A DNA stretch of 64,000 bases from Gracilaria domingensis (lineage: Eukaryota; Rhodophyta; Florideophyceae; Gracilariales; Gracilariaceae), in contig VCMS01000031.1 in NCBI GenBank assembly GCA_022539475.1, positions 225,826-289,825 of the forward strand. The letters run 5' to 3'. Positions 1 through 64,000 of the stretch are shown piece after piece (within the stretch, counting starts at the first letter, position 1; the number at the start of each line of letters is the position of its first letter). The translations under genes and the position numbers were made by a program. Below the pieces are notes generated by a model. The model was not told the DNA's origin, did not search any database, and saw only the letters and a program-made list of their open reading frames with translations.

Positions 1-897
1 TCTTTCTCGACACAAGGCAAAGAACTGGGATTTTGAACTGAATTGAGCGGCTGTTCTTCGTCTTCCAACAAAATGCCATTATCTTCGAACTGATTTATGA
101 CGTGGTCATCCTGTAAAACCGCGCTTTCATCCATTTCAGAAGGTTTTTCACCGCCTACCTGGTCGTCCATCACGTCAGATGTTCTTTCTTCCACAATATC
201 TTCATTGATATTGGCTTGCATCTCAACTTGACTACCTGCTATCTCCCATCTGAATCTTCTCTTCTGACGCGGAGATTGGTGATGTTCCAATTCATCTTTG
301 TTATCAGAGCTGTCTGAGTGTGATTGAAACATCTTCGAGGACGCTGTAGTCGTCAGTTCCCATCGCTTTCTTCTCTTTTTGGTGTTAGAAAGCACTTTGT
401 CACTCACTGCTTCGTAACTCAGAGGATGCGATAAGAGGTAGCTCTCTCACGCAGATGATGCTATCAGAAAATTGCAACGAGAGATACAACAACTGCTGAG
501 GTTCATGGCATAGCGTTTTACAATTCAGGGAGGTACACTTTACTGGGATATATCGCTAGGTTTTTTCTAATCACATCAAATAATTCCCAAAAAGTTTCTG
601 AGGCAGGATTTTCAAACTTTGTACTCTTCACTGCGAACCTACTATCCCGAAGTTCTCCGCTCCGTGCCCCGCATATCCATGTTTCTCTTCGATCCCCTTT
701 CGGTTGAACTGGAACGCGCGCCTTTGCCACACATGGTACTTGACCGACGCGATGGACATGTACTCCTCCACCCCATATTCGCACTCAGCGTCTACCGGAA
801 ACTCTGGGACTGCCCTTCTCCGTTGCTTCTTCCAGGACGTGCATACGGAAAGTGTCTCTGCAGTTTTCAGGCCTCGAAACGCTTCGAGTTTCACCAT
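1..897 (-). pseudogene. Element A: N-terminal part of tnp2-like transposase (runs off left edge)
   Basis: A minus-strand frame is open from about position 551 down to the window edge, with no stop over about 180 codons. It reads as a hydrophilic, Lys/Arg- and acid-rich protein. One segment, around 360-220, holds two copies of a basic-Trp-Glu motif (RKRWEL and RFRWEI). Element C carries the same motif (KIYRWEI, near 26,800) at the same distance from its own divergent accessory gene, so the two are homologous. Other frames upstream (628-897) hold a Cys/His-containing start (CEYGVEEYMSI then VKYHVWQRR) like the zinc-binding N-terminus of the tnp2 transposase in element B. The frame changes suggest decay or unrecognised introns. 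Most of the gene, including the catalytic part, lies outside the window. Identification rests on the paralog at 24.9-26.9 kb. Confidence 0.45.
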
Positions 898-1133
898 ATC
901 CCGAGTGAGTGTTCCCCCTTTTGCATATCTGCCGCGATCACGCTTTTCTCCTTCGACATCTTTTGCGCGGAGATTCTATCCCTTCCCACTTTGTATGGGC
1001 TCCCTCCTTCTCTGACACCTTGCCACCGCGGCTTCTCGTAGTCTGTGAAATCTTCCTCAGCCTTTGTGCATAGTCGTTCACTACGTTTGCATCCTTGAGT
1101 ACCGACGTTCTGCCAGTTGCAGATAGTTGCGAA

Positions 1134-1195
1134 GTAAGCATTTCAAAGCTCTTCTCGTTTCCTGCGACGCATGTCTTCACACAACTGACCGTCAG
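1134..1195 (+). other. Candidate 5'UTR intron of element A accessory gene
   Basis: The stretch runs from GTAAGC to GTCAG (62 nt), with a CTGAC branch-like motif 8 nt before the 3' end, and lies about 50 nt upstream of the accessory-gene ATG. Element C has a similar 70-nt candidate intron just upstream of its homologous ATG (27,361-27,430), which supports both. No transcript data are available. Confidence 0.35.
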
Positions 1196-1244
1196 TGTTT
1201 CCTGTCATATATATGTGTCATCAATCTCACCAGCTCATCGTTAC

Positions 1245-2655
1245 AATGACCTCTCGTGTTCTGCAAGGAGTAACTGTCGATAGTCAGCGTTCATTAGCGC
1301 AGGAAGTAACCGGAAACTCTGGGGAACAATCCTCTATTCTAGCCCCGGGTACTATTGGTGTCCCATCAGCTTCCAAGAGGCGAAAGATGAAGGATTCAGA
1401 TCGTCCTGGAGTGCCAACCGGAGCGGCTATTTCTTCAAGTTTAGTGTTCAACCGTTTGTATCGCAGACAGATGGGCTCTGGGGCCCCGTGTTGCGAGAAC
1501 TATCCTGTGTATCCGGAGATGGCAAACGCTGCGAAAGATCTTATCAGGCAGTTCATGTACCAGAAGATGAAGCTCAAGCGGGGAGAGCGAACCTTCATGT
1601 CGATAAAGATTGAGTACGCTTCGCAACTATCTCAGCTCAAGAAGGAAGTGTTGCAAACCTTCCCTATTCCTGGTGCAGCTCAGAACTACTCGATAGTCAC
1701 GGAGTTCATCAAAGAGGCCATTCAGAGAGATCGCGAGGCGAAAGTGGAGGCTTCTAAGAAGGTTGCGAAGAAGAAAATTGAAGTTCGTGGTGGGGGGACC
1801 AACGGGAATGTGGTCGGAGGTGGAGCAGACTGTGCTACTCGTGATCCAAACTCCGCTTCGCACAATTTCAACCACGACAATGGGGGTACCGAACGCACGT
1901 GTTTGTGCAATGCGGAGAATGTCGATGTTGTTGCACCTGGTGGTGAAAGCGTCCGTGCCCCATCTGACCAGAGGAACATGATTGCTGTTGCAAGGTCTGA
2001 GGCAGAAGTATCTGCAGGCGGCAATGATCATGGTTCTTCTGCACCTAATCGCTGTCATGATGACTTTGTCGAAAGGAGTAGCGTCTACATGGAGGTTCAT
2101 GACTTGCATGAGAGAGATAACGCGAAGAGTGCGGTAAATAGGAGAGACTACCGCGTGTCTAACAAGCGAAAGTACCTCGTTCATGAAGACGAAGGGGTTG
2201 ATGGTGACGAGGGTGATGATAACTCGCATGAGATAGAGAACAGGAGAGCATGCCGTATGCCCAACAACCACAGGTACTCCGTTCATGGAGATGATGGCGA
2301 TTATGGCGATGAGATTGAGGATGAGAGTGGTGATGACGGGTACATTTCCAAAGCCTTCCAACACAAGGCATCTAAGAAGGGCAAGAAGAACGGGAAGAAA
2401 GTCGCTAGACAGGCCCGCTGCCGTGCCGAACGTCAACGTGCGGGAGAGGATGATGTCGACATGTGCGATGAGACAGAACAACCGGAGCAGAGCAGCTCAT
2501 CTCACTACAGTCAGCCACCCAACAAACGCAGAATGGTTGGCGAATCCCACTCCACCCGCAAGAGTGGTCGCCGTCAAGTTCCGAAGGTGAAGAATGTGAA
2601 GCATGCGAAGAACAACCGCTCTGGTTTCCACGCCCCGCGTTCCAAAAACCATTAA
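1245..2655 (+). CDS. Accessory protein of element A (intact paralog of element C gene)
   Basis: A 469-aa frame from ATG 1245; the frame is open further upstream but without an ATG. I do not recognise the family. It is clearly homologous to the frame at 27,445-28,833. Both share, in order, a basic KRR stretch, a D-x-PG-x-PTG motif, a FNRLY motif, a region ending in an IKxEY/VKKEY block, and a QRDR-K-A-x-VEA helix near residues 165-185. The C-terminal half is disordered and highly charged: acidic Asp/Glu runs alternate with Lys/Arg clusters resembling bipartite nuclear signals. The gene lies head-to-head with the transposase remnant at 1-897. In CACTA elements the second gene usually encodes a DNA-binding partner (TnpA-like) that binds subterminal repeats. 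That role is an inference, strengthened by the 41-bp repeats immediately after the stop. This is the only copy of the pair without an internal stop. Confidence 0.7.
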
Positions 2656-2656
2656 T

Positions 2657-2779
2657 GTGGTATCGTGCCGCAGTACTCACGCAACCGTGAGTATCATGTG
2701 GTATCGTGCCGCAGTACTCACGCAACCTTGAGTATCATGTAGTATCGTGCCGTAGTACTCACGCAACGTTGACTACCAT
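2657..2779 (+). repeat. 3 x 41-bp tandem repeat with internal hairpin
   Basis: Three adjacent 41-bp units start at 2657, 2698 and 2739, beginning 2 nt after the stop of the accessory gene. Unit 1 contains a perfect inverted repeat, ACTCACG-caac-CGTGAGT. Unit 2 has one stem mismatch and unit 3 has two or more. The position suggests a transposon subterminal repeat or a 3'UTR structure. Confidence 0.85.
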
Positions 2780-3787
2780 TTGGAAGAGGACCCTCAATCT
2801 CCCTAAGGTATGTATTGCTAGTTGTTTTGCACTCCCTGCAGCCCCCGCGCATGGAAACGTTGTCTCTAACCATTTGAATTGTCATTTCCGTGCACTAGAC
2901 TCTGAAATGTTTCAGTTCTACACCGTCCGGGTTTATGGCTTGGGTTCCTGTCCCGTCTATTCTTCTTGCTCTTTTCATTTTCTGTCTTTGTTTCTTGCTC
3001 TATGCGACGCAGTGGTTCACCGCAGGTTCAGATCTTTTCATAACTGTGATCGACACATGAGGTTGTGGTAGCCATTGATGGCCACGGGTGTCATCACGTA
3101 GATATCTATGTTCTCAGTTGACTGTTTCAGTTATTTCTCACATTGTGCCAAGTGTTGCTTGTAAATGGGGTTTATAGTCCTCTTGGTGGCCAGAGTGGTC
3201 GCTTTGACCATCATCACTCCTATTCAGAGCAGCATATCTGTGATATATGGGACGATTGAAAGCCAAACTTGCCTTGTCAGCGATCCACAGTGGTTCCATA
3301 TACGAGCGAGTTTTGCTCAAAGCCGGTCTACATTTACAGCTGTCTTCAAGCCACGACGGCTCCTTCTGGGCATTTTTGTTTACATTTGAGCTATAATTGG
3401 AGCTGTACCAGACTAGTTTGTATGCAGCTTTAGCTATGGGTTTGTACCAAATACAAATATGTTAAAGATGAATTCTGATCAGTGTCCGTACATAAGGCGT
3501 CAGCTTATGAATATCTTTCGTTCACCCAAGACTGCACTGCTTTCGACCATATACCGTACCAGCCTTGCCCTGCTCTAGTTGGCACTATTTCGTCCTACGC
3601 TAAGCGGCATAATATCGGCCATTTTATGAACAAATTTTGTCCTTTTTTCGGGCACGAAATTAAGGCCGTTTATCGGCACATTCACGGCCCATTTTCGGCC
3701 ATATTTGGCTAGGTGACATTGCGCACTGGGAAATGGAAGACGAGGAGGAGAATATCTAAATTACATGAACAGTTTATGTTAAGAATG
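2780..3787. other. Non-coding stretch between elements A and Plavaka-like element
   Basis: No convincing gene on either strand. The right part (about 3570-3720) has several copies of the short word GGCCAT/CGGCC in an AT-rich context. It resembles the dispersed repeat family described at 29.5, 34.4 and 51.1 kb. Confidence 0.4.
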
Positions 3788-6700
3788 TTACGTAGTAAGA
3801 GTATGATGAATGTGCGCTCGAGGGTTACGATAGAATCTGATAATGTAGAAACGATGGCATTGCCAGTGAAGGGGAAGTAAAAATGGTCGGGCAGGGTATT
3901 TTTGGCGAATGACGTGTATGGAGCCTTTGATTGAGGAGAACGGGATAAGACCGAACCGAGGAGAGACCGTAGCAGAACGAGGTCTCATCCTTGACGTACT
4001 TGAATGCACGGTGTGATCATGCTCGTCGTCCGTGGCCCAACGGAGTGATATACAGTTCAGAGTTTCATGAACGTTATCCAAGGGATCTGTCACTTCGAAG
4101 AAACAAACGAAAGCGAGCTCTGATTCAGAGTTGTCTAAGGTCTTGTCCCTGACGCGAAGCAATGCAAATACTTTGTATACCCACGCTGTGGAAAACGTAC
4201 AGTTGGGAGAGGGTGTTCCGTGCACGAGAACCGTGGAGAACTTAGGCCACTTAGAAGGTCCGAAGGAGGTCGTAGTGAAGATGCGTGTACATAGTTCTAC
4301 ATCTGGCTTTCTCAGTCTTATGCATCGAAGATCCCGATCGTAATCATCGAGAGACTGGCAGAAGCCGCTAAGAAAGTATGCAAAATTAATGACAGTGAGT
4401 TTGATGTCGTGAGGGTTCTTCAGCTGTTAAATAGTTCCTACAAAAAGGGTGCGGAAGGAGGTGAGAGCGTCGCGAGATATTTGGTTGAGGAGCTGCAGTG
4501 TTGTTGTCGAGAAAGGTTCTGCGAGAGCCGAAGAAGATACATGTGGATGCGATCGTAGGTACTTGTCAGCTGTGATGATGTCAAAGAGTGAGAAGGAGTT
4601 ACCGTCGCGGACCATGGCTGGAAAACGGTTGATGGAAGGGCTACGAGAGTTGGAGGAGACAGAGAAGTGACTTTTGACCGAAAGGGATTGCAAATAGTCC
4701 TGCGACTCTTGAATGGCGTTCACTGTTTCCTTATGAGCTATAGTTCGCCTTCGAGAAGTTCGACGATAATGGTTTTTGAAGAGAAGATGAGCATGTTCGT
4801 ACACGCCTGCATCGCCCAAGGGCATGCCTTAGTACTGCTGTATGTCTGGAATGATGTGGTCAAGGAGATGGTACTTAAGAGTACGAAAGTTGGAGGCTTG
4901 GTACGGGCCGAGAATAGAGACTGTGTGAAACTTGAAGTTCTTGATCATAGTTTCCAACGCATCTATGCGATGCTCCGTCCATTCTAGAGTGATATTGTGG
5001 CGAAGGACGTTGTTGACGAGGTCAACGTAAGGTGTGAACACGGTGGTAATAGGGGCGGAGGATTCCTCACCACAACAGCGGTCAAAGAAAGCGCCAATGA
5101 AAGGGAAGGACATATCAAGGGAACGGTAGTCCTTGGCTTCCAACATACCCCTGATGCCGTCTGTCGTGAAGAAGCCGTTGAGAGATTTTCCTTTTTCAGA
5201 TGTGGAGAAGTCGATGTGAAGTCCGGATGCCGGATAGGAGCGCTCAATGTCGGAGAGAATGGCGTTGGCGTGGCTTAGAATAGAAGTTCGAACGGTCTTG
5301 AAGGAACTAGGGTTTCCCTGAGAACCAACAGAATTGTGAAGCGAATCGGACTTGAGGCGTTCAATCGAGGCGAGTTTGATGAGTTTGGAGATTCCGAGAT
5401 GAAAGTTATGAAGGTGCTCGAAGGAGAAGATTGAGTCAGGAGTGAGCAGCTCAGAGAAATTGAGCATAGGGAATGATTCGAGAAAGGACTTGTAAGTGGA
5501 TAAGGAGGTAGTTTGGAGTAGTTCAACAGCTTCATTTTTCAGGGTCCTTGCCACTCGAGGTCTGCGGGAGAGCAGAGCCTGTTCAGCGCCGGCAAGTAGA
5601 TCTTGGTGTTTCTTTCTCGTTGCAGAGATGTGGGATACAGTTCGCTCATTGCGGATGGTTTGATAGATGTTGAGTTGCGAACGAGGGATGGGGCATCTAT
5701 GACAGGGCTTGTTTGGTATTGTGCCATGGAGGACAGCGAGAATGTCCTTTGCTCGGGAAGTCAGCGCTAGAGTTAGCGATGATGGGATGGCACTGACGAA
5801 GGCCTCCCTTGGCGTCTCTGAAGGAGCCTTTCTAGCATATGTCGTACAGAGGTTTGAGGATAGTTTCCAAGGACTTCTGGACGAGCTCCATGCGCACAAC
5901 GCGATTTATGTTCGACGACAAGATGCCAATTTCCAAAGAGTCGGTGTCGGTTGAGGAAGAATCGGGGGAGAAGGATTTAAAGGAGGTGGGAATGTAGCCG
6001 ACGAGAGTGTGGTGGTGTGTGATAAATGCTCTGCGGAAAGAGTCCTTGAAGTTGAGAAACGTAATATGGACGGGGTATGATGTGAGAGAGGAGCTTTTCA
6101 GCATGGTGGAGGACTTATCGGAATAGAGTTAAAGCATGCCGATGAAAGAGTCTATACCATTAGTGGAGGGATCATGCCAGATGACTCTTGGGTTTGGAGA
6201 ATGTGCGATGTGCTTTTTCAGAGCAGGAACGACGTCATGTCCGAGTTTGGAGGCCATGAGATGCGCAAATGCGTCCGTTCCTGTGCGGGAAGCGTTGTGA
6301 ATTGGGTGAAAGAAGGCGTTCTCATGGGATGCTAGCCGAAGATGTGGTTGAAGGACTTGAATGGGGTCCTTGACATAGAGGGTGGCAGGAAAAGAGAGGG
6401 GGGAAAGTTGGACTGCCTGAGAATGTTGTTAAGCTCGTCTGCGGAGCGCTTTCCGAGTTTCGTGGAGCTGGAGGAAATGTATGTGACGAGATTGTGACTG
6501 TTATCACTTGAACCGGGCGGAGAGAGGGCATGACCAGAACCTACGGAGAGGGACTGAGAATTGAATGGGGGTTGTGGTGTAGCTAGATGTGCTCCGTCAG
6601 AAGAACGTATGGAGAGAGCGAGCTGCTGTTCCTCATACGGTTCGTCAGTGGCGAGTACTGCATTATCGGAGGGGCGGTTGGAGGAAGAGGAGAGAGGGGG

Positions 6701-7034
6701 TTTGGTACTGCTGAATCGGTGACGTTTCGTTCGAGGGGGGGAAGAGGGAACCGCGGGGGGCAGCAGGAGTGAGAAAAGGGTTTGGGTCATGCTGGTGCCT
6801 GCATCGTTTCTGATGTTGCGCGAAGGAGGCGATAGAGTCTGTGTGAAAGGCGCAGCGGGGTAAGCAACATATGTACATGATGAAGTAGGGCGGGGAGAAA
6901 GGGGGGGAGGCGGTTGGTTGGAACGTTGGAGGTGAGGAGCGGACGTCTAAGGTGCAGTGTTGCAACTTGTGGGAAATTGTTGCCGTAACGTGTGGGGGAG
7001 AATATAGGGAGATTAAAATAGGCGCCATGCACAT
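3788..7034 (-). pseudogene. Plavaka-like DNA transposase, broken
   Basis: The parts of a Plavaka-type transposase follow in order on the minus strand. An N-terminal C2H2-like finger (CCLPRCAFHTDSIASFAQHQ) lies near 6890. A Ser/Pro-rich linker covers 6332-6790. A short YSDKSS block and a YPVHITFLNFKDSFR block lie near 6080-6040, and HTLVGYIPT near 6000. HP-x-IANSSADFPE followed by CHRCPIPRSQL lies near 5720-5690. A long core runs from 5560 to 4829 and ends SNFRTLKYHLLDH. The YEHAHLLFKNHYRRTSRR block lies near 4790, and the tail (RFGLIPF, FYIIRFYRNPR) covers 4130-3810. An in-frame TAA at 4829-4831 separates two halves that otherwise read on in one frame. Other joints need frame changes, around 5830, 6110 and 6320. 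The copy cannot make an intact transposase. Terminal repeats were not found. Confidence 0.7.
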
Positions 7035-7261
7035 GATGGTTTACGTACATTACGATATGATATGGGTACGTAGAGGAGGGAAGGAATTGTGAAAAACTGA
7101 AAACATTCCTAAATTTTTGAGCCCATGCTTTGCGGCCGGCGTGAACTGTACACTATAAGTAGATAGTGCTGCACTGGAGAAGTCAGGAACGTGCAATGGC
7201 ACGGGCCTGACCAGTGCGATGCGAGCTCTGATCATGGCACTTCTCTGCGACACATTATCTT

Positions 7262-7500
7262 CCAGATCATGCGAGTTCCATACAGGTACGTGAAACACAT
7301 AACGGTTTCGACTCTTACTGCGATCTTATTTGTTGCTGACCTAGTTCGATGCGAGCGATGTACGAATAACGAGCGAAAGACTATTATGCAGATCATGCGA
7401 GTGACGTATACGGTTGACGATCTATCTACGGTTGTCATGGGATCTTGTTCTTGCTGACCCCGTTTGACGCGAGCGATGTACGGAGAGCGAGCAAAGGTTC
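7262..7500. repeat. Two-copy tandem repeat, about 127-bp period
   Basis: Unit starts CAGATCATGCGAG at 7262 and again at 7389. Both units continue to a shared end, GCGAGCGATGTACG followed by AGCGAGC/ACGAGCG and AAAG. The copies are diverged. Partial sequence just upstream (near 7215-7235) may be a third remnant. Confidence 0.6.
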
Positions 7501-7689
7501 TAGAAACGCATGTGCGCGCCCGTAAGGTACGTCGCTAATTACGCTCTCAGAAGCGATTCGAGTGAGAAATGTACTACAATTCTCACTGGAGACGCTTATA
7601 CAACTTAATTAGCGAGGTTCTAATGACTAACAGCTGGGTTTGCTTTTAGTTCTGGCTTAGTGAGCTTTGGGTCGTCCATTAAATTGGAT

Positions 7690-8415
7690 TGGAAACTGTG
7701 GCACAGGGCGAGCGTTGAGGGTAGATGGTGGAGCAGTAGACCGTGAAGGTGTCGCATTATCAGGACTGGAAGACATGGAGAAATAGGTAACAATATCTTA
7801 ACGAGGAGAGTTTTACATTTGTTGTATATGTACTAACTGTGTATCCAATTACTGGTTGCAGATTTTCGATCCATGTTGAATAGGAACGGGAACGTTCACT
7901 TTCCTATTCAACAGGGGTCAAAACTCTAGAAAACATGGATCGTGGAGCAGTGGAGGGTGAATGTGTAGCATTAGGAGGCGTTGAGGGTGGATTGTGAAGA
8001 AGTGGAGGGTGAATGTGTCGCATTAGCGGACTGGAAGACATGGAGAGGTATGCAAGACGAATGAATCGAGAAGAAGTTCGTGTGTATTATCTGATTGCTA
8101 ACTGTGTGTTTCATTACTGCTTCTTGCGGGGTCTTGATTCTGGAATAAACACGTGAAGGTGTGTTTGGATACGAGAACTGGAGGATTTGAAAAGGTAGGG
8201 AGATATCGCAATGAAAGGGTTGTGTGTGCGCTATGGGTACTAACTGTGTTTCAGCTTGTGTTTCTGTGCGGTGCCGCAATGAAATTGTGTGGACGGTGAT
8301 TGGGACTGAAAGAGATGGAGAGGTAAGAGGTTCAGGTACCGAAGAGACGTTTTTTGGTTGTTTTGAGTATGGTTACTAACTTCGTGTCCGTTTTCGGCTT
8401 TCTGTGGTGATTAGA
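7690..8415 (+). repeat. Tandem array of exon-intron-like units with TACTAAC branch points
   Basis: Four diverged units share an exon-like part (GGACTGGAAGACATGGAGAG or variants) directly followed by a 5' splice site. GT dinucleotides lie at 7787, 8048, 8194 and 8323, in contexts AGGTAA, AGGTAT, AGGTAG and AGGTAA. A TACTAAC-like branch point lies 44-51 nt further on: 7831, 8096 (TGCTAAC), 8239 and 8374. The first unit ends in a good 3' site (TTGCAG, 7861). The equivalent position in the other units has lost AG (TTGCGG, TGTGCGG, TCTGTGG), although unit 3 has an earlier TTTCAG at 8254. The spacing 261/146/129 bp is explained by an extra hairpin insert in the first interval. It looks like a multi-exon gene built by repeat amplification, now decaying; no long reading frame is visible. 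Confidence 0.65.
7867..7942. repeat. Nested inverted repeat (hairpin) in the intron-like array
   Basis: An outer 11-bp inverted repeat (CGATCCATGTT at 7867-7877, AACATGGATCG at 7932-7942) encloses an inner 12-bp one (GTTGAATAGGAA at 7875-7886, TTCCTATTCAAC at 7901-7912). The two left arms overlap by 3 nt. It lies in the only enlarged unit of the array, so it may be a small hairpin insertion. Confidence 0.7.
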
Positions 8416-9427
8416 TTGAGGTATGTGGACTGTGCGAAGGAAGATGTTACATGCAACAGCCGATGAAGAAGTTTTGAAGATGAGTTCTGGGTTTGATCAT
8501 GGTGTTTTGAGAATATGCGGTCGCGGTGGTGGTGCTCAGGGGGTACCGCAGCAAATGAATGTTCCAGCCGTAGTATTCTCGGAGGCTGGCTGCGTTCGGT
8601 CCAGACTGGTCCTTTCTCTGGGCTTCCCATGTAGTCCGTTGGTGGACCACCCGAATGGGCCCACTCACCTAGAGCACTAGCAAAAGTGGAGGACTGGAAG
8701 AACGGTTCTGCCATCTTTCATACTTGCTAGTTTTAGATGTCTAGTATCAAAAACATAGCATACTTTAGCATACCTGAGAATCATTCATTAGTCGTAACTT
8801 TCTCTAGTTTTTCCTCCGAATGGAAACTACAGAAAGTGCAATTTAACATATGAAAAACTAGCATTTTTGGACTGCTAACTAGCAAAACGAGAACACAGAC
8901 GATCCCATGCCAGAGATAAAAGCCTGCAAAGATGCAAATATAAGCCCAAAAACGTACATATGTGCTCACTACATGTTTCTTTTGTAGATTGTTTTGCGCA
9001 AATGTCAGGAAAAATTACAATACATGATGTGTTAATGTACATGTTTTACCTATTAAGCCGGCTATTGCTTCAAAACTGTTTACTTTGTGTAAGAGATCGA
9101 CTTACGTAGTTTTGAAGAAAAGTATGTATGTTGCAAACTTGAAATATGTGCAATATGTCGTTGACATATTGGATATGTTGCAACATGTCAGGCTACTTAG
9201 CCTAAACTTGAAATGAATCTTCCCTCAAACACATGTCAGTTGGTGACGCCAAGTAACGCCTTCGGGCAGTATACACCTAGGGTTTTCTCTTGTAACTCTT
9301 CCAAAATTCAAAAACAAGTTTTTCTAAAAACATTTAAATCTATGGTGTAAATTAATAATCCTGTTCTGCCCATTTCTTTTTGCAAGGTGGTTTTTGATAA
9401 TTTCCCGCAGCTTCCTGTGATATCTGT
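8416..9427. other. Non-coding, AT-rich stretch
   Basis: Short frames only. Nothing recognised and no repeat family seen beyond short direct words such as ATATGT around 9,120-9,180. Confidence 0.4.
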
Positions 9428-10023
9428 CTATCTGTGATATTGATTGCTCGGATTATCTACAACGTTAAGAGCGTGAGCAGTAGCGTCTAATAATGTAGCG
9501 AACACTCGAGCCGGCTCATCATGGCTTTGTTGGTTAGAAATAAACAATTTAGGACAATGAGAACCCACTGGGTTTCTGATTTCTGCACTCACTGCCAAGA
9601 ATTGGGATTCATTGCTAGTGGTTCGCTTTTGTTTCTTTGCGGTTGTTTTACACTCAGTAAGAGCAACGTCGTTCTCTAACACGTTCGTAACTGTGCATTG
9701 TAGACTCAGATACGATCCATCCTTGCTCATCCCGGCGCGCTTTGGCCATTAAGGCCGCCTTACAGCCACACCTTAGATGGGAATACTTGTATCTCAGACA
9801 GCGGATCCTGGCGTTAGGACGATATCGTTTCGGTTTCGTTACTTCTTACAAAATTAAACACCATACTCATGCCCGTTCTGTGCACATAATTCTGCAACGT
9901 AGTGAGATAGATCCCATATACTGAGCTCCTCTCTTTCAAACCCCGCTCTTCAACTTCCATGATCAAAACACAGTCCTCATTCTCGTATGTTCTCCTAGCG
10001 TGCTCTTTCTTCATGAAATTCAC
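9428..10023 (-). pseudogene. Unrecognised gene remnant
   Basis: Two minus-strand frames (9814-10,023 and 9428-9730) have protein-like composition, including a KTTAKKQKR basic patch and a C-terminal run rich in Ala, Val, Asn and Asp. They are in different frames, separated by stops. No family is recognised. They could be exons or a decayed gene, or chance. Confidence 0.25.
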
Positions 10024-10299
10024 TCTTCTATTCTGTCTCTTTGCACTTTTCTCTCCTTTTGATAATCGTGCATCGTAAAATGTGCCTTTCTAAACAATAG
10101 GATCATCAAGTAGCCTTGAAGAGCACAAAGTTTTTCGCGGCTTCAAACTGGAGTCCAACACGGCGCTCAAATTGCCTTATGCATTATAATTTCCATTCGA
10201 AGAGACGTTCTTCCCCAACACCGCATTGGGTACCAGCGAGATGCTGTCGCAGCGCGCAGGGCAGCACGGGCGACAACAGTAGCAGAAATAGGCGCATAG

Positions 10300-10620
10300 T
10301 CAAATGGCATTATGACAGAGAAGGAGGTTAGGGAGGAGGACGTTGGTGGTACTAGGGGCGATTACGGCGGTAGCGGCGACACGGCGGAGGCGGGAGACGA
10401 AGGCGGGGGGTGCTGGTGGTAAGGATCATGTAGTTCTAACAGAGCAGGAGGCAAAAGAGAAGGGCGGTGGCGGTGGTGATCGCGGCGGTAGCGGCACAAC
10501 AGCAGAGACGAGAGAGAGTGGCGTGTGGCGGTGGTGGCGTCGATCACGGTGGTAGCGGCAGCACCTCGAAACGAGAGGTGACTAGGAAAAGGGTAGTGAA
10601 GAAGTCGGGAGGAGCCGAAA
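10300..10620. repeat. G-rich imperfect GGC/GGT/GGA triplet repeat
   Basis: Low-complexity G-rich plus strand with repeated GGCGGTAGCGGC, GGTGGTGGCGG and AGACGAGAG words. The frames it opens on both strands are compositional artefacts and are not annotated as genes. Confidence 0.7.
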
Positions 10621-11668
10621 TATGACGGGGGATGTACAGGCAAAGCGAGCACAAGCGCGCGCAATTTTTGAACTTGAAGAGCTCGTAGGTCATGACATTG
10701 GGGAAGTGTGGCCGTCACGACCTTGTGGGGCGTGCAGCCAATAGGAGCGGTAGGAACACAGGGTTTGACGACGAGGAGAGGCCTGGGCGCAAGATAACGG
10801 ACCTAGAGAGTTACGGAGGGTGACAGAGGTTCTTGAAAGAAACTGTTTCAAAAGCATTTAGGTTCTGGGCTTCTAGTTCTACATACTCTACAGTGGGTAG
10901 ATTTGCCGCAACCCCCCCGCATCGATTCATGAGGGAAAACGGCGCTCCTGCGTTTTAAATTTCGGGTACGTGTAGATACACAGAATAATATTATCGCTCG
11001 CACGCGGGCGTGGGGGCGTGCGCGGCGACGACGGCGCAAAGACCACCATGGTTAACAAAGGCTGCCGCTACGCTGCTGTTGTCGAGACGCCTTGCAGAAT
11101 GCGCACATGGCATGCGCCGCGCCGAATGCAAGGCTGGCTGAAAGCCGCGCAGATTGCAACGCGCACAACCGCAAGCTCGAGCGCGTGCGCATGCATACGA
11201 CCGTGGTGCGCATGCGCACACGCACGAGCGGGCATGTGCTGGTGCTCGTACACGAGGTGCGCCTTAGGCCGTGGACGTGCGCGCGCACGGGTGCGGGCCA
11301 CGTCGCCCGCATCCGCACGCGCACACGGGCCCGCCGAGCTGCAGTCTGAAGCCTTTGCGTAGGTGGCGGGTGAATTATGCGCGATGGCACGTAACAGATG
11401 CGCGCCCGCCAGCGCGTGGAAGTGCGCGTAACTGGCGACTGCTTCCCGTCGTGGGTGCTCTGCGTCGGGCGGTTTGGAATATGTTGCGTTCCGCTGAGCT
11501 CATGAATTTTTGTTTGTTGCTGCTCGTAGTGGCACACTTTTTGGAGCGGTATTACGCCGATGCCAACGAGTCGATGCGAATCTCGCGGCTCTCGGGAGAG
11601 CCGTATCTGCCCTCGGTGACGCCTGTTCCGAGTGCCGCCGTCATGTGGCCACTCCGCTGCCGGACTAG
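10621..11668. other. GC-rich stretch with simple alternating purine-pyrimidine repeats
   Basis: From about 10,985 to 11,340 the sequence is dominated by GCGCAC/GTGCGC-like alternating runs that open frames in most directions (Arg/Ala/His-rich). I see no supportable gene. Such alternating runs can adopt Z-DNA. Confidence 0.5.
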
Positions 11669-11991
11669 CCGCCTTATGCTCTGCATACTTACGACTCGTT
11701 GCACCATGTCCCGACGCGGCTGCTTTCGGCGCACACCAACGTTGCGCTCTACTGCGCCGCCGAGCAGACGACCTCGCCTTACCGATCGTATGTGTGGGGC
11801 CTGCGCTGCGAGAACGTTCTGCTGGCCATGAGTGCGTTTTGTAAGGCACGAGACTAGCGCTGGATGCCGTTCGCCAAGGCGAGAAAGATCCGTCGCTGTC
11901 ACACTCGCGTTACCGGACGGCTGGCTTCAGGCGCGATTTTAAGGCGCCTTTTGGCTTCTACGACGACACCAGCGTCGCCATCGTGCGCTGA
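11669..11991 (+). pseudogene. C-terminal fragment of an unrecognised GC-rich gene
   Basis: An ATG-less frame from 11,669 to a TAG at 11,852-11,854 reads as ordinary folded protein (TRLLSAHTNVALYCAAEQTT, then SYVWGLRCENVLLAMSAFC). After a single frame change in the AAGGCACGAGA stretch it continues (RLALDAVRQGEKDPSLS, FRRDFKAPFGFYDDTSVAIV) to a TGA at 11,989-11,991. The amino-acid composition is far more protein-like than that of overlapping frames, so I treat this about 107-residue stretch as the real remnant. The family is not recognised. It may be the last exon of a lost gene. Confidence 0.4.
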
Positions 11992-12030
11992 ACCGAAATC
12001 GTCAGTCCAATGCGCAGAATGACTTCTCCA

Positions 12031-12420
12031 AGTGAAGTTTCGTTCTCAGGACGAAACTTTACTCGGCGGCTTCTCCAAGATCAGCTCCCCGAAATCCCGT
12101 ACGTTAGTCAGCGCTACCCACGATAGCAGTCCCGCACACGTGCTCGTAACCTACTGGCTCTCGCTCTCTACCACCACTTTGGTTCTAATTAATTTCGCAA
12201 GGATTTCACCAATGTACCGCACGCACTCGTTGGGAAACCGCAGCAGGATTGTTTCCAGTATATACATCGCTGCGAAACACCCTCGATCTTTTACCTCACC
12301 GATCGCTATGATCACAGTCGATTTTAGTACGCCCCAAAACTCGATATTAACCTGAAGCCTCCCCAGTAGCGCGTAGGTTTCTATGAGCTTACACACTTCC
12401 CTCAGATTATCATAGTCAGC
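12031..12420 (-). pseudogene. HEAT-repeat/karyopherin-like fragment
   Basis: The minus frame from about 12,420 reads as amphipathic helices typical of HEAT repeats: CKLIETYALLGRLQ, then FAAMYILETILLRFPNECVR, then YIGEILAKLIRTK. After one in-frame TAG (12,151-12,153) it continues with VTSTCAGLLSWVALTNVRDF to a TGA near 12,030. The ILLRFP..C..YIGEIL pattern resembles importin-beta-family helices, but assignment to karyopherins is an inference from style, not a firm match. It is upstream-truncated: the frame closes just before 12,420, either at an exon edge or by decay. Confidence 0.35.
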
Positions 12421-13890
12421 GCTTCAAATGCCCTCCCCTTAAAAGAAATTATTTCAAAAATGTGAACGAATAATGAACGTAATGTGAGCCTTGTTTAGAA
12501 GCCATTATTGGCAGTTGTAAAACATATAAAACTAGCTTTATTTGAATGTAATGTGACTCAGAGAACTTCATATCACTTTCCTCATAGCCTCAAAGAAAGT
12601 TCCTATTTGACACCCTAAGTTCTTCGGAATCGCGTTTGGCTCAGGCGGTGGTCCATGCGTTCTCCATCTTCTCAAGCGGCCCCTAAAACTATATCACGGT
12701 ATCGTCACCCACTTCGGCCTCGCGCGTCAATATAATATGCTCCAATTCAAGTCCGATTGCACGCGTGTCCTTCATCTTCCGCTGCTCACCTTCTTGCCCC
12801 GCCACTGGCGCTCTCGGCTACGCCCGACATGGATACTCCATGCACTTGTCTCTTGCTCAAGCGCTTGAACTGGGAGATGTTTCAGAGTCCCGCGCGGCAC
12901 GCCACGCTTACCACGACGGACGCTGCCCCCGGAGCAGCAGCAAGGGAGAGGGTGACAGACGCAGAACTAGCCGGTGTGCTTGCGAAAGCAGAAGAAGGCC
13001 ATGCTTTGAAGAATTGAGCGTGAAGTAAAAACCTCACTCATGAAGCTCTCTGTCCTGAAGGTCTGAAGAGCCGAAAACTCTCTTGATTGAGGAACGTTAT
13101 AGGTGCAGATCGTTGCCTTGCTTGGCCCGTTTCCCATCTTTCCCCCTCCTTCACTGGTTCGCGGATCCACCCACCTTCGGTGTAATCGTCGGAGGGAATT
13201 CGGAACTCCGTGGTTGTAAACCGTGTCTCACACAGAGTATGAATCATTCACCAGTTCTGCTTCGCGATCCCACCGTACTCTCCCATCCATGCTGGATGGC
13301 TCTCCTTAGCTCTTGGAGGGGTTTAGCCGCACACTGTATGCATCATGCAACGTTTCTGGGCTAGAAGCCCTTTCATTTCTCCCATTCATTCCGCAAAGCT
13401 ATTCTTTGACTTTCAAAACGGTCGCACCAAGAGAAAATGGGGGAGAGCAGCTCTGAGGTGTTGTACAGTGAAATTCTGGAGCTCGCAGGTCCAAGGGTAG
13501 CTGAACCATACCCACATCAGTGTTGCAGAAGAGCTTACGAGGTTCTTCGCAGTGCATTGCTCTCTCCTCCAATACCACGAAGAATACGGTTGACTCCATC
13601 TAGCGATGAGTGTCTGATGCAAGGAGGTGATCAATCCTAGCGCATTGGTTGATAAAATAGCAACGCTTCCGGCATCTAGTACGACTGCTCAGACCCAATT
13701 CATTTCTAAGTATTGCCGACGACGGAATCTCATGTCCAACGACACTAATCAGACGCAAAATGATCGAGACGTCTTCAACAGTTCAAGAAGTGAACGCCTG
13801 CTCCACGTCGCAGTTCTTGTAAATTTGTCCTTGAGCTCCAGTCTCCAAACATGAAACCCATTGCATCAAAACAACCTTGTATTCAGACTG
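12421..13890. other. Non-coding stretch left of element B
   Basis: No supportable gene. Overlapping short plus-strand frames at 12,757-13,028 and 13,083-13,364 lack protein-like composition. The left terminus of element B must lie here if it is preserved, but no CACTA-type end was found by eye. Confidence 0.4.
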
Positions 13891-16790
13891 CTAATGAGGC
13901 CAACGGTCTTTCAAGTCGTCTTTTAAAGTGAAGTGCATGAACGTATGCGAGCGTCTGTAGTAGATCTCAACCACTAGACTGTCTTCTATCTGCATTTCAC
14001 AGGCAACATAGTAGCTTGCTCTTTCTCGTTTGGCTCGTAAACAGAGTGAGGATACCTTCATCAGCCCAGAAGCATTCTGCACAACGCCACCAGAATTGAA
14101 TCGCAGTCTAGGATAGAATGTGCAGAACGAGAATGTCTCAATAAGAAGGGATGCTTCAGTAGCTGAGAGACCTTCGTACTTTCGCCGAAGGTAACCGTGT
14201 AACAATCTCTTTAGCGATTGATCCTCCTCAGACTCATCATTTAATTCGTACTTATGTCCGGCACCTCGAAGCGCGTACCCATCTTCTCGGTTACGCTCAT
14301 CCCACTCAGGATCGTCTCCCGCAAATCCCACTTTGCAATAGGACTTGAAACTCTCGTAGGAGAGCGCTGACCGAAATAGAGACGACGTCGCATGTGTCCG
14401 AGCATTGAATCTTCCAAGAATCCAACCAATGTAACGCTCCATTCAATACTGAGAGTACAGTACTGGTGGTCCATTTGCTCTAACGCATTCCTTCAGATGT
14501 AGAATCAAGTGAATTACGTACTCCCACATGCTCACACACTCAAGTTCGTGCTGAAAGTAACCACGCTCAAAATGCTCATAGAAATCTATGCAATGATTTC
14601 CTAGCTCGTTCAAATTGGTCTCCATCAAAGATCCACGCCAGTACAAATTTACAATCTGAACCAGGTAGCTCCATCGAGATATGTACGGCTCACCAAGTAT
14701 CCCATCCAGTACGATTAGAATGTAATGTAGTATGAATGCTTTAACCTCTTCGGACTTCCATTCAGCAAATCGCGACATTGACCTTGGACGGGAACTCATC
14801 TGGTTCGGTATGCCGCTACCAAAGCTCTGCAGCTCACGGCAATCCTCTGTATGTGTAATGCTCTCAGATGGTATGGCTGACTGAGAGCACCGCACCATAA
14901 ACGAATGAAGTCTTTCCCAATATTGTAAAATAGGTGCATGACATCAATGGGGAAACAAGAGTAGGGCTCGAGATGTGATATTGAGAAAAGAACTGAACCT
15001 TCAGAAATTCCCGACTTCTTTTCTAGTTCCAATCTGTTGTTTCCTTGAACAGAATCCAATTACGATATAATCTCTAAGGTATCACTTGTATCACGTATGG
15101 GAAGTGCCTTGATATCGAACATGTTACAGAGTGACCCGTTGTTCATCTTGAACATGCTTGGATAGTAGTAGTGTCGGTGAGTGGGTGACCACACTCCTTT
15201 TATTTGACAGTACCTACAAGGAGCTTTTCCATTTTGACCTTTCAACACAGCGATCTTCTTCATTGCTGGGAGATCCCCGCCGAACCACAAGAGATGGACA
15301 CGCACACACCGTGAAGAAGCAGCAAAGAACATAAATTCGGTCCCTGAACCATCTTTGTTAATGGATTCAATTTCTCTTACAAGAGGATAGATAAAGTATT
15401 GTAAGTTCACTGACTCGCTTGGACCAGGAATAAATCCCATCGGAAGAACGTTCTTCACTGAAAGGCGCTTGTGCGGAGGTAGATTGCAAAAGAGAACTGC
15501 AATGGGCCACACGTCGTAAGATCGCTTTCGAATAGCTGGAAATCCATCACATGATAGCTTGATACACACGTCATTGCTCAACTCGGAGTGGCCCCCAAAT
15601 CTGTCAAATAACCGTTGGTATACTTGTCCAACAAAGAAGTCCTTGTATGTCTCAGTCGTGCAGTGATCCCAAGGCTGCGTGTACGAAAACAACTCTTCGC
15701 ATCTATCTTTGTCTAGGAATATATCACGGAGCCTAGGTGCCAGCTTCATCCAGCAAAAATATAGATCAGGACTTTGAACAGTCTCAAGAGGACGCAGCTT
15801 TCCACACACTGAGCATTCAGTGTGGTGTGGATCAGAGAAACACATGTGCCCCGGACATATGAAAAACTTCTCTAGGGTTTCTTCTATTCCGGAGTCCTTC
15901 TGAAGTCTATACAAAACTGTCTTCCAACTACGATAAAGCGCCCTGATTACCTGGAGAATGTCATCCATAACTGCTCGTGTTAATCCGTTCTTGAAGTAGA
16001 TCTCCACCCAATCCTTGTTTGCGTTCATCCAAAAACGGAAGGCTTGAGACGGACCTGAGGTAGATTGAAGCCGGCAAAATTGAGATTGAGAGCTCTGAAA
16101 ATCGTCCGTTCCCGCCTCGGTATATTCCTGGTGACAACTAAGGGCGGATGCCTGTTCAAGGCTTTCGAGGAAAATACTCATTGGGTGAGAAAGCGTGGTT
16201 GTATGCGATGTAGTAGAAGGACTTTGGGGCGACCCATTGAAAATGACATTGATTAGGGGCTTTTCGTGCTCAGCCAAGGAGGAATTCTACAGGTTCTGTG
16301 TAATCAAATCCTGACTGCCTTGGGGCTGATTCAGAAAATTAATGCTATGTTCTGGACTTGAGGACGGTGAATGGAAAGATGTAACCGGCTCTGCATTTTC
16401 TGCGACAGCGGGAGATGTTGAGGAGGTCATCCCAGTTGCGAGAGATGGTAACGGGGGTCCGGAGACGTCCTCAGTTTGTGCGGTATGGTCTTGAAGATGG
16501 GCGTCGTTAGCAGAATAGTTATGAGATGATACGTTGTTCTCCTTTTCTAAATCAGGAGCAGATTTCCGTGAAGCAAGCAGAATCTGCTGAACAGAATCTC
16601 TATATAATCTTCCGTATTCTTCCCTTACATTTTGACTTCGTGCAAAGGTAGGTCCCCATTTCAGATCCGCACGATACCCATCACGCACTCTCTGTTTGTT
16701 CGCAATTCTTCGATGATTAAGCATTGTGCTGCGACTTACTGCTTTTCCCTTTGGGTAGCAGGAACACTCATACTGTGGCGAACACACATA
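13891..16790 (-). pseudogene. Element B: tnp2-family (CACTA/EnSpm) transposase, broken
   Basis: About 966 codons of a transposase family tnp2 protein. The N-terminal zinc-binding start (ECSCYPKGKAVSRSTMLNHR) lies near 16,760. A disordered linker runs to 16,290. The core has CPGHMCFSDPHHTECSVCG near 15,830, LSCDGFPAIRKRSYDVWPI near 15,540, a NLPPHKR block, GFIPGPSESVNL, and GDLPAMKKIAVLKGQNGKAP followed by CRYCQ near 15,240. Then come PIDVMHLFYNIGKDFI near 14,930, EWKSEEVKAFILHYI near 14,750, and a C-terminal part to 13,891. Residues Asp of CDGF, Asp of GDLPA and the later acidic positions fit a DDE-type core. Breaks: in-frame stops at 16,287-16,289, 15,060-15,062 (TAA) and 14,443-14,445 (TGA), plus a frame change in 14,800-14,900. 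It is divergent from the accessory frame at 17,122. Not functional as read. Confidence 0.85.
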
Positions 16791-17121
16791 TTTGGTTGTA
16801 CCTATGTTTCCCGAAGGATATCTTCCGGACGATGCTCAATCTCTGTGTGTCATGGAGTTGGACTCATCTGTACAGGTCTGTCTTCAAGATTTCCTTCTTA
16901 GTAATGTGGAAATAGTTGTACTCGTTACTGATCCAATTTCGTTTCAATCCCTTTCTCTTCGTGAAACGTTTTCATCTGCTTCAACCGATAGGTCCCTCTT
17001 CTGGTCCCGGCCTTTGAATGTGATGGGTGTTTAAAACCGCCTCTCCATCACTCTCTGTAACTGATCAGCATCATCGCTTCTCGTCAGAACGTCCCCGAAT
17101 ACTTCACCATCTCGCGCTAGA

Positions 17122-18335
17122 ATGCCACCGCTCACGCCACTTGAAAGGCATTTGCAGAAGGCGAAAGATGATATTATTCAAGCGTTTCGCGTTAAAATTG
17201 GAGTTCTGAGTCGTCGGCTTGAGAACGTGGAGACACCTTCTGCTCTTCCTCCTATTGCCAGCCCCGTCCGAGGAGTAGACTTTGCAAGAGAGCCAAATGT
17301 TACAGCTCTCATGCGCGCCGCCATAGAATCAAGGAATTCTTCAATTCCAAAGGTTCACGAAAGGTACATTCAGTTTCGCGACGATGTTTCTGATAAGAAG
17401 CTGAATTCAGATACAAAGGATGCGCTAGGAGTTCTCATGCTGCAACATATTGGTCCTGAATTTGGTAAGCTGAGCTGGTCGAAAGCTTCGAAGTCAACGC
17501 ATATAGCGCAATGTGAAATGGTAATACAGAAGGCCGCTGAATCGAGAGACTTCACGGTGTATCGCCAAAGTAGTAATTTGTGGTGTATTCGGCGGTTTGG
17601 TGAGCAGCGCATGAAGTCAAAGAAATCAGCAGTGAAAGGAAAGAAGTTAGAACCCGGCTCTGTTGGAGAAGTCATGAATTGCGGAAAGACCGAGAATTTT
17701 GGCACGAACTTGTCAACGTGTTCACCTCGAAATGAACAGAAGAAATCGTCAGATGGTAAAGCTCCGTCAGCGACACCTGGCTCAAAACAGACGTTTGTTG
17801 ACAATGAAAAGGCCTACCACATAGCTCCATTGGAGTCGTTTGCAGAAGACGAAAGAATCCGGAAAGAATGTTGCTAAAAACGGAGACAAGAAGTTCACAA
17901 CTGTCAATAATGATCGCCATACATCGAAGATGAAACGCTCTGGAAATGAAACTGATTCTGAAAAGAAGAAAGAGGATGAGCCTAGCATGCATTCGCAGAG
18001 CGGTGATGATGATAAAGAAGAGGGAGATGAAGAAAGGCTCGATCCAGGAACAATGTACAATGATTTAGAATCCAAAAGAAGGTTCAAAATGCGTGCGATG
18101 GAGCTCCTCGTATCTGTTGAACGAAGATGATAGGAATATACAGAACGTGAAAGATGGAAATAGTACCACTTCTTATGCACAGCATAACATTGAGTCGATG
18201 CCAAACGGTTCTAACACCAACGTACCCAAGACGAGAAAATCGGGAAAAACAATCGCTCGATCGCAAGAGAATAACATCACTCAAAAACGTAAGAGTGAAA
18301 GCAGTAATAAGATCGCAAAGAGACATAAGGTTTGA
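17122..18335 (+). pseudogene. Accessory protein of element B, frameshifted
   Basis: The ATG at 17,122 opens 251 codons to 17,877. Protein-like coding then continues in the next frame (17,840-18,130) and again in the third (18,093-18,335), so about 400 codons are broken by two +1-type frame changes. The N-terminal 160 residues look folded: helices, then a short region around SWSKASKSTHIAQCEMVIQK and YRQSSNLWCIRRFG. The rest is Lys/Glu/Ser-rich and disordered, with nuclear-signal-like clusters. No family is recognised, and it is not obviously homologous to the element A/C accessory protein. Its head-to-head position against the tnp2 transposase suggests a TnpA-like partner role (inference). Confidence 0.5.
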
Positions 18336-20435
18336 AGCGAACACGGTTTGGAGTCGAGGTACCGAAATCAAATGGTGGATACATTCGAAGCTTCGCAGAC
18401 ATAATCAGATGTCAGCCTAGAGCTGTAAAGGGAAAGCATAAACGACTTGGATCTGGTGTCTCAAACTGTAAGATGAAAGTGCCAATGAGCAGCAATTGAC
18501 ATGAGTGGAGCTTCCTAAGTCGAAGAAAATGATTGCACTTTCCACGCCATTCAGATTTCAGTCATTGCGATATATGCCTTATAGCATCTGCATCTCAAAG
18601 AATTATCTGACTTCGTCGCCGCGGTAAGAAGCTCACTGATGCTACCGTGAAAGCAAACATATGTTAGTATACACCACGCGTTGGATGGTTGCTTACGTTA
18701 GAGATAATAAATAAACGGTTGCCGACAAAGAAGTGCAAGTAAAAGCCCCTGATTTGGTATCCTAGGCTTGACTCAACGAGCACATTCAAGGTCTTTGAAC
18801 TATGAGTTTGAAGCTGATTTCATCGGCGCACCAGATCTAGGCAACTTCCAATGATTACGTCTAAAAATGAGATCAGAAACTGCGCAATTGACGATTTTCA
18901 ACCTCCTCTCACGAAGGAAAAAGACAGAAAACAATTGTTGTACAAACGAAACATTTTGTGTGAGCATGAACGAATGTACGCCAAAGTGGGTCCAAAAGTT
19001 TGAATCAGGATCAAAGGTGATGCGTTACTATTGAATGGGATACCAGAAAGTGTGCAATAAGATCCTGTTCAATGACATCAGATGTTCGCGTGCACACAGT
19101 ACGCATAAATCGATATGCCGATAGCATACTCACGTTTTTGAGCGAATCAAACTAGCTCCAAGACATTTTGAATGTCTTTGGCATGAAAACCAAAGGAGAC
19201 GTTGTGAAGTATGGGCTCTGGCAATTTCAACGTTTGACAAATGCATGGCTTTTTGCATCATGGCAAGAGTTGCTTTTATTTTCTTTCATCGAGGGCTAAA
19301 GAGGTAGTTACACGGATGGCGGGCGTGTCTCGAGCCTTCGGTGAAATTCGTTGTGTCATATATGCACCCACAAATGCCTAAACCCTATAGAATACCATGT
19401 CGCACGCTTTCGAAGTTGAAAAGTTGAGCTTGACAGCGTCACAGATGCATACACTTTCCAGCTTCAAACTTGACGAAGAACGACAGTCACAACAGAGCCT
19501 GACTTCTCCCATGAATCAACTAATTAATTTGATCACAGAGAGACGCGTTCAAATGAAATAATAATTTTTAAAATTAAGATGGTGTCGAGAAGCATGACTT
19601 CTGATTGGTTAATAGAGGTGACGAGAACCAGAAGCTTCGATTGGTTCTCAGATGCGTGGTGAGGATACCCATTAATAACGCCTGGCGCCGAAGACGACGT
19701 AGAAGGTAAACAGGCTGCGCCATGCAAAGATAGTTCTGAAAACAGAAGGCCATACTGTTCTGCTTCATCATTCCATACTCAATGCAATGAGGTTCCGGAC
19801 CGAAGGTTGCAATTGTTGAAATATCGAAGTGGACTAAAGCCGTAGCTGCATAGTTTTGCGTCGACTAGATCAAAGCCGTTCCGAATCACGAGCATTAGAA
19901 AGAGACGCAAGTGCCAGGAGGTTCTGAGGGACAACGAAAAAAGAGAAACACATCCAGACCAGTCAGTGTGCGGGTGGCACTGCGCCCTTCGTTCGACTGC
20001 CCCTTCTGACTTGCAACATTCAAAGCGAACGACGAGCGCCCAAGAGTTGCTACTGCCCCTAGCAGTCTGACGAATAGCAACCGCCCCAGTAATTGGATAG
20101 TAGTGGATAGATCGCTCTTGCACGAAAAAGCAATCCTCATGCACCGTTTCAAGGCCTTGTCCAAGTCATTCAGAGAAGCACGATGAAACCTATTCTCATT
20201 TCAAAACTAAATGCCACGCTTCAAATTGCGCTTGCGTTCAATTGAGCTTGCGTTCGTGGTAGTTATTAATGCCGGAGAGATTGGCACGTTTGGGAATTGC
20301 AGATTCCGAAAAAACGGATTGGCCACTGCAGTTTCCACATGTAATTAAGGTTTGACATAGGAACGACACTTCTACACCCGTTTGAACCATTTTTGATCGT
20401 TGGACGCTGATACAGTGCTACATCCAAGAATATTT
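18336..20435. other. Non-coding stretch right of element B
   Basis: Only short frames, with no recognisable gene. It probably contains the right end of element B. No terminal inverted repeat could be matched by eye. Confidence 0.4.
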
Positions 20436-21307
20436 CTAGGATACATACATTTCTCCTTTCACCTTGATGCTCTCGATTTGAGACATACCTTCGCGCCAGC
20501 CAACTGCGCTGAATCCATCATGTATGCACGCAGCACCATACGCGCTATCTGAAGTCATGGCGACTATGGACACTTGAAAACTGTCATCTGCTTCTCGTAC
20601 GCGTCGTATAGCGAAGGAAGAAGCTTCAGTTGCGGAGCAACCGTCGCTCATACGTTCAACAGCGAGAAAAGCTAGACAGAATCGCATCATTTTGTCACCA
20701 TCCCCAGATGCCACTGCAGCTGCACCCCGGGATGCGTAGAGACCTGCACCAATTATTGGGCTGTCACCGACCCTACAACGGATTTGAACTGCATACCGCT
20801 CGCCGCGTAACCAACAGTTATCGCACCTATTCAGTCCCGAGCAATCATACCTACAGTGTCGAAATGGGCCATACCACTGTTCGTGTGATATTCTGGTGAC
20901 GAACTGGTGCTCGCGAGAAACTGCTGGTAACGTATAGCAGCATGGGGTGTGAGTAGATCCTGTCTGGAATGAAATCCATGCTGTTTGATACACAAAGCTG
21001 CACCGTCTCCGGCCAGCATTGGATGGTCTGAATGTCGGAGCACTCCGTGAGCAGTATAGAGTGCTGAGCGATAGCCCGTAAGTGCCATGGCTGACCCTGC
21101 GAAACTCTTCATGGCTGCGTCCAGCTATAGATTACAAGCAGCATTTGGAATGCCACCATATCCAGCTGGTGTCACGCTTTCGTCCTCTTCAACCACCTCT
21201 ATGCCAGTTTCGACTGCTATCGCTGAAGAGAAGGATGAAGAGAGCGCATCTGAAGCAGAAAAGACCCCATCTTTAGAGGACCCCCAAGTAGAGACAAATG
21301 ATGCCAT
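20436..21307 (-). pseudogene. AGA: Glycosylasparaginase (aspartylglucosaminidase) pseudogene
   Basis: An N-terminal-nucleophile hydrolase that removes GlcNAc from asparagine in lysosomal or vacuolar glycoprotein breakdown. Segments in order are GYGGIPNA (alpha-chain, near 21,160), LDAAMK, HSDHPMLAGDGAAL near 21,010, and the autocleavage/nucleophile region HFDTVGMIARD near 20,850, where the family has G-HDT. Then come RVGDSPIIGAGLYASRGAAA near 20,760, GDGDKMMRFCLAF, and a C-terminal part ending at 20,436. Breaks: an in-frame TAG after GYGGIPNAACNL (21,125-21,127), a TGA just after the nucleophile segment (20,831-20,833), and a frame change between about 20,830 and 20,780. A Phe is inserted in the HDT nucleophile motif. 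The beginning of the gene is not recognisable. Confidence 0.8.
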
Positions 21308-21834
21308 CTCCGAAGGCTATCTCCGATTGAGTCTATTTCAATAAATGATCTCCAAACGTCGTGAATTTTTGGAGCGGTCGGTGATTTCCAGAGAAATCTC
21401 AACTCGGCGTGATATGTGTGCCTCTCTCGGTAACGGACTGGGCCAGCGACCTAATCATCAGTCATGACTCACGACTCATGACACGATCTTGTTTTTTGAA
21501 ATCAGAACACTTTGATGCCGAGTCCAATACAGTGATCTCTGAATGAATGTCTGGAGGAATCTCACTGACATGATTTGGATACGGATACTGCGGCCTTCAG
21601 CAAAAGACTGAGCGGGGGATCCACCAAAGGGAGTTTGAATAGTTTCGATTGTGCGTTTGTCGTCTCTGTGCCGGAGCTATTTAAGAGGGTTAGATGCTTT
21701 TGAGGTGGGAAGGTGGGTGCTACGCAGACATGTTAAGCGAGATTGCAAGAAGGGAAGCGGGCTTCCCAAGGGTGCACACTGTGCAGTAGTTCAGACGACT
21801 ACCCCTAGTGCGGAGATACTTCCTTCTGAGGAAT
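21308..21834. other. Spacer between two pseudogenes
   Basis: No supportable gene. Possible remains of the glycosylasparaginase N-terminus on the minus strand up to about 21,400. Confidence 0.3.
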
Positions 21835-23573
21835 TCACGTTTTGAGTTTTCTTGTGACAGGTGTTGCGTTGGAACGCTTTGTGAGTTTTGAAGCGTCCGA
21901 AGCTGCTTTGCTGATTCTACGTCGCTTGCGAGTGTCTCCAATGGTTAGCTGTCGTTTTCCTTTCCCATGCTGTTGCCAAAGGTTAGCAATGTGAGAAGGC
22001 AGCCCTTCTTCGCTAACCATTTTGTTCACAATGGCAATGTATGCCGCCATTGTCAAATTTTCTTCTCAAGCCGGTCTCGTTCATCTATTGTACTTTGCCC
22101 CATATCGGTCTTTCAGTCCAGCCTCGGTCGTGCAGTCCGAAGCACCGTACAACACCAGTGTACGAATTAGGCTCAACAGCGTCCAGCTCCCATTCATTGC
22201 TGAGTCGTAAGGCGTAGTCCATGTCATCTTTTGGGTCTTCAACCCATCCTATGATACGTTTCACCCAGTACATTCTCATGTATCCGTGGATTGTGCCTCT
22301 GACAATTATTTCCAGCTGCGCATCGTTACAGTAAGGATCTGCAGTGATATCTGCTTCTAGTTCTTCGCATGTGTGAATCTTCGGTCTCTTGTGGCTCTTA
22401 TGCAGTGCGAGAGACTCTTTCGCAAAGTTCGGGACATATCATCGTACACGTCGTAGACCTTCGGGTTGAACCAACAAGCATTAACGACCAATTCACGACG
22501 CACGGTGAGCTCTTCCAAGAAAGACTCCAAGCTTTCCTTCAAAGATGACTTCTTCTGTGCACGTTCCTTCGCGCGCAACGCACTGTCAATTGGTGATATA
22601 TTACCTGCTCGAAGAAAGGGACTGAGAACAGATTGCATCTATTTGGCATGTTCATTTCGTCCTGATCCATATTCTCTCAGCCTCTTGGTAAGAAAACTTT
22701 CGAGACGGGTATGTGCTTCATTCTGTCAGCCACGAAAAGAGCGGACTCGGGGCGCCCCGCGATCCAGTCCTTCCACGCTTTCCAATACAGCATCTATCGC
22801 ATCCAAATCAAGAAGGCTCATATCGGGGTCCATAGATTTGATCCAGTTGATCACGTCACAAGAGGATTGCTGAGGTAGTTCGATTTCGGGCATAGGAACC
22901 AGGTAGTCATTTAGAGCCCGATTTATATTTGGACGAATTGTTCGTGCTGCGTACTCCCCTTTGTTTGACGCCACTTGCCCAGGAACGACCACACCGGCTG
23001 CGATGGCATATATTGGGATACGAAGCGACAAGCAACCGCCTCTCGATCTGCCCTACCCGCCTTAGATAGCAAGTGTCCGTAACCACCAGTACAGCGTCCT
23101 TTGCAAGTGCAGTAATCGCTGCGCAAGTATCATGACCTGGCTCTATAACAGCGAACGGAATTGACTTCTGGTGTAAATCGCGCTCTACATCTGACAGAAT
23201 CTCAAGTTGGAACGCTGCATGCTGCTCTAGAAGCGGTTGCCCATCCTGAGCGACAGTGTCAAACACATGGACGACTCGCAGAGGTTAAGATACTTTCGCA
23301 GAGATATATCGCGTGTCCTAATTCGAAATTGTAGCTAGTTCGTAAAGAGTCGGCCATCCAATACAGCACGAAGGCACCGGATTTGTTGGCAACTTTGGTG
23401 TCAATCGTGTGAACGCGCGGGTCAGCGGGTGGAGATACGGAGGTTGTCGTGAGGATACGAGCACCGTGGGCGGCAAAAACTCGATTCCGCCTGGAGCAGA
23501 GATGATTGAGATATGCGGTAAGCGAACGAGCAGCGGGGGTGAACGGGGTGAGAAAGGATCGAAGTATAGCCAT
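21835..23573 (-). pseudogene. Class II CPD photolyase pseudogene
   Basis: A FAD-dependent enzyme that repairs cyclobutane pyrimidine dimers with light. The whole protein can be followed. ATG 23,573 gives a Ser/Arg-rich presequence. Then come VLYWMADSLRTSYNFELGHA near 23,370, ILSDVERDLHQKSIPF near 23,180, DAVLVVTDTCYLR near 23,080, ASNKGEYAARTIRPNINRAL near 22,950, RLESFLTKRLREYGSGRNEH near 22,690, LSPFLRAGNIS near 22,620, SFLEELTVRRELVVNACWFN near 22,520, and TIHGYMRMYWVKRIIGW near 22,280. NEWELDAVEPNSYTG and GLHDRGWTERPIWGKV near 22,150 are the FAD/DNA-binding signatures of the family. Breaks: frame changes near 23,270, 23,040 and 22,440, and in-frame stops at 22,726-22,728 (TGA), 22,639-22,641 (TAG) and 22,085-22,087. 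It cannot encode a working enzyme. The presequence suggests the parent protein was organelle-targeted. Confidence 0.85.
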
Positions 23574-23984
23574 GGAGCCCTTCCGTTCGCAAAAGCTGGG
23601 GCTTCGGTGCTGGTTAAGAATATGTCTTTTCTCATTTATTGCGTCTCACGCCAGGGGCAAGTGACCAATCAGTGATCGGCGCGAGGATAAAATCCGGCGA
23701 ATGAGACACTTGTGTTGTTTGTTCCGCCAAAGTGATCGTTTGTTGGACTGCGCAATTTTCGATGCGCGATCAACGAACGCGCAGCACGACAAACGAGGGC
23801 TTCTCCGTTGGTGCTCGGCAGACGCCCCATCCTCAACATCACTGCTGCTTTTCATGTTTGAATGTATCGAAGGTATGGATAGCCTTACTGCTTGGCAGCA
23901 CAGTCTTGCTAAAGCGAAGTCTTGTGTTGGTACCCACGGCGAATGCACTGGCACTCTCACATTTCCACTACTGTGACAACGAAA

Positions 23985-24773
23985 ATGGTCGCCCGTGGAC
24001 CCAGTTTTGCCTTCACGACACCCATCTCCCTGTTGTCACGCCGGCACACACGCCGGCGGGTCACAGATCAAAGGGGTGCGTCGTTGAGAATGGCGTTACC
24101 GGACAATTCTGCGTTGCAACGCAGCTTAGCGCAGTGGGGGCTCAAAAAACAGTTTCAACTCCATTTCCGCTCTCCGTGTTGAACCTCCATTCTTACGTGT
24201 GCCGAACCTGCTCACACCAGCCCAATGTGATGCGCTAATTGCCGCACAAAGTGCGAACATGTCGGAGTCAGAATTGTATCTCAACTATCTTCTTAATACC
24301 GACTCGTGCAGTCAACGTTGTGGATTTCGTTCCAACGTTGCACACGATGAGCCCTCTCTTCAACCAATGCTGGAATAAATTCAGAAGTTGTTGGGGTTTT
24401 CCGACCGCTCGTTCCTGTTTGCCGAGCAGCTTTGGACCCGTCCCACACGGCGTACCGTTGTCATTCGTGATGTCACAACAGTACGATATGAACCTGGTGA
24501 AGGCGTTTCGGCTCATCTGAATGGAAAGGATGGCACCCTACTTATTTGTCTACAAGAGCCGAAGCGAGGGGGACGTACAATCTTTCCGAAAGATGCCGTA
24601 TATGTTGAACAAACACGAGGTATCACAGCAAAGAGAAGCTGTTGCACTATGCTCAGGAGGTTGAAGAGGGTACCAAATGGGTACTCCAGCCATTGATTGA
24701 CTTCACTGTACGCCCAGATGAGCTGGATGTGAAAGTAGACTACGCCACGGGTCAGATTCAGGTAGCTTCGTGA
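23985..24773 (+). pseudogene. 2OG-Fe(II) oxygenase (prolyl-4-hydroxylase-like) pseudogene
   Basis: ATG 23,985 begins a basic/hydrophobic leader (SLLSRRHTRRRV). The oxygenase part starts at about 24,181 with PPFLRVPNLLTPAQCDALI. It continues through a VVIRDVTTVRYEPGEG block near 24,480, HLNGKDGTLLICL near 24,530 and GGRTIFPKDAV near 24,590, and ends TKWVLQPLIDFTVRPDEL at about 24,730 with a stop at 24,771. This is the arrangement of prolyl-4-hydroxylase-type dioxygenases, which use an HxD...H iron site. The first iron motif reads H-L-N, so the Asp ligand is Asn. There is an in-frame TAA near 24,379 and frame changes near 24,180 and 24,630. It lies divergently from the photolyase pseudogene (about 410 bp between starts). 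Inactive. Confidence 0.75.
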
Positions 24774-24905
24774 TTACCCCTGAATTGGAACATGTCAGCT
24801 GTACCCTTTGTAGTCACTCACGGTGTGCAGACAATCAGGGTGGCTCTTGCATGTCCTTTCATTCGCCCGCAGAACGGGTTGAAGTCAGAGAATCATTCTT
24901 TCACA

Positions 24906-26880
24906 TCAAACAGAACAGAATTTTGCAGCACCTGGAAATTGAGTGACCTCCAGCGATAACTGCGACATACATGAGCTTCTTTTGATACCAGATTCCTTGG
25001 TAATCTCTCGTTTTTTATTCTCGTTAAGCTTGTCTGATCGCAGTGCCTTCCATGCTTGACTAACTTGAGAGGATGATTCTCGGATGCCCATAAATTCCAT
25101 TTCAACGATATCACCAATCTTGTATGCCCCAAGGCAACGAAGGGATCTCATAAGTGACGCAAGGTCCTCTGGAGCAGCACACAGGCACTCGCATTCCTTA
25201 ACTTGAACTCTTTGCTTTTTGCAAAAACGACAAGAACGTTTGCCCATGTGGCCAACATACCCGAGTATCTTGGATGCAGCAGGCCAGTGTGCAGTGAAGA
25301 AAAGAACGAATACCTTCAGAGCCCTTACTAGTCCGTCGTAGCAAACTGCTCATACTCTGTTCTCAAGTGTTTTAGATCTGAGACTATTTTGCTTATGAAT
25401 GTATCGAAGTACTCAGGATCATGAGATGATAGAACAATGGCATGTATGGGACAAAAAGAAGCTTGGCTCCGTTCTCTGGCGCTGTAGTTCAAGACGGTTG
25501 ATACTATGAGGCAAGTGCATATTGGAGTACCTCTCCGGTATTTGGTGCACTCAATCCATCTAAAGATAACTCAAGAACGATAGAAAGCTCATTACTCTCT
25601 GTTTTTCACTCCTGAAGGCGTTAAGCACGTTTCTTCAGGAACAGTTCTCCATGATAGTAGTCATGGTCTCGAAAATCAAAGGGATGATGCTTCAACGATT
25701 CCTTTGCTCTCACACATCCATTCATTACTTTATGAAACAAATGATGTGCTCGACACGGTGCTTTCATTGCGGATGATGGTCGCAGGAACCAAAATTTCTG
25801 TTTGCTCCCGGACAGCGGACTGTTGCAGCTTGGAAATTCTTTTGCAGATCATAGTTTTCCAGCGTGAGCTGCGTGTCCATGGAAGCACATTCTGATGCAT
25901 CATTTATCAATGTGTGCGTTTTGCATTGCGTATGGCACAAGAGCTCTGTACGACGTTGAAGATCGAATTGGCGTTATACGCAACAACCTCTGTATCCCAT
26001 TCTGTGAAACATTGAAGACTTCGGCGTTGTACAAGAACGCAGCTATTCGCTCATACTCAACTTGTTTTTCTGATTTGAATTCCCCACAAATACTACGGAG
26101 AATAGGCGAAAGAGGAGATTTGACATGATCGGACGATCGGAGGATGAACGTTAGGCTTTCATAAATTGATGAAAAAGGTCCTATACTTGGCATATCGTCC
26201 AAAACATTCTGCTCTCCGTTTCTAAATTGAGGCACATCTGCATATTGTCCGTTGTTCACATCATCCATCGTTCTGCGAAGACAAAAAGCTCTAGCAAAAC
26301 CCATTTTCATTGAATCATCATGCGGCGGTAAATGAAATTAATGTCTTTCAATAAAATGTAAGGGCACTTTCGACAAATCTAATTTTTTCAAAAAATCACA
26401 CTCATGGAAATGTCAGTGAACCAAAAACTTACTTATTTTTCAATAAAGTAGGTCATATAACCTTACTACACTGGTCATCTTGTCTGCAAGTCTATTGAAA
26501 ACCTTTTTAGTTTTCCCTTAACGAATTTTGCCTGGGAAAATCCATCAAGATGTTCATCCTTAGACTGAGGAAGTGGTGAGAGCTCAGATTCCTTTTCAGG
26601 CGGAACAGAGAGTCCCAGGTTTGGAACCGTATTCACATCTTCTCCACTACCTCTTCTACTACTGTCTATCTGATCCGTTCCCAATGTAGGGATATCATGG
26701 TGAGCATCCGTGGCTGAGTGACATTCGAATTCGGGTCTGTGGTCTTCATTTCTTTGTTCAGTTTTATTCAAAGTTGGATTTACGCACATAGATATTTCCC
26801 AGCGATATATCTTTCTTCCTCTGCCCATCTTCTTTTGGTAGTTCACTGTGAGCCTTTTGGATGCAGACCTGGAAAACAGT
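24906..26880 (-). pseudogene. Element C: tnp2-like transposase, broken
   Basis: From the right: a basic start with KIYRWEI (near 26,790), homologous to element A. Next an acidic linker ends at 26,475, and a further frame covers 25,900-26,310. ELSLDGL lies near 25,570 (equivalent to LSCDGF in element B). RYRRGTPICTCLIVSTVLNY and CPIHAIVLSSHDPEYFDTFI follow near 25,500-25,420. Near 25,280, VFVLFFTAHWPAASKILGYV runs into GHMGKRSCRFC, the counterpart of the element B block GDLPA...GKAPCRYC. Frames change several times and stops interrupt the core. The order of blocks supports a tnp2-related but divergent transposase subfamily shared by elements A and C. It is head-to-head with the accessory gene at 27,445. 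Confidence 0.6.
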
Positions 26881-27360
26881 TTTTTGTCCTACAGGACCTA
26901 TGATTATGGAATTCGGTTCTTATTTCAAGCGACATCTTTCAACTTGAAACGCGAGCAGTAAAGAATAGTGAGTGCAGGCAGATCTTCTACATTTTCAGAG
27001 TCTCAGAAGCGTACACCTCAACCTATACGCCTTTTCTGTCCACCTTGGAAGTTGAGATCAATTTCAAATGCGGAAATCGGAGCTGAAAGTTTTTTGAAAT
27101 ATTTCATCTGCGGGCTCCAGGGAGGTCCTTTCGCTTCGCGTCTTCTTTGCTCACCTTGAGAGTACTTGAAGCCCTGGAATCGCCCAGCCTTATACACGAT
27201 GTCGTCATCCTATCCCTCAAAGCTCGTTTACATCTGACTTCCTCTCTTCTCCGGACAGGCATTGCGTCCAAGATCGTTAAGTTCCACTCTTTCACTGAAT
27301 CTCTGCTGTGAAACATCGAGGTTCATTGTGAATTGCATAGAGTTCGTTCACATCAAACAG

Positions 27361-27430
27361 GTACGGTCATGATCATTTTTTCAGTCGAGAAGCTGGCATT
27401 GACTAACACACTTTACTCGTTGCACGACAG
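27361..27430 (+). other. Candidate 5'UTR intron of element C accessory gene
   Basis: GTACGG to CACGACAG, 70 nt, with a TTGACTAAC branch-point match 28 nt before the 3' end. It ends 14 nt before the ATG at 27,445. Element A has a similarly placed candidate intron (1134-1195). Confidence 0.5.
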
Positions 27431-27444
27431 CGCCTAGCATTACG

Positions 27445-28833
27445 TTGAACATGAGCATGGGAACTTTTCATCGCGTTACTGCTGATAGCGTCATGCAGTC
27501 AGAGCGCCGCTCGGTCCCGTCAAAATTTCGTCAAGCCTCCAACCATTCGAGAAGAGAATCTCATCATCATTCTGGACCAGTAAGGGCGACTGGTGGTGAT
27601 GCTCTCGATCGAGCCCTACTACTGGCCAATTCTGTCATGATTCCAACGGCGTCGATAAAGAGGAGATTGAGAGAATCTGATATTCCTGGCATCCCAACAG
27701 GTACCACTGTCTCGGCAAGGGCTCTTTTCAATCGTTTGTATCAGGAAAAGCTGGGACGCAACTCTGAGTGCATTGAAGTTGGCTTTCCGATCTATTTCAA
27801 TATGGCTAACTCAATCAAAGCTGATATGCGACCATTTATGTATCATCGATCGAGTATCAAACGAAGAGCTCACACCTACAGCTATGTGAAGAAAGAGTAT
27901 CCTGCTCAGACTATGCAGCTTAAGCGAAAGCTAATGGAAACCTGCCCAGTTCTTGCTGCCGCACAAGGAGGATGGGTGCTGAACTACTTATTGAAAGAGA
28001 CTCTTCAGCGCGACAGGAAGGCAGCAGTAGAGGCAAGGACGCGAGAAAAGCGTAAGAGCAGCGCCGTGGCGATCAAATCAACCCCTGCTGCTTCCAGACG
28101 TGTCGTAGATCCGTGCCCGGCTTCAGAAGTTAACAAGTCGCGCGTGCATGGGGATAGAATCGAGCCAGAGCGTTCTCCTTGCGGTGCACGAACTTCCATG
28201 GATATAATTTCTGATCACTTTGAACATGCTGAGCGCGGTTCAGGACTCTTGAACAGTATGCCGGATCGTGGAAATGCTGGGGATGTCGGGAATGATGAAG
28301 AGTATGAACCCAAATCCGAACATGGCAATCATGATGATTCTGAGAAGAACAATTCAAGTGACGCTCACGAAATAGAGCAGCTGCAAGAAGCTTCTGATGG
28401 TTACTCTAGCGCATCTAATCAGTGTGTGCAACCTGCCAGGCGGGGTATGGTAGGAAAGAGAGTCCCACGCCGCGTTAGTATCACCTGAGTTCAGAAGAGT
28501 TCTGATAAGGGAGGTTCGAACTCATGCGCACGCAAAGCAGGTCGGGTGAATGAAATTCTTCACAGTTCAGGTGTCGCCGATGCAAGTGATGAGGAGCATA
28601 GTTCTGACGTTCAACCCAGGTCCCGTGACAAAATAAGCCAAAAAAAGCCGAGAAAAGCACTTAAGCGAAGGTTCTTATCTCGTAATAGTCGTTCTGATAA
28701 CGGCACTGATATTCAGGGTCATGGAAAGCTTCCACAACGTAGGGCTGGTATCTTTCTCGAGTTCCATAAGCGTCATCGGAAGAATTCAAACAAGTCGAAC
28801 GGTACAGCTAGTAGGAACCTGTCTAAAGAGTGA
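27445..28833 (+). pseudogene. Accessory protein of element C with one internal TGA
   Basis: A single frame of 463 codons from 27,445 to 28,833, interrupted only by TGA at 28,486-28,488; the following codons read straight on. Length and motif order match the intact element A copy. IKRRLRESDIPGIPTGT precedes ALFNRLYQEKLGRN, then VKKEYPAQTMQLKRKL, and ETLQRDRKAAVEA near residues 185-200. The rest is a charged disordered half with acidic Asp/Glu stretches and basic KKPRKALKRR clusters. Probable TnpA-like partner of the transposase at 24.9-26.9 kb (inference). The loss of the last quarter through the TGA is the only visible defect. Confidence 0.65.
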
Positions 28834-29500
28834 AGGGCAGATAGTCTCCACTTATCCTTCAACTCTTTGAGAATCACTGAGGTACGATTGAAATACAGGT
28901 GGTGGCGGCAGAAGCGGTTCTCATCTAGTTGGTGTGGAAGAAGACCGCGTCGGGACGTTTCCAAGTGTTACTATCCTTCTCTTCAGAGATGAACCGCTCC
29001 CACAACGATTCTTGTCGGTAGTGTGGATCTAGCCATTGATCCTTTCTCGCTATTTTAGTGAATGAAGGACCATGTGATGGGCCTTCTACGTACTGAAATA
29101 GGATACGGTAGGGTGTTTACCTGGTAGCTTTGCGTATCTGCATTAGCATTCAATAAAAACTTTTCATGGCGAAGCACTGAACACAATCTGACCAGATATA
29201 AGTATAAATTAGTCCTTTTCTCGAACCTTGTTGAGGTCTTGTTCGTACATACTTCGATCAAATTTATGTGACAATCACGTCCACCTATAGTACTGGATCA
29301 CGACTCAGATTCGTGCTACCTAAAGTACTTGCATTGGTCTCTTCTCGTTCTAAACCGCGAACCACCCAGGGCATATATGTGGGACAATTTTGGTTACATT
29401 TCTATGTGATATGGTGCATCCAAAGTGACCAGCATATGTCCCAGAGTTCCTTCGAAGCACAGGAGTCCGGCCACTATTGAGCATCAATTGGAATGATTTA
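28834..29500. other. Non-coding stretch
   Basis: No gene seen on either strand. The right terminus of element C should be here but was not recognised. Confidence 0.35.
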
Positions 29501-29509
29501 CGGTCTCCG

Positions 29510-29725
29510 TAAGCGGAATTCCATTCTTCTTTGAAATCCCTCATGCGAACATATATGGTCCATGTATGGGCCAGAATTAGGCATTCTGAATAGGGCCTTT
29601 TTTCGTCCACTTTTATCGCCATTGTTGCGGCCATTTTCCGGCCTTATGTGCCACACGTTTTACACTTCTTCTCAAGTGTTACTTGGAACATATTTCGGAC
29701 ATATATGGGCCATGACCAGGACACT
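29510..29725. repeat. Dispersed GGCCAT-rich repeat, copy 1
   Basis: Contains ATATATGGTCCATGTATGGGCC, GCGGCCATTTTCCGGCC and ATATATGGGCCATG words. It shares the style and several words with copies at 34,381-34,620 and 51,101-51,400. Homology is visible but diverged. Confidence 0.4.
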
Positions 29726-29732
29726 CGAAATG

Positions 29733-30441
29733 TTAACAGGGGACATTGTTCTGCTTCGGTTGCATGAGCTGGTTCAAAATTATGTTTTTGACGTCTACAT
29801 TTATTGAGTAAAGCTCTTGAACAAGTACTTCAGTTTCGTATATGGAAGGAAACTCTGCACTTGCGACGCAAACAAAAGTTGTCTTCTCCTGGTGGTTCAA
29901 AATTGCTATTACCTCCTTCAGACCTTTCCTTGCAAGTGCCAGCTGTTCTTCAAGTTGCGGTATCTTTTCCAGAATCAAAGGATCTCCATCAGTAAACATA
30001 GACATCAAAGAATTCATTCGTTTCCGCATTTCGTCCAACTTGGAAAGTGCTTTGTCTGCTCCTTGCGGAAACCCAAGAAACCGATGTGTATGACTTGCTC
30101 GTGCAGTATCAAAGACAAACACATCAAATTCCATACTCTTTGCAAGCTTCGAAACCTGTGAGGTCGAAACGGCTTCCGTCAACTCCAGGCACTGAAGACA
30201 ACATCTGTTGAACGGTATCAATGCGCAGAGAACTAGACAAACCTGTTTCTTCGGAAGGAGCTTCAGAAGCCTCTACAACTCTGGCGAGAAACGATTCCGC
30301 TGCCTCCGTTGCATCAACTTCCAAAGCGTATAGTTTACTGTATGCTTCAATTTTGGTGGGGTCTATACCGCCGGATGGTTTCTGTCTTTGGGCTTTGCGA
30401 ACAGCATCTACTTGTTCAGAAGTTGACAGATATTCAAACAT
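29733..30441 (-). pseudogene. GET3: GET3/ArsA-type ATPase pseudogene
   Basis: GET3 delivers tail-anchored proteins to the ER membrane. Seen in order: DPTKIEAYSKLYALEVDATE near 30,350, LRIDTVQQMLSSVPGVD near 30,190, KSMEFDVFVFDTARASHTHR followed by FLGFP near 30,100, ALSKLDEMRKRM near 30,050, and TTFVCVASAEFPSIYETEVL near 29,870, ending NVDVKNIILNQLM. The family reads VFDTAPTGHTLRFL at the switch region. Here four of those residues are changed, including the conserved P-T-G. There is a frame change near 30,150. The N-terminal P-loop (KGGVGKTT) was not found upstream, so the copy is 5'-truncated as well as mutated. Confidence 0.75.
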
Positions 30442-30775
30442 TCGTTATACAGCACGAGCATCATTCATATTAGCTGATACAGACGGAATCAGTGGAGCAC
30501 ATCGTTCAATCAAAGCCAATCTTTGCGGATCATTACAAAAGGCAAACAACTTTTTGGTACAATTAAGTGACGTATGGATACATCATGAGCTCAGAGAACT
30601 TACCATAGCACTCTTCAAAGATGTGGTTAATATAAAACACATTTCGTTCCTCTAAATTTCTCGGCACGACCCACAACATCATTGAATAACGAAAGTTTTA
30701 TGGAGCTGTTTCCCGTAGTGAACGTTGCGTCTTCCCTATTGCCGCCACGATTCGATACATGCTCAGTGATCACAT

Positions 30776-31810
30776 TCATGGTTCGAGATATGGACTCACT
30801 CGCAGTATTTGCAGTCGTGGACTTCCTGCCACACGAGTCCGTGCTACTGCTGAGTGGCGACCATCTACTGACCTCCCATCTCTTTTCGACGACACTGCAC
30901 TATTGCGACCGTGATGCAATCCGATTAAATTCGTATTCAACGACGAAAACCCGGAGTTTGGATGGCCATTGATGTGCAACCAGTTCGTACAGTACACAGC
31001 CACCGTTGCCACCGCTGCTGTAGCAGTAGCCTGTGCGTTAACGTAATCAACGGGCATGCATCCGCGAGACGTAGAGTACCGCGAATGTCTGGCATGTTGT
31101 TGCGACGGGGCATACACTCCATACGGATAAGCGTTCTGCGGCTGTGTACTCGAAGAAATTGGTCGAGCGCGTTGTGGTAGCGATGAGTGCATAGCGGAGG
31201 AAGCGCTGTTGGTAGACGAGTACAAGTGTCTAAAACCAGAGAACAGCAGCGAAGGAGACTCACTATACGGAGAGAAGCGTGTTGGATATTGCATGGCTTG
31301 TGAAGAGGAGTACATGAGAATGAGGTCGTCTGGAGATTCGAAATGAAACCTATCAGGAGAGTGCGATGAAGGATACGAAAAAAACATAGTAGTTTCGACC
31401 TCGTACGGATTCTTTCTGAAAGAGTGTGTCGGGCTCCATTGCTGAGGTCACGTAGCAGTCTTATAGGGAAGTGGAAAGGAATGATGAGCGGCTGCCACAG
31501 CAGCAGCTGCGGAGGCTGCCACGGCAGCAGCAGCGGCGCCAGGAGAATGTTTAGATTGATAGTACGGCGAGGTGTAGGACGCATAAGGCGAATGAGAGGA
31601 TGGAACTTCATAAGGAGGATTCGCTATGCTCGGGTAGACAGCCGGTGGTGGTGCGACGTATTCATCATCGAATGAGAGATCAGATAGGGCCAGCTTCCAT
31701 AACGGTGTCGAAGAATCCAAGACAAGCGGCTTAGAACGATTTGGGGGCAAAGAAGTAGGAGGTGTGGCAGACGTAAGAAGAAAACAAGAGTCTTGCGGGC
31801 ATGGTGGGGC
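30776..31810 (-). pseudogene. Ser/Pro/Tyr/Ala-rich disordered protein remnant with one internal TGA
   Basis: A continuous minus frame from about 31,810 to 30,776, interrupted by a single TGA at 31,448-31,450. The protein after the stop goes on in the same frame with the same composition. It contains a WKLALSDLSFDDEY motif, many SPY/PPY-like words, a poly-Ala tract (near 31,520) and a second Ala/Thr/Val-rich run near 31,010. It has no recognisable domain. It resembles low-complexity transcription-factor or RNA-binding-protein tails, but no function is assigned. Confidence 0.4.
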
Positions 31811-32038
31811 TTGTGTCCTGCGCGTATCGTGCGACGAGACTCTACGCTCCGTAGACGGCCCGTGTTCAAGCAGCTGTCCGGCATGCTAGCGGGCCTTCGC
31901 GGCGGCGTCTGAGCTGCCTTGTGCGGCTGCGGGTGCAAGTACACCGATTGCAAGTGAAAGGATGTAAAAGTAAATCAGAAGCATCGGGGACAGACTTCGG
32001 GCAGCAGAGTATACTACACGAAACCACATATAAAGCAT

Positions 32039-32488
32039 TTACTCTCCGCATTCTGTAGTAGATCTTCCAGATTGATCCTTATTCCTCTTCTCACCTTCCC
32101 TCTTTTCCATTTCCTCTTTCTTTAGCCCACGCTCCATAGGTATTCTGTCTCGTTTCCTACGTTTCGTAAAATCCGCTTCAGACCTATTTTCATGGCGGCA
32201 ACGGCTTTTGCGATTAACATAATCCAGCGCTTGCTTCATCGTTTTAGTATCAATGGGTTTGCGACAATTTGGGCAGCGTTTGCTGATCAGAGTTGTAATT
32301 TTCAGTACTTTTCTACCATTCCGTCCTCTAACCATTTCATACCGAGTTTTGCGAGAGGAATTTCGTTTGGGAGACATGGGCGAAATACCGGGATAATGAA
32401 AGACGTGTTGGGCGTCAAGTTGGATGACGTTTCCTGGTAAATCCTGAAGGCAGATAACGCATTCTTCTGGATGACTAAAATATACCAA
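32039..32488 (-). pseudogene. RING-type zinc finger protein with damaged zinc site
   Basis: A 149-codon frame begins MVYFSHPEECVICLQDLP. After a spacer it has QHVFHYPGIS and later KRCPNCRKPID, followed by a Lys/Arg/Glu-rich tail. This is the layout of a RING-H2 domain, usually part of ubiquitin ligases: CxxC, then CxHxFHxxC, then CPxC. In this copy the Cys before QHVFH is Ala and the Cys after FHYP is Gly, so two of eight zinc ligands are missing. It could be a pseudogene or a diverged non-zinc variant. An exon/intron structure is also possible because the frame begins directly at the RING. Confidence 0.55.
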
Positions 32489-32489
32489 A

Positions 32490-33455
32490 TTGATTTGAAT
32501 AATATGAAATTAGCAATCAAACGAAAGTCAGGGAACGTTTGGTGAGCAACGACAAGTACCACCTTAACAATCACTGCTTAGGACAAAATAGGATGGCTGC
32601 TGTGAGCACTACGTACTAAGGATTAGAAATCTGTGACGACTCTAGAATCCAGTTGATTTAGAGTATCACTGTATCCCTTGAGTAGTATACATCACGCGGG
32701 TCTGTCACAAACGTAAGAACATTCAAAACTCTGTTTCAAGCGAAAATCTCTCACGCGTGGGCCTTTGTAAGGGGGTGCATTTGCCAACCAGAACCATCGC
32801 GTTTGATCATGTTTGAAGGAGAGGCAAAATTCAAGCAGGACGCTACGCTGAGCACGATACAGATTGCAGAAAATGTTGTAGGTAACTAAAGTATCTAACC
32901 CGACACAGGGGCACAGCGGCGGCTCTCCGTTCATGTGACGGCCATGTTGCGACGCAATGTACCCTTTTATGCTGATCAAGAGCTTACGCGGTTACTTTTG
33001 CACACTTCGTCACCGTAAATATAGTAGGCTACATTATTTTCGGTAAAAACTTTTGAAAGAAGAGGACCAGTTATACTGTGGCCCACAACAAATTAGGTAC
33101 CACGTTATATAAGTTACGGACATAAGTAACATGGGCCAAATTATATAAAAAGGGATTTTATAATGTAGGTTCGCACCATTAAAGTTTTAATTGAAAAAGT
33201 GAACTTGGGAAAAGTTCCATTCTAGAGTAGGAATGTATTTCGTTTTATGATGATAGAAATAACTAAAACATGTTTTCAGTGCACCTAATAGGGGGGCTAT
33301 GACTTTTTGTCTTTTTAACATTAATTTGAAGAGCTTTTCAATAATACAGTGATAAATTATTAACTTTCACCGCATCTCTAAAACTCTTTTTAAAGTGGCC
33401 CAAACTAAATCTGTTACCAAATTATTGTTGAGCTCACTTTATTTACGGTAATTGG
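32490..33455. repeat. AT-rich non-coding stretch with a spaced direct repeat
   Basis: The sequence around 33,079-33,105 (GTGGCCCACAACAAATTAGG then TACC) recurs in diverged form around 33,394-33,421 (GTGGCCCAAACTAAATCTGT then TACC), about 315 bp away in the same orientation. Long AT-rich runs lie between. No gene. It could be a small non-autonomous element or a partial duplication. Confidence 0.4.
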
Positions 33456-34380
33456 GTGGACGTGTACAGGGTCCAAATTCTACCGTATATCTTTCACGAA
33501 AAGGTCACGCATAGGGCTTTTGAAAGACGGTTCAGCTGTGACTCAGAACCTTCCCGTGTGACCCTGTTTGCCGCTTTGGCAAAAGCAAAGCCGGGCGCCA
33601 CATTGAAAGAGGTGCCTGCTGCGAACAATGGTTGCAAGTGACTACAAAGTTCGCGAGAGACACGAGTCCTGTCCGGTCTTATTGAATACATCGTTTAAAG
33701 GCTACAGCGCCTACCTTCAGAACCGCCTAGCTTCAAAAAGCGTGAAGCGTATGTGTGCATATGAGAGAGGCTCTCACCCTAAATGTGCAGCATACGTGGC
33801 GGGTCTTTCAAAAATGCTTACAACATGTAATCAAAACAAGTTCAAGTGCTCATCTTCTACGCATTATTTGTAGTTTGCGCCTACTGTGAATGGAGATTCT
33901 CCAAAACGGACCAGTTGTCAATCCTGAAACGGCGTCGTTAACATTATGAAGCGACTAAAGATTGCAGACGCCAAGCTTTCATCCGAAGTCAAGCCCTCGT
34001 CGTCGTTGGAATCATCAGGTCATGCAGTCGAAGAGACAGTTCCCTGTGGTACAGGAGACTTCTTTGGAATCTGGAAGCGCAAAAGACGACGAAGACACAG
34101 ATCGTATGGCTACGCAGCGGGTGCTACAAATTTACTCCTTCTATCGTTTTTAAACGAGTTTTCTTTTTCGTGCTAAGCGTTCTAGTGCAAATCTCATTGT
34201 TTCTTGGGATATTACCGAAGTGTTTGATCGAGAAACGAAACAATGTGTTTCGTGTCCTGGAGATGAAACGGGGCATTGGATCGAAATATTTCAACACTGC
34301 CTGAATCAACAGCGTACAATGGGAAAAAGATACTCTGTCTATCGCAATGATAACGAGAGAATCAGTCCCTATGACCATCG

Positions 34381-34620
34381 ATTCTGGCCCAAATATGGAC
34401 GAACAGTGACCGAAATGATTTTGTTTAGCCGGAACATTTGTGAGAAGGCGAATCTCGCCCAGTATATCAATTTCATCTTTGGTAGGTATGGCCAAAATAT
34501 GGCCATCTACGAGAACATAAATTAATAACTGCCATATGTTGCACGTTCCCACAAACTTTTGGGCTAAACGCCATCACATCGGTCGCTTTTTGGTTATATT
34601 TGGGCCAGATTTGATATTCA
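34381..34620. repeat. Dispersed GGCCAT-rich repeat, copy 2
   Basis: It aligns by eye with 51,101-51,400. Shared blocks include CTGGCCCAAATATGG, the TATCAATTTC region, GGTATGGCCAAAATATGGCC, ATCTACGAGAACATAAA, CTTTTTGGTTATATTTGGGC and GGGGATTAT-like ends. The copies are diverged by roughly 25-35% with indels. Confidence 0.55.
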
Positions 34621-34845
34621 TGGGGATTATTTGTGTTGGTTGTCTTCTTTGCCAGTTTTTGAACATCTACTAACGCAATTCTGCCAACATTTCAACTTGG
34701 CATTGATTCATGCATAGATATCAAGGTTCTTACACTGCTCATTCAAGCTCAACAACGTACTTGCGCTGAAAAATCTATATTTATCCGGTGGGAGGGGCAG
34801 ATGAGGGAGATATATGGGCAAGTAGAAGAAAAAATGGCTTCACAG

Positions 34846-36576
34846 TTTGACTCATTGTGCGACAGCATGGGTCGAAAGCCTCTGCTTATTTTTAGTTCTG
34901 ATTTGGAGACGGAAGAATCCGAAAATGTACCTAGTTCTCCAACTTAAGCCAATCCTTTCGCGGACCAACCTGGAGAAGCCGAACTTCTTCCTTCGACACA
35001 ACTTGTAACCCCAGAGAATCCTCCATCCACACACAGAGAATTTCTCCGCGCCAGATTGACTCTGCACGATCTCGTTTGAAGTTGCTGCTTGTCGAGCCGC
35101 GCAAAAAGATGCCGAAACAAAGAGCGGAAAGAGTACTCATCTGTGGGTCCAAACGTCGACGCTCTACCTCGTATATCAAAACGCAAACTGGTATGTCTCG
35201 GGAAAAAGCCTTGACGGCGAAGCGAGGCCAATTGTTGGTCTTGGATGGAAGTTTCTTCGACAGTCGAGGAGGACGAATGGAAGAAACCGCCAAGAAGCAG
35301 AAGGAAAATGTTGTTTACAGTGGTCTAAAGCTTTCTACTAAGAACTGTGAGGATATCGAAACAGTTTATGACTTAAATTTTCGCTGCATGGTTGGGTTTG
35401 GAAGGAAAACGTCCACACCATTTGATGCTTTGCGTTTTACCGCTGGGCAGTACTAGAGGTTTTCCATAGCGATTGACCTGGTTAATCGCAACGAGGCGTA
35501 GAGGAAGAATGCTGTGTTCCATTCTTCGGATGAAGAAGAAGCTGTGAAGCTTTTTTGAACCATTTTACACTGACATCGTCTCCGTACGCAGTGGCGGGAA
35601 AGTGCAAAAATCTTCACATAGTGGTTTGTCTTGGGAAGCCTCAAATTGACGAAGAATTTTGAGGAAGTCTAGAAGATGTTGAAGAGCTGTTGCGCGGCAC
35701 TGCAGCTTTTGAAAAACCTGGTGGTCGCCGTAACTGACGTCGTCAGCGCCTACTCGATATCTCTACGAAAAACCGCAGCTTGCTGGTTGGTGCCAATTTT
35801 CGAAAACCACTTTCGATTGCGACTCATGCGTTGAGGGACATAATGAGCACTTATCAGTTTGACGACGCGAAAGAGAATGGCGTTTTTGCTCTTAGATTGG
35901 ATGGCTGTGAAGATCTTGTTCAGAAATGGTGTATCAATTTCTTGGAGGGAATTGTGTTTGCGGCAGGGGAACGGCGACCTTTCGCTACTTCAACATTACA
36001 AGTTCCGAACAACTATGAACTCAATCGTACAGAGAGGACAGAATTTGGAGATTTCTTCAGCCTCAGATGTGACTGTGACAAAACGGAGAGAAGCGCTAAT
36101 TTTCCGCTTGTGATGTCCCCTATCAGCATGAACCCAGTGTATTTCGCGCGTATTTGCGAGATAAGCATAAGTTCATCGATGATGGTTTCGATATCAGACT
36201 TTTGCTGTACTCGAGAGAGGGGACTGCATTGGAATCAAAGCAGATAACGACTTCCACAACGGCGTTTATGACTCAAATGAACAAGCGTTATCAGTTCGTT
36301 ACTTGCATGACGATTAGAGCAAACTTTGCTACTTCGATGGTTCACGCGTTTCGTAGCAAAGGCGTCGGTAATGATTTGTCGCTAGATAAGCTTCTAGAGT
36401 TGCTGGTGAACAGGATGAACTGTAGCGTGGACCACATTTTGGCCGCGTACGTCCATATAATTAGAACAGACTGTAACAAAGTGGTCTAACCTGCTATGGA
36501 ACACTTCTTAGTCATAATGGAGGAGAATGAAGATGACTCTGAAGATGACGACGAAGAGGAAGAGACATATGATTAA
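34846..36576 (+). pseudogene. Unrecognised protein-coding remnant with acidic tail
   Basis: Several plus-strand segments look like protein. At 34,846-35,062 there is a Glu/Pro-rich stretch with one internal TAA. A basic segment covers 35,076-35,456. At 35,780-36,150 the reading includes NGVFALRLDGCEDLVQKW. At 36,154-36,576 KHKFIDDGFDIRLLLYSREG and a helix-rich block lead, past one in-frame TAA (36,487-36,489), into a very acidic end (EENEDDSEDDDEEEETYD). The composition is that of a decayed nuclear protein, possibly a transposon accessory gene. I do not recognise the family. Confidence 0.35.
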
Positions 36577-36579
36577 CTT

Positions 36580-37130
36580 ATAACCATTCATGTCCATTTC
36601 AGGGAAGTCAAAGAATGTTGTGATGGCCGCGCGTTTTTGATTTGCCTGCAGTACAAACATGGGCTCGTGCGGTATGGAAATGCTATCAAACGCCACAACA
36701 CTGCTCGACTTTCTGCAGCGGGTCCATGTGGAGGCAGCCCATTACCGATCTTTTCACACGCTTTGTCCAGAGCTTCCCATTACGCTTATTGCCATTGCTG
36801 TATTCATTCACTGCATGACATGTTGCAATTGGAATGATTTTCAGTCTTGTAGAAGCAAATTTTCGGAGAGCCGTGGACCAGATCGAAGGTCTGAAAATAT
36901 TCTGGGCAACTCTGTGCAAGATTTCATCCCAGTCCACACTGCAGTTGCCACGAACTTAAAGATTTCAGCAATAGTGCCCCCTTCGATGAGTCTTCAATAC
37001 GGTTATTGCCACATTGTTATTTTCTCGCCTTGAGTAGTTTCTTCTATACTGTATTTAAAATGACGCTAGCCGTCTCTTTCGGTGTAACAATTAGGATTTT
37101 GGCGCAAGCTTAGGGTAAACTGGCGGCTCT
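36580..37130. other. Non-coding stretch
   Basis: Overlapping frames on both strands (36,659-37,033 plus; 36,686-36,937 minus) are similar in length and neither is convincing. No gene called. Confidence 0.3.
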
Positions 37131-37135
37131 AGGGC

Positions 37136-37480
37136 GTGAACCGCTCGACCACGAGCGGAAGCATCATTGTACTTGGGACAAGCAACCTGCGAGACCAACT
37201 AGACGACGTGCTAGTTGACCGCTGCTACCTGGTCGTGAAGCTGCACAAACCATGGCGTGCTGCTGGTGATGGCGGTAAGCGAGCTACCTCGGCTACAGCT
37301 AGTCTGCAACGGGACCTACGCAGAGTGCGAAGACGGGTTGCAGCAAAGTGGGCCGGCGACCGAATCGAAAGATAGCGATGGCGGTGGCGGCTCCGACGAA
37401 GATGAGCGTGGGCGCCAGCATGCTGTTGCGACACGCAGGCGCGCTGCCTTGCTCATAGTGGTGACGGTGCCGGGCAATTG
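37136..37480 (+). pseudogene. GC-rich unrecognised fragment
   Basis: One frame gives GSIIVLGTSNLRDQLDDVLV followed by DRCYLVVKLHKPW. After a frame change near 37,255 coding style continues with SELPRLQLVCNGTYAECEDG and a Gly/Asp/Glu-rich stretch to a TGA at about 37,481. GC content is clearly above the flanks, as in the 11-12 kb patch. No family recognised. Confidence 0.3.
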
Positions 37481-37801
37481 ACTACAAACGAGGGCTTCGA
37501 GCTCGCGCGCTGCGTGACAGCTTCGGCAGCGCTGTCAGAACGCGATGCGTGCCACGCAGCTACGTGCCGCTCTCATGTGCGTCGATTAATAAACGCCCTT
37601 TAGCGAGCCGCATCGTCATCGTAAGATACGAACACTGCGGCGCCGTCGCGCTCTCGCCATTTTGGGGCGGATGAATGAACGCCTGGCTTTATTTACCCAG
37701 TTTGGAAAATAGGTTACCGACGGTACAGGGCGAGCACCGCGTTGGATTTTTCTGTGCCTAACTCGCCGCAGTTGACACTCACTGCACGATCAGCAGATGA
37801 A

Positions 37802-38355
37802 TTAAGGGAAGGCGTCCATTCGCGGCTTCGAAAGGTTCGTAGAGGGTCGACGGCAATGTTCTCTTCTTTTCTTTCGATAAGAAGAACGCTGTTGGTGAGA
37901 AAGTGCGGGAATTACTTTGTCAAGTATTCCATGATTCGCGTCTGGAGTCACAAGATCCCGCCCTTCCACTGCCGAAAGTTTCGCTGTGCCCGAATGTTGG
38001 TTCATTTTGGCGCGAATTGTGCCGGTGTACCCGGCGTCTCTCAATACGTCCTCGACCTATGGAATGGCTCTAACAGCCAACGCCTCACGCAGATGCGCAT
38101 ACATTCAACTCGTTGTGCGCGTACGCCCGCGACACCAGCATGAGCGTGCAAAGCTTTGACAGGTGCGCCCCCGACAACGGCTGGAATATGTCGCGGTTTT
38201 GGTGATAGTCGTGCATGGTGGCCTGTGCGAGCAGACGCAGCAGCTGGAACAACTTGTAGCAGTTTCCATTGTTCTGCAGCGATTGGATGCAAGGCATGGA
38301 GAGCAACTCGCTGGACACGTACAGATTCGGATCCTCTGTGGCTTGAACGCGGATC
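37802..38355 (-). pseudogene. Unrecognised helical protein fragment
   Basis: The minus frame from about 38,355 reads as amphipathic helical protein: DPNLYVSSELLSMPCIQSLQ, then NCYKLFQLLRLLAQATMHDY, then HLSKLCTLMLVSRAYAHNEL. It stops at 38,085. A neighbouring frame continues with YAHLREALAVRAIP and, after one stop, RDAGYTGTIRAKMNQHSGTA and on to 37,802. The helical periodicity is convincing for a real gene remnant, perhaps an all-helical repeat protein, but I cannot name it. Confidence 0.35.
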
Positions 38356-38449
38356 TACGGGGCGGCCCAGACAAGCATATAGATACCCATTGGATGTAGT
38401 AGAGATGTACAGGACATGTACAGTAGATTTTTTGGTTATGAATGTGATG

Positions 38450-40570
38450 AGCGCAAGATGTTTCAAATTATTTTTGTCCTTTTAGGATCTATGTTTCACA
38501 CCCTCTGTACGATAATGATACGCGTTGGACGTCCTACTAATATATTCGCAGCGGAATCAATGATTTTAGTTTGCTTTTGCTATGTAAGGGACTCATTGGG
38601 TGCTTACGTAAACCTTTGATTCCAGGTGGACAAGGCGTATGTTTGATTTTGCCGTACTGTACGGATGGTATTTGAATCCGCAGTATATTTCAAATTTTCG
38701 GTGGTGTAAGTGGGACCCACGGCGCGTTGGTTGATTTAGCTGGAATCAAACATTCACGATTCAAGGCGCCAAAATCAATGAATACCAGCTTGCGTGTTGT
38801 TTCTCTGTGTCTTGAAATTGCGCAGGCCTTTACGATACCGAATCAGCTGTCATGGAGCTTTGAATCTGTAGTAGAAAAATTGGTTTCCCCTTACTATCAT
38901 CTTATAAGTTTGAAACATGTTACAAGTAGTGCAATTAATGCTTCTTAATTGCAAACACTTACGTATACGCAATTAATTGATGAACAATATCGAAAGCATT
39001 ATAGGCCACTCATATGCGAAAAGTACCTAATTTGTGTAGCCAGATTGGCCTTGACTATGTCGCTGCTCCATATATGGTGACCACCATGAACCTCTATCGC
39101 AGTCAATGTTCACTATGTCTTTAGGAGCCTGTCTGAATCCTTTTTCTCAACCAAGCTTTACCTCTTAGAAGACTAAGGCCATTGCTCCACAGTTGTGGCT
39201 CAGAATGGTCGAAGTCTCCTCCATGCCATATTGATATTCGGTGACATGGAGGCTCTCTTGTTCTTTGGTTTTCCCCTTTTCGAAACTGCTCTATGGTTCC
39301 CCTAATTCTCAGACGCATTTAGAACTAGCAGTTGTACACTAAGAACCTCGTATGAGGAGATTTGGAGTGTCAGTGGTTCGACTCATCCACTGTACTATAA
39401 CCAGGTCTTCATGCGAAGAGGGTGTGTCCGAGATTGACTTTTCAATTGATCCCTAACGTTGCGCATTCAGATCATCTAAAAGATCGTCTACCCTTTTCTT
39501 TCACAATGATTTGCTCTTACGCCAAAGGCACCATCCTAGACTCCGCAGGATCTCAAGCTTACAAAAATTCCCAAAACCCATTTCCTCCGAATGTACTCTG
39601 TGACCCTAGATGTCCAAGGCCTTCTTTCGAAGCGGTTCTGATCCATCCCTTTCCATTTCTTTTCTCGGTTCGAAGCTTATCATCTGGTCTTTCGGCGCTT
39701 CGTTCCCGCCACAGCTTTGTTCCCTTTATGCACATCGTCATTGAACTTATGTATCACGATCTCATGGTTTCGGCTTCTTGGTTCCATCTCTGTCTCGCGA
39801 ACTCAGAATAATTCATTGAAATTGACATCAATCTTCTGCCGTTCACGATTTCAGTTGTTGGCACTTTTCCGCCCAATTCGTTTCTCTTTTTTCCCATGCG
39901 AATGGGGGGTTCTCTCATCGATTTTGGCCACCTCTATAGCGAAACTGCCAAACGTTTTCAATTTATATGATTGGCTGCAAAATACGTTGTAACTGTTAAA
40001 GACGCAGTTAAGCTAATAATTCAAGCAAAAATCCGTAAAGAAGTGTACTTAACACAAAAGTAATAAACTACTTGCCTATATTATTGAAGCCGTTACAGTT
40101 TTCTAGGAACATCGTAATACCAGTCCCTGCGAAACATTGATTCATTCTTCTTGGCTTGACTTCTCCTATCGATTGTCGTTCATTTTCCCTATACCTGGTG
40201 CTCTTCTTTCGTATTGAAACTATCGGCAAACTTTGCTTGTGTACGGATTGCGTATTTCGTTTCACTTACAATGAATATACAAGATCTTATTGCGAGGAAG
40301 TCTTTCAATGACTTTTCCGCTTCTAAATGAGATACATGTGATCTGCTCTTCGGAACACTGATAGAAATTCCAATCTTCGGCAATATTACCGCTGAACATA
40401 GTCATGTGTTCAGAGCACCAACGCCATATGTTCCTCCACATGAAAGCGGGTATGCTTCTTTTATTAACTTAGAAGGATATGGACTAACGGATAAAAAAAT
40501 ATTTTGTGAATCTTCGCCTTAATCCATGATATGTAAGGCTACAAGAATTTCTTCTGTGTATACATGCTCT
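38450..40570. other. Non-coding stretch
   Basis: AT-rich, with short unconvincing frames only (for example 39,422-39,811 plus and 40,189-40,383 minus). No RNA gene or repeat recognised. Confidence 0.35.
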
Positions 40571-40574
40571 CGAT

Positions 40575-41170
40575 ACTCTACTGAGCGCCGTTCAGAGGCT
40601 TTCTTCCAGCGCCCCGGCTCATGTCAAACCGCCTTCACAACCACTCCCGAGCGCAAAGTTCTCGTCTATTACTACGTTCTTCACACACATAGCGGCTCTG
40701 TAAGCATAATACACTCCTTCTAGTAGGTATTGCGACACCACTGAGTGTACTCTAGCCACTGCAGCATGAGCACGGTAGCGTTTGGGTTCATGCTTAACTG
40801 TCCTCACCACCTCTCTTTCCAGACCCTTATTCTCGCCCACTACTGCACTTTTCACTCAACCACCGTCTCCATAGTGAGCACACGCTCTTCCTAACAGCTC
40901 TAAAGACTCCACTGAGTGCCGCTCAGAGGCTCTCTTGCAGCGCACCGGCTCATGTCCAACCGCCTTTACAACCTCTTCCGACCGCAATATCCTCTTCTAT
41001 TGCTGCCTTCTTCACCCACAAAGCGGGTCTCTAGCCACAATAAACTCTCTGTGAAGGGTGTTGAGACACCACTGAGTGCCTTGTAGGAAATGCAGCATGA
41101 GGCCGGGAGCGTTTTGCGCTTGCATGTTCTGTGTTACAATTTTGTATCTCTTTACCGGCGCAAACCCATG
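40575..41170. repeat. Tandem duplication, about 331-bp period
   Basis: ACTCTACTGAGCGCCGTTCA at 40,575 and ACTCCACTGAGTGCCGCTCA at 40,906 begin two collinear units. Both contain GGCTCATGTCMAACCGCCTT, TTCTTCACMCACA, and near the end GACACCACTGAGTG with a GCAGCATGAG word. The second unit is shorter, with a deletion. Similarity is about 75-80% by eye. Confidence 0.75.
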
Positions 41171-41179
41171 AACGTACTA

Positions 41180-42175
41180 GACTCTATTTCGGTAATTTAT
41201 GAATATTTCTTCCTTTACTTTTTGAATATATCTGGCTTTTGGTTAAGGCTATCTGAAGTTTTATTCATCTTCAGTACATAATATGGTTTTTCAACAACTA
41301 ATATGAGATGTCTTGCTGTCTGTTTCTACTTCTGTGGTCCAAGTGAAGGCTAATATGGATTTATGTGTTTATACCCATTCCATACTTTCCTCACACTCAA
41401 TCTTGGGCATTTCTGTAACGGACTAAGACGCTTTTCGGAACATCATGACCCTTGCAATAAGCCAACATAGCACACATTGCTCTTTGATTATACTCCACGT
41501 CAGTTTAACTTTTTCTGGCGATGAAAAATGGTTTTGAGTTCTAAAGCTTTACTTGTAACGCATTTATACTGTAAAAATATCGTGTTACTAAAAAAGATAA
41601 AGATTGTTTTGATTCTCTGAAGAAAAATGGATCGAATACAATGACATCTTTATTGTTGGTCATTTTAAATGAACAGATAATTTCCTTTAAGCTGATGAAA
41701 ACATTGCTGTTAAAGACAAATAATGGAATGGCAACGGTTTTATGGAAATTCCTGTTGTCTGTTTCTAAAGAGAAAGGTGAGTTCAGTTTTATTTCTCAAC
41801 TTAAATCTAAGCTAGGTTTGTACTAAGTTTAGTTAAATTAATCGAAACTGTTCTGCAAGAAATGTGTTTTGCATATTTTATTTAAACTGTAAGGCTCTTG
41901 CTCGTATTATACGAGCAAAGTGTTCTTAGCACTGAACGTGGAAGAGTAGTATGCGGAGCTGACAACCACAGGTCACCGACGTTTCAGGGTGAAAACGTTG
42001 CTCGACGCGGCCGGCTTGGTGATGCTCTAAAGTGCTGTGCTGTATGGATCTTTAAATTTAATGAAAACAAGGTGAAATTATTTCGCGAAGCCGTAAGGTG
42101 CTCCGTGTCCATTTGTACAGATTGGGAATATTCAATGCCATCCACCGAGCTTCGTGTACTGCTATATGTTCGTCG
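41180..42175. other. AT-rich non-coding stretch
   Basis: No gene seen. Only short AT-rich frames (for example 41,641-41,826). Confidence 0.35.
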
Positions 42176-42179
42176 CCTC

Positions 42180-42650
42180 CTGTCGCCCACTCGCGCCGTC
42201 TACCCCCGGCTTCGTCGCTCCCTGAGCTTCCATCGTACCCCGCTCACTAGCCATTTCACTAGCGTCCCCCATGCTGCCTTTACGCTCCTCCGCCCTTCCA
42301 TCGCGTCTCGTGGGGCCGTCACAACCTCCCGCCCTCCCCTTCAGGCATATCCGTCACCTCCTTTGCCTCCGTCCCGCCCTAGCGCCGCCCGCCCCAGCCA
42401 CATCCATTTGCCTTGACGCACCTGCGCTCCCATCTTACCCCGTTCACCGCAGCCACTTCGCTTGCGTCTCCCCGTGCTGCCTTCGCGCTCTCCAGCCGTC
42501 AACGCAGCCATATAGTCATATTCATTGCCTTCGTCGCTCCCTGCGCTCCCATTGTGCTCCGTTCAACATGCTACTTCCGCATCCCGTGCTGCCATTACGC
42601 CCTCCCGCCATCCACCTCCGTCACGCCCGTCGCCCAGAGGGAGTAGTCAG
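42180..42650. repeat. C-rich minisatellite-like repeat, copy 1
   Basis: Pyrimidine-rich sequence made of imperfect copies of CCTTCGTCGCTCCCTGCGCT followed by CCCAT, with TCCATTGCC, GCCGTCAC and CCCTCC words. It shares them with 47,930-48,560. Frames in it are Ser/Pro/Ala-rich artefacts. Confidence 0.65.
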
Positions 42651-42697
42651 CAGCTGACCACTACCGCCCTAGGCGGCGCATCTCGGGGTTATCAGTA

Positions 42698-44103
42698 TCA
42701 GAACGACCCCTCAACCGTCCAAAACTCTCGCCCTCCGACTCTAGCTATGAATTCCATGACTTCCTTTGCCACAGCCACATGTGCAGCCAACCCCACGTTT
42801 CGTCTGACTTGATGCCGCGACGTGTTGAAGTGTCTAGCGAAGGTATCAACAATCTGGCTCTCTGTAAAGCCTTTTAATAACATACCGCTTGGTACGCAAG
42901 TAGGAAACTTCTCATGCAGGTCATTTTGATTTCTCGAATGGAATACGTTGCTGATTTGGGATCCAAATGAGCCATAAATATCTTGAATTCATATGAAACT
43001 TTCCACGACTTCATTGGATTGCCAATTCTCTGACTTAGAACCAAATGCTTATTTCTTGACTCCCCACAAGTGCCCTTGGTTAAGAACTTTACTGCAGGAT
43101 TCACTACCAAAATGTGAAATCGTAAGAACGGTAGGCACATGTTTAAGAGGGCAATAGCAGGCATTCCGAGCAAGGCGGTCCTCTTTCCTCTCAAGGTTGT
43201 GAACGAAACAAATCCCGCCTCAAGTGTTTTATTTGAATACCTTCCAAAGCGTTTTGCCCGAAGAGCTGTGATGTGTTTCAATGCTTTTGGAGCCTGCCCC
43301 CCGCTGTGTAGCAACAGAAGCGTGACAAACGGCGGTGTTCACCACTTGACGAGGTTCTCCAACTGAAACCGCGGCAAGCTCGCTACCGGAACTTGCAGCC
43401 TATTGACCTCCTTGTACCATTCAGTTATCTCATGCAAGGTTTTGTCCACTCTTTTCGCACAATTTCTCAAGACGCTAACGGCAGACGCTCTGAAGCCCTA
43501 CACGACGGAGTGTTCCTCGAAATGTAGCTATAAGCTCTCATGACAGATTTGATGTACACCACTGTTTGGTTCAGAGATGAGATCTCGCATTTGTTGAGCA
43601 GGAATTCATATCCAACTTCACAGATGAGCTTCAAGTGAGAGGCCATACGCATCAAGGTCCGTGTCGACTGACACTCAACGCAGATATCTACAAAACACTT
43701 CACGAAACTCAAGTTCGCAACACAATGAAACAGCGATTCTGCTTTGTAAATATCATGTTTCGGACAAACAGAGAGTGCGGCACCCAGCCTCAGAAACTGA
43801 GATTCACTGAAACACGGCCTTTGATGCGATTCGTCTTCCTCGTTTTCAAGAATTCTCTGCTTGATCTATGGAACACGAGATACAAAAAAGGGATACTAAG
43901 GCAATTCTCCATCGTTCCGTTCACTCCCGCATATATGAATCCTTCTCTCCAAATACTCGAATGTGACGCAAGCTTTGCCCCATCGCTCTAAAAAAATTGA
44001 CGACATTGCAATTGCAAGTCCTTGACGCACTCATGCTATCTTGACCGGGCTTCAGATTCTTGGTAATCGCATCTACGAGACTTTGCCCGTTTGCCGTCAC
44101 CAC
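42698..44103 (-). pseudogene. Unrecognised gene remnant
   Basis: Four minus segments look like one decayed gene. At 44,103-43,921 it reads GQSLVDAITKNLKPG and NVVNFFRAMGQSLRHIRVF. At 43,712-43,467 it reads LSFVKCFVDICVECQSTRTL and GYEFLLNKCEISSLNQTVVY. A segment covers 43,314-42,874. At 42,883-42,698 it reads ESQIVDTFARHFNTSRHQVR and AHVAVAKEVMEFIARVG. Frames differ and stops separate them, so introns or decay must intervene. The style is that of a globular protein. No family recognised. Confidence 0.3.
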
Positions 44104-44359
44104 TGAAAAACTCTCCAGAAGAGAAACAATGAAGGTCCTTTCGCTTACGCACTCTCATCGAGAAGGGCCGGAGCGGAGCCGGGGGTCGGGAGCGCCGGCG
44201 ATGGATGTGGTGAATGTCGGCAGGATGGAAGCGAAGGGGACTGGGATAGATGCGACGGGGGCAGCGATTCTGGATCGGCCCATTGCACAAAATCGGCGGT
44301 GGCGTAATGTAGGAGAGAATCCCAGATCAACTGTGTTACTATGAGGTGTACACGTTTAC

Positions 44360-44610
44360 TACGGCAAAAGTGCAGTGCTCTCGCCCGTATATGTCATTTG
44401 GAAGTATTTGTGTACCGTTTCGATACCCGACGAAAAAGGTATATCGTTACCGGAGCGATCTGTGATCTTTGCGAAGTCGCCGACGAGCACAATCGAGCGC
44501 TGTCGAGCACCCTCTTTTTCTATTGCCTATGCGTTAAACAGTGTACCAGCTACACTGTATTACAGTGGCTACCGTGACTGTTGCCGCCGTCACCGGGGAC
44601 GTTGGGTAGG
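44360..44610. repeat. Duplicated block, copy 1 (pair with 49,740-50,010)
   Basis: It aligns by eye with 49,740-50,010. Shared words include CTCTCSCCCGYATATGTCATTT, CCGTTTCGATAYCC, TATATCGTT, GATCTTTGC-AAGTCGCCG, the GAGCGCT region, TTAAACAGTGTA and ACAGTGGCTACC-like ends. About 75% similar. Confidence 0.6.
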
Positions 44611-44748
44611 AAAGCTGTCAAGGGGTTGAATCATCATTTCCCGCCACACACCACAGCCACCTATCTTATGTGCCAACTTGGTTGTGAGATCAACTGTACG
44701 TGAAGATATGAGCACCAATGTCATACTTTGAGGCGAACGAGGTGAAGA

Positions 44749-46066
44749 TTGCGTTATGGTCAATCTGTGTGTGACTCAAGTGCCTATGGGCACGCCTGGA
44801 TCCAACAGACCAGGTATTGCTTAACAGATGTACTAAGCTTCCGGTTACACTTCTCTACCATGCTTTTGGTATCACTATTTAAGGATACCAAGCCAGGTGA
44901 TGAAGATGTTGGGTTGGAAGAAACTTTTGGCACTCTTCAGCTCTTGAACTTTAATGTTTACAAACTTCAGCAACTCAGAACAGCATCAATGTCCCATTTT
45001 CTGTGTCCTGATGACGAAATCTCAACTGAAGGACGTGTACAAACCCATGGGTGGGGTCTCCGAAGGAGAATTCCGGTTATCGAGCTTTCGAGCTCCGAAG
45101 GCAGTGAAACGCGCCAAAAGTTGTCCTCAGAAGCGGCGGGCAGTGGCCGGCGTACGTGGAAGAGATCTGGAACAGATTGTAATAGAAATCGGAAGCAGAA
45201 GATGAAAATATTCGAATCTGGGGAGGGCCGCCTTGGACAACGCAAGCAAAGGAGTCGTGAGATTCTAGCCCTTCAGGACAGAGATTATGATAAGCCGCTG
45301 CCAGGTCGAAGGGCAATGAGCTTGACACGCAAATATAGTTTTGATACTGACAATGAGCACGCAATCGAAACCATGACTCCTGGTACGGTGGTGAGTTCTG
45401 GAGCGCGAGCAACGCATCCGAAGCTAAGGAAGGGAATCTTCGCGTCTGGCGTTTCGTCAACTGGACGACACCGGGAATGGAGTCACAGGGTTTTGGGTAA
45501 CTCAAGACGAAGATTGCATTGAGAAGCGGCTGTCAGGAAAGAAAGCAGCAAGCAAGAAACGCACATTGAGTACTGACAGTGATGATGCAGGCGTTATCGA
45601 GGCCTTGATACCTTGTAAAGTGAGACAAGTGGTGGGGAGCAGTAAGGACTCGCTTGCCCGGGTGATGGACTGGGATCCTTCGGACAATTTCGTGTCCGAT
45701 GGTTTCGATAAAGAAGGAATGGGTGAGCAGCTTTGAAGCGAAAAGCGAGTACACATGAAACGCACACTGAGTTTCTATAATGAAGAAGAGGACACCGTCG
45801 GGGCTTTAACACACAGTGAAGCGAGACAAGCGGTGAGCAACACTAAGGATCAACTCAGGCTCGTTATAGATTTGCATAAATGTGAGTTCAGAGAAGATCC
45901 AGACGATGAAGATGTAGCTGAGGACTGCGATGATATGGAAGCTTTGTACGTGTCGAAGAAACAGAAATCTCGTGGAGTGCTTTCTGACTCACTGGTCGCG
46001 AGAACAGCATGGAGGAGGAAGTTTATTCGTTTGGAAAGGACAAAACCCAACTTTTCAGAAGCATAG
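44749..46066 (+). pseudogene. Unrecognised basic protein with internal repeats
   Basis: Frames at 44,749-45,522, about 45,525-45,736 and 45,755-46,066 read as one hydrophilic Ser/Arg/Asp-rich protein broken by frame changes. A repeated motif of about 33 residues occurs three times: LTRKYSFDTDNEHAIETMTP near 45,330, KKRTLSTDSDDAGVIEALIP near 45,560, and MKRTLSFYNEEEDTVGALTH near 45,760. Each is followed by a (V/A)RQxV-like stretch. A fourth DNA copy of the first motif (FDTDDEDTIETMN) sits at about 50,005. No family recognised. It may be a transposon-encoded accessory protein. Confidence 0.4.
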
Positions 46067-46575
46067 AATCAGGAAAAACAAATTCGTTCAAGGGCTCAGC
46101 GAGGTCGTACCGTGTACGAAGGATTAGTGTGACAGTAAGAAACCGTCTTGGGCTTCGAGAAGTCTTAGAAACATTTGGCAGCGACTACTCGCAGAAGGCA
46201 AGAAAGGAATTGATCACCAAGATTTTCCAATTTCTTCGTTGGTGCATCGTTTGCTCTTCCTGTACAAAGTTTGATGCCTGTGAAGAAGAAGCTTTAGTTG
46301 GTAGCATTACCAAGGAAGCACTCGTAGAAAAGTTTATTGCTTACTTCTACGAGGGGTGTGTGAGACAAGAACTGCGAAGAAGAAGGCAGAGCATTTATTA
46401 GTTGTTTGTGGGAGGGACTGCTCCGAGGGCCATAGACGAATCCAGAAGGATATCGCAAACGTTTGCTCAGTGCTCCGAAACATTGTTGGTAGGCAAAAAA
46501 GAGCGAAATCTCAGGGGACTGAGCTTCAATCCGAAGATGAGAGTCCTTGGTTTTCAGAAACGAGCTATTAGGAAC
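46009..46575 (+). pseudogene. Unrecognised helical domain downstream of the repeat protein
   Basis: The frame at 46,009-46,401 includes LGLREVLETFGSDYSQKARK, ELITKIFQFLRWCIVCSSC and ITKEALVEKFIAYFYEGCVR. After a frame change near 46,360 coding continues to 46,571. The F-x-x-FLRWC plus VEKFIAYFYE layout is reminiscent of the N-terminal core-binding domain of tyrosine recombinases (Crypton/DIRS type). No catalytic R...HxxR...Y part was found downstream, so this is only a suggestion. Confidence 0.25.
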
Positions 46576-46864
46576 CATTTAGTTTCTCGTCCCAATTCCA
46601 TGATAAACGATAAAACAACCGGCCTCGTTGTCGTCGCTGCCGTGAACATAACCTCGCCTGAAACAATTTATTCACGAACAATTTCAGGTGAAGAACTATA
46701 TTTAGTACCGTGCTTGCTTCTACCGTTTTGGCTGTTGCACTCGGCTCTGAATTCATTAAGTAACGGGATACGCATACAAACGGCGTGTTGATAATCGCAC
46801 GGTATGCGCCTGTAATAACAGTGGAGGGTGAGAGTTCGGTAGTTGACTACTATGGGTGATTTAC

Positions 46865-47480
46865 TTAGAAAGAACGTGGACTGGGAAGAACCGGTGAGTG
46901 TACAGAGATGTGAAGGTATTCAGTGACAAAGACAAAAGCTAAGAAGCATTCTATTGACTTTATGTTTACGCAGTTCAATGTGGACGTGAGCCACGGGGCT
47001 TGGGTGTAAGTGCCGGGCGCAATGAGAGCACAGAGCGCGATTGACTTAGCTGGATTTAATTCCGAAGTGGACGGGTTGGGCTGTGAGCGCAGGGCGCGGC
47101 GGAAGCTCTGAGAGCCGTGGGAGCGGTGAGGGCGCACGGGAGCGGACGGAAAGCGCAGAGGAGCGGACGGAAAGCGCAGGAGAGCGGTAAAAGCGCAGAT
47201 GGGCAGCGGGAGTGGCAGAAGTGCAAGGCGTGGCGGGATTGGCGGGAGCTCTGGAACACTGGGAGCGGTGGGAGTGCCCGATAGAGGCGGTAGTGGCCGG
47301 AGCTGTGGCAGCGCGGGAGCGGCAAAAATGGCTGCGATGAATGCCGGCGCGATGGAAGTACCGGAGATGAAGCTATGACAGAGGCTCCGGTTGATAACGG
47401 GTCTTAAGAGGCCATTGATCAGAACTGTCGGATGCGTCACAGAAACTCGAGGACGGCGACGGCGAGATAATCTCAGGTTC
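46865..47480. repeat. G-rich minisatellite-like stretch and duplicated flank
   Basis: The 46,965-47,075 part aligns with 49,470-49,570 (TTCATGTTTACG, a GTGGAC word, CCGGGCGCAA, GAGCACA-AGCGCRATKGACTTAGCT). From 47,080 to 47,350 the plus strand is a G-rich imperfect repeat (GGGAGCGG, GAAAGCGCAG). It resembles the reverse complement of the C-rich repeats at 42.2 and 48 kb. Confidence 0.55.
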
Positions 47481-47929
47481 AAACGAAAGACTTTTTAAGC
47501 ATTTAAAAGTAAAAAGAGGCCTTCGAACGCTCGCTATCGTGTAGTAATTGCATGTAGGAGCCAGTTTTGCACGTACAAAACAATTGATTTTAATTGGTCA
47601 AAATTTTGGACTTCCAAAAAACTTTAGGGCACTACTCTGCTCTGCATATTACTGTGCCACGTGGCAGCCCCAAAGCCGCCCCACCTTCTTTTCCGCATAT
47701 ACTTCAAAGGGCTGCTAGTCATCGCGCGGGCAATCTTGAGGTAGATTAAAATAACGAGAACAACATTTTGCACGAAAGCAGTATTTTGTGAAGTTTTTGT
47801 GGAACCCTCCACTTCTCATTTGCAGCCTTACAGCTTTTGATTGTTCCAAATACATGGTCTGATGATCTCCAATGGAGATTCTTGAGTGGAGAATCTCCAC
47901 TGCCATCCACCTCGGCTGCGAGTACCTTT

Positions 47930-48560
47930 ATGCTCCCAAATATCCGTCGTCCTGTCGCGCCCTGCCGGTATCCACTCCTCAGCCATCTCCATTGCCTTTA
48001 TCGCTACGTAAGCTCCCATTGCGTGGCCGTCACCACGGCCACGACAGCCACCGAAGCTACTTCCATCGCGCCCTACCGGCGTCCGCTCCCAGTCTTATCC
48101 ATTGCTTTTGTCTCTCCCTGCGCTCCTACCGTGACGCCGTCACCACATCCACTTCTGTCGTGTGCCGTGCTCTGCTGTGACGCCCTCCACTCATCAACCT
48201 CAGACATATCCGTTGCCTTCATCGCGCCGTTGGGCCCTGCCAGTGCCCTACCGGTGTCCGCCGCCAGCCAAATCCATTGCCCTTGTCCCTCCCTGCTCTC
48301 CTAAAATGCCCCCGTCACCACATCTACTTCCATCGTATGCCATGCTCTGCCGTCACGCCCTCCCGTCATCAACCTCAGACATATCCCTCGCCTTCCTCGC
48401 GTCGTGGTGCCCTCCCGGCGTCCACGCTCCAGCCATAAACATTGCTTTTGTCGCTCCCTTCGCTCCCATTGCCTGGCTGTCACCACAGCGACCACAGCCA
48501 TTGCCACCGCATCCTGTGCTGCCGTCGCGCGCTGGCTCCTCTTATGCCCTCCTACTGTTG
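47930..48560. repeat. C-rich minisatellite-like repeat, copy 2
   Basis: Units begin GTCACCAC at 48,029, 48,136, 48,314 and 48,479. The 48,136 and 48,314 units (about 178 bp apart) align along their whole length: CCGTGCTCTGC/CCATGCTCTGC, CATCAACCTCAGACATATCC, TCGCG. The same words occur at 42,180-42,650. Confidence 0.7.
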
Positions 48561-48599
48561 TGAACATGAAGAGGATTCACGGCCTCTGAGCCTTGGTGA

Positions 48600-49460
48600 C
48601 TGAGTTTCTTGCACGGCGCGGTCGTTGGTATCAGTTCTTCGTGTTCTGTCGCACTAGTAAAAGAGCAATGTGGTAAATGCAAAACAACAGTTCACGCTTT
48701 ATTTGGCTCACTCTCTCTACCATACATTCCCGTACAATCCGTCCTTCCATCCTCCCCCTGACGAGCCGACTATGATGCTCTCCTTCCAAATGTTTACGAT
48801 ATCGTGAAACTTCTAAGAAATCCTGAGCGAAGCTAATGACGTAAAAATCTCGTCAATGTCGTTCAACTCAACTCCGGCGTCGACTCCATCAACTTCACCC
48901 GTTTCCAATCCAATATCCCCCTCGGCGTTATTAAATTACGCAACATCCTGGATGGCGATCCTGACGAATGCTGCAACAGCAACGACTGCTACTCGATGTT
49001 GGTGGAGTATTTTGTCCTTCTTCAAATCCCTCCTCTTTTCCTGGGGTTTGGTTTGCTGAAAGTCGGTTTGAGAGAAAGTCCTCTTCATTATCAATCAAGT
49101 GATGGTGGTAATTTACCCACTACGGTCGAGACACCGCCGTCGTCCAAAACCGGGACCTGAAAGCCTCAGAGAGTCCCGTTGGGAGCATTTACTGTACTGA
49201 TTCGGCTAAAGGGGGATTACAGATACCTGGTATGGAAAAAATAAAACTTTGGATGTTGCGTCAGTCTCTGAAGAACATACTGGATCTTTTGATTAAAGAC
49301 ATACCATCTCGTTCAGGTGCTGTATGAGTAAAGAATAGTGACACGCTCACTAGGAGGTATGGCATAGATGGCGAATTGACTACTCCGGATGAACTAACGG
49401 GGACTGGAAAGAGCAGGCCAGTGTACACAGACGTGGAGCCATTCAGGGACATAAAACAAA
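48600..49460. other. Non-coding stretch
   Basis: No gene recognised. The frame at 48,856-49,059 is Ser/Thr/Ala-rich and unconvincing. Confidence 0.3.
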
Positions 49461-49469
49461 GCTAACTTC

Positions 49470-50020
49470 ATGTTTACGTAGTTGTTTGTGGACATGGTCT
49501 GGGGGTTGGGATGTATGTTCCGGGCGCAAGGGGAGCACACAGCGCAATGGACTTAGCTCAGATTGACTGCGGCAGTAGATGGGATCAGACTGGGAGGGCA
49601 GTTTGAGGCGGGATGCAACCACAGTGCGTCAGGCCTCTAGCGCGAAGTTTCTGCTACTAGGACTCACTATAGTGCCATGAACGCCAACGGGTACGAAATT
49701 AGTACCGTTACGCTGGTCGTCATACGCAACGTGCCACACTGATACAAAAGTGCCACACTGAGTGCGCTCTCCCGCATATGTCATTTGCAAGTACTGTATT
49801 TTTGGAACAGTTTCGATATCCAACCATAAAGTTATATATCGTTCCACGAGCCCTCTGTGATCTTTGCAACGTCGCCGGCGATCGCCATTGAGCACTCGGG
49901 AGTCGCCAGTGGCGACCAACCTCTTCTTCTATCGGAGTTAAACAGTGTAGCGTATTCACTGTACCACAGCGAATGTAGCCACCTTCGCAAGGCAAATTTG
50001 GTAAGGCTTCGATACTGACG
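49470..50020. repeat. Duplicated blocks, second copies
   Basis: Contains the partner of 46,965-47,075 (at 49,470-49,570), the partner of 44,360-44,610 (at 49,740-50,010), and at 50,005-50,045 a copy of the FDTD...IETM coding motif of 45,340. The intervening several kb are missing, so this is a shortened second copy of the 44.3-47.1 kb unit with rearranged order. Confidence 0.5.
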
Positions 50021-51100
50021 ATGAGGACACCATCGAAACCATGAATTATAACACTTCGAGGCGATTGGATAGTGTCCGCACCCTGTGGCTAAAGACTCTT
50101 CGTCCTGTGGAACGGAGGTGTCCCGACTTTTTCACCTGTGCAGAGGCGAAATTAAGTCCACGAACCAAGCTCTAGCCGCGTGAGTTCGAGTATGAAGGGC
50201 TGGGGGCTAGAAACGAGAATTGTCTTGGCATTCGCCTGGTGTTGGACTTATACTTCAAGCGCAGACTTCGTCGAACGTGGAATGGCTGAGTAGATTTACA
50301 CCAGGACGACGGTATCTCAATACCTTCGTTGGGCAGTTGCGGCTAGGTTTTGCCGAAAGGAAAATGTATGGAAGCCGGTTTCTCTCTTCGAAAGTATTGC
50401 TCATCGGGAATTGATATTTCCCTTCATGGACTACTTTTCGAAGCATTTCTCTGCCGGTATCGCGAGGGTAAAGGCTACCTCTTTGGGTCGAGTGTGCGCT
50501 ATTGCGATGTTCAGACTTGAAGATGATAACTTGATAGCCAAGATCAAGGTTGTGTCGATTCTGTTTCGAAACATTGCGAATTCGGGCAAGCGCAAGCACC
50601 GAATTCTTTGTCAGAGTAGGAAGAACGGGCTTCTTGCGGTTCAACAAGGGAGAAAAATGGAATATAAGGATTATGTACGGTGTATACAGAATGCAGTAAA
50701 TGTGTTAGGGGTCGTACCGTATATAATATATGTGTTTACATTTCTACGCGGTACCTCACTGGCTAGACAAGCAAAGATTTTAAGTTCGCTAGACCGTCCT
50801 TATAGGACAGGTAAACAATGAACGAAAAGGGAAGAACGCAGTACCCAAACCATGTGTTAGTAATCAGAGCGAAGGAATACGAAGGAGAAACAGACACAGA
50901 GCTTTTTAGAGTTTATCGCAGAAAAGGTTAAAAATTTAAGAAGGAAATTGAAATATTGAGGTGATGCAAAAAACGTTTTTGCAGGACAAAAATAGATATT
51001 AAAATATATATTGAGGAGGTAGTTCTCATTGGACATAGCTCTTTATTGTTTTGAAGAGCGAGAAAATTTTTCGAGGAAGGAAATTTACTCAATGATGATC
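50021..51100. other. Stretch without a recognised gene
   Basis: Opposing frames at 50,255-50,647 (minus) and 50,411-50,821 (plus) overlap, and neither matches a known family. AT-rich after 50,650. Confidence 0.3.
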
Positions 51101-51400
51101 GCATCTGGCCCAAATATGGTCGACACGTGCCCAAAATGAGGGCGTTTAGCTTGAAAGTTTTTGAACACTCCTATCTTGCCAAGACAATCAATTTCCGTTC
51201 AGGAAGATATGGTAAAAATATGGCCAACGTATGGGCAAAATAGAGCCAACACATGGCCCAAATATGGCTATCTACGAAAACATAAAATGTTCGCGGCCAC
51301 GATTTACACGTGTTCACAAGAGTTTGAGATGAACGGCTTCATTTCAGTAACTTTTTGGCCATATTTTGCACAGAATCGATGTTAATAAGGATTATGACAT
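51101..51400. repeat. Dispersed GGCCAT-rich repeat, copy 3
   Basis: Alignable by eye with 34,381-34,620. It contains GGCCCAAATATGG twice, GGTAAAAATATGGCC, ATCTACGAAAACATAAA and AACTTTTTGGCCATATTTTG. Near-palindromic ATGGCCAAAATATGGCC-type words could form cruciform or binding sites. Confidence 0.55.
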
Positions 51401-51549
51401 GGAAAATAATATTTCTAGTACGATTTAACTAATGAAGAAAATCCGCATAAAGGTTTCCATTCATCATTGAATGATATTAACTATAAATGGTTTAAGGTAA
51501 ATATTGCAATCAAAAGCGATATTAGTAGGAAAATATATTTCTCAGGTAT

Positions 51550-51554
51550 AAGAT
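51550..51554. repeat. Target-site duplication AAGAT (left)
   Basis: AAGAT immediately precedes the left LTR (TGTGAG) and recurs right after the right LTR at 63,606-63,610. A perfect 5-bp duplication is the usual product of Gypsy integrase and fixes both element ends. Confidence 0.9.
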
Positions 51555-52135
51555 TGTGAGATAGCGCCGTCAGGCGAAAGAGTCCTAGAGGCGCGATCCG
51601 TGAACGGTTCGTAAGCGGGGCGTGTAGTCCCGTGATCCGGTCGGTTGTAGAGTGTGACGCGTGGAAATGATCGCCAGCACCGGGCGGTCGTAGGAAGACT
51701 GGGCGGTTGGGTACGTCAGGCGCGGTCGAGAAACGCGCGTTGAGTCCGAACGGCTTGGAAACCTAATTGTTGTCCGTCGCGGTCTAGTCGCAGGTCTGAC
51801 TTAGCGAAAAGATAGTTCAGGACGGTGGTGCTTACCCTTTACTAGTTGGGTGTACGGGAGGAGCGGAGGTGCATAAGTAGCACCTCGACGCTGCAACTCA
51901 CCGCGTACAGTCCGAATCGGCACCCTGCTCGCATGGCGAAAATATCCAGAGGTGGAGCGGGTGCCATCTATCTACAACTATGCTACGTGTAATTCCTATC
52001 GTACGAGTCCGCACGGTGTGCCATATCGGCGCATGTGGGACACTTCGCGTTTCCCGACAGCTTCTGACGCACCCCTTCTTACCTGCCATACCGATCGGAT
52101 CACCCATACAACAACGCTGACCTCACTATACTACA
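51555..52135 (-). repeat. LTR (3' LTR relative to gag-pol)
   Basis: 581 bp, starting TG and ending CA. It matches 63,025-63,605 with about 13 substitutions and no indel (about 97.8% identity by eye), so the insertion is not recent. On the plus strand it leads into the antisense frame at 52,342, so it could also serve as that gene's promoter. Confidence 0.95.
51866..51886. promoter_or_regulatory. LTR hairpin with TATA-like loop (left LTR)
   Basis: GAGGTGC-ATAAGTA-GCACCTC: a perfect 7-bp inverted repeat around an AT-rich heptamer in otherwise GC-rich LTR sequence, conserved in both LTRs. A possible core promoter or RNA structure readable on either strand. Confidence 0.4.
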
Positions 52136-52136
52136 G

Positions 52137-52148
52137 ACCCCCCTCCTA
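52137..52148 (-). other. Polypurine tract
   Basis: On the minus strand this reads AGGAGGGGGGT, ending 1-2 nt before the 3' LTR. That is the expected place and composition for the plus-strand DNA primer of a Gypsy element. Confidence 0.8.
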
Positions 52149-52341
52149 GAGCGCGCGACGTCCACGGCTCGCCCAATCGAGGACTGGCGACATATGCTGT
52201 AAATTAAATCCGGCTTTCTTGAGCATTGGCTGCGGTTCCGATCGGTAGTCCAGTACGCCGTACGCCTGTCCGACCGTAACGCCCTCCTTGTTAGTTCCGC
52301 TCCCTCGCGCGCGATGCTTCGCACTGTACGGCATATGAGAG

Positions 52342-55272
52342 ATGAAGTCTCCAACCGGGAGTAAAGCCGTACATCCACAATCAGCACCGCCGACCGAGAC
52401 CGGGCGGGAGAGTGCACAGGTCCTTATCGACCTCACGAGCGAGATCGACGATTACACTACCTCGCAACCCGAAGCGGGATCCATCCTATACCTTCCTGCG
52501 GACGCCAACATGACTAATCAACCGAGCGGGAATCGAAATGCGTCGGAGAATCCGAACGGCTACCATCCGAGTGGTAACATGGGCGGTGTTCCCATCCCGC
52601 GTCGCAGCGCCCCTCTTCCGCCTGGTCCTTTAGTTCCTCCGCAGTTCGGGAACCCCAACCTTTTTGGAGCAACGTTCGGGCAAATGTTCGTGCCAGCGTA
52701 TCCGCAGACAGCGCCTTTGATGCCTACTTACGGTCAGGCTCCTCCGAACGAGTTCCAGCAGCCTCCGGTGATGCAAACGTTCACTCCGACGAACATGATG
52801 TCTAACCCGATCGGTGCAGTTCAGCCAGTGCCTCATACTGGCACCAACTTACCAGCCGTATTTCAGAGTTCACTTCCGGGTCAGCAATTCGACCACCGTC
52901 TGAACCGTACACGGAATAAGGCGAAGACACCGAGCCAGGGAAAGCAGCCACCGTATACGGTAGAGGAGTACCTTGCAAACGACGCCCTTAACGGATATCT
53001 GGACGCCCGTCGTTTCGCCGCAGTTCCTGCACATCGTTCCTTTCAGGAGCGAACCGGTCGGAATCCGAAGCGGACGAGAATGGAAGCGTGGCAGGCGAGG
53101 TGGAGGCACCTTCCGGGAATAACCGGTCGGAGCGAAGAAAGCACCGTCGGCAGTTGCGATATGCCGTTTCTCCCTTGCCCGGAGGAGTATGATTACCAAG
53201 GCCGAATGCGGAGCTTGGTGACGTGTATGCTTTCCGATGAGAACGAACCAAATCCGAACGGTAATCCTCTCGAAATGGTAATGCTCCAGCCGCCGTAGGG
53301 TAAATTATACTTTCTAAACCGGCGTCGTTGGGGCGACAACGCTGCTACGGAGGCAAGAATCCGTTCGAGTTTGGGCGGATATATGCACGGTTGGCATAAC
53401 GTTGAGTTCTTCGACATTGCGCCATCCGAGCGGGAGAACTTCTACGTGAAGATACCGGAGAATTGGGCCGATCTGGATGCTCCACGCAACCTCTCCGTTA
53501 TCACTCCACCAGTCCTGGCATATTACTCAGATGACGTGCTGAGCGACAGCACGATTTCCGAGCGGATTATGAGGATTGCGTACACCGAGTGGGTAGTGTG
53601 CGTTCTCATGGCGTTTCTACAGGCCGCGACGGAAGGGGTGAGAGCTTTCACGAAGACGGAGGACCCGCGTTTGAACTTCTTTCGGGGCTTCCCCGGTCAG
53701 CCAGGAAGTCACGAACCGTCGGGGCTTGGTCGGCTCTTTCCTCTTCCGTACGGGTTGGTTAGTGTATTGATGCAGATGGGCCTGCAGAACCTACTCAGAG
53801 GTACGGAGTTTACGGTTCCGTCGGTCAAGAAGTGGCTGTTTCTTTCGGTCATGACGGACTGGTCAGATACGCCCGGCTTTCTGTGGTTCAATCCTCACTC
53901 AGGGCAGTTTCCCCCGATGCCGGTCAACGCTGCAGGAGCCCCTGCGATCGTTCAACGCCTGCTGCCTGAGTCCGCACGGCCGTTATGGGAATTCTCCGAG
54001 GTAGAGGATTTTTATCCGCTCCGTTTCATGGATCCTAACAAGCCCGAGGTCGAAGAGAATGTCGAGAGGGTTCCGTCCAAAGGTCTGGGCCGGATCCTAC
54101 CCTCTGCTACATCCAAGGAGGCTGGGGTGCAGACTGATCCGATCGGTGCGGAAGAGAATACTGCTCTCTTGCGATTGCAAGAGATCTGTCGCGATGCGGA
54201 TGAGGGGGCCCCGACGTCGGTGTTGGATGCTTTGAACTGTGCCGAGAGGTGGATAACGCGGCTCGTCTTGTTGGAAAGATTTGTCCAAGTCGACCACGAT
54301 GGCCTTCTTGACGTCATAATCTTCATGACCGGTATGGCGCACCACCTGATAGGTCGTTACACACACGTACTTCACGACGTTCCGGTCGGTCCGCACAGAC
54401 TGAGGTTGGGAGAGTTGCTTTAGAGATACAACCACACCGCATCGGAGGTAAACCTTGCGCATCAACGAAGCCGCGAATGGTACAAAAACGTCCGTACAGC
54501 ATTGAATAATATTGCTCCAGATGTTCCGCTCGGCATGGAAGCGTCGGCCGCGATGGCGGCGATAACTGCCACCGGGTTACATCAACCCGCTGCTACGAGT
54601 TCGGCACCGTTGGCGCCTCACGCGTCGGTCTCGCCAGCTGTTCCGAGCGGTAGTTCTGCGCCGCCCGTACAGTCTGTCGCAGTTCCCCTGGCTTTCATCT
54701 CAGTTGGTATACCCGTTCCAGTGACTTCCGCGTCAACTACCGTACCAGCCGCGTCATCCCAGGTGCCTACAACTAGTCATCTGAACGGTTTCCGCGCTGG
54801 TACCCTCGTTCGGCGTACGACACCCACACCGTCGGATGCGGTTCCGCCCGGTGGTGACATCTTCCCGCCATCGAGACTCACTCCGTCCGGGCAGTTGAAG
54901 GAATCTGGGAGCTCCGCGTTGCCGAGCGGGTCCGCAGGCCCGACGCACACGTCTGGGATCGCAACTTTGGCCGGACAGGGCCCCTCGGCGTCATCCAGAG
55001 GAACGCTGGCCAGTAGTGAGGCGCAAGGAGGGCGACGACTCGTGCATGCGCGTGTGGGGTACAGCCTTTTCCAGCCGAGTAGTTCCAGTCGGGGTTCGGG
55101 CTCTGCGTCGCAAGCACTGCCGCGAGGTCATACCATGGTGGCGGCGTCTGGCGCAAGCAGTAGTCGTTGCCCCCGTGGCGGTCGTGGTTCTCGCGGCGGT
55201 CGCGGTGGTACGCCTGGGGTCCGTGGCGGCATCTCAAAGACGCTCCCCACACCTGGGAAGCGCATCCGGTAG
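52342..55272 (+). pseudogene. Antisense gene inside the Gypsy element; one long frame with two TAG codons
   Basis: From ATG 52,342 to TAG 55,270-55,272 one frame runs 976 codons with only two stops, both TAG (53,296-53,298 and 54,421-54,423). Sequence between and around them reads on without a break. Residues 1-200 are Pro/Gly/Asn-rich, with a SUMO-interaction-like VLIDLTSEIDD at 27-37. A basic segment follows (RLNRTRNKAKTPSQGKQPP, then RTGRNPKRTRMEAWQARWRH). The middle part (about 320-690) looks globular: SLGGYMHGWHNVEFFDIAPS, EWVVCVLMAFLQAATEGVRA, and an amphipathic stretch near WITRLVLLERFVQVDHDGLL. The last about 250 residues are Ser/Ala/Pro/Thr-rich and end in an RGG box (RGGRGSRGGRGG). 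I recognise no family. Extra antisense frames are known in some plant Gypsy lineages (Ogre/Tat). Either the stops are point mutations in a once-intact gene, or TAG is read through. Confidence 0.7.
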
Positions 55273-56527
55273 CGGACTTGTTACCGCGCCCATACGGCGT
55301 CATTCAATAAAGATCAGTGTTTTTGTGGTGGCCATGATTGCATCTCCGAGCGGCACTTAGACTTCCGGAAACGGCCCATGGTGTGGGAAGCGGTAGCGCT
55401 CTCCGAGTGCACACAACTCCGCGGGCAACAACGCGGAGAGCACGCTCGCCGTCCGTGCGGTGTGTCGCGCGTGCCGGCAGGCGGCGCAATCCGAAAATTT
55501 CGGTATTAACCCCGGTCGGAGTGCATGCGCGCCACACGTTGTTGAGTAGCCGATTCAGTATACATTATTGCACGTAATGTCGTGCACGTGGAAGCCAAAA
55601 AATTTCTAAGTATTTGACCGTACGGAGAGTGCAAATCGGCCATTTTCAGCCCCTGAAACGCCGCCGTTCCGGAGATACGAGCCAAACACTGCATCGGCGT
55701 TTTTGAACCAGTACGGGCAGGCAATTTCCGCATCGATTTATTTGATTCGCCTTGCAAGTAACCGTGCGCTGCGGCGTCGCGCGCTCGCCGTATACCGTCG
55801 TAGGGAGTATGCAGTGCGCTCGAATTGCGCAGCGCTGTACTCCGTGTACGCGTGGGTTCCAGCGCAGCTCCTTGTGCCGCTATTCCGTTCGTTACTTGAG
55901 CGTTAGAGAGACGGGGTGTCCCCGAACTTTGGCGTAGTTCCTGCCGATCGGTGCTTGTTCAACGCAGGGCGTGTGGGTACACAGAGCCGTGCGGTGTTGC
56001 CACCGGGACCATATCTCCACGGAGGGGCGTTCAAGAAACGTCTACGGAGCCGTGCGGTGTGTCAAGCCCGGGAAGAGCGGGGGGAGACTATGTCAGTTCC
56101 CATACGGAGGACATACTACATAGTAAACCCGCGCGTTGACTCCACTCCTCCTGACGTCCGTGCCGTTCTGTAGTTTACAAAGTTAGCTCAGTAAGCGCCG
56201 TGCGGAATTGTCGAGAGTACCGAACATCCATTCGAAGTCGGTGCCATCTGAAAACCTCGGTGCGGCTTCACGGCGTTCCTAGCAAGCCTAGGAGGGCATA
56301 ACAAACCGTTCGGAGTTCTAGCCCCGTCCGGGGCGGGAAGAAACTCTGCCCAATTTCCGCGCGGGTTCCTTAATGGTTGAGGAGGTCCGTACGGTTGCTT
56401 GGACGAGACTAGTCTGTGCGTGAGATAGATGTTAGAATGTCAGTAGTTAGCCGAGATTCCCTCTCTTCCAGAGCGCTAACGCTCGGAGCTGCAAAAGAAA
56501 GAGAAGGCAGTGATCCCCCCTCCTGCA
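55273..56527. other. Convergent spacer between antisense gene and integrase
   Basis: No frame longer than about 100 codons on either strand. It contains many CCGNNCGG palindromes, with CCGTGCGGTGT/CCGTGCGGAAT words repeated (55,448, 55,987, 56,048 and 56,199). It must hold the 3' end of the plus-strand transcript. Confidence 0.5.
55306..55311 (+). terminator. AATAAA polyadenylation signal of antisense gene
   Basis: AATAAA lies 34 nt after the stop codon of the antisense frame and is followed by a TGTTTTTGTGG (U/GU-rich) stretch, the usual arrangement of a eukaryotic poly(A) site. Confidence 0.5.
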
Positions 56528-57802
56528 TTAAGGCGACTCCGTTCGGCTTACGCGCTTCCAGTATCGCGCAAGGAAGTGCTGCGGGATGTTTTCCGGCGGT
56601 TCCCAGGAGTCACCTGCAGCACCGTATCCATACCACCGCACGCGGTAAACCATTCCGTGCGGAGGATCGTCAGCAATCCCGTGAGCGAGAATTTTGTCGA
56701 CGATCCCGGTAGTATCCGAGAGGTGTCCTGTAGAGTCAGAAGCTCCAGTGAGAGTGTTAGTCTGGTCCGAAACGGGCTCGTCAGCATCAGGGCCTTCCGG
56801 GTCGGCTTGTACGCCGCGCTGTCGTTCGGTTGTCACTGGTTGGGACCGGTTCCGAGCGGGAGCCAGGGTGACACGGTCAATGCTGACAGCATCGTGTATA
56901 CCGTCCACATCGATTGTCACCGTATCGTTCGTAGCGGAGACAACCTTGTAGGGCCCTGCTCTCTTTGGCAACAGCTTCCACGACGTACGCTTATGCTCTT
57001 CGAGAACGCCTCGGGTCGGAGTAGTCTTAGGACGGTCAAGGAAAACTTCCTCTCCCGCAGTGAAACGTGGAGTCACCCGTACAGCTTTGTCGAAGTTCTC
57101 CTTATACCTGCGTTGTGCGTTTGTGAGACGGTTCCGCGCGGATTGAAGCGTAGCCTTTACAAGGCGTAGTGTGTAACGCTTCATCTGACCTGGGGTAGGT
57201 TGCGTCGGCGTAGCAGGATCCGTAGCGGAGCTTGGCTCGTTTAGAACAACATTCGGCGGAACACGGGTTAGCGCCAAGTCGAATGGTGTGGTGCCCGTGC
57301 TTCGGTGAACCTGTAGATTGTATTCGTACGTAAGCGGTTGTACGTATGCGTGCCAGTTCGACTGGTGATCCGCAACGTAATGTCGCAAGCGTTGTAGTAG
57401 CGTACGATTGAACCGCTCGGCCTGGCCATTCGTCTGCGGATGGTATGCCGTTGTTGTGACGTGTTTTGTACCCAGCGAGCGACATACTTCCTCGAAGAAC
57501 TTCGCGACGAATTGAGGGCCGTTATCGGTGAGTAGGTAGTTAGGGATCCCGTACGGATAGACCCAGTTCTCCAGAAATCTTTTGGCCACAACTGGAGCAG
57601 TGGTAGACCGTAGCGGGATAGCTCTGCAGAGCTTCGTGAACCGGTCGGTGATCCCCAAAATGTATTCAGCCCCATTCACGGACTTCGGAAAAGGACCGAC
57701 AATGTCCATAGCCACGAACTCGAGTGAGCCCGTTGCCGGAAGAGCTTCAGTCTTTTCTGAAAACGGTGTCGTGTGCCGCGGATAGCAGCGCACGAGCGGC
57801 AA
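56528..57802 (-). CDS. Integrase catalytic core, C-terminus and chromodomain (pol, third frame segment)
   Basis: Frame of 424 codons continuing the polyprotein after a -1 frame change at about 57,755. The real junction is FQKRLKLF in the RT frame followed by PATGSLEFVAMDIVGPFPKS here. DDE core: Asp in AMDIVGPF, Asp in LLTDNGPQF, Glu in TTAYHPQTNGQAERFNRTLL. Next come a basic region and the SH3-like GEEVFLDRP/KRAGPYKVVSATNDT part. At the end is a chromodomain: IVDKILAHGIADDPPHGMVY, then RVRWYGYGAAGDSWEPPENI. Chromodomains steer chromovirus integration to particular chromatin. All catalytic residues are present. Stop at 56,528. Confidence 0.9.
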   Translation of the reverse strand: MPLVRCYPRHTTPFSEKTEALPATGSLEFVAMDIVGPFPKSVNGAEYILGITDRFTKLCRAIPLRSTTAPVVAKRFLENWVYPYGIPNYLLTDNGPQFVAKFFEEVCRSLGTKHVTTTAYHPQTNGQAERFNRTLLQRLRHYVADHQSNWHAYVQPLTYEYNLQVHRSTGTTPFDLALTRVPPNVVLNEPSSATDPATPTQPTPGQMKRYTLRLVKATLQSARNRLTNAQRRYKENFDKAVRVTPRFTAGEEVFLDRPKTTPTRGVLEEHKRTSWKLLPKRAGPYKVVSATNDTVTIDVDGIHDAVSIDRVTLAPARNRSQPVTTERQRGVQADPEGPDADEPVSDQTNTLTGASDSTGHLSDTTGIVDKILAHGIADDPPHGMVYRVRWYGYGAAGDSWEPPENIPQHFLARYWKRVSRTESP

Positions 57803-59709
57803 TCTCGAACGGTTTGGTATACATCATGGGCCATCTGTGGCCAGTAGAAGTCCCTGCGGAGAGTGTTGTACATACGGGTTCCGCCCGGGTGTCCTTCCAA
57901 ACGCGGATAGTGCGATAGATAGAGCACGCGCGGAACAAGGGAGCGAGGCACTACCTTCTGTAGTGCTCCGTCCAGGGGGGAGTGGCGATTAAGTACTCCG
58001 TGGCGGTTAACGTCGAAGAGGGTAATGCCGTTACCCACTTCTTTCCGTACAGACTTGCAGTACTCATCCTCAGCCTGAGCTCGAATGAGCTCTTCCAGAG
58101 TAACCAGTTGGACTTCCGTTTCCTCTTCTACAATAGCCATAACCTCCGGGCATCCGATCGGTGCGCTCTCGTCGCACCAGTCAATAGCGACGTCCTTCAA
58201 GACCTCGCCGTCAACTAAGAAGTCTGCTATCGGGTCTTTGTCATCTTCTGCTCGGTCCTCAACCAAGAGGCAGGGAACCTCTTCGTCAAGAGGTGTCTGG
58301 TCCTCTCCGTCCGTTTGGATGCGTGATAGCGCATCGGGGGCCCGGTTTTTTATGCCCGGTCGGTGTACGATATCGAAGTCGTACTCCATCAGACGGAGTC
58401 GCCAGCGAGCGAGCCGTCCAGAGGCGTCCGCCAGGTTGAGTATCCACCTCAGCGCATGGTGATCTTTTCGGAGGGTGAACCTGCCCATCTCCAGGTACGG
58501 TCGAAGGTGCAGTATTGCCCACAATACAGCGAGGCATTCCCGTTCGGTTGTAGAGTAAGCCCGTTCGGCTTTCGTCAATGAGCGACTCCAGTATCCGATT
58601 GGGAGAAGATCACCGTCCGGTTGCTTCTGTAACAAGACGCATCCGACTTGTTTGTCGCAATCGTCGGTATCCAGAACGTACGGCATATCCGGGCGTGGAA
58701 TAGCCAGGATAGGAGGCCGTATTAGCCGGCTGCGGAGCTCATCAAATGCTTCATATTCCGTATCGTTCAGTGTCTCGAAGTTGACCGGTTGGCTTTTCTC
58801 GAGTTTGCGGTTCAGAGGACCCGCAATTCGGGCACAGTTCTGCACGAAGCGTCGGAAGACGTTGCAGAGTCCCAAGAACGACCGGAGCTCTGTTTGGTTG
58901 GTGGGTGGTTTAGCCGCATGGATAGCATCTTGAGTCTTCGTAGAGACCTGTAGCTTTCCTGGACGGATAACGGGGCCCAAGTAATCTACAGTACCACTAA
59001 AGAAGTAGCACTTATCCAGACGTAGAGTTATTCCAGCCGATCGGAGGAGTGATAAGATAGTCCGAACATGGTCGTAATGTTCAGCGACCGTACGGGAGTA
59101 GATGATAACGTCGTCGAGATAGACCAACGCGTACTGCCATTTCACACGACACAGTATGATATCCAGCGCTCTCCAAAAAGTCGCTGGTGCGTTCTTCAAC
59201 CCGAACGGCATTCGGGTATACCGATACAGTCCCATGTGGGAGGTAAACGTCGTCTTATTCCGGTCGGCTTCATCCACTTCGGTTTGCCAATATCCGCTGT
59301 TGGCATCCACGGTGGAGAATATCTTCGCGTCCCCCAGTGAATCGATACACTCTTTCATTCTCGGTAACGGATAAGTGTCCCGAACGGTAACTGCGTTAAG
59401 ACGGCGGTAATCCACACAGAAGCGGAGGCTGCCGTCTTTCTTTTGAGCGAACACGACCGGGCTAGCCCACTCGGCCGATGAGGGCTCAACTACACCCATC
59501 TCCAGCTGCTTGCTGACCTCCTTGCGTTCAAGTTCGCGACGTGCAGGACCCGCTCGGTATGGCATCTGGTAGATAGGTTTCGTACCAGGTTCCAATTGGA
59601 TGCGGTGCTTCGCGGCATCGATACGGCCTAAGTGGCCGTCCCACATATCTTGAAACGGTCTGAGCAGCTCGATAACCTTATCCTGTTCGGATCGGAACTC
59701 GGAAGACAA
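57676..59709 (-). CDS. Reverse transcriptase, RNase H and integrase zinc domain (pol, second frame segment)
   Basis: Coding really begins near 59,815, just after a TAA in this frame. It is joined to the protease frame by a -1 change at the GGGGCCCC run (59,805-59,815). RT motifs: LRFCVDYRRLNAVTVRDTYP near 59,420, STVDANSGYWQTEVDEADRN near 59,300, FTSHMGLYRYTRMPFGLKNA near 59,220, and the catalytic LVYLDDVIIYS near 59,120. RNase H: LDTDDCDKQVGCVLLQ near 58,660, TERECLAVLWAI near 58,530, and RKDHHALRW (family: TDHHAL) near 58,460. The integrase HHCC finger lies at about 57,900-57,790 (HPGGTRMYNTL, YWPQM, VRDCRSCA). The last 26 or so codons are out of frame. Confidence 0.93.
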   Translation of the reverse strand: MSSEFRSEQDKVIELLRPFQDMWDGHLGRIDAAKHRIQLEPGTKPIYQMPYRAGPARRELERKEVSKQLEMGVVEPSSAEWASPVVFAQKKDGSLRFCVDYRRLNAVTVRDTYPLPRMKECIDSLGDAKIFSTVDANSGYWQTEVDEADRNKTTFTSHMGLYRYTRMPFGLKNAPATFWRALDIILCRVKWQYALVYLDDVIIYSRTVAEHYDHVRTILSLLRSAGITLRLDKCYFFSGTVDYLGPVIRPGKLQVSTKTQDAIHAAKPPTNQTELRSFLGLCNVFRRFVQNCARIAGPLNRKLEKSQPVNFETLNDTEYEAFDELRSRLIRPPILAIPRPDMPYVLDTDDCDKQVGCVLLQKQPDGDLLPIGYWSRSLTKAERAYSTTERECLAVLWAILHLRPYLEMGRFTLRKDHHALRWILNLADASGRLARWRLRLMEYDFDIVHRPGIKNRAPDALSRIQTDGEDQTPLDEEVPCLLVEDRAEDDKDPIADFLVDGEVLKDVAIDWCDESAPIGCPEVMAIVEEETEVQLVTLEELIRAQAEDEYCKSVRKEVGNGITLFDVNRHGVLNRHSPLDGALQKVVPRSLVPRVLYLSHYPRLEGHPGGTRMYNTLRRDFYWPQMAHDVYQTVRDCRSCAAIRGTRHRFQKRLKLFRQRAHSSSWLWTLSVLFRSP

Positions 59710-60712
59710 CTGTACCTTTGAGGTCCAATCCTCTTCAATGCTCGTCGGTGGCTTCTGCCCGGCTGGGTCATCCGTGTCCGCATCCGGAAAAGACTCGGAG
59801 TTGGGGCCCCTTCCTTAGTTTCGTCGCTCCGAGACGAAAATAGCGGAGATATCACAGCGATTGGAGATGGAAGGGCAAGTCCCACGATGATGCCTTTATG
59901 TAGGCGTACCGGACGGTCGGAAAAGCTAGCCACCTGAACATAGAAAGGAGTATCCGGTCGGAGTTCCATTACACCATTAACAAGGAGAGTGAGCTCTTCT
60001 TTGTGTGCCGTGCGGTGATTTTCTTGAATAAACATGAGACCTGCGGCCTTGGAGGTTACCAGGACGTGAGATTTCGACATCGGGGGTATCATTATCCGGC
60101 GGGCAACGCGAATTTTGTTTGAAGGCGTTGACCGGTCGGTAGTTGGAGTAAGGTTCTGAGGATATCCGGGCGGAGTTGTACTTTGTCCAGACGCGGATTG
60201 AATTGCCACTGGATGTGAGTGGCGTAGCACGACAGTCCGTTTTGGAGGTAGTATCGCCAAAACATATCTGTCGATAAACGAGGTACCGAGGATGCAGCTG
60301 GCCGCAAGGTTACTTGCTACCAAGAACGGTACCAGTACGTGCAGAGCTCCAATTTGTACCAGAAGAGGAACAACACCCAGAATATCCATCCGATTACGAG
60401 AGGCATCCGTAATGTTCTTGACCTTTCGGGGTTGTAAGTGTGCCTTCCAGCGCGGCGGGAGATGCCGCTCATGAATGAGATTTGGGCCAGCGCCAGTGTC
60501 GAGAACGCCCGTAAGTGGATACATTACCGATCGGAAAAAGCCGACGGAGAAATTCACTTTATAATGAACGTGCTCATCAACATAACTGGCGTGGCCGACT
60601 CATACTCATCCAAAGCGTGTAAAAGCGACTGCTCGTCCAGATCGGAGGCAGGATCCGTACAGTCCACTTCGGTGAGGCGCTTCGGCCCTGGAGGACGGTG
60701 CGCCTCTACGCG
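59628..60712 (-). CDS. Protease segment (pol, first frame segments)
   Basis: The main frame starts at 60,557. It carries an aspartic protease with GVLDTGAGPNLI (D-T/S-G active site) near 60,500 and ILGTSFIDRYV near 60,270. Residues GVVPLLVQIGALHVLVPFLV lie between, as in retroviral-type proteases. Upstream, 60,712-60,557 reads in another frame as an acidic linker (GRVEAHRPPGPKRLTEVDCT, then DPASDLDEQSLLHALDEYES) that ends at a TGA exactly where the protease frame takes over. Gag to linker, linker to protease, and protease to RT each need a -1 change. The protease frame itself runs on to 59,628, overlapping RT. Confidence 0.85.
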
Positions 60713-62949
60713 CCCTCCGTTCCGGTTTCCTGCTCCACTGCAGCGTTCTCTCCAACAACCATGACCGGTCGGGGGGCAACAGTGCGTCCCGCAAGAGCAG
60801 CGCGGACGGGAGTGGCCGAACGTACACCACTAGATATCCGAGTGGAGCCGTCACGGTTATAGTAACCCTCCTCCCGACGGAGGTGGTAGTTCTTCTCCCG
60901 TGCGGCAAGCAGAGCTTCACGAACACCGGGCGGGATCATCTTGCAATGGTCCGGTTCCCTGGAAAGGCAAATCCGACACGGGCGATCCATCAGGCGTCCT
61001 TGAGACTGCGCTGGCTGCTCAGCCGTTTGGGGCATAATGGCAGTTGCCGTGTTGTATGAGTCCGACCGCGAATAATTTGAAGGTGACGACGGCGTTGTCG
61101 GCACCGACGGAGCGGAGCTACCTTGCCCGAATGCAAGTACTGCTTCACCATCGTCCGAGTCGGTGGCGAAAGATTCCGTTTCGGTGTTCTGCATGCTCAG
61201 GATCTTCCGTCCCATGGAGCGGTTTGCTGCTGCCTTAGTTCCAGACGGACGCAACGTTGGCGTGTCAACCCGAACGGATTGACGTTTCGCCGAACGGTGC
61301 GTGTCGCCGTATGACTCGGCGTACCTCGCGAGCGCTTCATATCCAATAGACGGATGCGTCGTGAGATGGTTACGCACCTTCGCCCGTATGGAAGGCAGTA
61401 ACCCCTCCACAAAGAGGGACTTCAATCTCCGATCGGAGAAGAAATTGCCGCAGCGGAGAGCCTTCGTCCACAGTTTCTGAGAGTATTCCGTTTCAGACAT
61501 CTCAGAAGATTGGCGGTACAGAGTGACATCCGCATAGGCGTCAGCAATGACTTCATTCGTAGCGTACGTAGTCAACAAGAAGTTGACAACCTCCGAGTAC
61601 GTACGGAGCATCTCACCCCGACGTACATCAACGGCGCCCGTTTCTCCCAGGAGCCTAGACTGGATCAAAGCATGAGCCGGTCCGGTCAGGTAGAATTGGA
61701 AGCACCAAAGTGCTGCTCCCTCGGACAGTCCGTTGTGGTTGCAAGCGGTCTTGAACCGTTGCAGAAAGTTCAGGACTGATATAGAATCCGCCCCGGAGAA
61801 GGAAAGTCCCTTCATCTGGACATACAACTTCTTCTGGTGGCGCCCAATCTTGCGCGCTACCCTCGCATTGTACCGGTGACTGCGGTTGTCCAACCGATAC
61901 CTACGGTACTCCACCACCTTGATGAACAGTTCGTTCAGCGGTCTGATGCGCCTGGGCGCAGCCTTCTTCGAGCGGGAACGATGCCGATCGGAGCGGCGTT
62001 TGCGATCAGAACGGTCCGAGTCCTCGTCACTGTCAGTTCTGGAAACGGCATCAGAACTATCCGAGCGGTCAGAATCAGTATCCGAATCGGAAGAGCGTCG
62101 TTTCTGTCTACGACGACGTCGGTTCTTCCGGGCGCGGGGTCGATCCGAACCAGAGGAACCATCAGCTCTACCGCCCTTCTTGCGGCGGCCTTTTCTCTCG
62201 TCTTGAGAAGAGTCGTCTGAATCTCCGTTCGGGTCATCTCGATGAGGAACCGCCGGGAGGACAGGAGCCATGGGGGCACTCTGCTGGCCCTCTTCTGGGT
62301 GCGGCTCATTGTTCCGCTCGGCGGGTAAGTAGCCAGCGGCTAAGTCCGGTCGGCCAAGCAAAGACTTGGAAAGGGGTGGCAACGTTGCCGTTGCCGTGTA
62401 AACTGCCGGTTGGCCTTCCTGATCACCTTCGCCAAATCCGATCGGTATCAACTGTTGTATAATCGCCTCGGCAGTCTGGCGGACTGTCGGGGTGATTACT
62501 TCGGTCAACAACTCCGGAAGGCGTTCAAGAAGATAACGCTCAACCCGAACGGGAACGCGAGCTTCGATCTCGTTCTTCAGCTTGTAATGCCAGTAAGGCT
62601 CAAGCTGCTTCCACAGTTCTGGAAGAGTCTTCGGTGTACGTTCCGAAGCGTTCTGTCCGGTTGGAACAGAGAGTTGCGGAAGCGACTCTGCTCCGTCCCA
62701 ACTAACTGGAGCTTCATTATTCCGGTCGGAAGAAGCGGCGGTGGCCCTAGAGGGACTCGAGGACTTGCGCAAAAGTACCTCGGGGTTCTCCAGGCGGAAA
62801 TCGGGGGCAGGTGCAGTGCCACGGGCACTCCGGCGGCGAACCGAAGCGGTATCCGAAGCGGTCTGCGGAGGAGGCTCGACGGACTGAGCCAATTCTTTTT
62901 CGACATCAACCCTTACGGTCGGTTCCACAGTTGCGTCACGTGCATTCAT
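60706..62949 (-). CDS. Gag polyprotein
   Basis: The first ATG in frame is 62,949 (747 codons; stop TAG 60,706-60,708). The N-terminal part is acidic and disordered. Residues about 110-170 are a helical region (LPELWKQLEPYWHYKLKNEI). A long Arg/Ser/Asp-rich RS-like stretch (RPRARKNRRRRRQKRRSSDS) covers about 270-345. The retrotransposon gag (capsid) domain runs from about 385 to 560: LSFSGADSISVLNFLQRFKT, GAALWCFQFYLTGPAHALI, and ETEYSQKLWTKALRCGNFFS. Near the end RPCRICLSREPDHC could be a reduced zinc knuckle (C-x2-C-x6-H-x-C, not the standard C-x2-C-x4-H-x4-C). Intact reading frame. Confidence 0.9.
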   Translation of the reverse strand: MNARDATVEPTVRVDVEKELAQSVEPPPQTASDTASVRRRSARGTAPAPDFRLENPEVLLRKSSSPSRATAASSDRNNEAPVSWDGAESLPQLSVPTGQNASERTPKTLPELWKQLEPYWHYKLKNEIEARVPVRVERYLLERLPELLTEVITPTVRQTAEAIIQQLIPIGFGEGDQEGQPAVYTATATLPPLSKSLLGRPDLAAGYLPAERNNEPHPEEGQQSAPMAPVLPAVPHRDDPNGDSDDSSQDERKGRRKKGGRADGSSGSDRPRARKNRRRRRQKRRSSDSDTDSDRSDSSDAVSRTDSDEDSDRSDRKRRSDRHRSRSKKAAPRRIRPLNELFIKVVEYRRYRLDNRSHRYNARVARKIGRHQKKLYVQMKGLSFSGADSISVLNFLQRFKTACNHNGLSEGAALWCFQFYLTGPAHALIQSRLLGETGAVDVRRGEMLRTYSEVVNFLLTTYATNEVIADAYADVTLYRQSSEMSETEYSQKLWTKALRCGNFFSDRRLKSLFVEGLLPSIRAKVRNHLTTHPSIGYEALARYAESYGDTHRSAKRQSVRVDTPTLRPSGTKAAANRSMGRKILSMQNTETESFATDSDDGEAVLAFGQGSSAPSVPTTPSSPSNYSRSDSYNTATAIMPQTAEQPAQSQGRLMDRPCRICLSREPDHCKMIPPGVREALLAAREKNYHLRREEGYYNRDGSTRISSGVRSATPVRAALAGRTVAPRPVMVVGENAAVEQETGTEGA

Positions 62950-63004
62950 CACGAGATATCTTCGTCAGCTCTGTTGGTACTCCATACGGAAAACACGAAT
63001 CCCA

Positions 63005-63023
63005 CTTCTAGGTCGGGAGACCA
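63005..63023 (-). other. Primer-binding site
   Basis: On the minus strand, TGGTCTCCCGACCTAGAAG begins one nucleotide after the 5' LTR. TGG complements a tRNA CCA end. The matching tRNA would end ...GGTCGGGAGACCA; its identity was not determined. Confidence 0.65.
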
Positions 63024-63024
63024 A

Positions 63025-63605
63025 TGTGAGATAGCGCCGTCAGGCGAAAGAGTCCTAGAGGCGCGATCCGTGAACGGTTCGTAAGCGGGGCGTGTAGTCC
63101 CGTGATCCGGTCGGTTGTAGAGTGTGACGCGTGATAATGATCGCCAGCACCGGGCGGTCGTAGGAAGACAGGGCGGTTGGGCATGTCAGGCGCGGTCGAG
63201 AAACGCGCGTTGAGTCCGAACGGCTTGGAAACCTAATAGTTGTCCGTCGCGGTCTAGTCGCAGGTATGACTTAGCGAAAAGATAGTTCAGGACGGTGGTG
63301 CTTACCCTTTACGAGTTGGGTGTACGGGAGGAGCGGAGGTGCATAAGTAGCACCTCGACGCTGCAACTCACCACGTACAGTCCGAATCGGCACCCTGCTC
63401 ACATGGCGAAAATATCCAGAGGTGGAGCGGGTGCCATCTGTCTACAACTATGCTACGTGTAATTCCTATCGTACAAGTCCGCACGGTGTGCCATATCGGC
63501 GCATGTGGGACACTTCGCGTTTCCCGAAAGCTTCTGACGCACCCCTTCTTACCTGCCATACCGATCGGATCACCCATACAACAACGCTGACCTCACTATA
63601 CTACA
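63025..63605 (-). repeat. LTR (5' LTR relative to gag-pol)
   Basis: 581 bp, TG...CA, partner of 51,555-52,135. About 13 mismatches, mostly transitions and a few clustered pairs (for example around 63,133 and 63,182). Drives gag-pol on the minus strand. Confidence 0.95.
63336..63356. promoter_or_regulatory. LTR hairpin with TATA-like loop (right LTR)
   Basis: Identical to 51,866-51,886: GAGGTGC-ATAAGTA-GCACCTC. Unchanged although the LTRs have diverged by 13 sites. Confidence 0.4.
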
Positions 63606-63610
63606 AAGAT
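63606..63610. repeat. Target-site duplication AAGAT (right)
   Basis: Copy of 51,550-51,554, directly adjoining the CA end of the right LTR. Confidence 0.9.
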
Positions 63611-64000
63611 GACGAAGCCGTTCGAACACCGTGAAGTGGACGCTACGATCATATGGAAGCAGTCATTGTAAAGTTATACACACTCCTTTGCAGTCGATAC
63701 TTTGGGATCTACCGTATGGACTTGATCCGTATTTTAAGTTTGAGCTACAGAAACAGCAAAGTTCAAATAAGCAGAAAGTGCAGTTTCGCCCGTTTTGATC
63801 TGCTTCTTCATGAGTGCGCAGCAGTTGGTGATCCCGGGCTGGAGCGCGCGCCGCACCTGCCCTAGAAATATCGCATGCTGCGCATCTACAGACGGGTAGC
63901 GTCATGGTCGTCATGGCTCATCATCAAATGTTGCTCCACTTCCACTTGGCACAGCGTATTGCCGCCTCGAAGCAATATAGGGATCATTTGCATTTTGCAA
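63611..64000. other. Flanking DNA right of the Gypsy element
   Basis: No gene recognised in the remaining 390 bp. It should be continuous with the sequence left of 51,550 before insertion. Confidence 0.4.

Follow-up and report, generated by a model that had tools for sequence, protein, structure and literature searches.

VANDALs are Mutator-like DNA transposons with a transposase, and some single-stranded RNA viruses carry packaging signals, in the form of stem-loops, dispersed along their RNA. According to the parts of the published account of Arabidopsis VANDAL elements used here (PMC5735166), these elements contain a short, family-specific motif at high density, the motif differs between related families, and it turns over between close relatives. 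The motifs are mainly non-coding and are often found as tandem repeats. The fast-evolving VANC proteins encoded by the elements have DUF1985/DUF287 domains, and one of them, VANC21, binds the sequence YAGTATTAY where this motif is dense, both in vitro and in vivo (same source). The system counters silencing in a sequence-specific way, with silent marks removed by the bound reader. In Retand and similar plant gypsy elements, an antisense gene is located between pol and the 3' LTR; as far as the excerpted text of PMC11963269 goes, Retand is a non-chromovirus lineage, its antisense ORFs mostly have TRP28, and its antisense product is predicted to bind DNA.

The window analyzed here, a 64,000-nucleotide stretch of Gracilaria domingensis DNA, contains a retrotransposon that shares features with these systems. 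As in VANDALs, a dense short motif differs between related lineages and turns over between close relatives, and a fast-evolving protein of the element is a candidate reader of that motif. Unlike VANDALs, the algal element is an LTR retrotransposon with a gypsy pol, its dyads lie in both coding and non-coding sequence without tandem repeats, and its antisense protein matches no Pfam family and is a putative reader. The position of the antisense gene is that of Retand-type elements; in contrast to Retand, the algal element has a chromodomain, and no TRP28 (PF04195) was found in its antisense protein. With chromoviruses it shares protease, reverse transcriptase (RT)–RNase H, integrase, chromodomain, LTRs, and a 5-bp target duplication; an antisense gene and lineage-specific dyad arrays set it apart, and we know of no described chromovirus with both. 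As with viral packaging signals, many similar short sites are spread over a coding and non-coding genome with a sense orientation, but RNA folding prediction gave no stem-loop signal for the algal sites. Among the open-licence papers retrieved by literature searches, no title or opening of an abstract describes such an element.

Architecture of the element

The element is a complete Ty3/gypsy LTR retrotransposon of 12,051 bp whose sense strand is the minus strand of the window (Table 1). Pfam domains RVP, RVT_1, RT_RNaseH, Integrase_H2C2, and rve were found in gypsy order, all above their cut-offs, and the integrase C-terminus carries a chromodomain (PF00385; E = 4.8e-07, 30 bits against a cut-off of 25.1). 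With these domains, the LTR ends, and the target duplication, the element is a Ty3/gypsy retrotransposon of the chromovirus type. A Pfam search with the gag-like ORF gave no match.

Table 1. Features of the retrotransposon and its motif array (window coordinates).
Feature	Position	Strand	Remarks
Element	51555–63605	-	12,051 bp
Left target-site duplication	51550–51554		AAGAT, read from sequence; matches five bases at 63606–63610
3' LTR	51555–52135	-	581 bp with TG...CA ends; 97.8% identity to the 5' LTR; contains five motif sites
Antisense gene (aORF)	52339–55272	+	Lies between pol and 3' LTR; 18 motif sites
aORF pieces 1, 2, 3	52339–53298, 53299–54423, 54424–55272	+	Single frame with two in-frame stops in the window copy
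Spacer	55273–56527		Separates aORF from pol; 12 motif sites, 9.6 per kb
Integrase core and chromodomain	56528–57823	-	PF00665, C-terminal PF00385; 7 motif sites
RT, RNase H, integrase zinc-binding domain	57676–59814	-	12 motif sites
Aspartic protease	59628–60599	-	PF00077; 6 motif sites
Gag-like ORF	60706–62964	-	752 aa, C-terminal CRICL...HC motif; 14 motif sites
5' LTR	63025–63605	-	581 bp; five motif sites
Right target-site duplication	63606–63610		AAGAT
CCG-N2-CGG array	51637–63568		80 sites; mean start-to-start distance 151 bp

CCG-N2-CGG sites are in excess throughout the element

The preliminary description reported about 78 CCG-N2-CGG sites where 3–5 were expected. We counted 80 between positions 51637 and 63598, and the same 80 within the LTR boundaries; the large excess thus stands, while the expectation was too low and should read 7–11. 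Markov models of orders 1–3 predicted 7.1, 10.9, and 10.6 sites (maximum 22, 300 simulations each), and half-site frequencies predicted 10.4, so that the excess is ca. eight-fold. Counts of CCG-Nx-CGG for x from 0 to 8 were 2, 11, 80, 28, 15, 6, 5, 11, and 6, with a peak at N2 and a weaker excess at N3, as had been anticipated.

Every part of the element was found to contain sites (39 in gag-pol, 18 in the antisense gene, 12 in the pol–aORF spacer, six in the left LTR with the leader, and five at the right end), at a similar density throughout (6.1–9.6 per kb), which bears out the earlier statement that they spread over LTRs, spacer, sense genes, and the antisense gene. ORFs on both strands hold 57 of the 80 sites, and the excess in them goes beyond what codon shuffling produces. 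In 1000 shuffles per gene piece, the means were 0.7–3.0 against 5–14 observed; the observed count exceeded the maximum in six of the seven pieces and equaled it in aORF piece 3. Shuffles that kept protein, codons, and dinucleotides gave 17.4 sites over the seven pieces (s.d. 3.2, maximum 27 of 200) versus 57 observed, with six pieces above all 200 shuffles and the count of aORF piece 1 reached in five of 200.

The remaining 52 kb of the window (GC 47% versus 56% in the element) contain five sites, and the sole 2-kb block outside the element with a higher GC content (10001–12000, 57.7%) contains one; no dyad excess is seen in the host part of the window. A similar count after codon- and dinucleotide-preserving shuffling, or a similar density in host DNA of equal GC, had been named in advance as refuting the claim, and neither was found. 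The sites are likewise no simple-sequence expansion, as previously stated, since Tandem Repeats Finder lists no array within the element.

Retention and replacement of the motif in related lineages

The window element was assigned to lineage A1, and its relatives were grouped as A1, A2, A3, B, C, D, E, F1, and F2. N2 was the commonest spacing in all 28 retrieved pol loci with at least 70% RT identity. Between the 5-kb pol loci of A1 and A2, which are 85% identical, 29 N2 sites were shared, three were present only in A1, and 19 only in A2; the average for control spacings 5–30 was 1.5, 1.3, and 2.1, respectively. A1 and B (63% identical) shared 13 sites, with 20 found only in A1 and nine only in B, compared to 0.27 shared and 2.35 and 2.85 lineage-only control sites. 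From A1 to A3, 18 of 30 N2 sites were retained, versus ca. 44% of controls. When RT alone was compared, seven of ten sites of locus L015 were kept in L026 (control 65%) and five of ten in L029 (control 32%). The expected conservation across copies was therefore seen above the control rate between lineages A1, A2, and B, while excess retention inside lineage B/C was small. Differences in sites between lineages are due to base changes.

More distant lineages had CCG-N2-CGG near chance (5 versus 2.9 and 9 versus 8.2 in E and F loci) and other CC-spacer-GG dyads instead: CCC-N3/4-GGG, CC-N3/4-GG with A/T-rich inner bases, ACC-N4-GGT, and CCG-N7-CGG. The two clade D pol loci contained two and zero CCG-N2-CGG sites, and 23 and 20 CCC-N3-GGG sites against 2.8 and 2.2 expected. 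In codon shuffles, excesses were seen for CC-N5-GG in clade D RT (35 versus 16.8 and 34 versus 16.9), CC-N3-GG in E pol (75 versus 38.4), ACC-N4-GGT in the F1 aORF (12 versus 2.3), and CCG-N7-CGG in F2 pol (13 versus 2.5). The same test revealed no dyad excess in two other ORFs of the window. That related lineages bear different dyads of a common CC-spacer-GG build is a finding beyond the preliminary description.

The whole-element dyads look like selected recognition tags. In our reading, which rests on the other dyads of distant lineages and on above-control survival, they would be lineage-specific self-recognition tags under selection.

The antisense gene and its product

A number of relatives contain aORF homologues with open frames of 775–942 aa. 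The search gave 111 matches, down to 30% identity, some of which adjoin RT matches of lineages A, B, D, and E. Pfam assigned no family to the three window pieces, and in eight relatives only one weak match was obtained, to DUF883 (E = 0.29), in one of the eight; DUF1985/DUF287 and TRP28 were found neither in the pieces nor in the relatives. A PDB sequence search with the antisense protein returned nothing better than E = 0.15. Structure models were of low confidence (mean pLDDT 53 and 44), and Foldseek with the first of them gave no match below E = 3.9.

Observed directly are a motif array that is specific, is retained and turned over from lineage to lineage, and gives way to different CC-spacer-GG dyads in other lineages. 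To account for this pattern, we tentatively favor, at somewhat less than an even chance, a lineage-specific self-recognition tag that would be read on DNA by the antisense-gene protein, with an anti-silencing outcome. Selection would gain and keep the motif array along the entire element, genes included, and a protein encoded by the element would read it, the fast-diverging antisense-gene product being the likeliest candidate. This protein would attach to the DNA of the element itself, with a site roughly every 150 bp, in the manner of VANC on Arabidopsis VANDAL elements, and binding would keep copies of the family accessible and expressed while the host genome is ignored. The more general proposal comes closer to an even call: a red-algal gypsy self-identity code, in which each lineage would have its own CC...GG dyad every ~80–200 bp through genes and LTRs, and a lineage-diverging element-encoded protein would tell its own copies from the host and from rival lineages.

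The silencing that would be opposed in this way is expected to be histone-based (H3K27me3) in red algae rather than based on C5 methylation. In the red alga Cyanidioschyzon, loss of E(z) leads to expression of transposable elements, according to the excerpted part of PMC13353863. The C5 methyltransferase profile (PF00145) matched nowhere in the 77.9-Mb genome, though it did match in 10 of 14 control genomes (all prokaryotes as listed). A 5-methylcytosine context for the motif, one of the earlier suggestions, is thus unlikely. A fungal zinc-cluster reader (PF00172) had no match in the genome, nor in any control genome. An oomycete host, suggested at first by size and gypsy content, was rejected: the elicitin domain matched neither here nor in any control, and phycobilisome linker domains gave 14 matches, four on one contig and ten spread over eight more, so that a red alga is the most likely host.

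Several observations count against the antisense protein as reader. The Pfam, PDB, and structure comparisons above identified no DNA-binding domain in it, and the dyads, unlike the mainly non-coding VANDAL motifs, also occupy coding sequence. The CC-N3-GG excess of lineage E pol is missing from the antisense gene of that lineage (16 versus 14.6). In lineage B, codon shuffling of the antisense gene revealed no N2 excess and an excess at CC-N5/6-GG; among 20 B-type antisense loci, 17 had their peak at N3. For the pair A1 and A2, synonymous positions are saturated in the antisense gene, against an RT dS of 0.43, and yet the motif is the same in both; the motif and the antisense protein are thus not changing in step there. 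Weaker retention elsewhere counts in the same direction.

Strand asymmetry of the sites and a possible reading in RNA

On the sense strand of A1, the central NN was AC at 13 sites and GT at none (background 855 and 637), and the AC:GT ratio was 10:0 in A2, 3:0 in B, and 10:0 in three C-type loci, the sets not being independent. This suggests that the site has an orientation and may be read in RNA. The dimeric binding suggested earlier retains the palindromic core and is weakened, for a symmetric dimer, by the asymmetric center; a fully symmetric palindrome was rejected in part on this ground. The bias also counts against our favored DNA-level reading by the antisense protein, since a dimer bound symmetrically to DNA would have no need of it.

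A serious rival, although we hold it to be unlikely, takes the sites for packaging or assembly signals that are scattered along the genomic RNA and recognized by Gag, whose C-terminus carries a CxxC...[HC]C motif; if Gag and the sites coevolved, the motif would become lineage-specific. The biased center agrees with this, as do the similar site density over the whole RNA, the constancy of the motif between A1 and A2 although the antisense gene is exchanged or very diverged, and antisense genes poorer than pol in the lineage's motif in B and E. Translated loci L004 (A1), L015 (B), and L031 (D) contain the Gag motif CRICL...HC or CC, but it reads CRISL in L005 and is only partly in frame in A2 and A3 loci. 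Inner bases of A1 sites were 10% G and 26% C (control 24% and 29%); however, a combined G-versus-C test of inner and flanking bases was significant in only one of 11 sets (A1, P = 0.0014; the other ten, P = 0.095–0.91), and AA/TT and GA/TC central pairs had no consistent strand bias. Folding of the A1 sense RNA at 74 sites gave no excess of mini-hairpins (0.108 versus 0.104 in shuffles) and a core no more open than in shuffles (unpaired 0.29 versus 0.33), though the central NN was more open (0.535 versus 0.433, or 0.494 if NN was kept). Stem extension at −1/+1 in A1 was below expectation (14 versus 19.6).

Other explanations of the array

Retrotransposons are commonly bound by host factors. 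The element might exploit such a host factor, acting in transcription or on chromatin, with different factors in different lineages, and this is compatible with the data in that nothing in them names the reader as element-encoded. We regard it as improbable: the five dyads share a CC-spacer-GG build, which points to a single family of readers that diversified along with the elements, the sites extend over genes rather than the LTR alone, and the host DNA of the window lacks an excess. Plant LTR retrotransposons are reported, in the excerpted part of PMC6911290, to target palindromes and other elements, and the sites might thus let copies nest into their own family. Such a role is highly improbable, since the window element inserted at AAGAT, outside any motif, no CCG-N2-CGG is present in the flanks read (~390 bp right, 1 kb left), and 45-base junction stretches from each of two further copies are motif-free by eye, three insertions in all. 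A functionless excess due to composition, codon usage, or repeat expansion can practically be dismissed, for while GC is raised and CCG and CGG are common, the excess over shuffles is spacing-specific, between-lineage retention is above control spacings, and the sites use several reading phases with no tandem repeats listed.

If the favored reading by the antisense protein is right, VANC-type sequence-specific self-recognition evolved in retrotransposons as well, at a great distance from land plants and through point mutations across coding sequence. One genome would then offer a natural series of some five dyads, which differ in the length of the spacer and in the inner bases, together with candidate readers, and protein–target coevolution could be tested directly. 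A self-identity code of this kind would be, to our knowledge, the first tag to extend over the entire body of an LTR retrotransposon, and point mutation would have built it within the limits set by protein coding. Even with Gag as the reader, on RNA, we would know of no precedent for lineage-specific signals scattered over the full length of a retrotransposon.

The sites occupy all three reading phases in gag, protease, RT, and integrase, two in aORF pieces 1 and 2, and one in piece 3. Along the window element they are spaced more evenly than random (CV 0.74 versus 0.93, P = 0.013).

CCG-N2-CGG sites in the Ty3/gypsy element

The preliminary description had claimed an excess of CCG-N2-CGG in the Ty3/gypsy element of the window, and the excess is real, with 80 sites in the element versus 7-11 expected from Markov models. 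Two checks proposed there bore it out. The other 52 kb of the window contained 5 sites, and no comparable dyad was found in them. In shuffles preserving protein, codon counts, and dinucleotides, the excess stayed (57 sites in seven ORF pieces versus 17.4, s.d. 3.2), and the aORF1 piece alone was not extreme (5 of 200). Among other spacings in the element, CCG-N3-CGG occurred 28 times and CCG-N4-CGG 15-16 times; larger spacings were close to background, save isolated values (e.g., 15 at N12). Site density per kb was 6.1 in both gag-pol and the antisense gene, rising to 7.7 across the left LTR and leader together and to 9.6 across the pol-aORF spacer. The sites were more evenly spaced than random (CV 0.74 versus 0.93, P 0.013). 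The motif array is a real, unusual feature, and is broader than was first stated.

Features of the element and of the rest of the window
Feature	Position	Strand	Description
Ty3/gypsy element, complete	51555-63605	minus	two LTRs and gypsy genes
LTR pair			581 bp each, 97.8% identical to each other
Target duplication	both element ends		5 bp, AAGAT
Element genes			gag-like ORF, protease, RT-RNase H, integrase, chromodomain
Antisense gene	52339-55272	plus	between pol and 3' LTR
tnp2-type transposase fragment	15063-16277		Transposase_21, E 8e-11
Tandem repeat	48070-48413		175-bp unit, two copies, 82% matches
Tandem repeat	2655-2767		41-bp unit, 2.8 copies
GC-rich block outside element	10001-12000		57.7% GC, 203 CpG/2 kb; surroundings 40-52% GC

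The window copy is probably not intact, because the single frame of its antisense gene is broken by two in-frame stops, and each of its gag, protease, RT, and integrase has an ORF of its own, versus longer open frames in relatives. Antisense frames are open over 775-942 aa in a number of these.

Retention of sites between lineages

Retention of N2 sites was compared with that of control spacings in 5-kb pol loci. From A1, the lineage of the window element, to lineage A2 (85% identity), 29 of 32 alignable sites were kept versus about 54% of controls, and from A1 to lineage B (63% identity), 13 of 33 versus about 10%. The effect was weaker from A1 to A3 (18/30 versus about 44%). With RT alone, retention in lineage B/C was 7/10 versus 65% and 5/10 versus 32%. 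A2 has 19 sites absent from A1, and 8 of the 18 alignable in A3 are present there. Site gains, in these small numbers, appear not to be confined to silent positions, since the eight A2-only sites in RT carry five synonymous and five non-synonymous differences (163 and 90 overall).

Dyads of related elements

An RT protein search of the genome listed 63 scored matches from 2988 candidates, and 30 RT loci were fetched, including the window's own copy, one identical copy, and others mutually close. The expectation that other copies would share the motif held for close relatives: N2 was the commonest of 13 spacings in all 28 fetched loci with RT identity of at least 70% (12-49 sites per about 5 kb). 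It did not extend to lineages D, E, and F; two fetched loci at 63% RT identity had 2 and 0 CCG-N2-CGG, and in E and F the motif was near chance (5 versus 2.9; 9 versus 8.2).

Other dyads were enriched in these lineages, each of E, F1, and F2 being represented by one locus and D by two. In clade D pol, CCC-N3-GGG occurred 23 and 20 times (2.8 and 2.2 expected) and CCC-N4-GGG 21 and 16 times; in D RT alone, CC-N5-GG was strong (z 5.8 and 5.3), and no individual trimer palindrome exceeded the multiple-test line. Codon shuffles of lineage E pol (L063) gave 75 CC-N3-GG versus 38.4 and 63 CC-N4-GG versus 29.9, with A/T-rich inner bases. The E antisense gene (L063:5699-8044) was without pol's excess (16 versus 14.6, codon shuffle). 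At locus L064, ACC-N4-GGT was found in the first antisense relative, F1 (12 versus 2.3), while CCG-N7-CGG (13 versus 2.5) and CCA-N6-TGG (6 versus 0.7) were enriched in F2, the pol part adjoining the second. The two antisense-gene relatives there (L064:912-3737 and L064:4504-5883) are in tandem, apparently belong to two elements, and differ in their dyads.

Thirty antisense-gene loci were compared. All ten of A type peaked at N2 (one a tie), while the 20 of B type peaked at N3 in 17 cases, with one N3/N4 tie, one N4, and one N2. The lineage B antisense gene lacked the N2 excess and was enriched for CC-N5-GG (z 4.9) and CC-N6-GG (z 3.5). The dyads of the different lineages thus share one build, CC-spacer-GG, whose spacer and inner bases are lineage-specific. 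Spacing CV fell below random for lineages A2, B, and D as well (single-set P 0.002 to 0.19); lineage E sites were not evenly spaced (P 0.78 and 0.89).

Candidate readers of the dyads

The reader and purpose of the array we can only infer. One candidate is the antisense-encoded protein, which would bind DNA. Sequences from lineages A, B, E, and F encode it, and by position it adjoins some D copies; several RT loci (e.g., on contigs C12, C165, and C227) had no antisense match among those listed. No known domain was matched, and structure models gave no confident fold. The protein is fast-diverging: A1 and A2 antisense genes (L037, L039) are synonymous-saturated, with 60% protein identity. Because RT dS is only 0.43, exchange of the antisense module is suggested; unlike this gene, the LTRs are 89-90% and pol 85-88% identical (L004, L007, L037, L039).

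VANDAL/VANC (PMC5735166, PMC10398659) appears closest in working. The present element is not a member, because it is of another class, encodes another protein, and has motifs within coding DNA and no tandem repeats. Compared with Retand, as PMC11963269 describes it, the antisense gene is in a matching position but without TRP28. A C5 DNA methyltransferase domain (PF00145) was not found in the 77.9-Mb assembly (10 of 14 control genomes matched). This assembly, whose contig C31 includes the window, most likely belongs to a red alga, given its 14 phycobilisome linker domain matches: four on C680, probably the plastid genome, and the other ten spread over eight contigs. In the red alga Cyanidioschyzon, transposable elements are marked by H3K27me3 and expressed upon E(z) loss, according to PMC13353863.

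Alternatively, the dyads may be recognized in RNA rather than DNA, and the strongest argument for this is the strand bias of the central bases. On the sense strand of 75 A1 sites (one of the two LTRs omitted), AC occurred 13 times versus 0 for GT, and CA 7 versus 2 for TG; AC:GT was 10:0 in A2, 3:0 in B, and 10:0 in C-type loci. AA/TT and GA/TC had no consistent bias, and the D and E sets had little. Inner G made up 8-13% in A sets versus 23-24% in controls, and a G-versus-C test combining inner and flanking bases was significant in 1 of 11 sets (A1, P 0.0014). Against RNA recognition, predicted folding gave neither a hairpin nor core opening at the sites, the central NN only being opened. Because of the lineage B result, our confidence in the antisense protein as reader is slightly lowered, and that in RNA recognition slightly raised.

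Gag, a further candidate, has the motif CRICL...[HC]C in L004 (A1), L015 (B), and L031 (D), possibly a zinc-binding nucleocapsid-like unit. It reads CRICL...HC in the C-terminal part in the window (60706-62964) and CRICL...CC in lineages B and D; in L005 the motif is CRISL, and in A2 and A3 loci it is only partly in frame.
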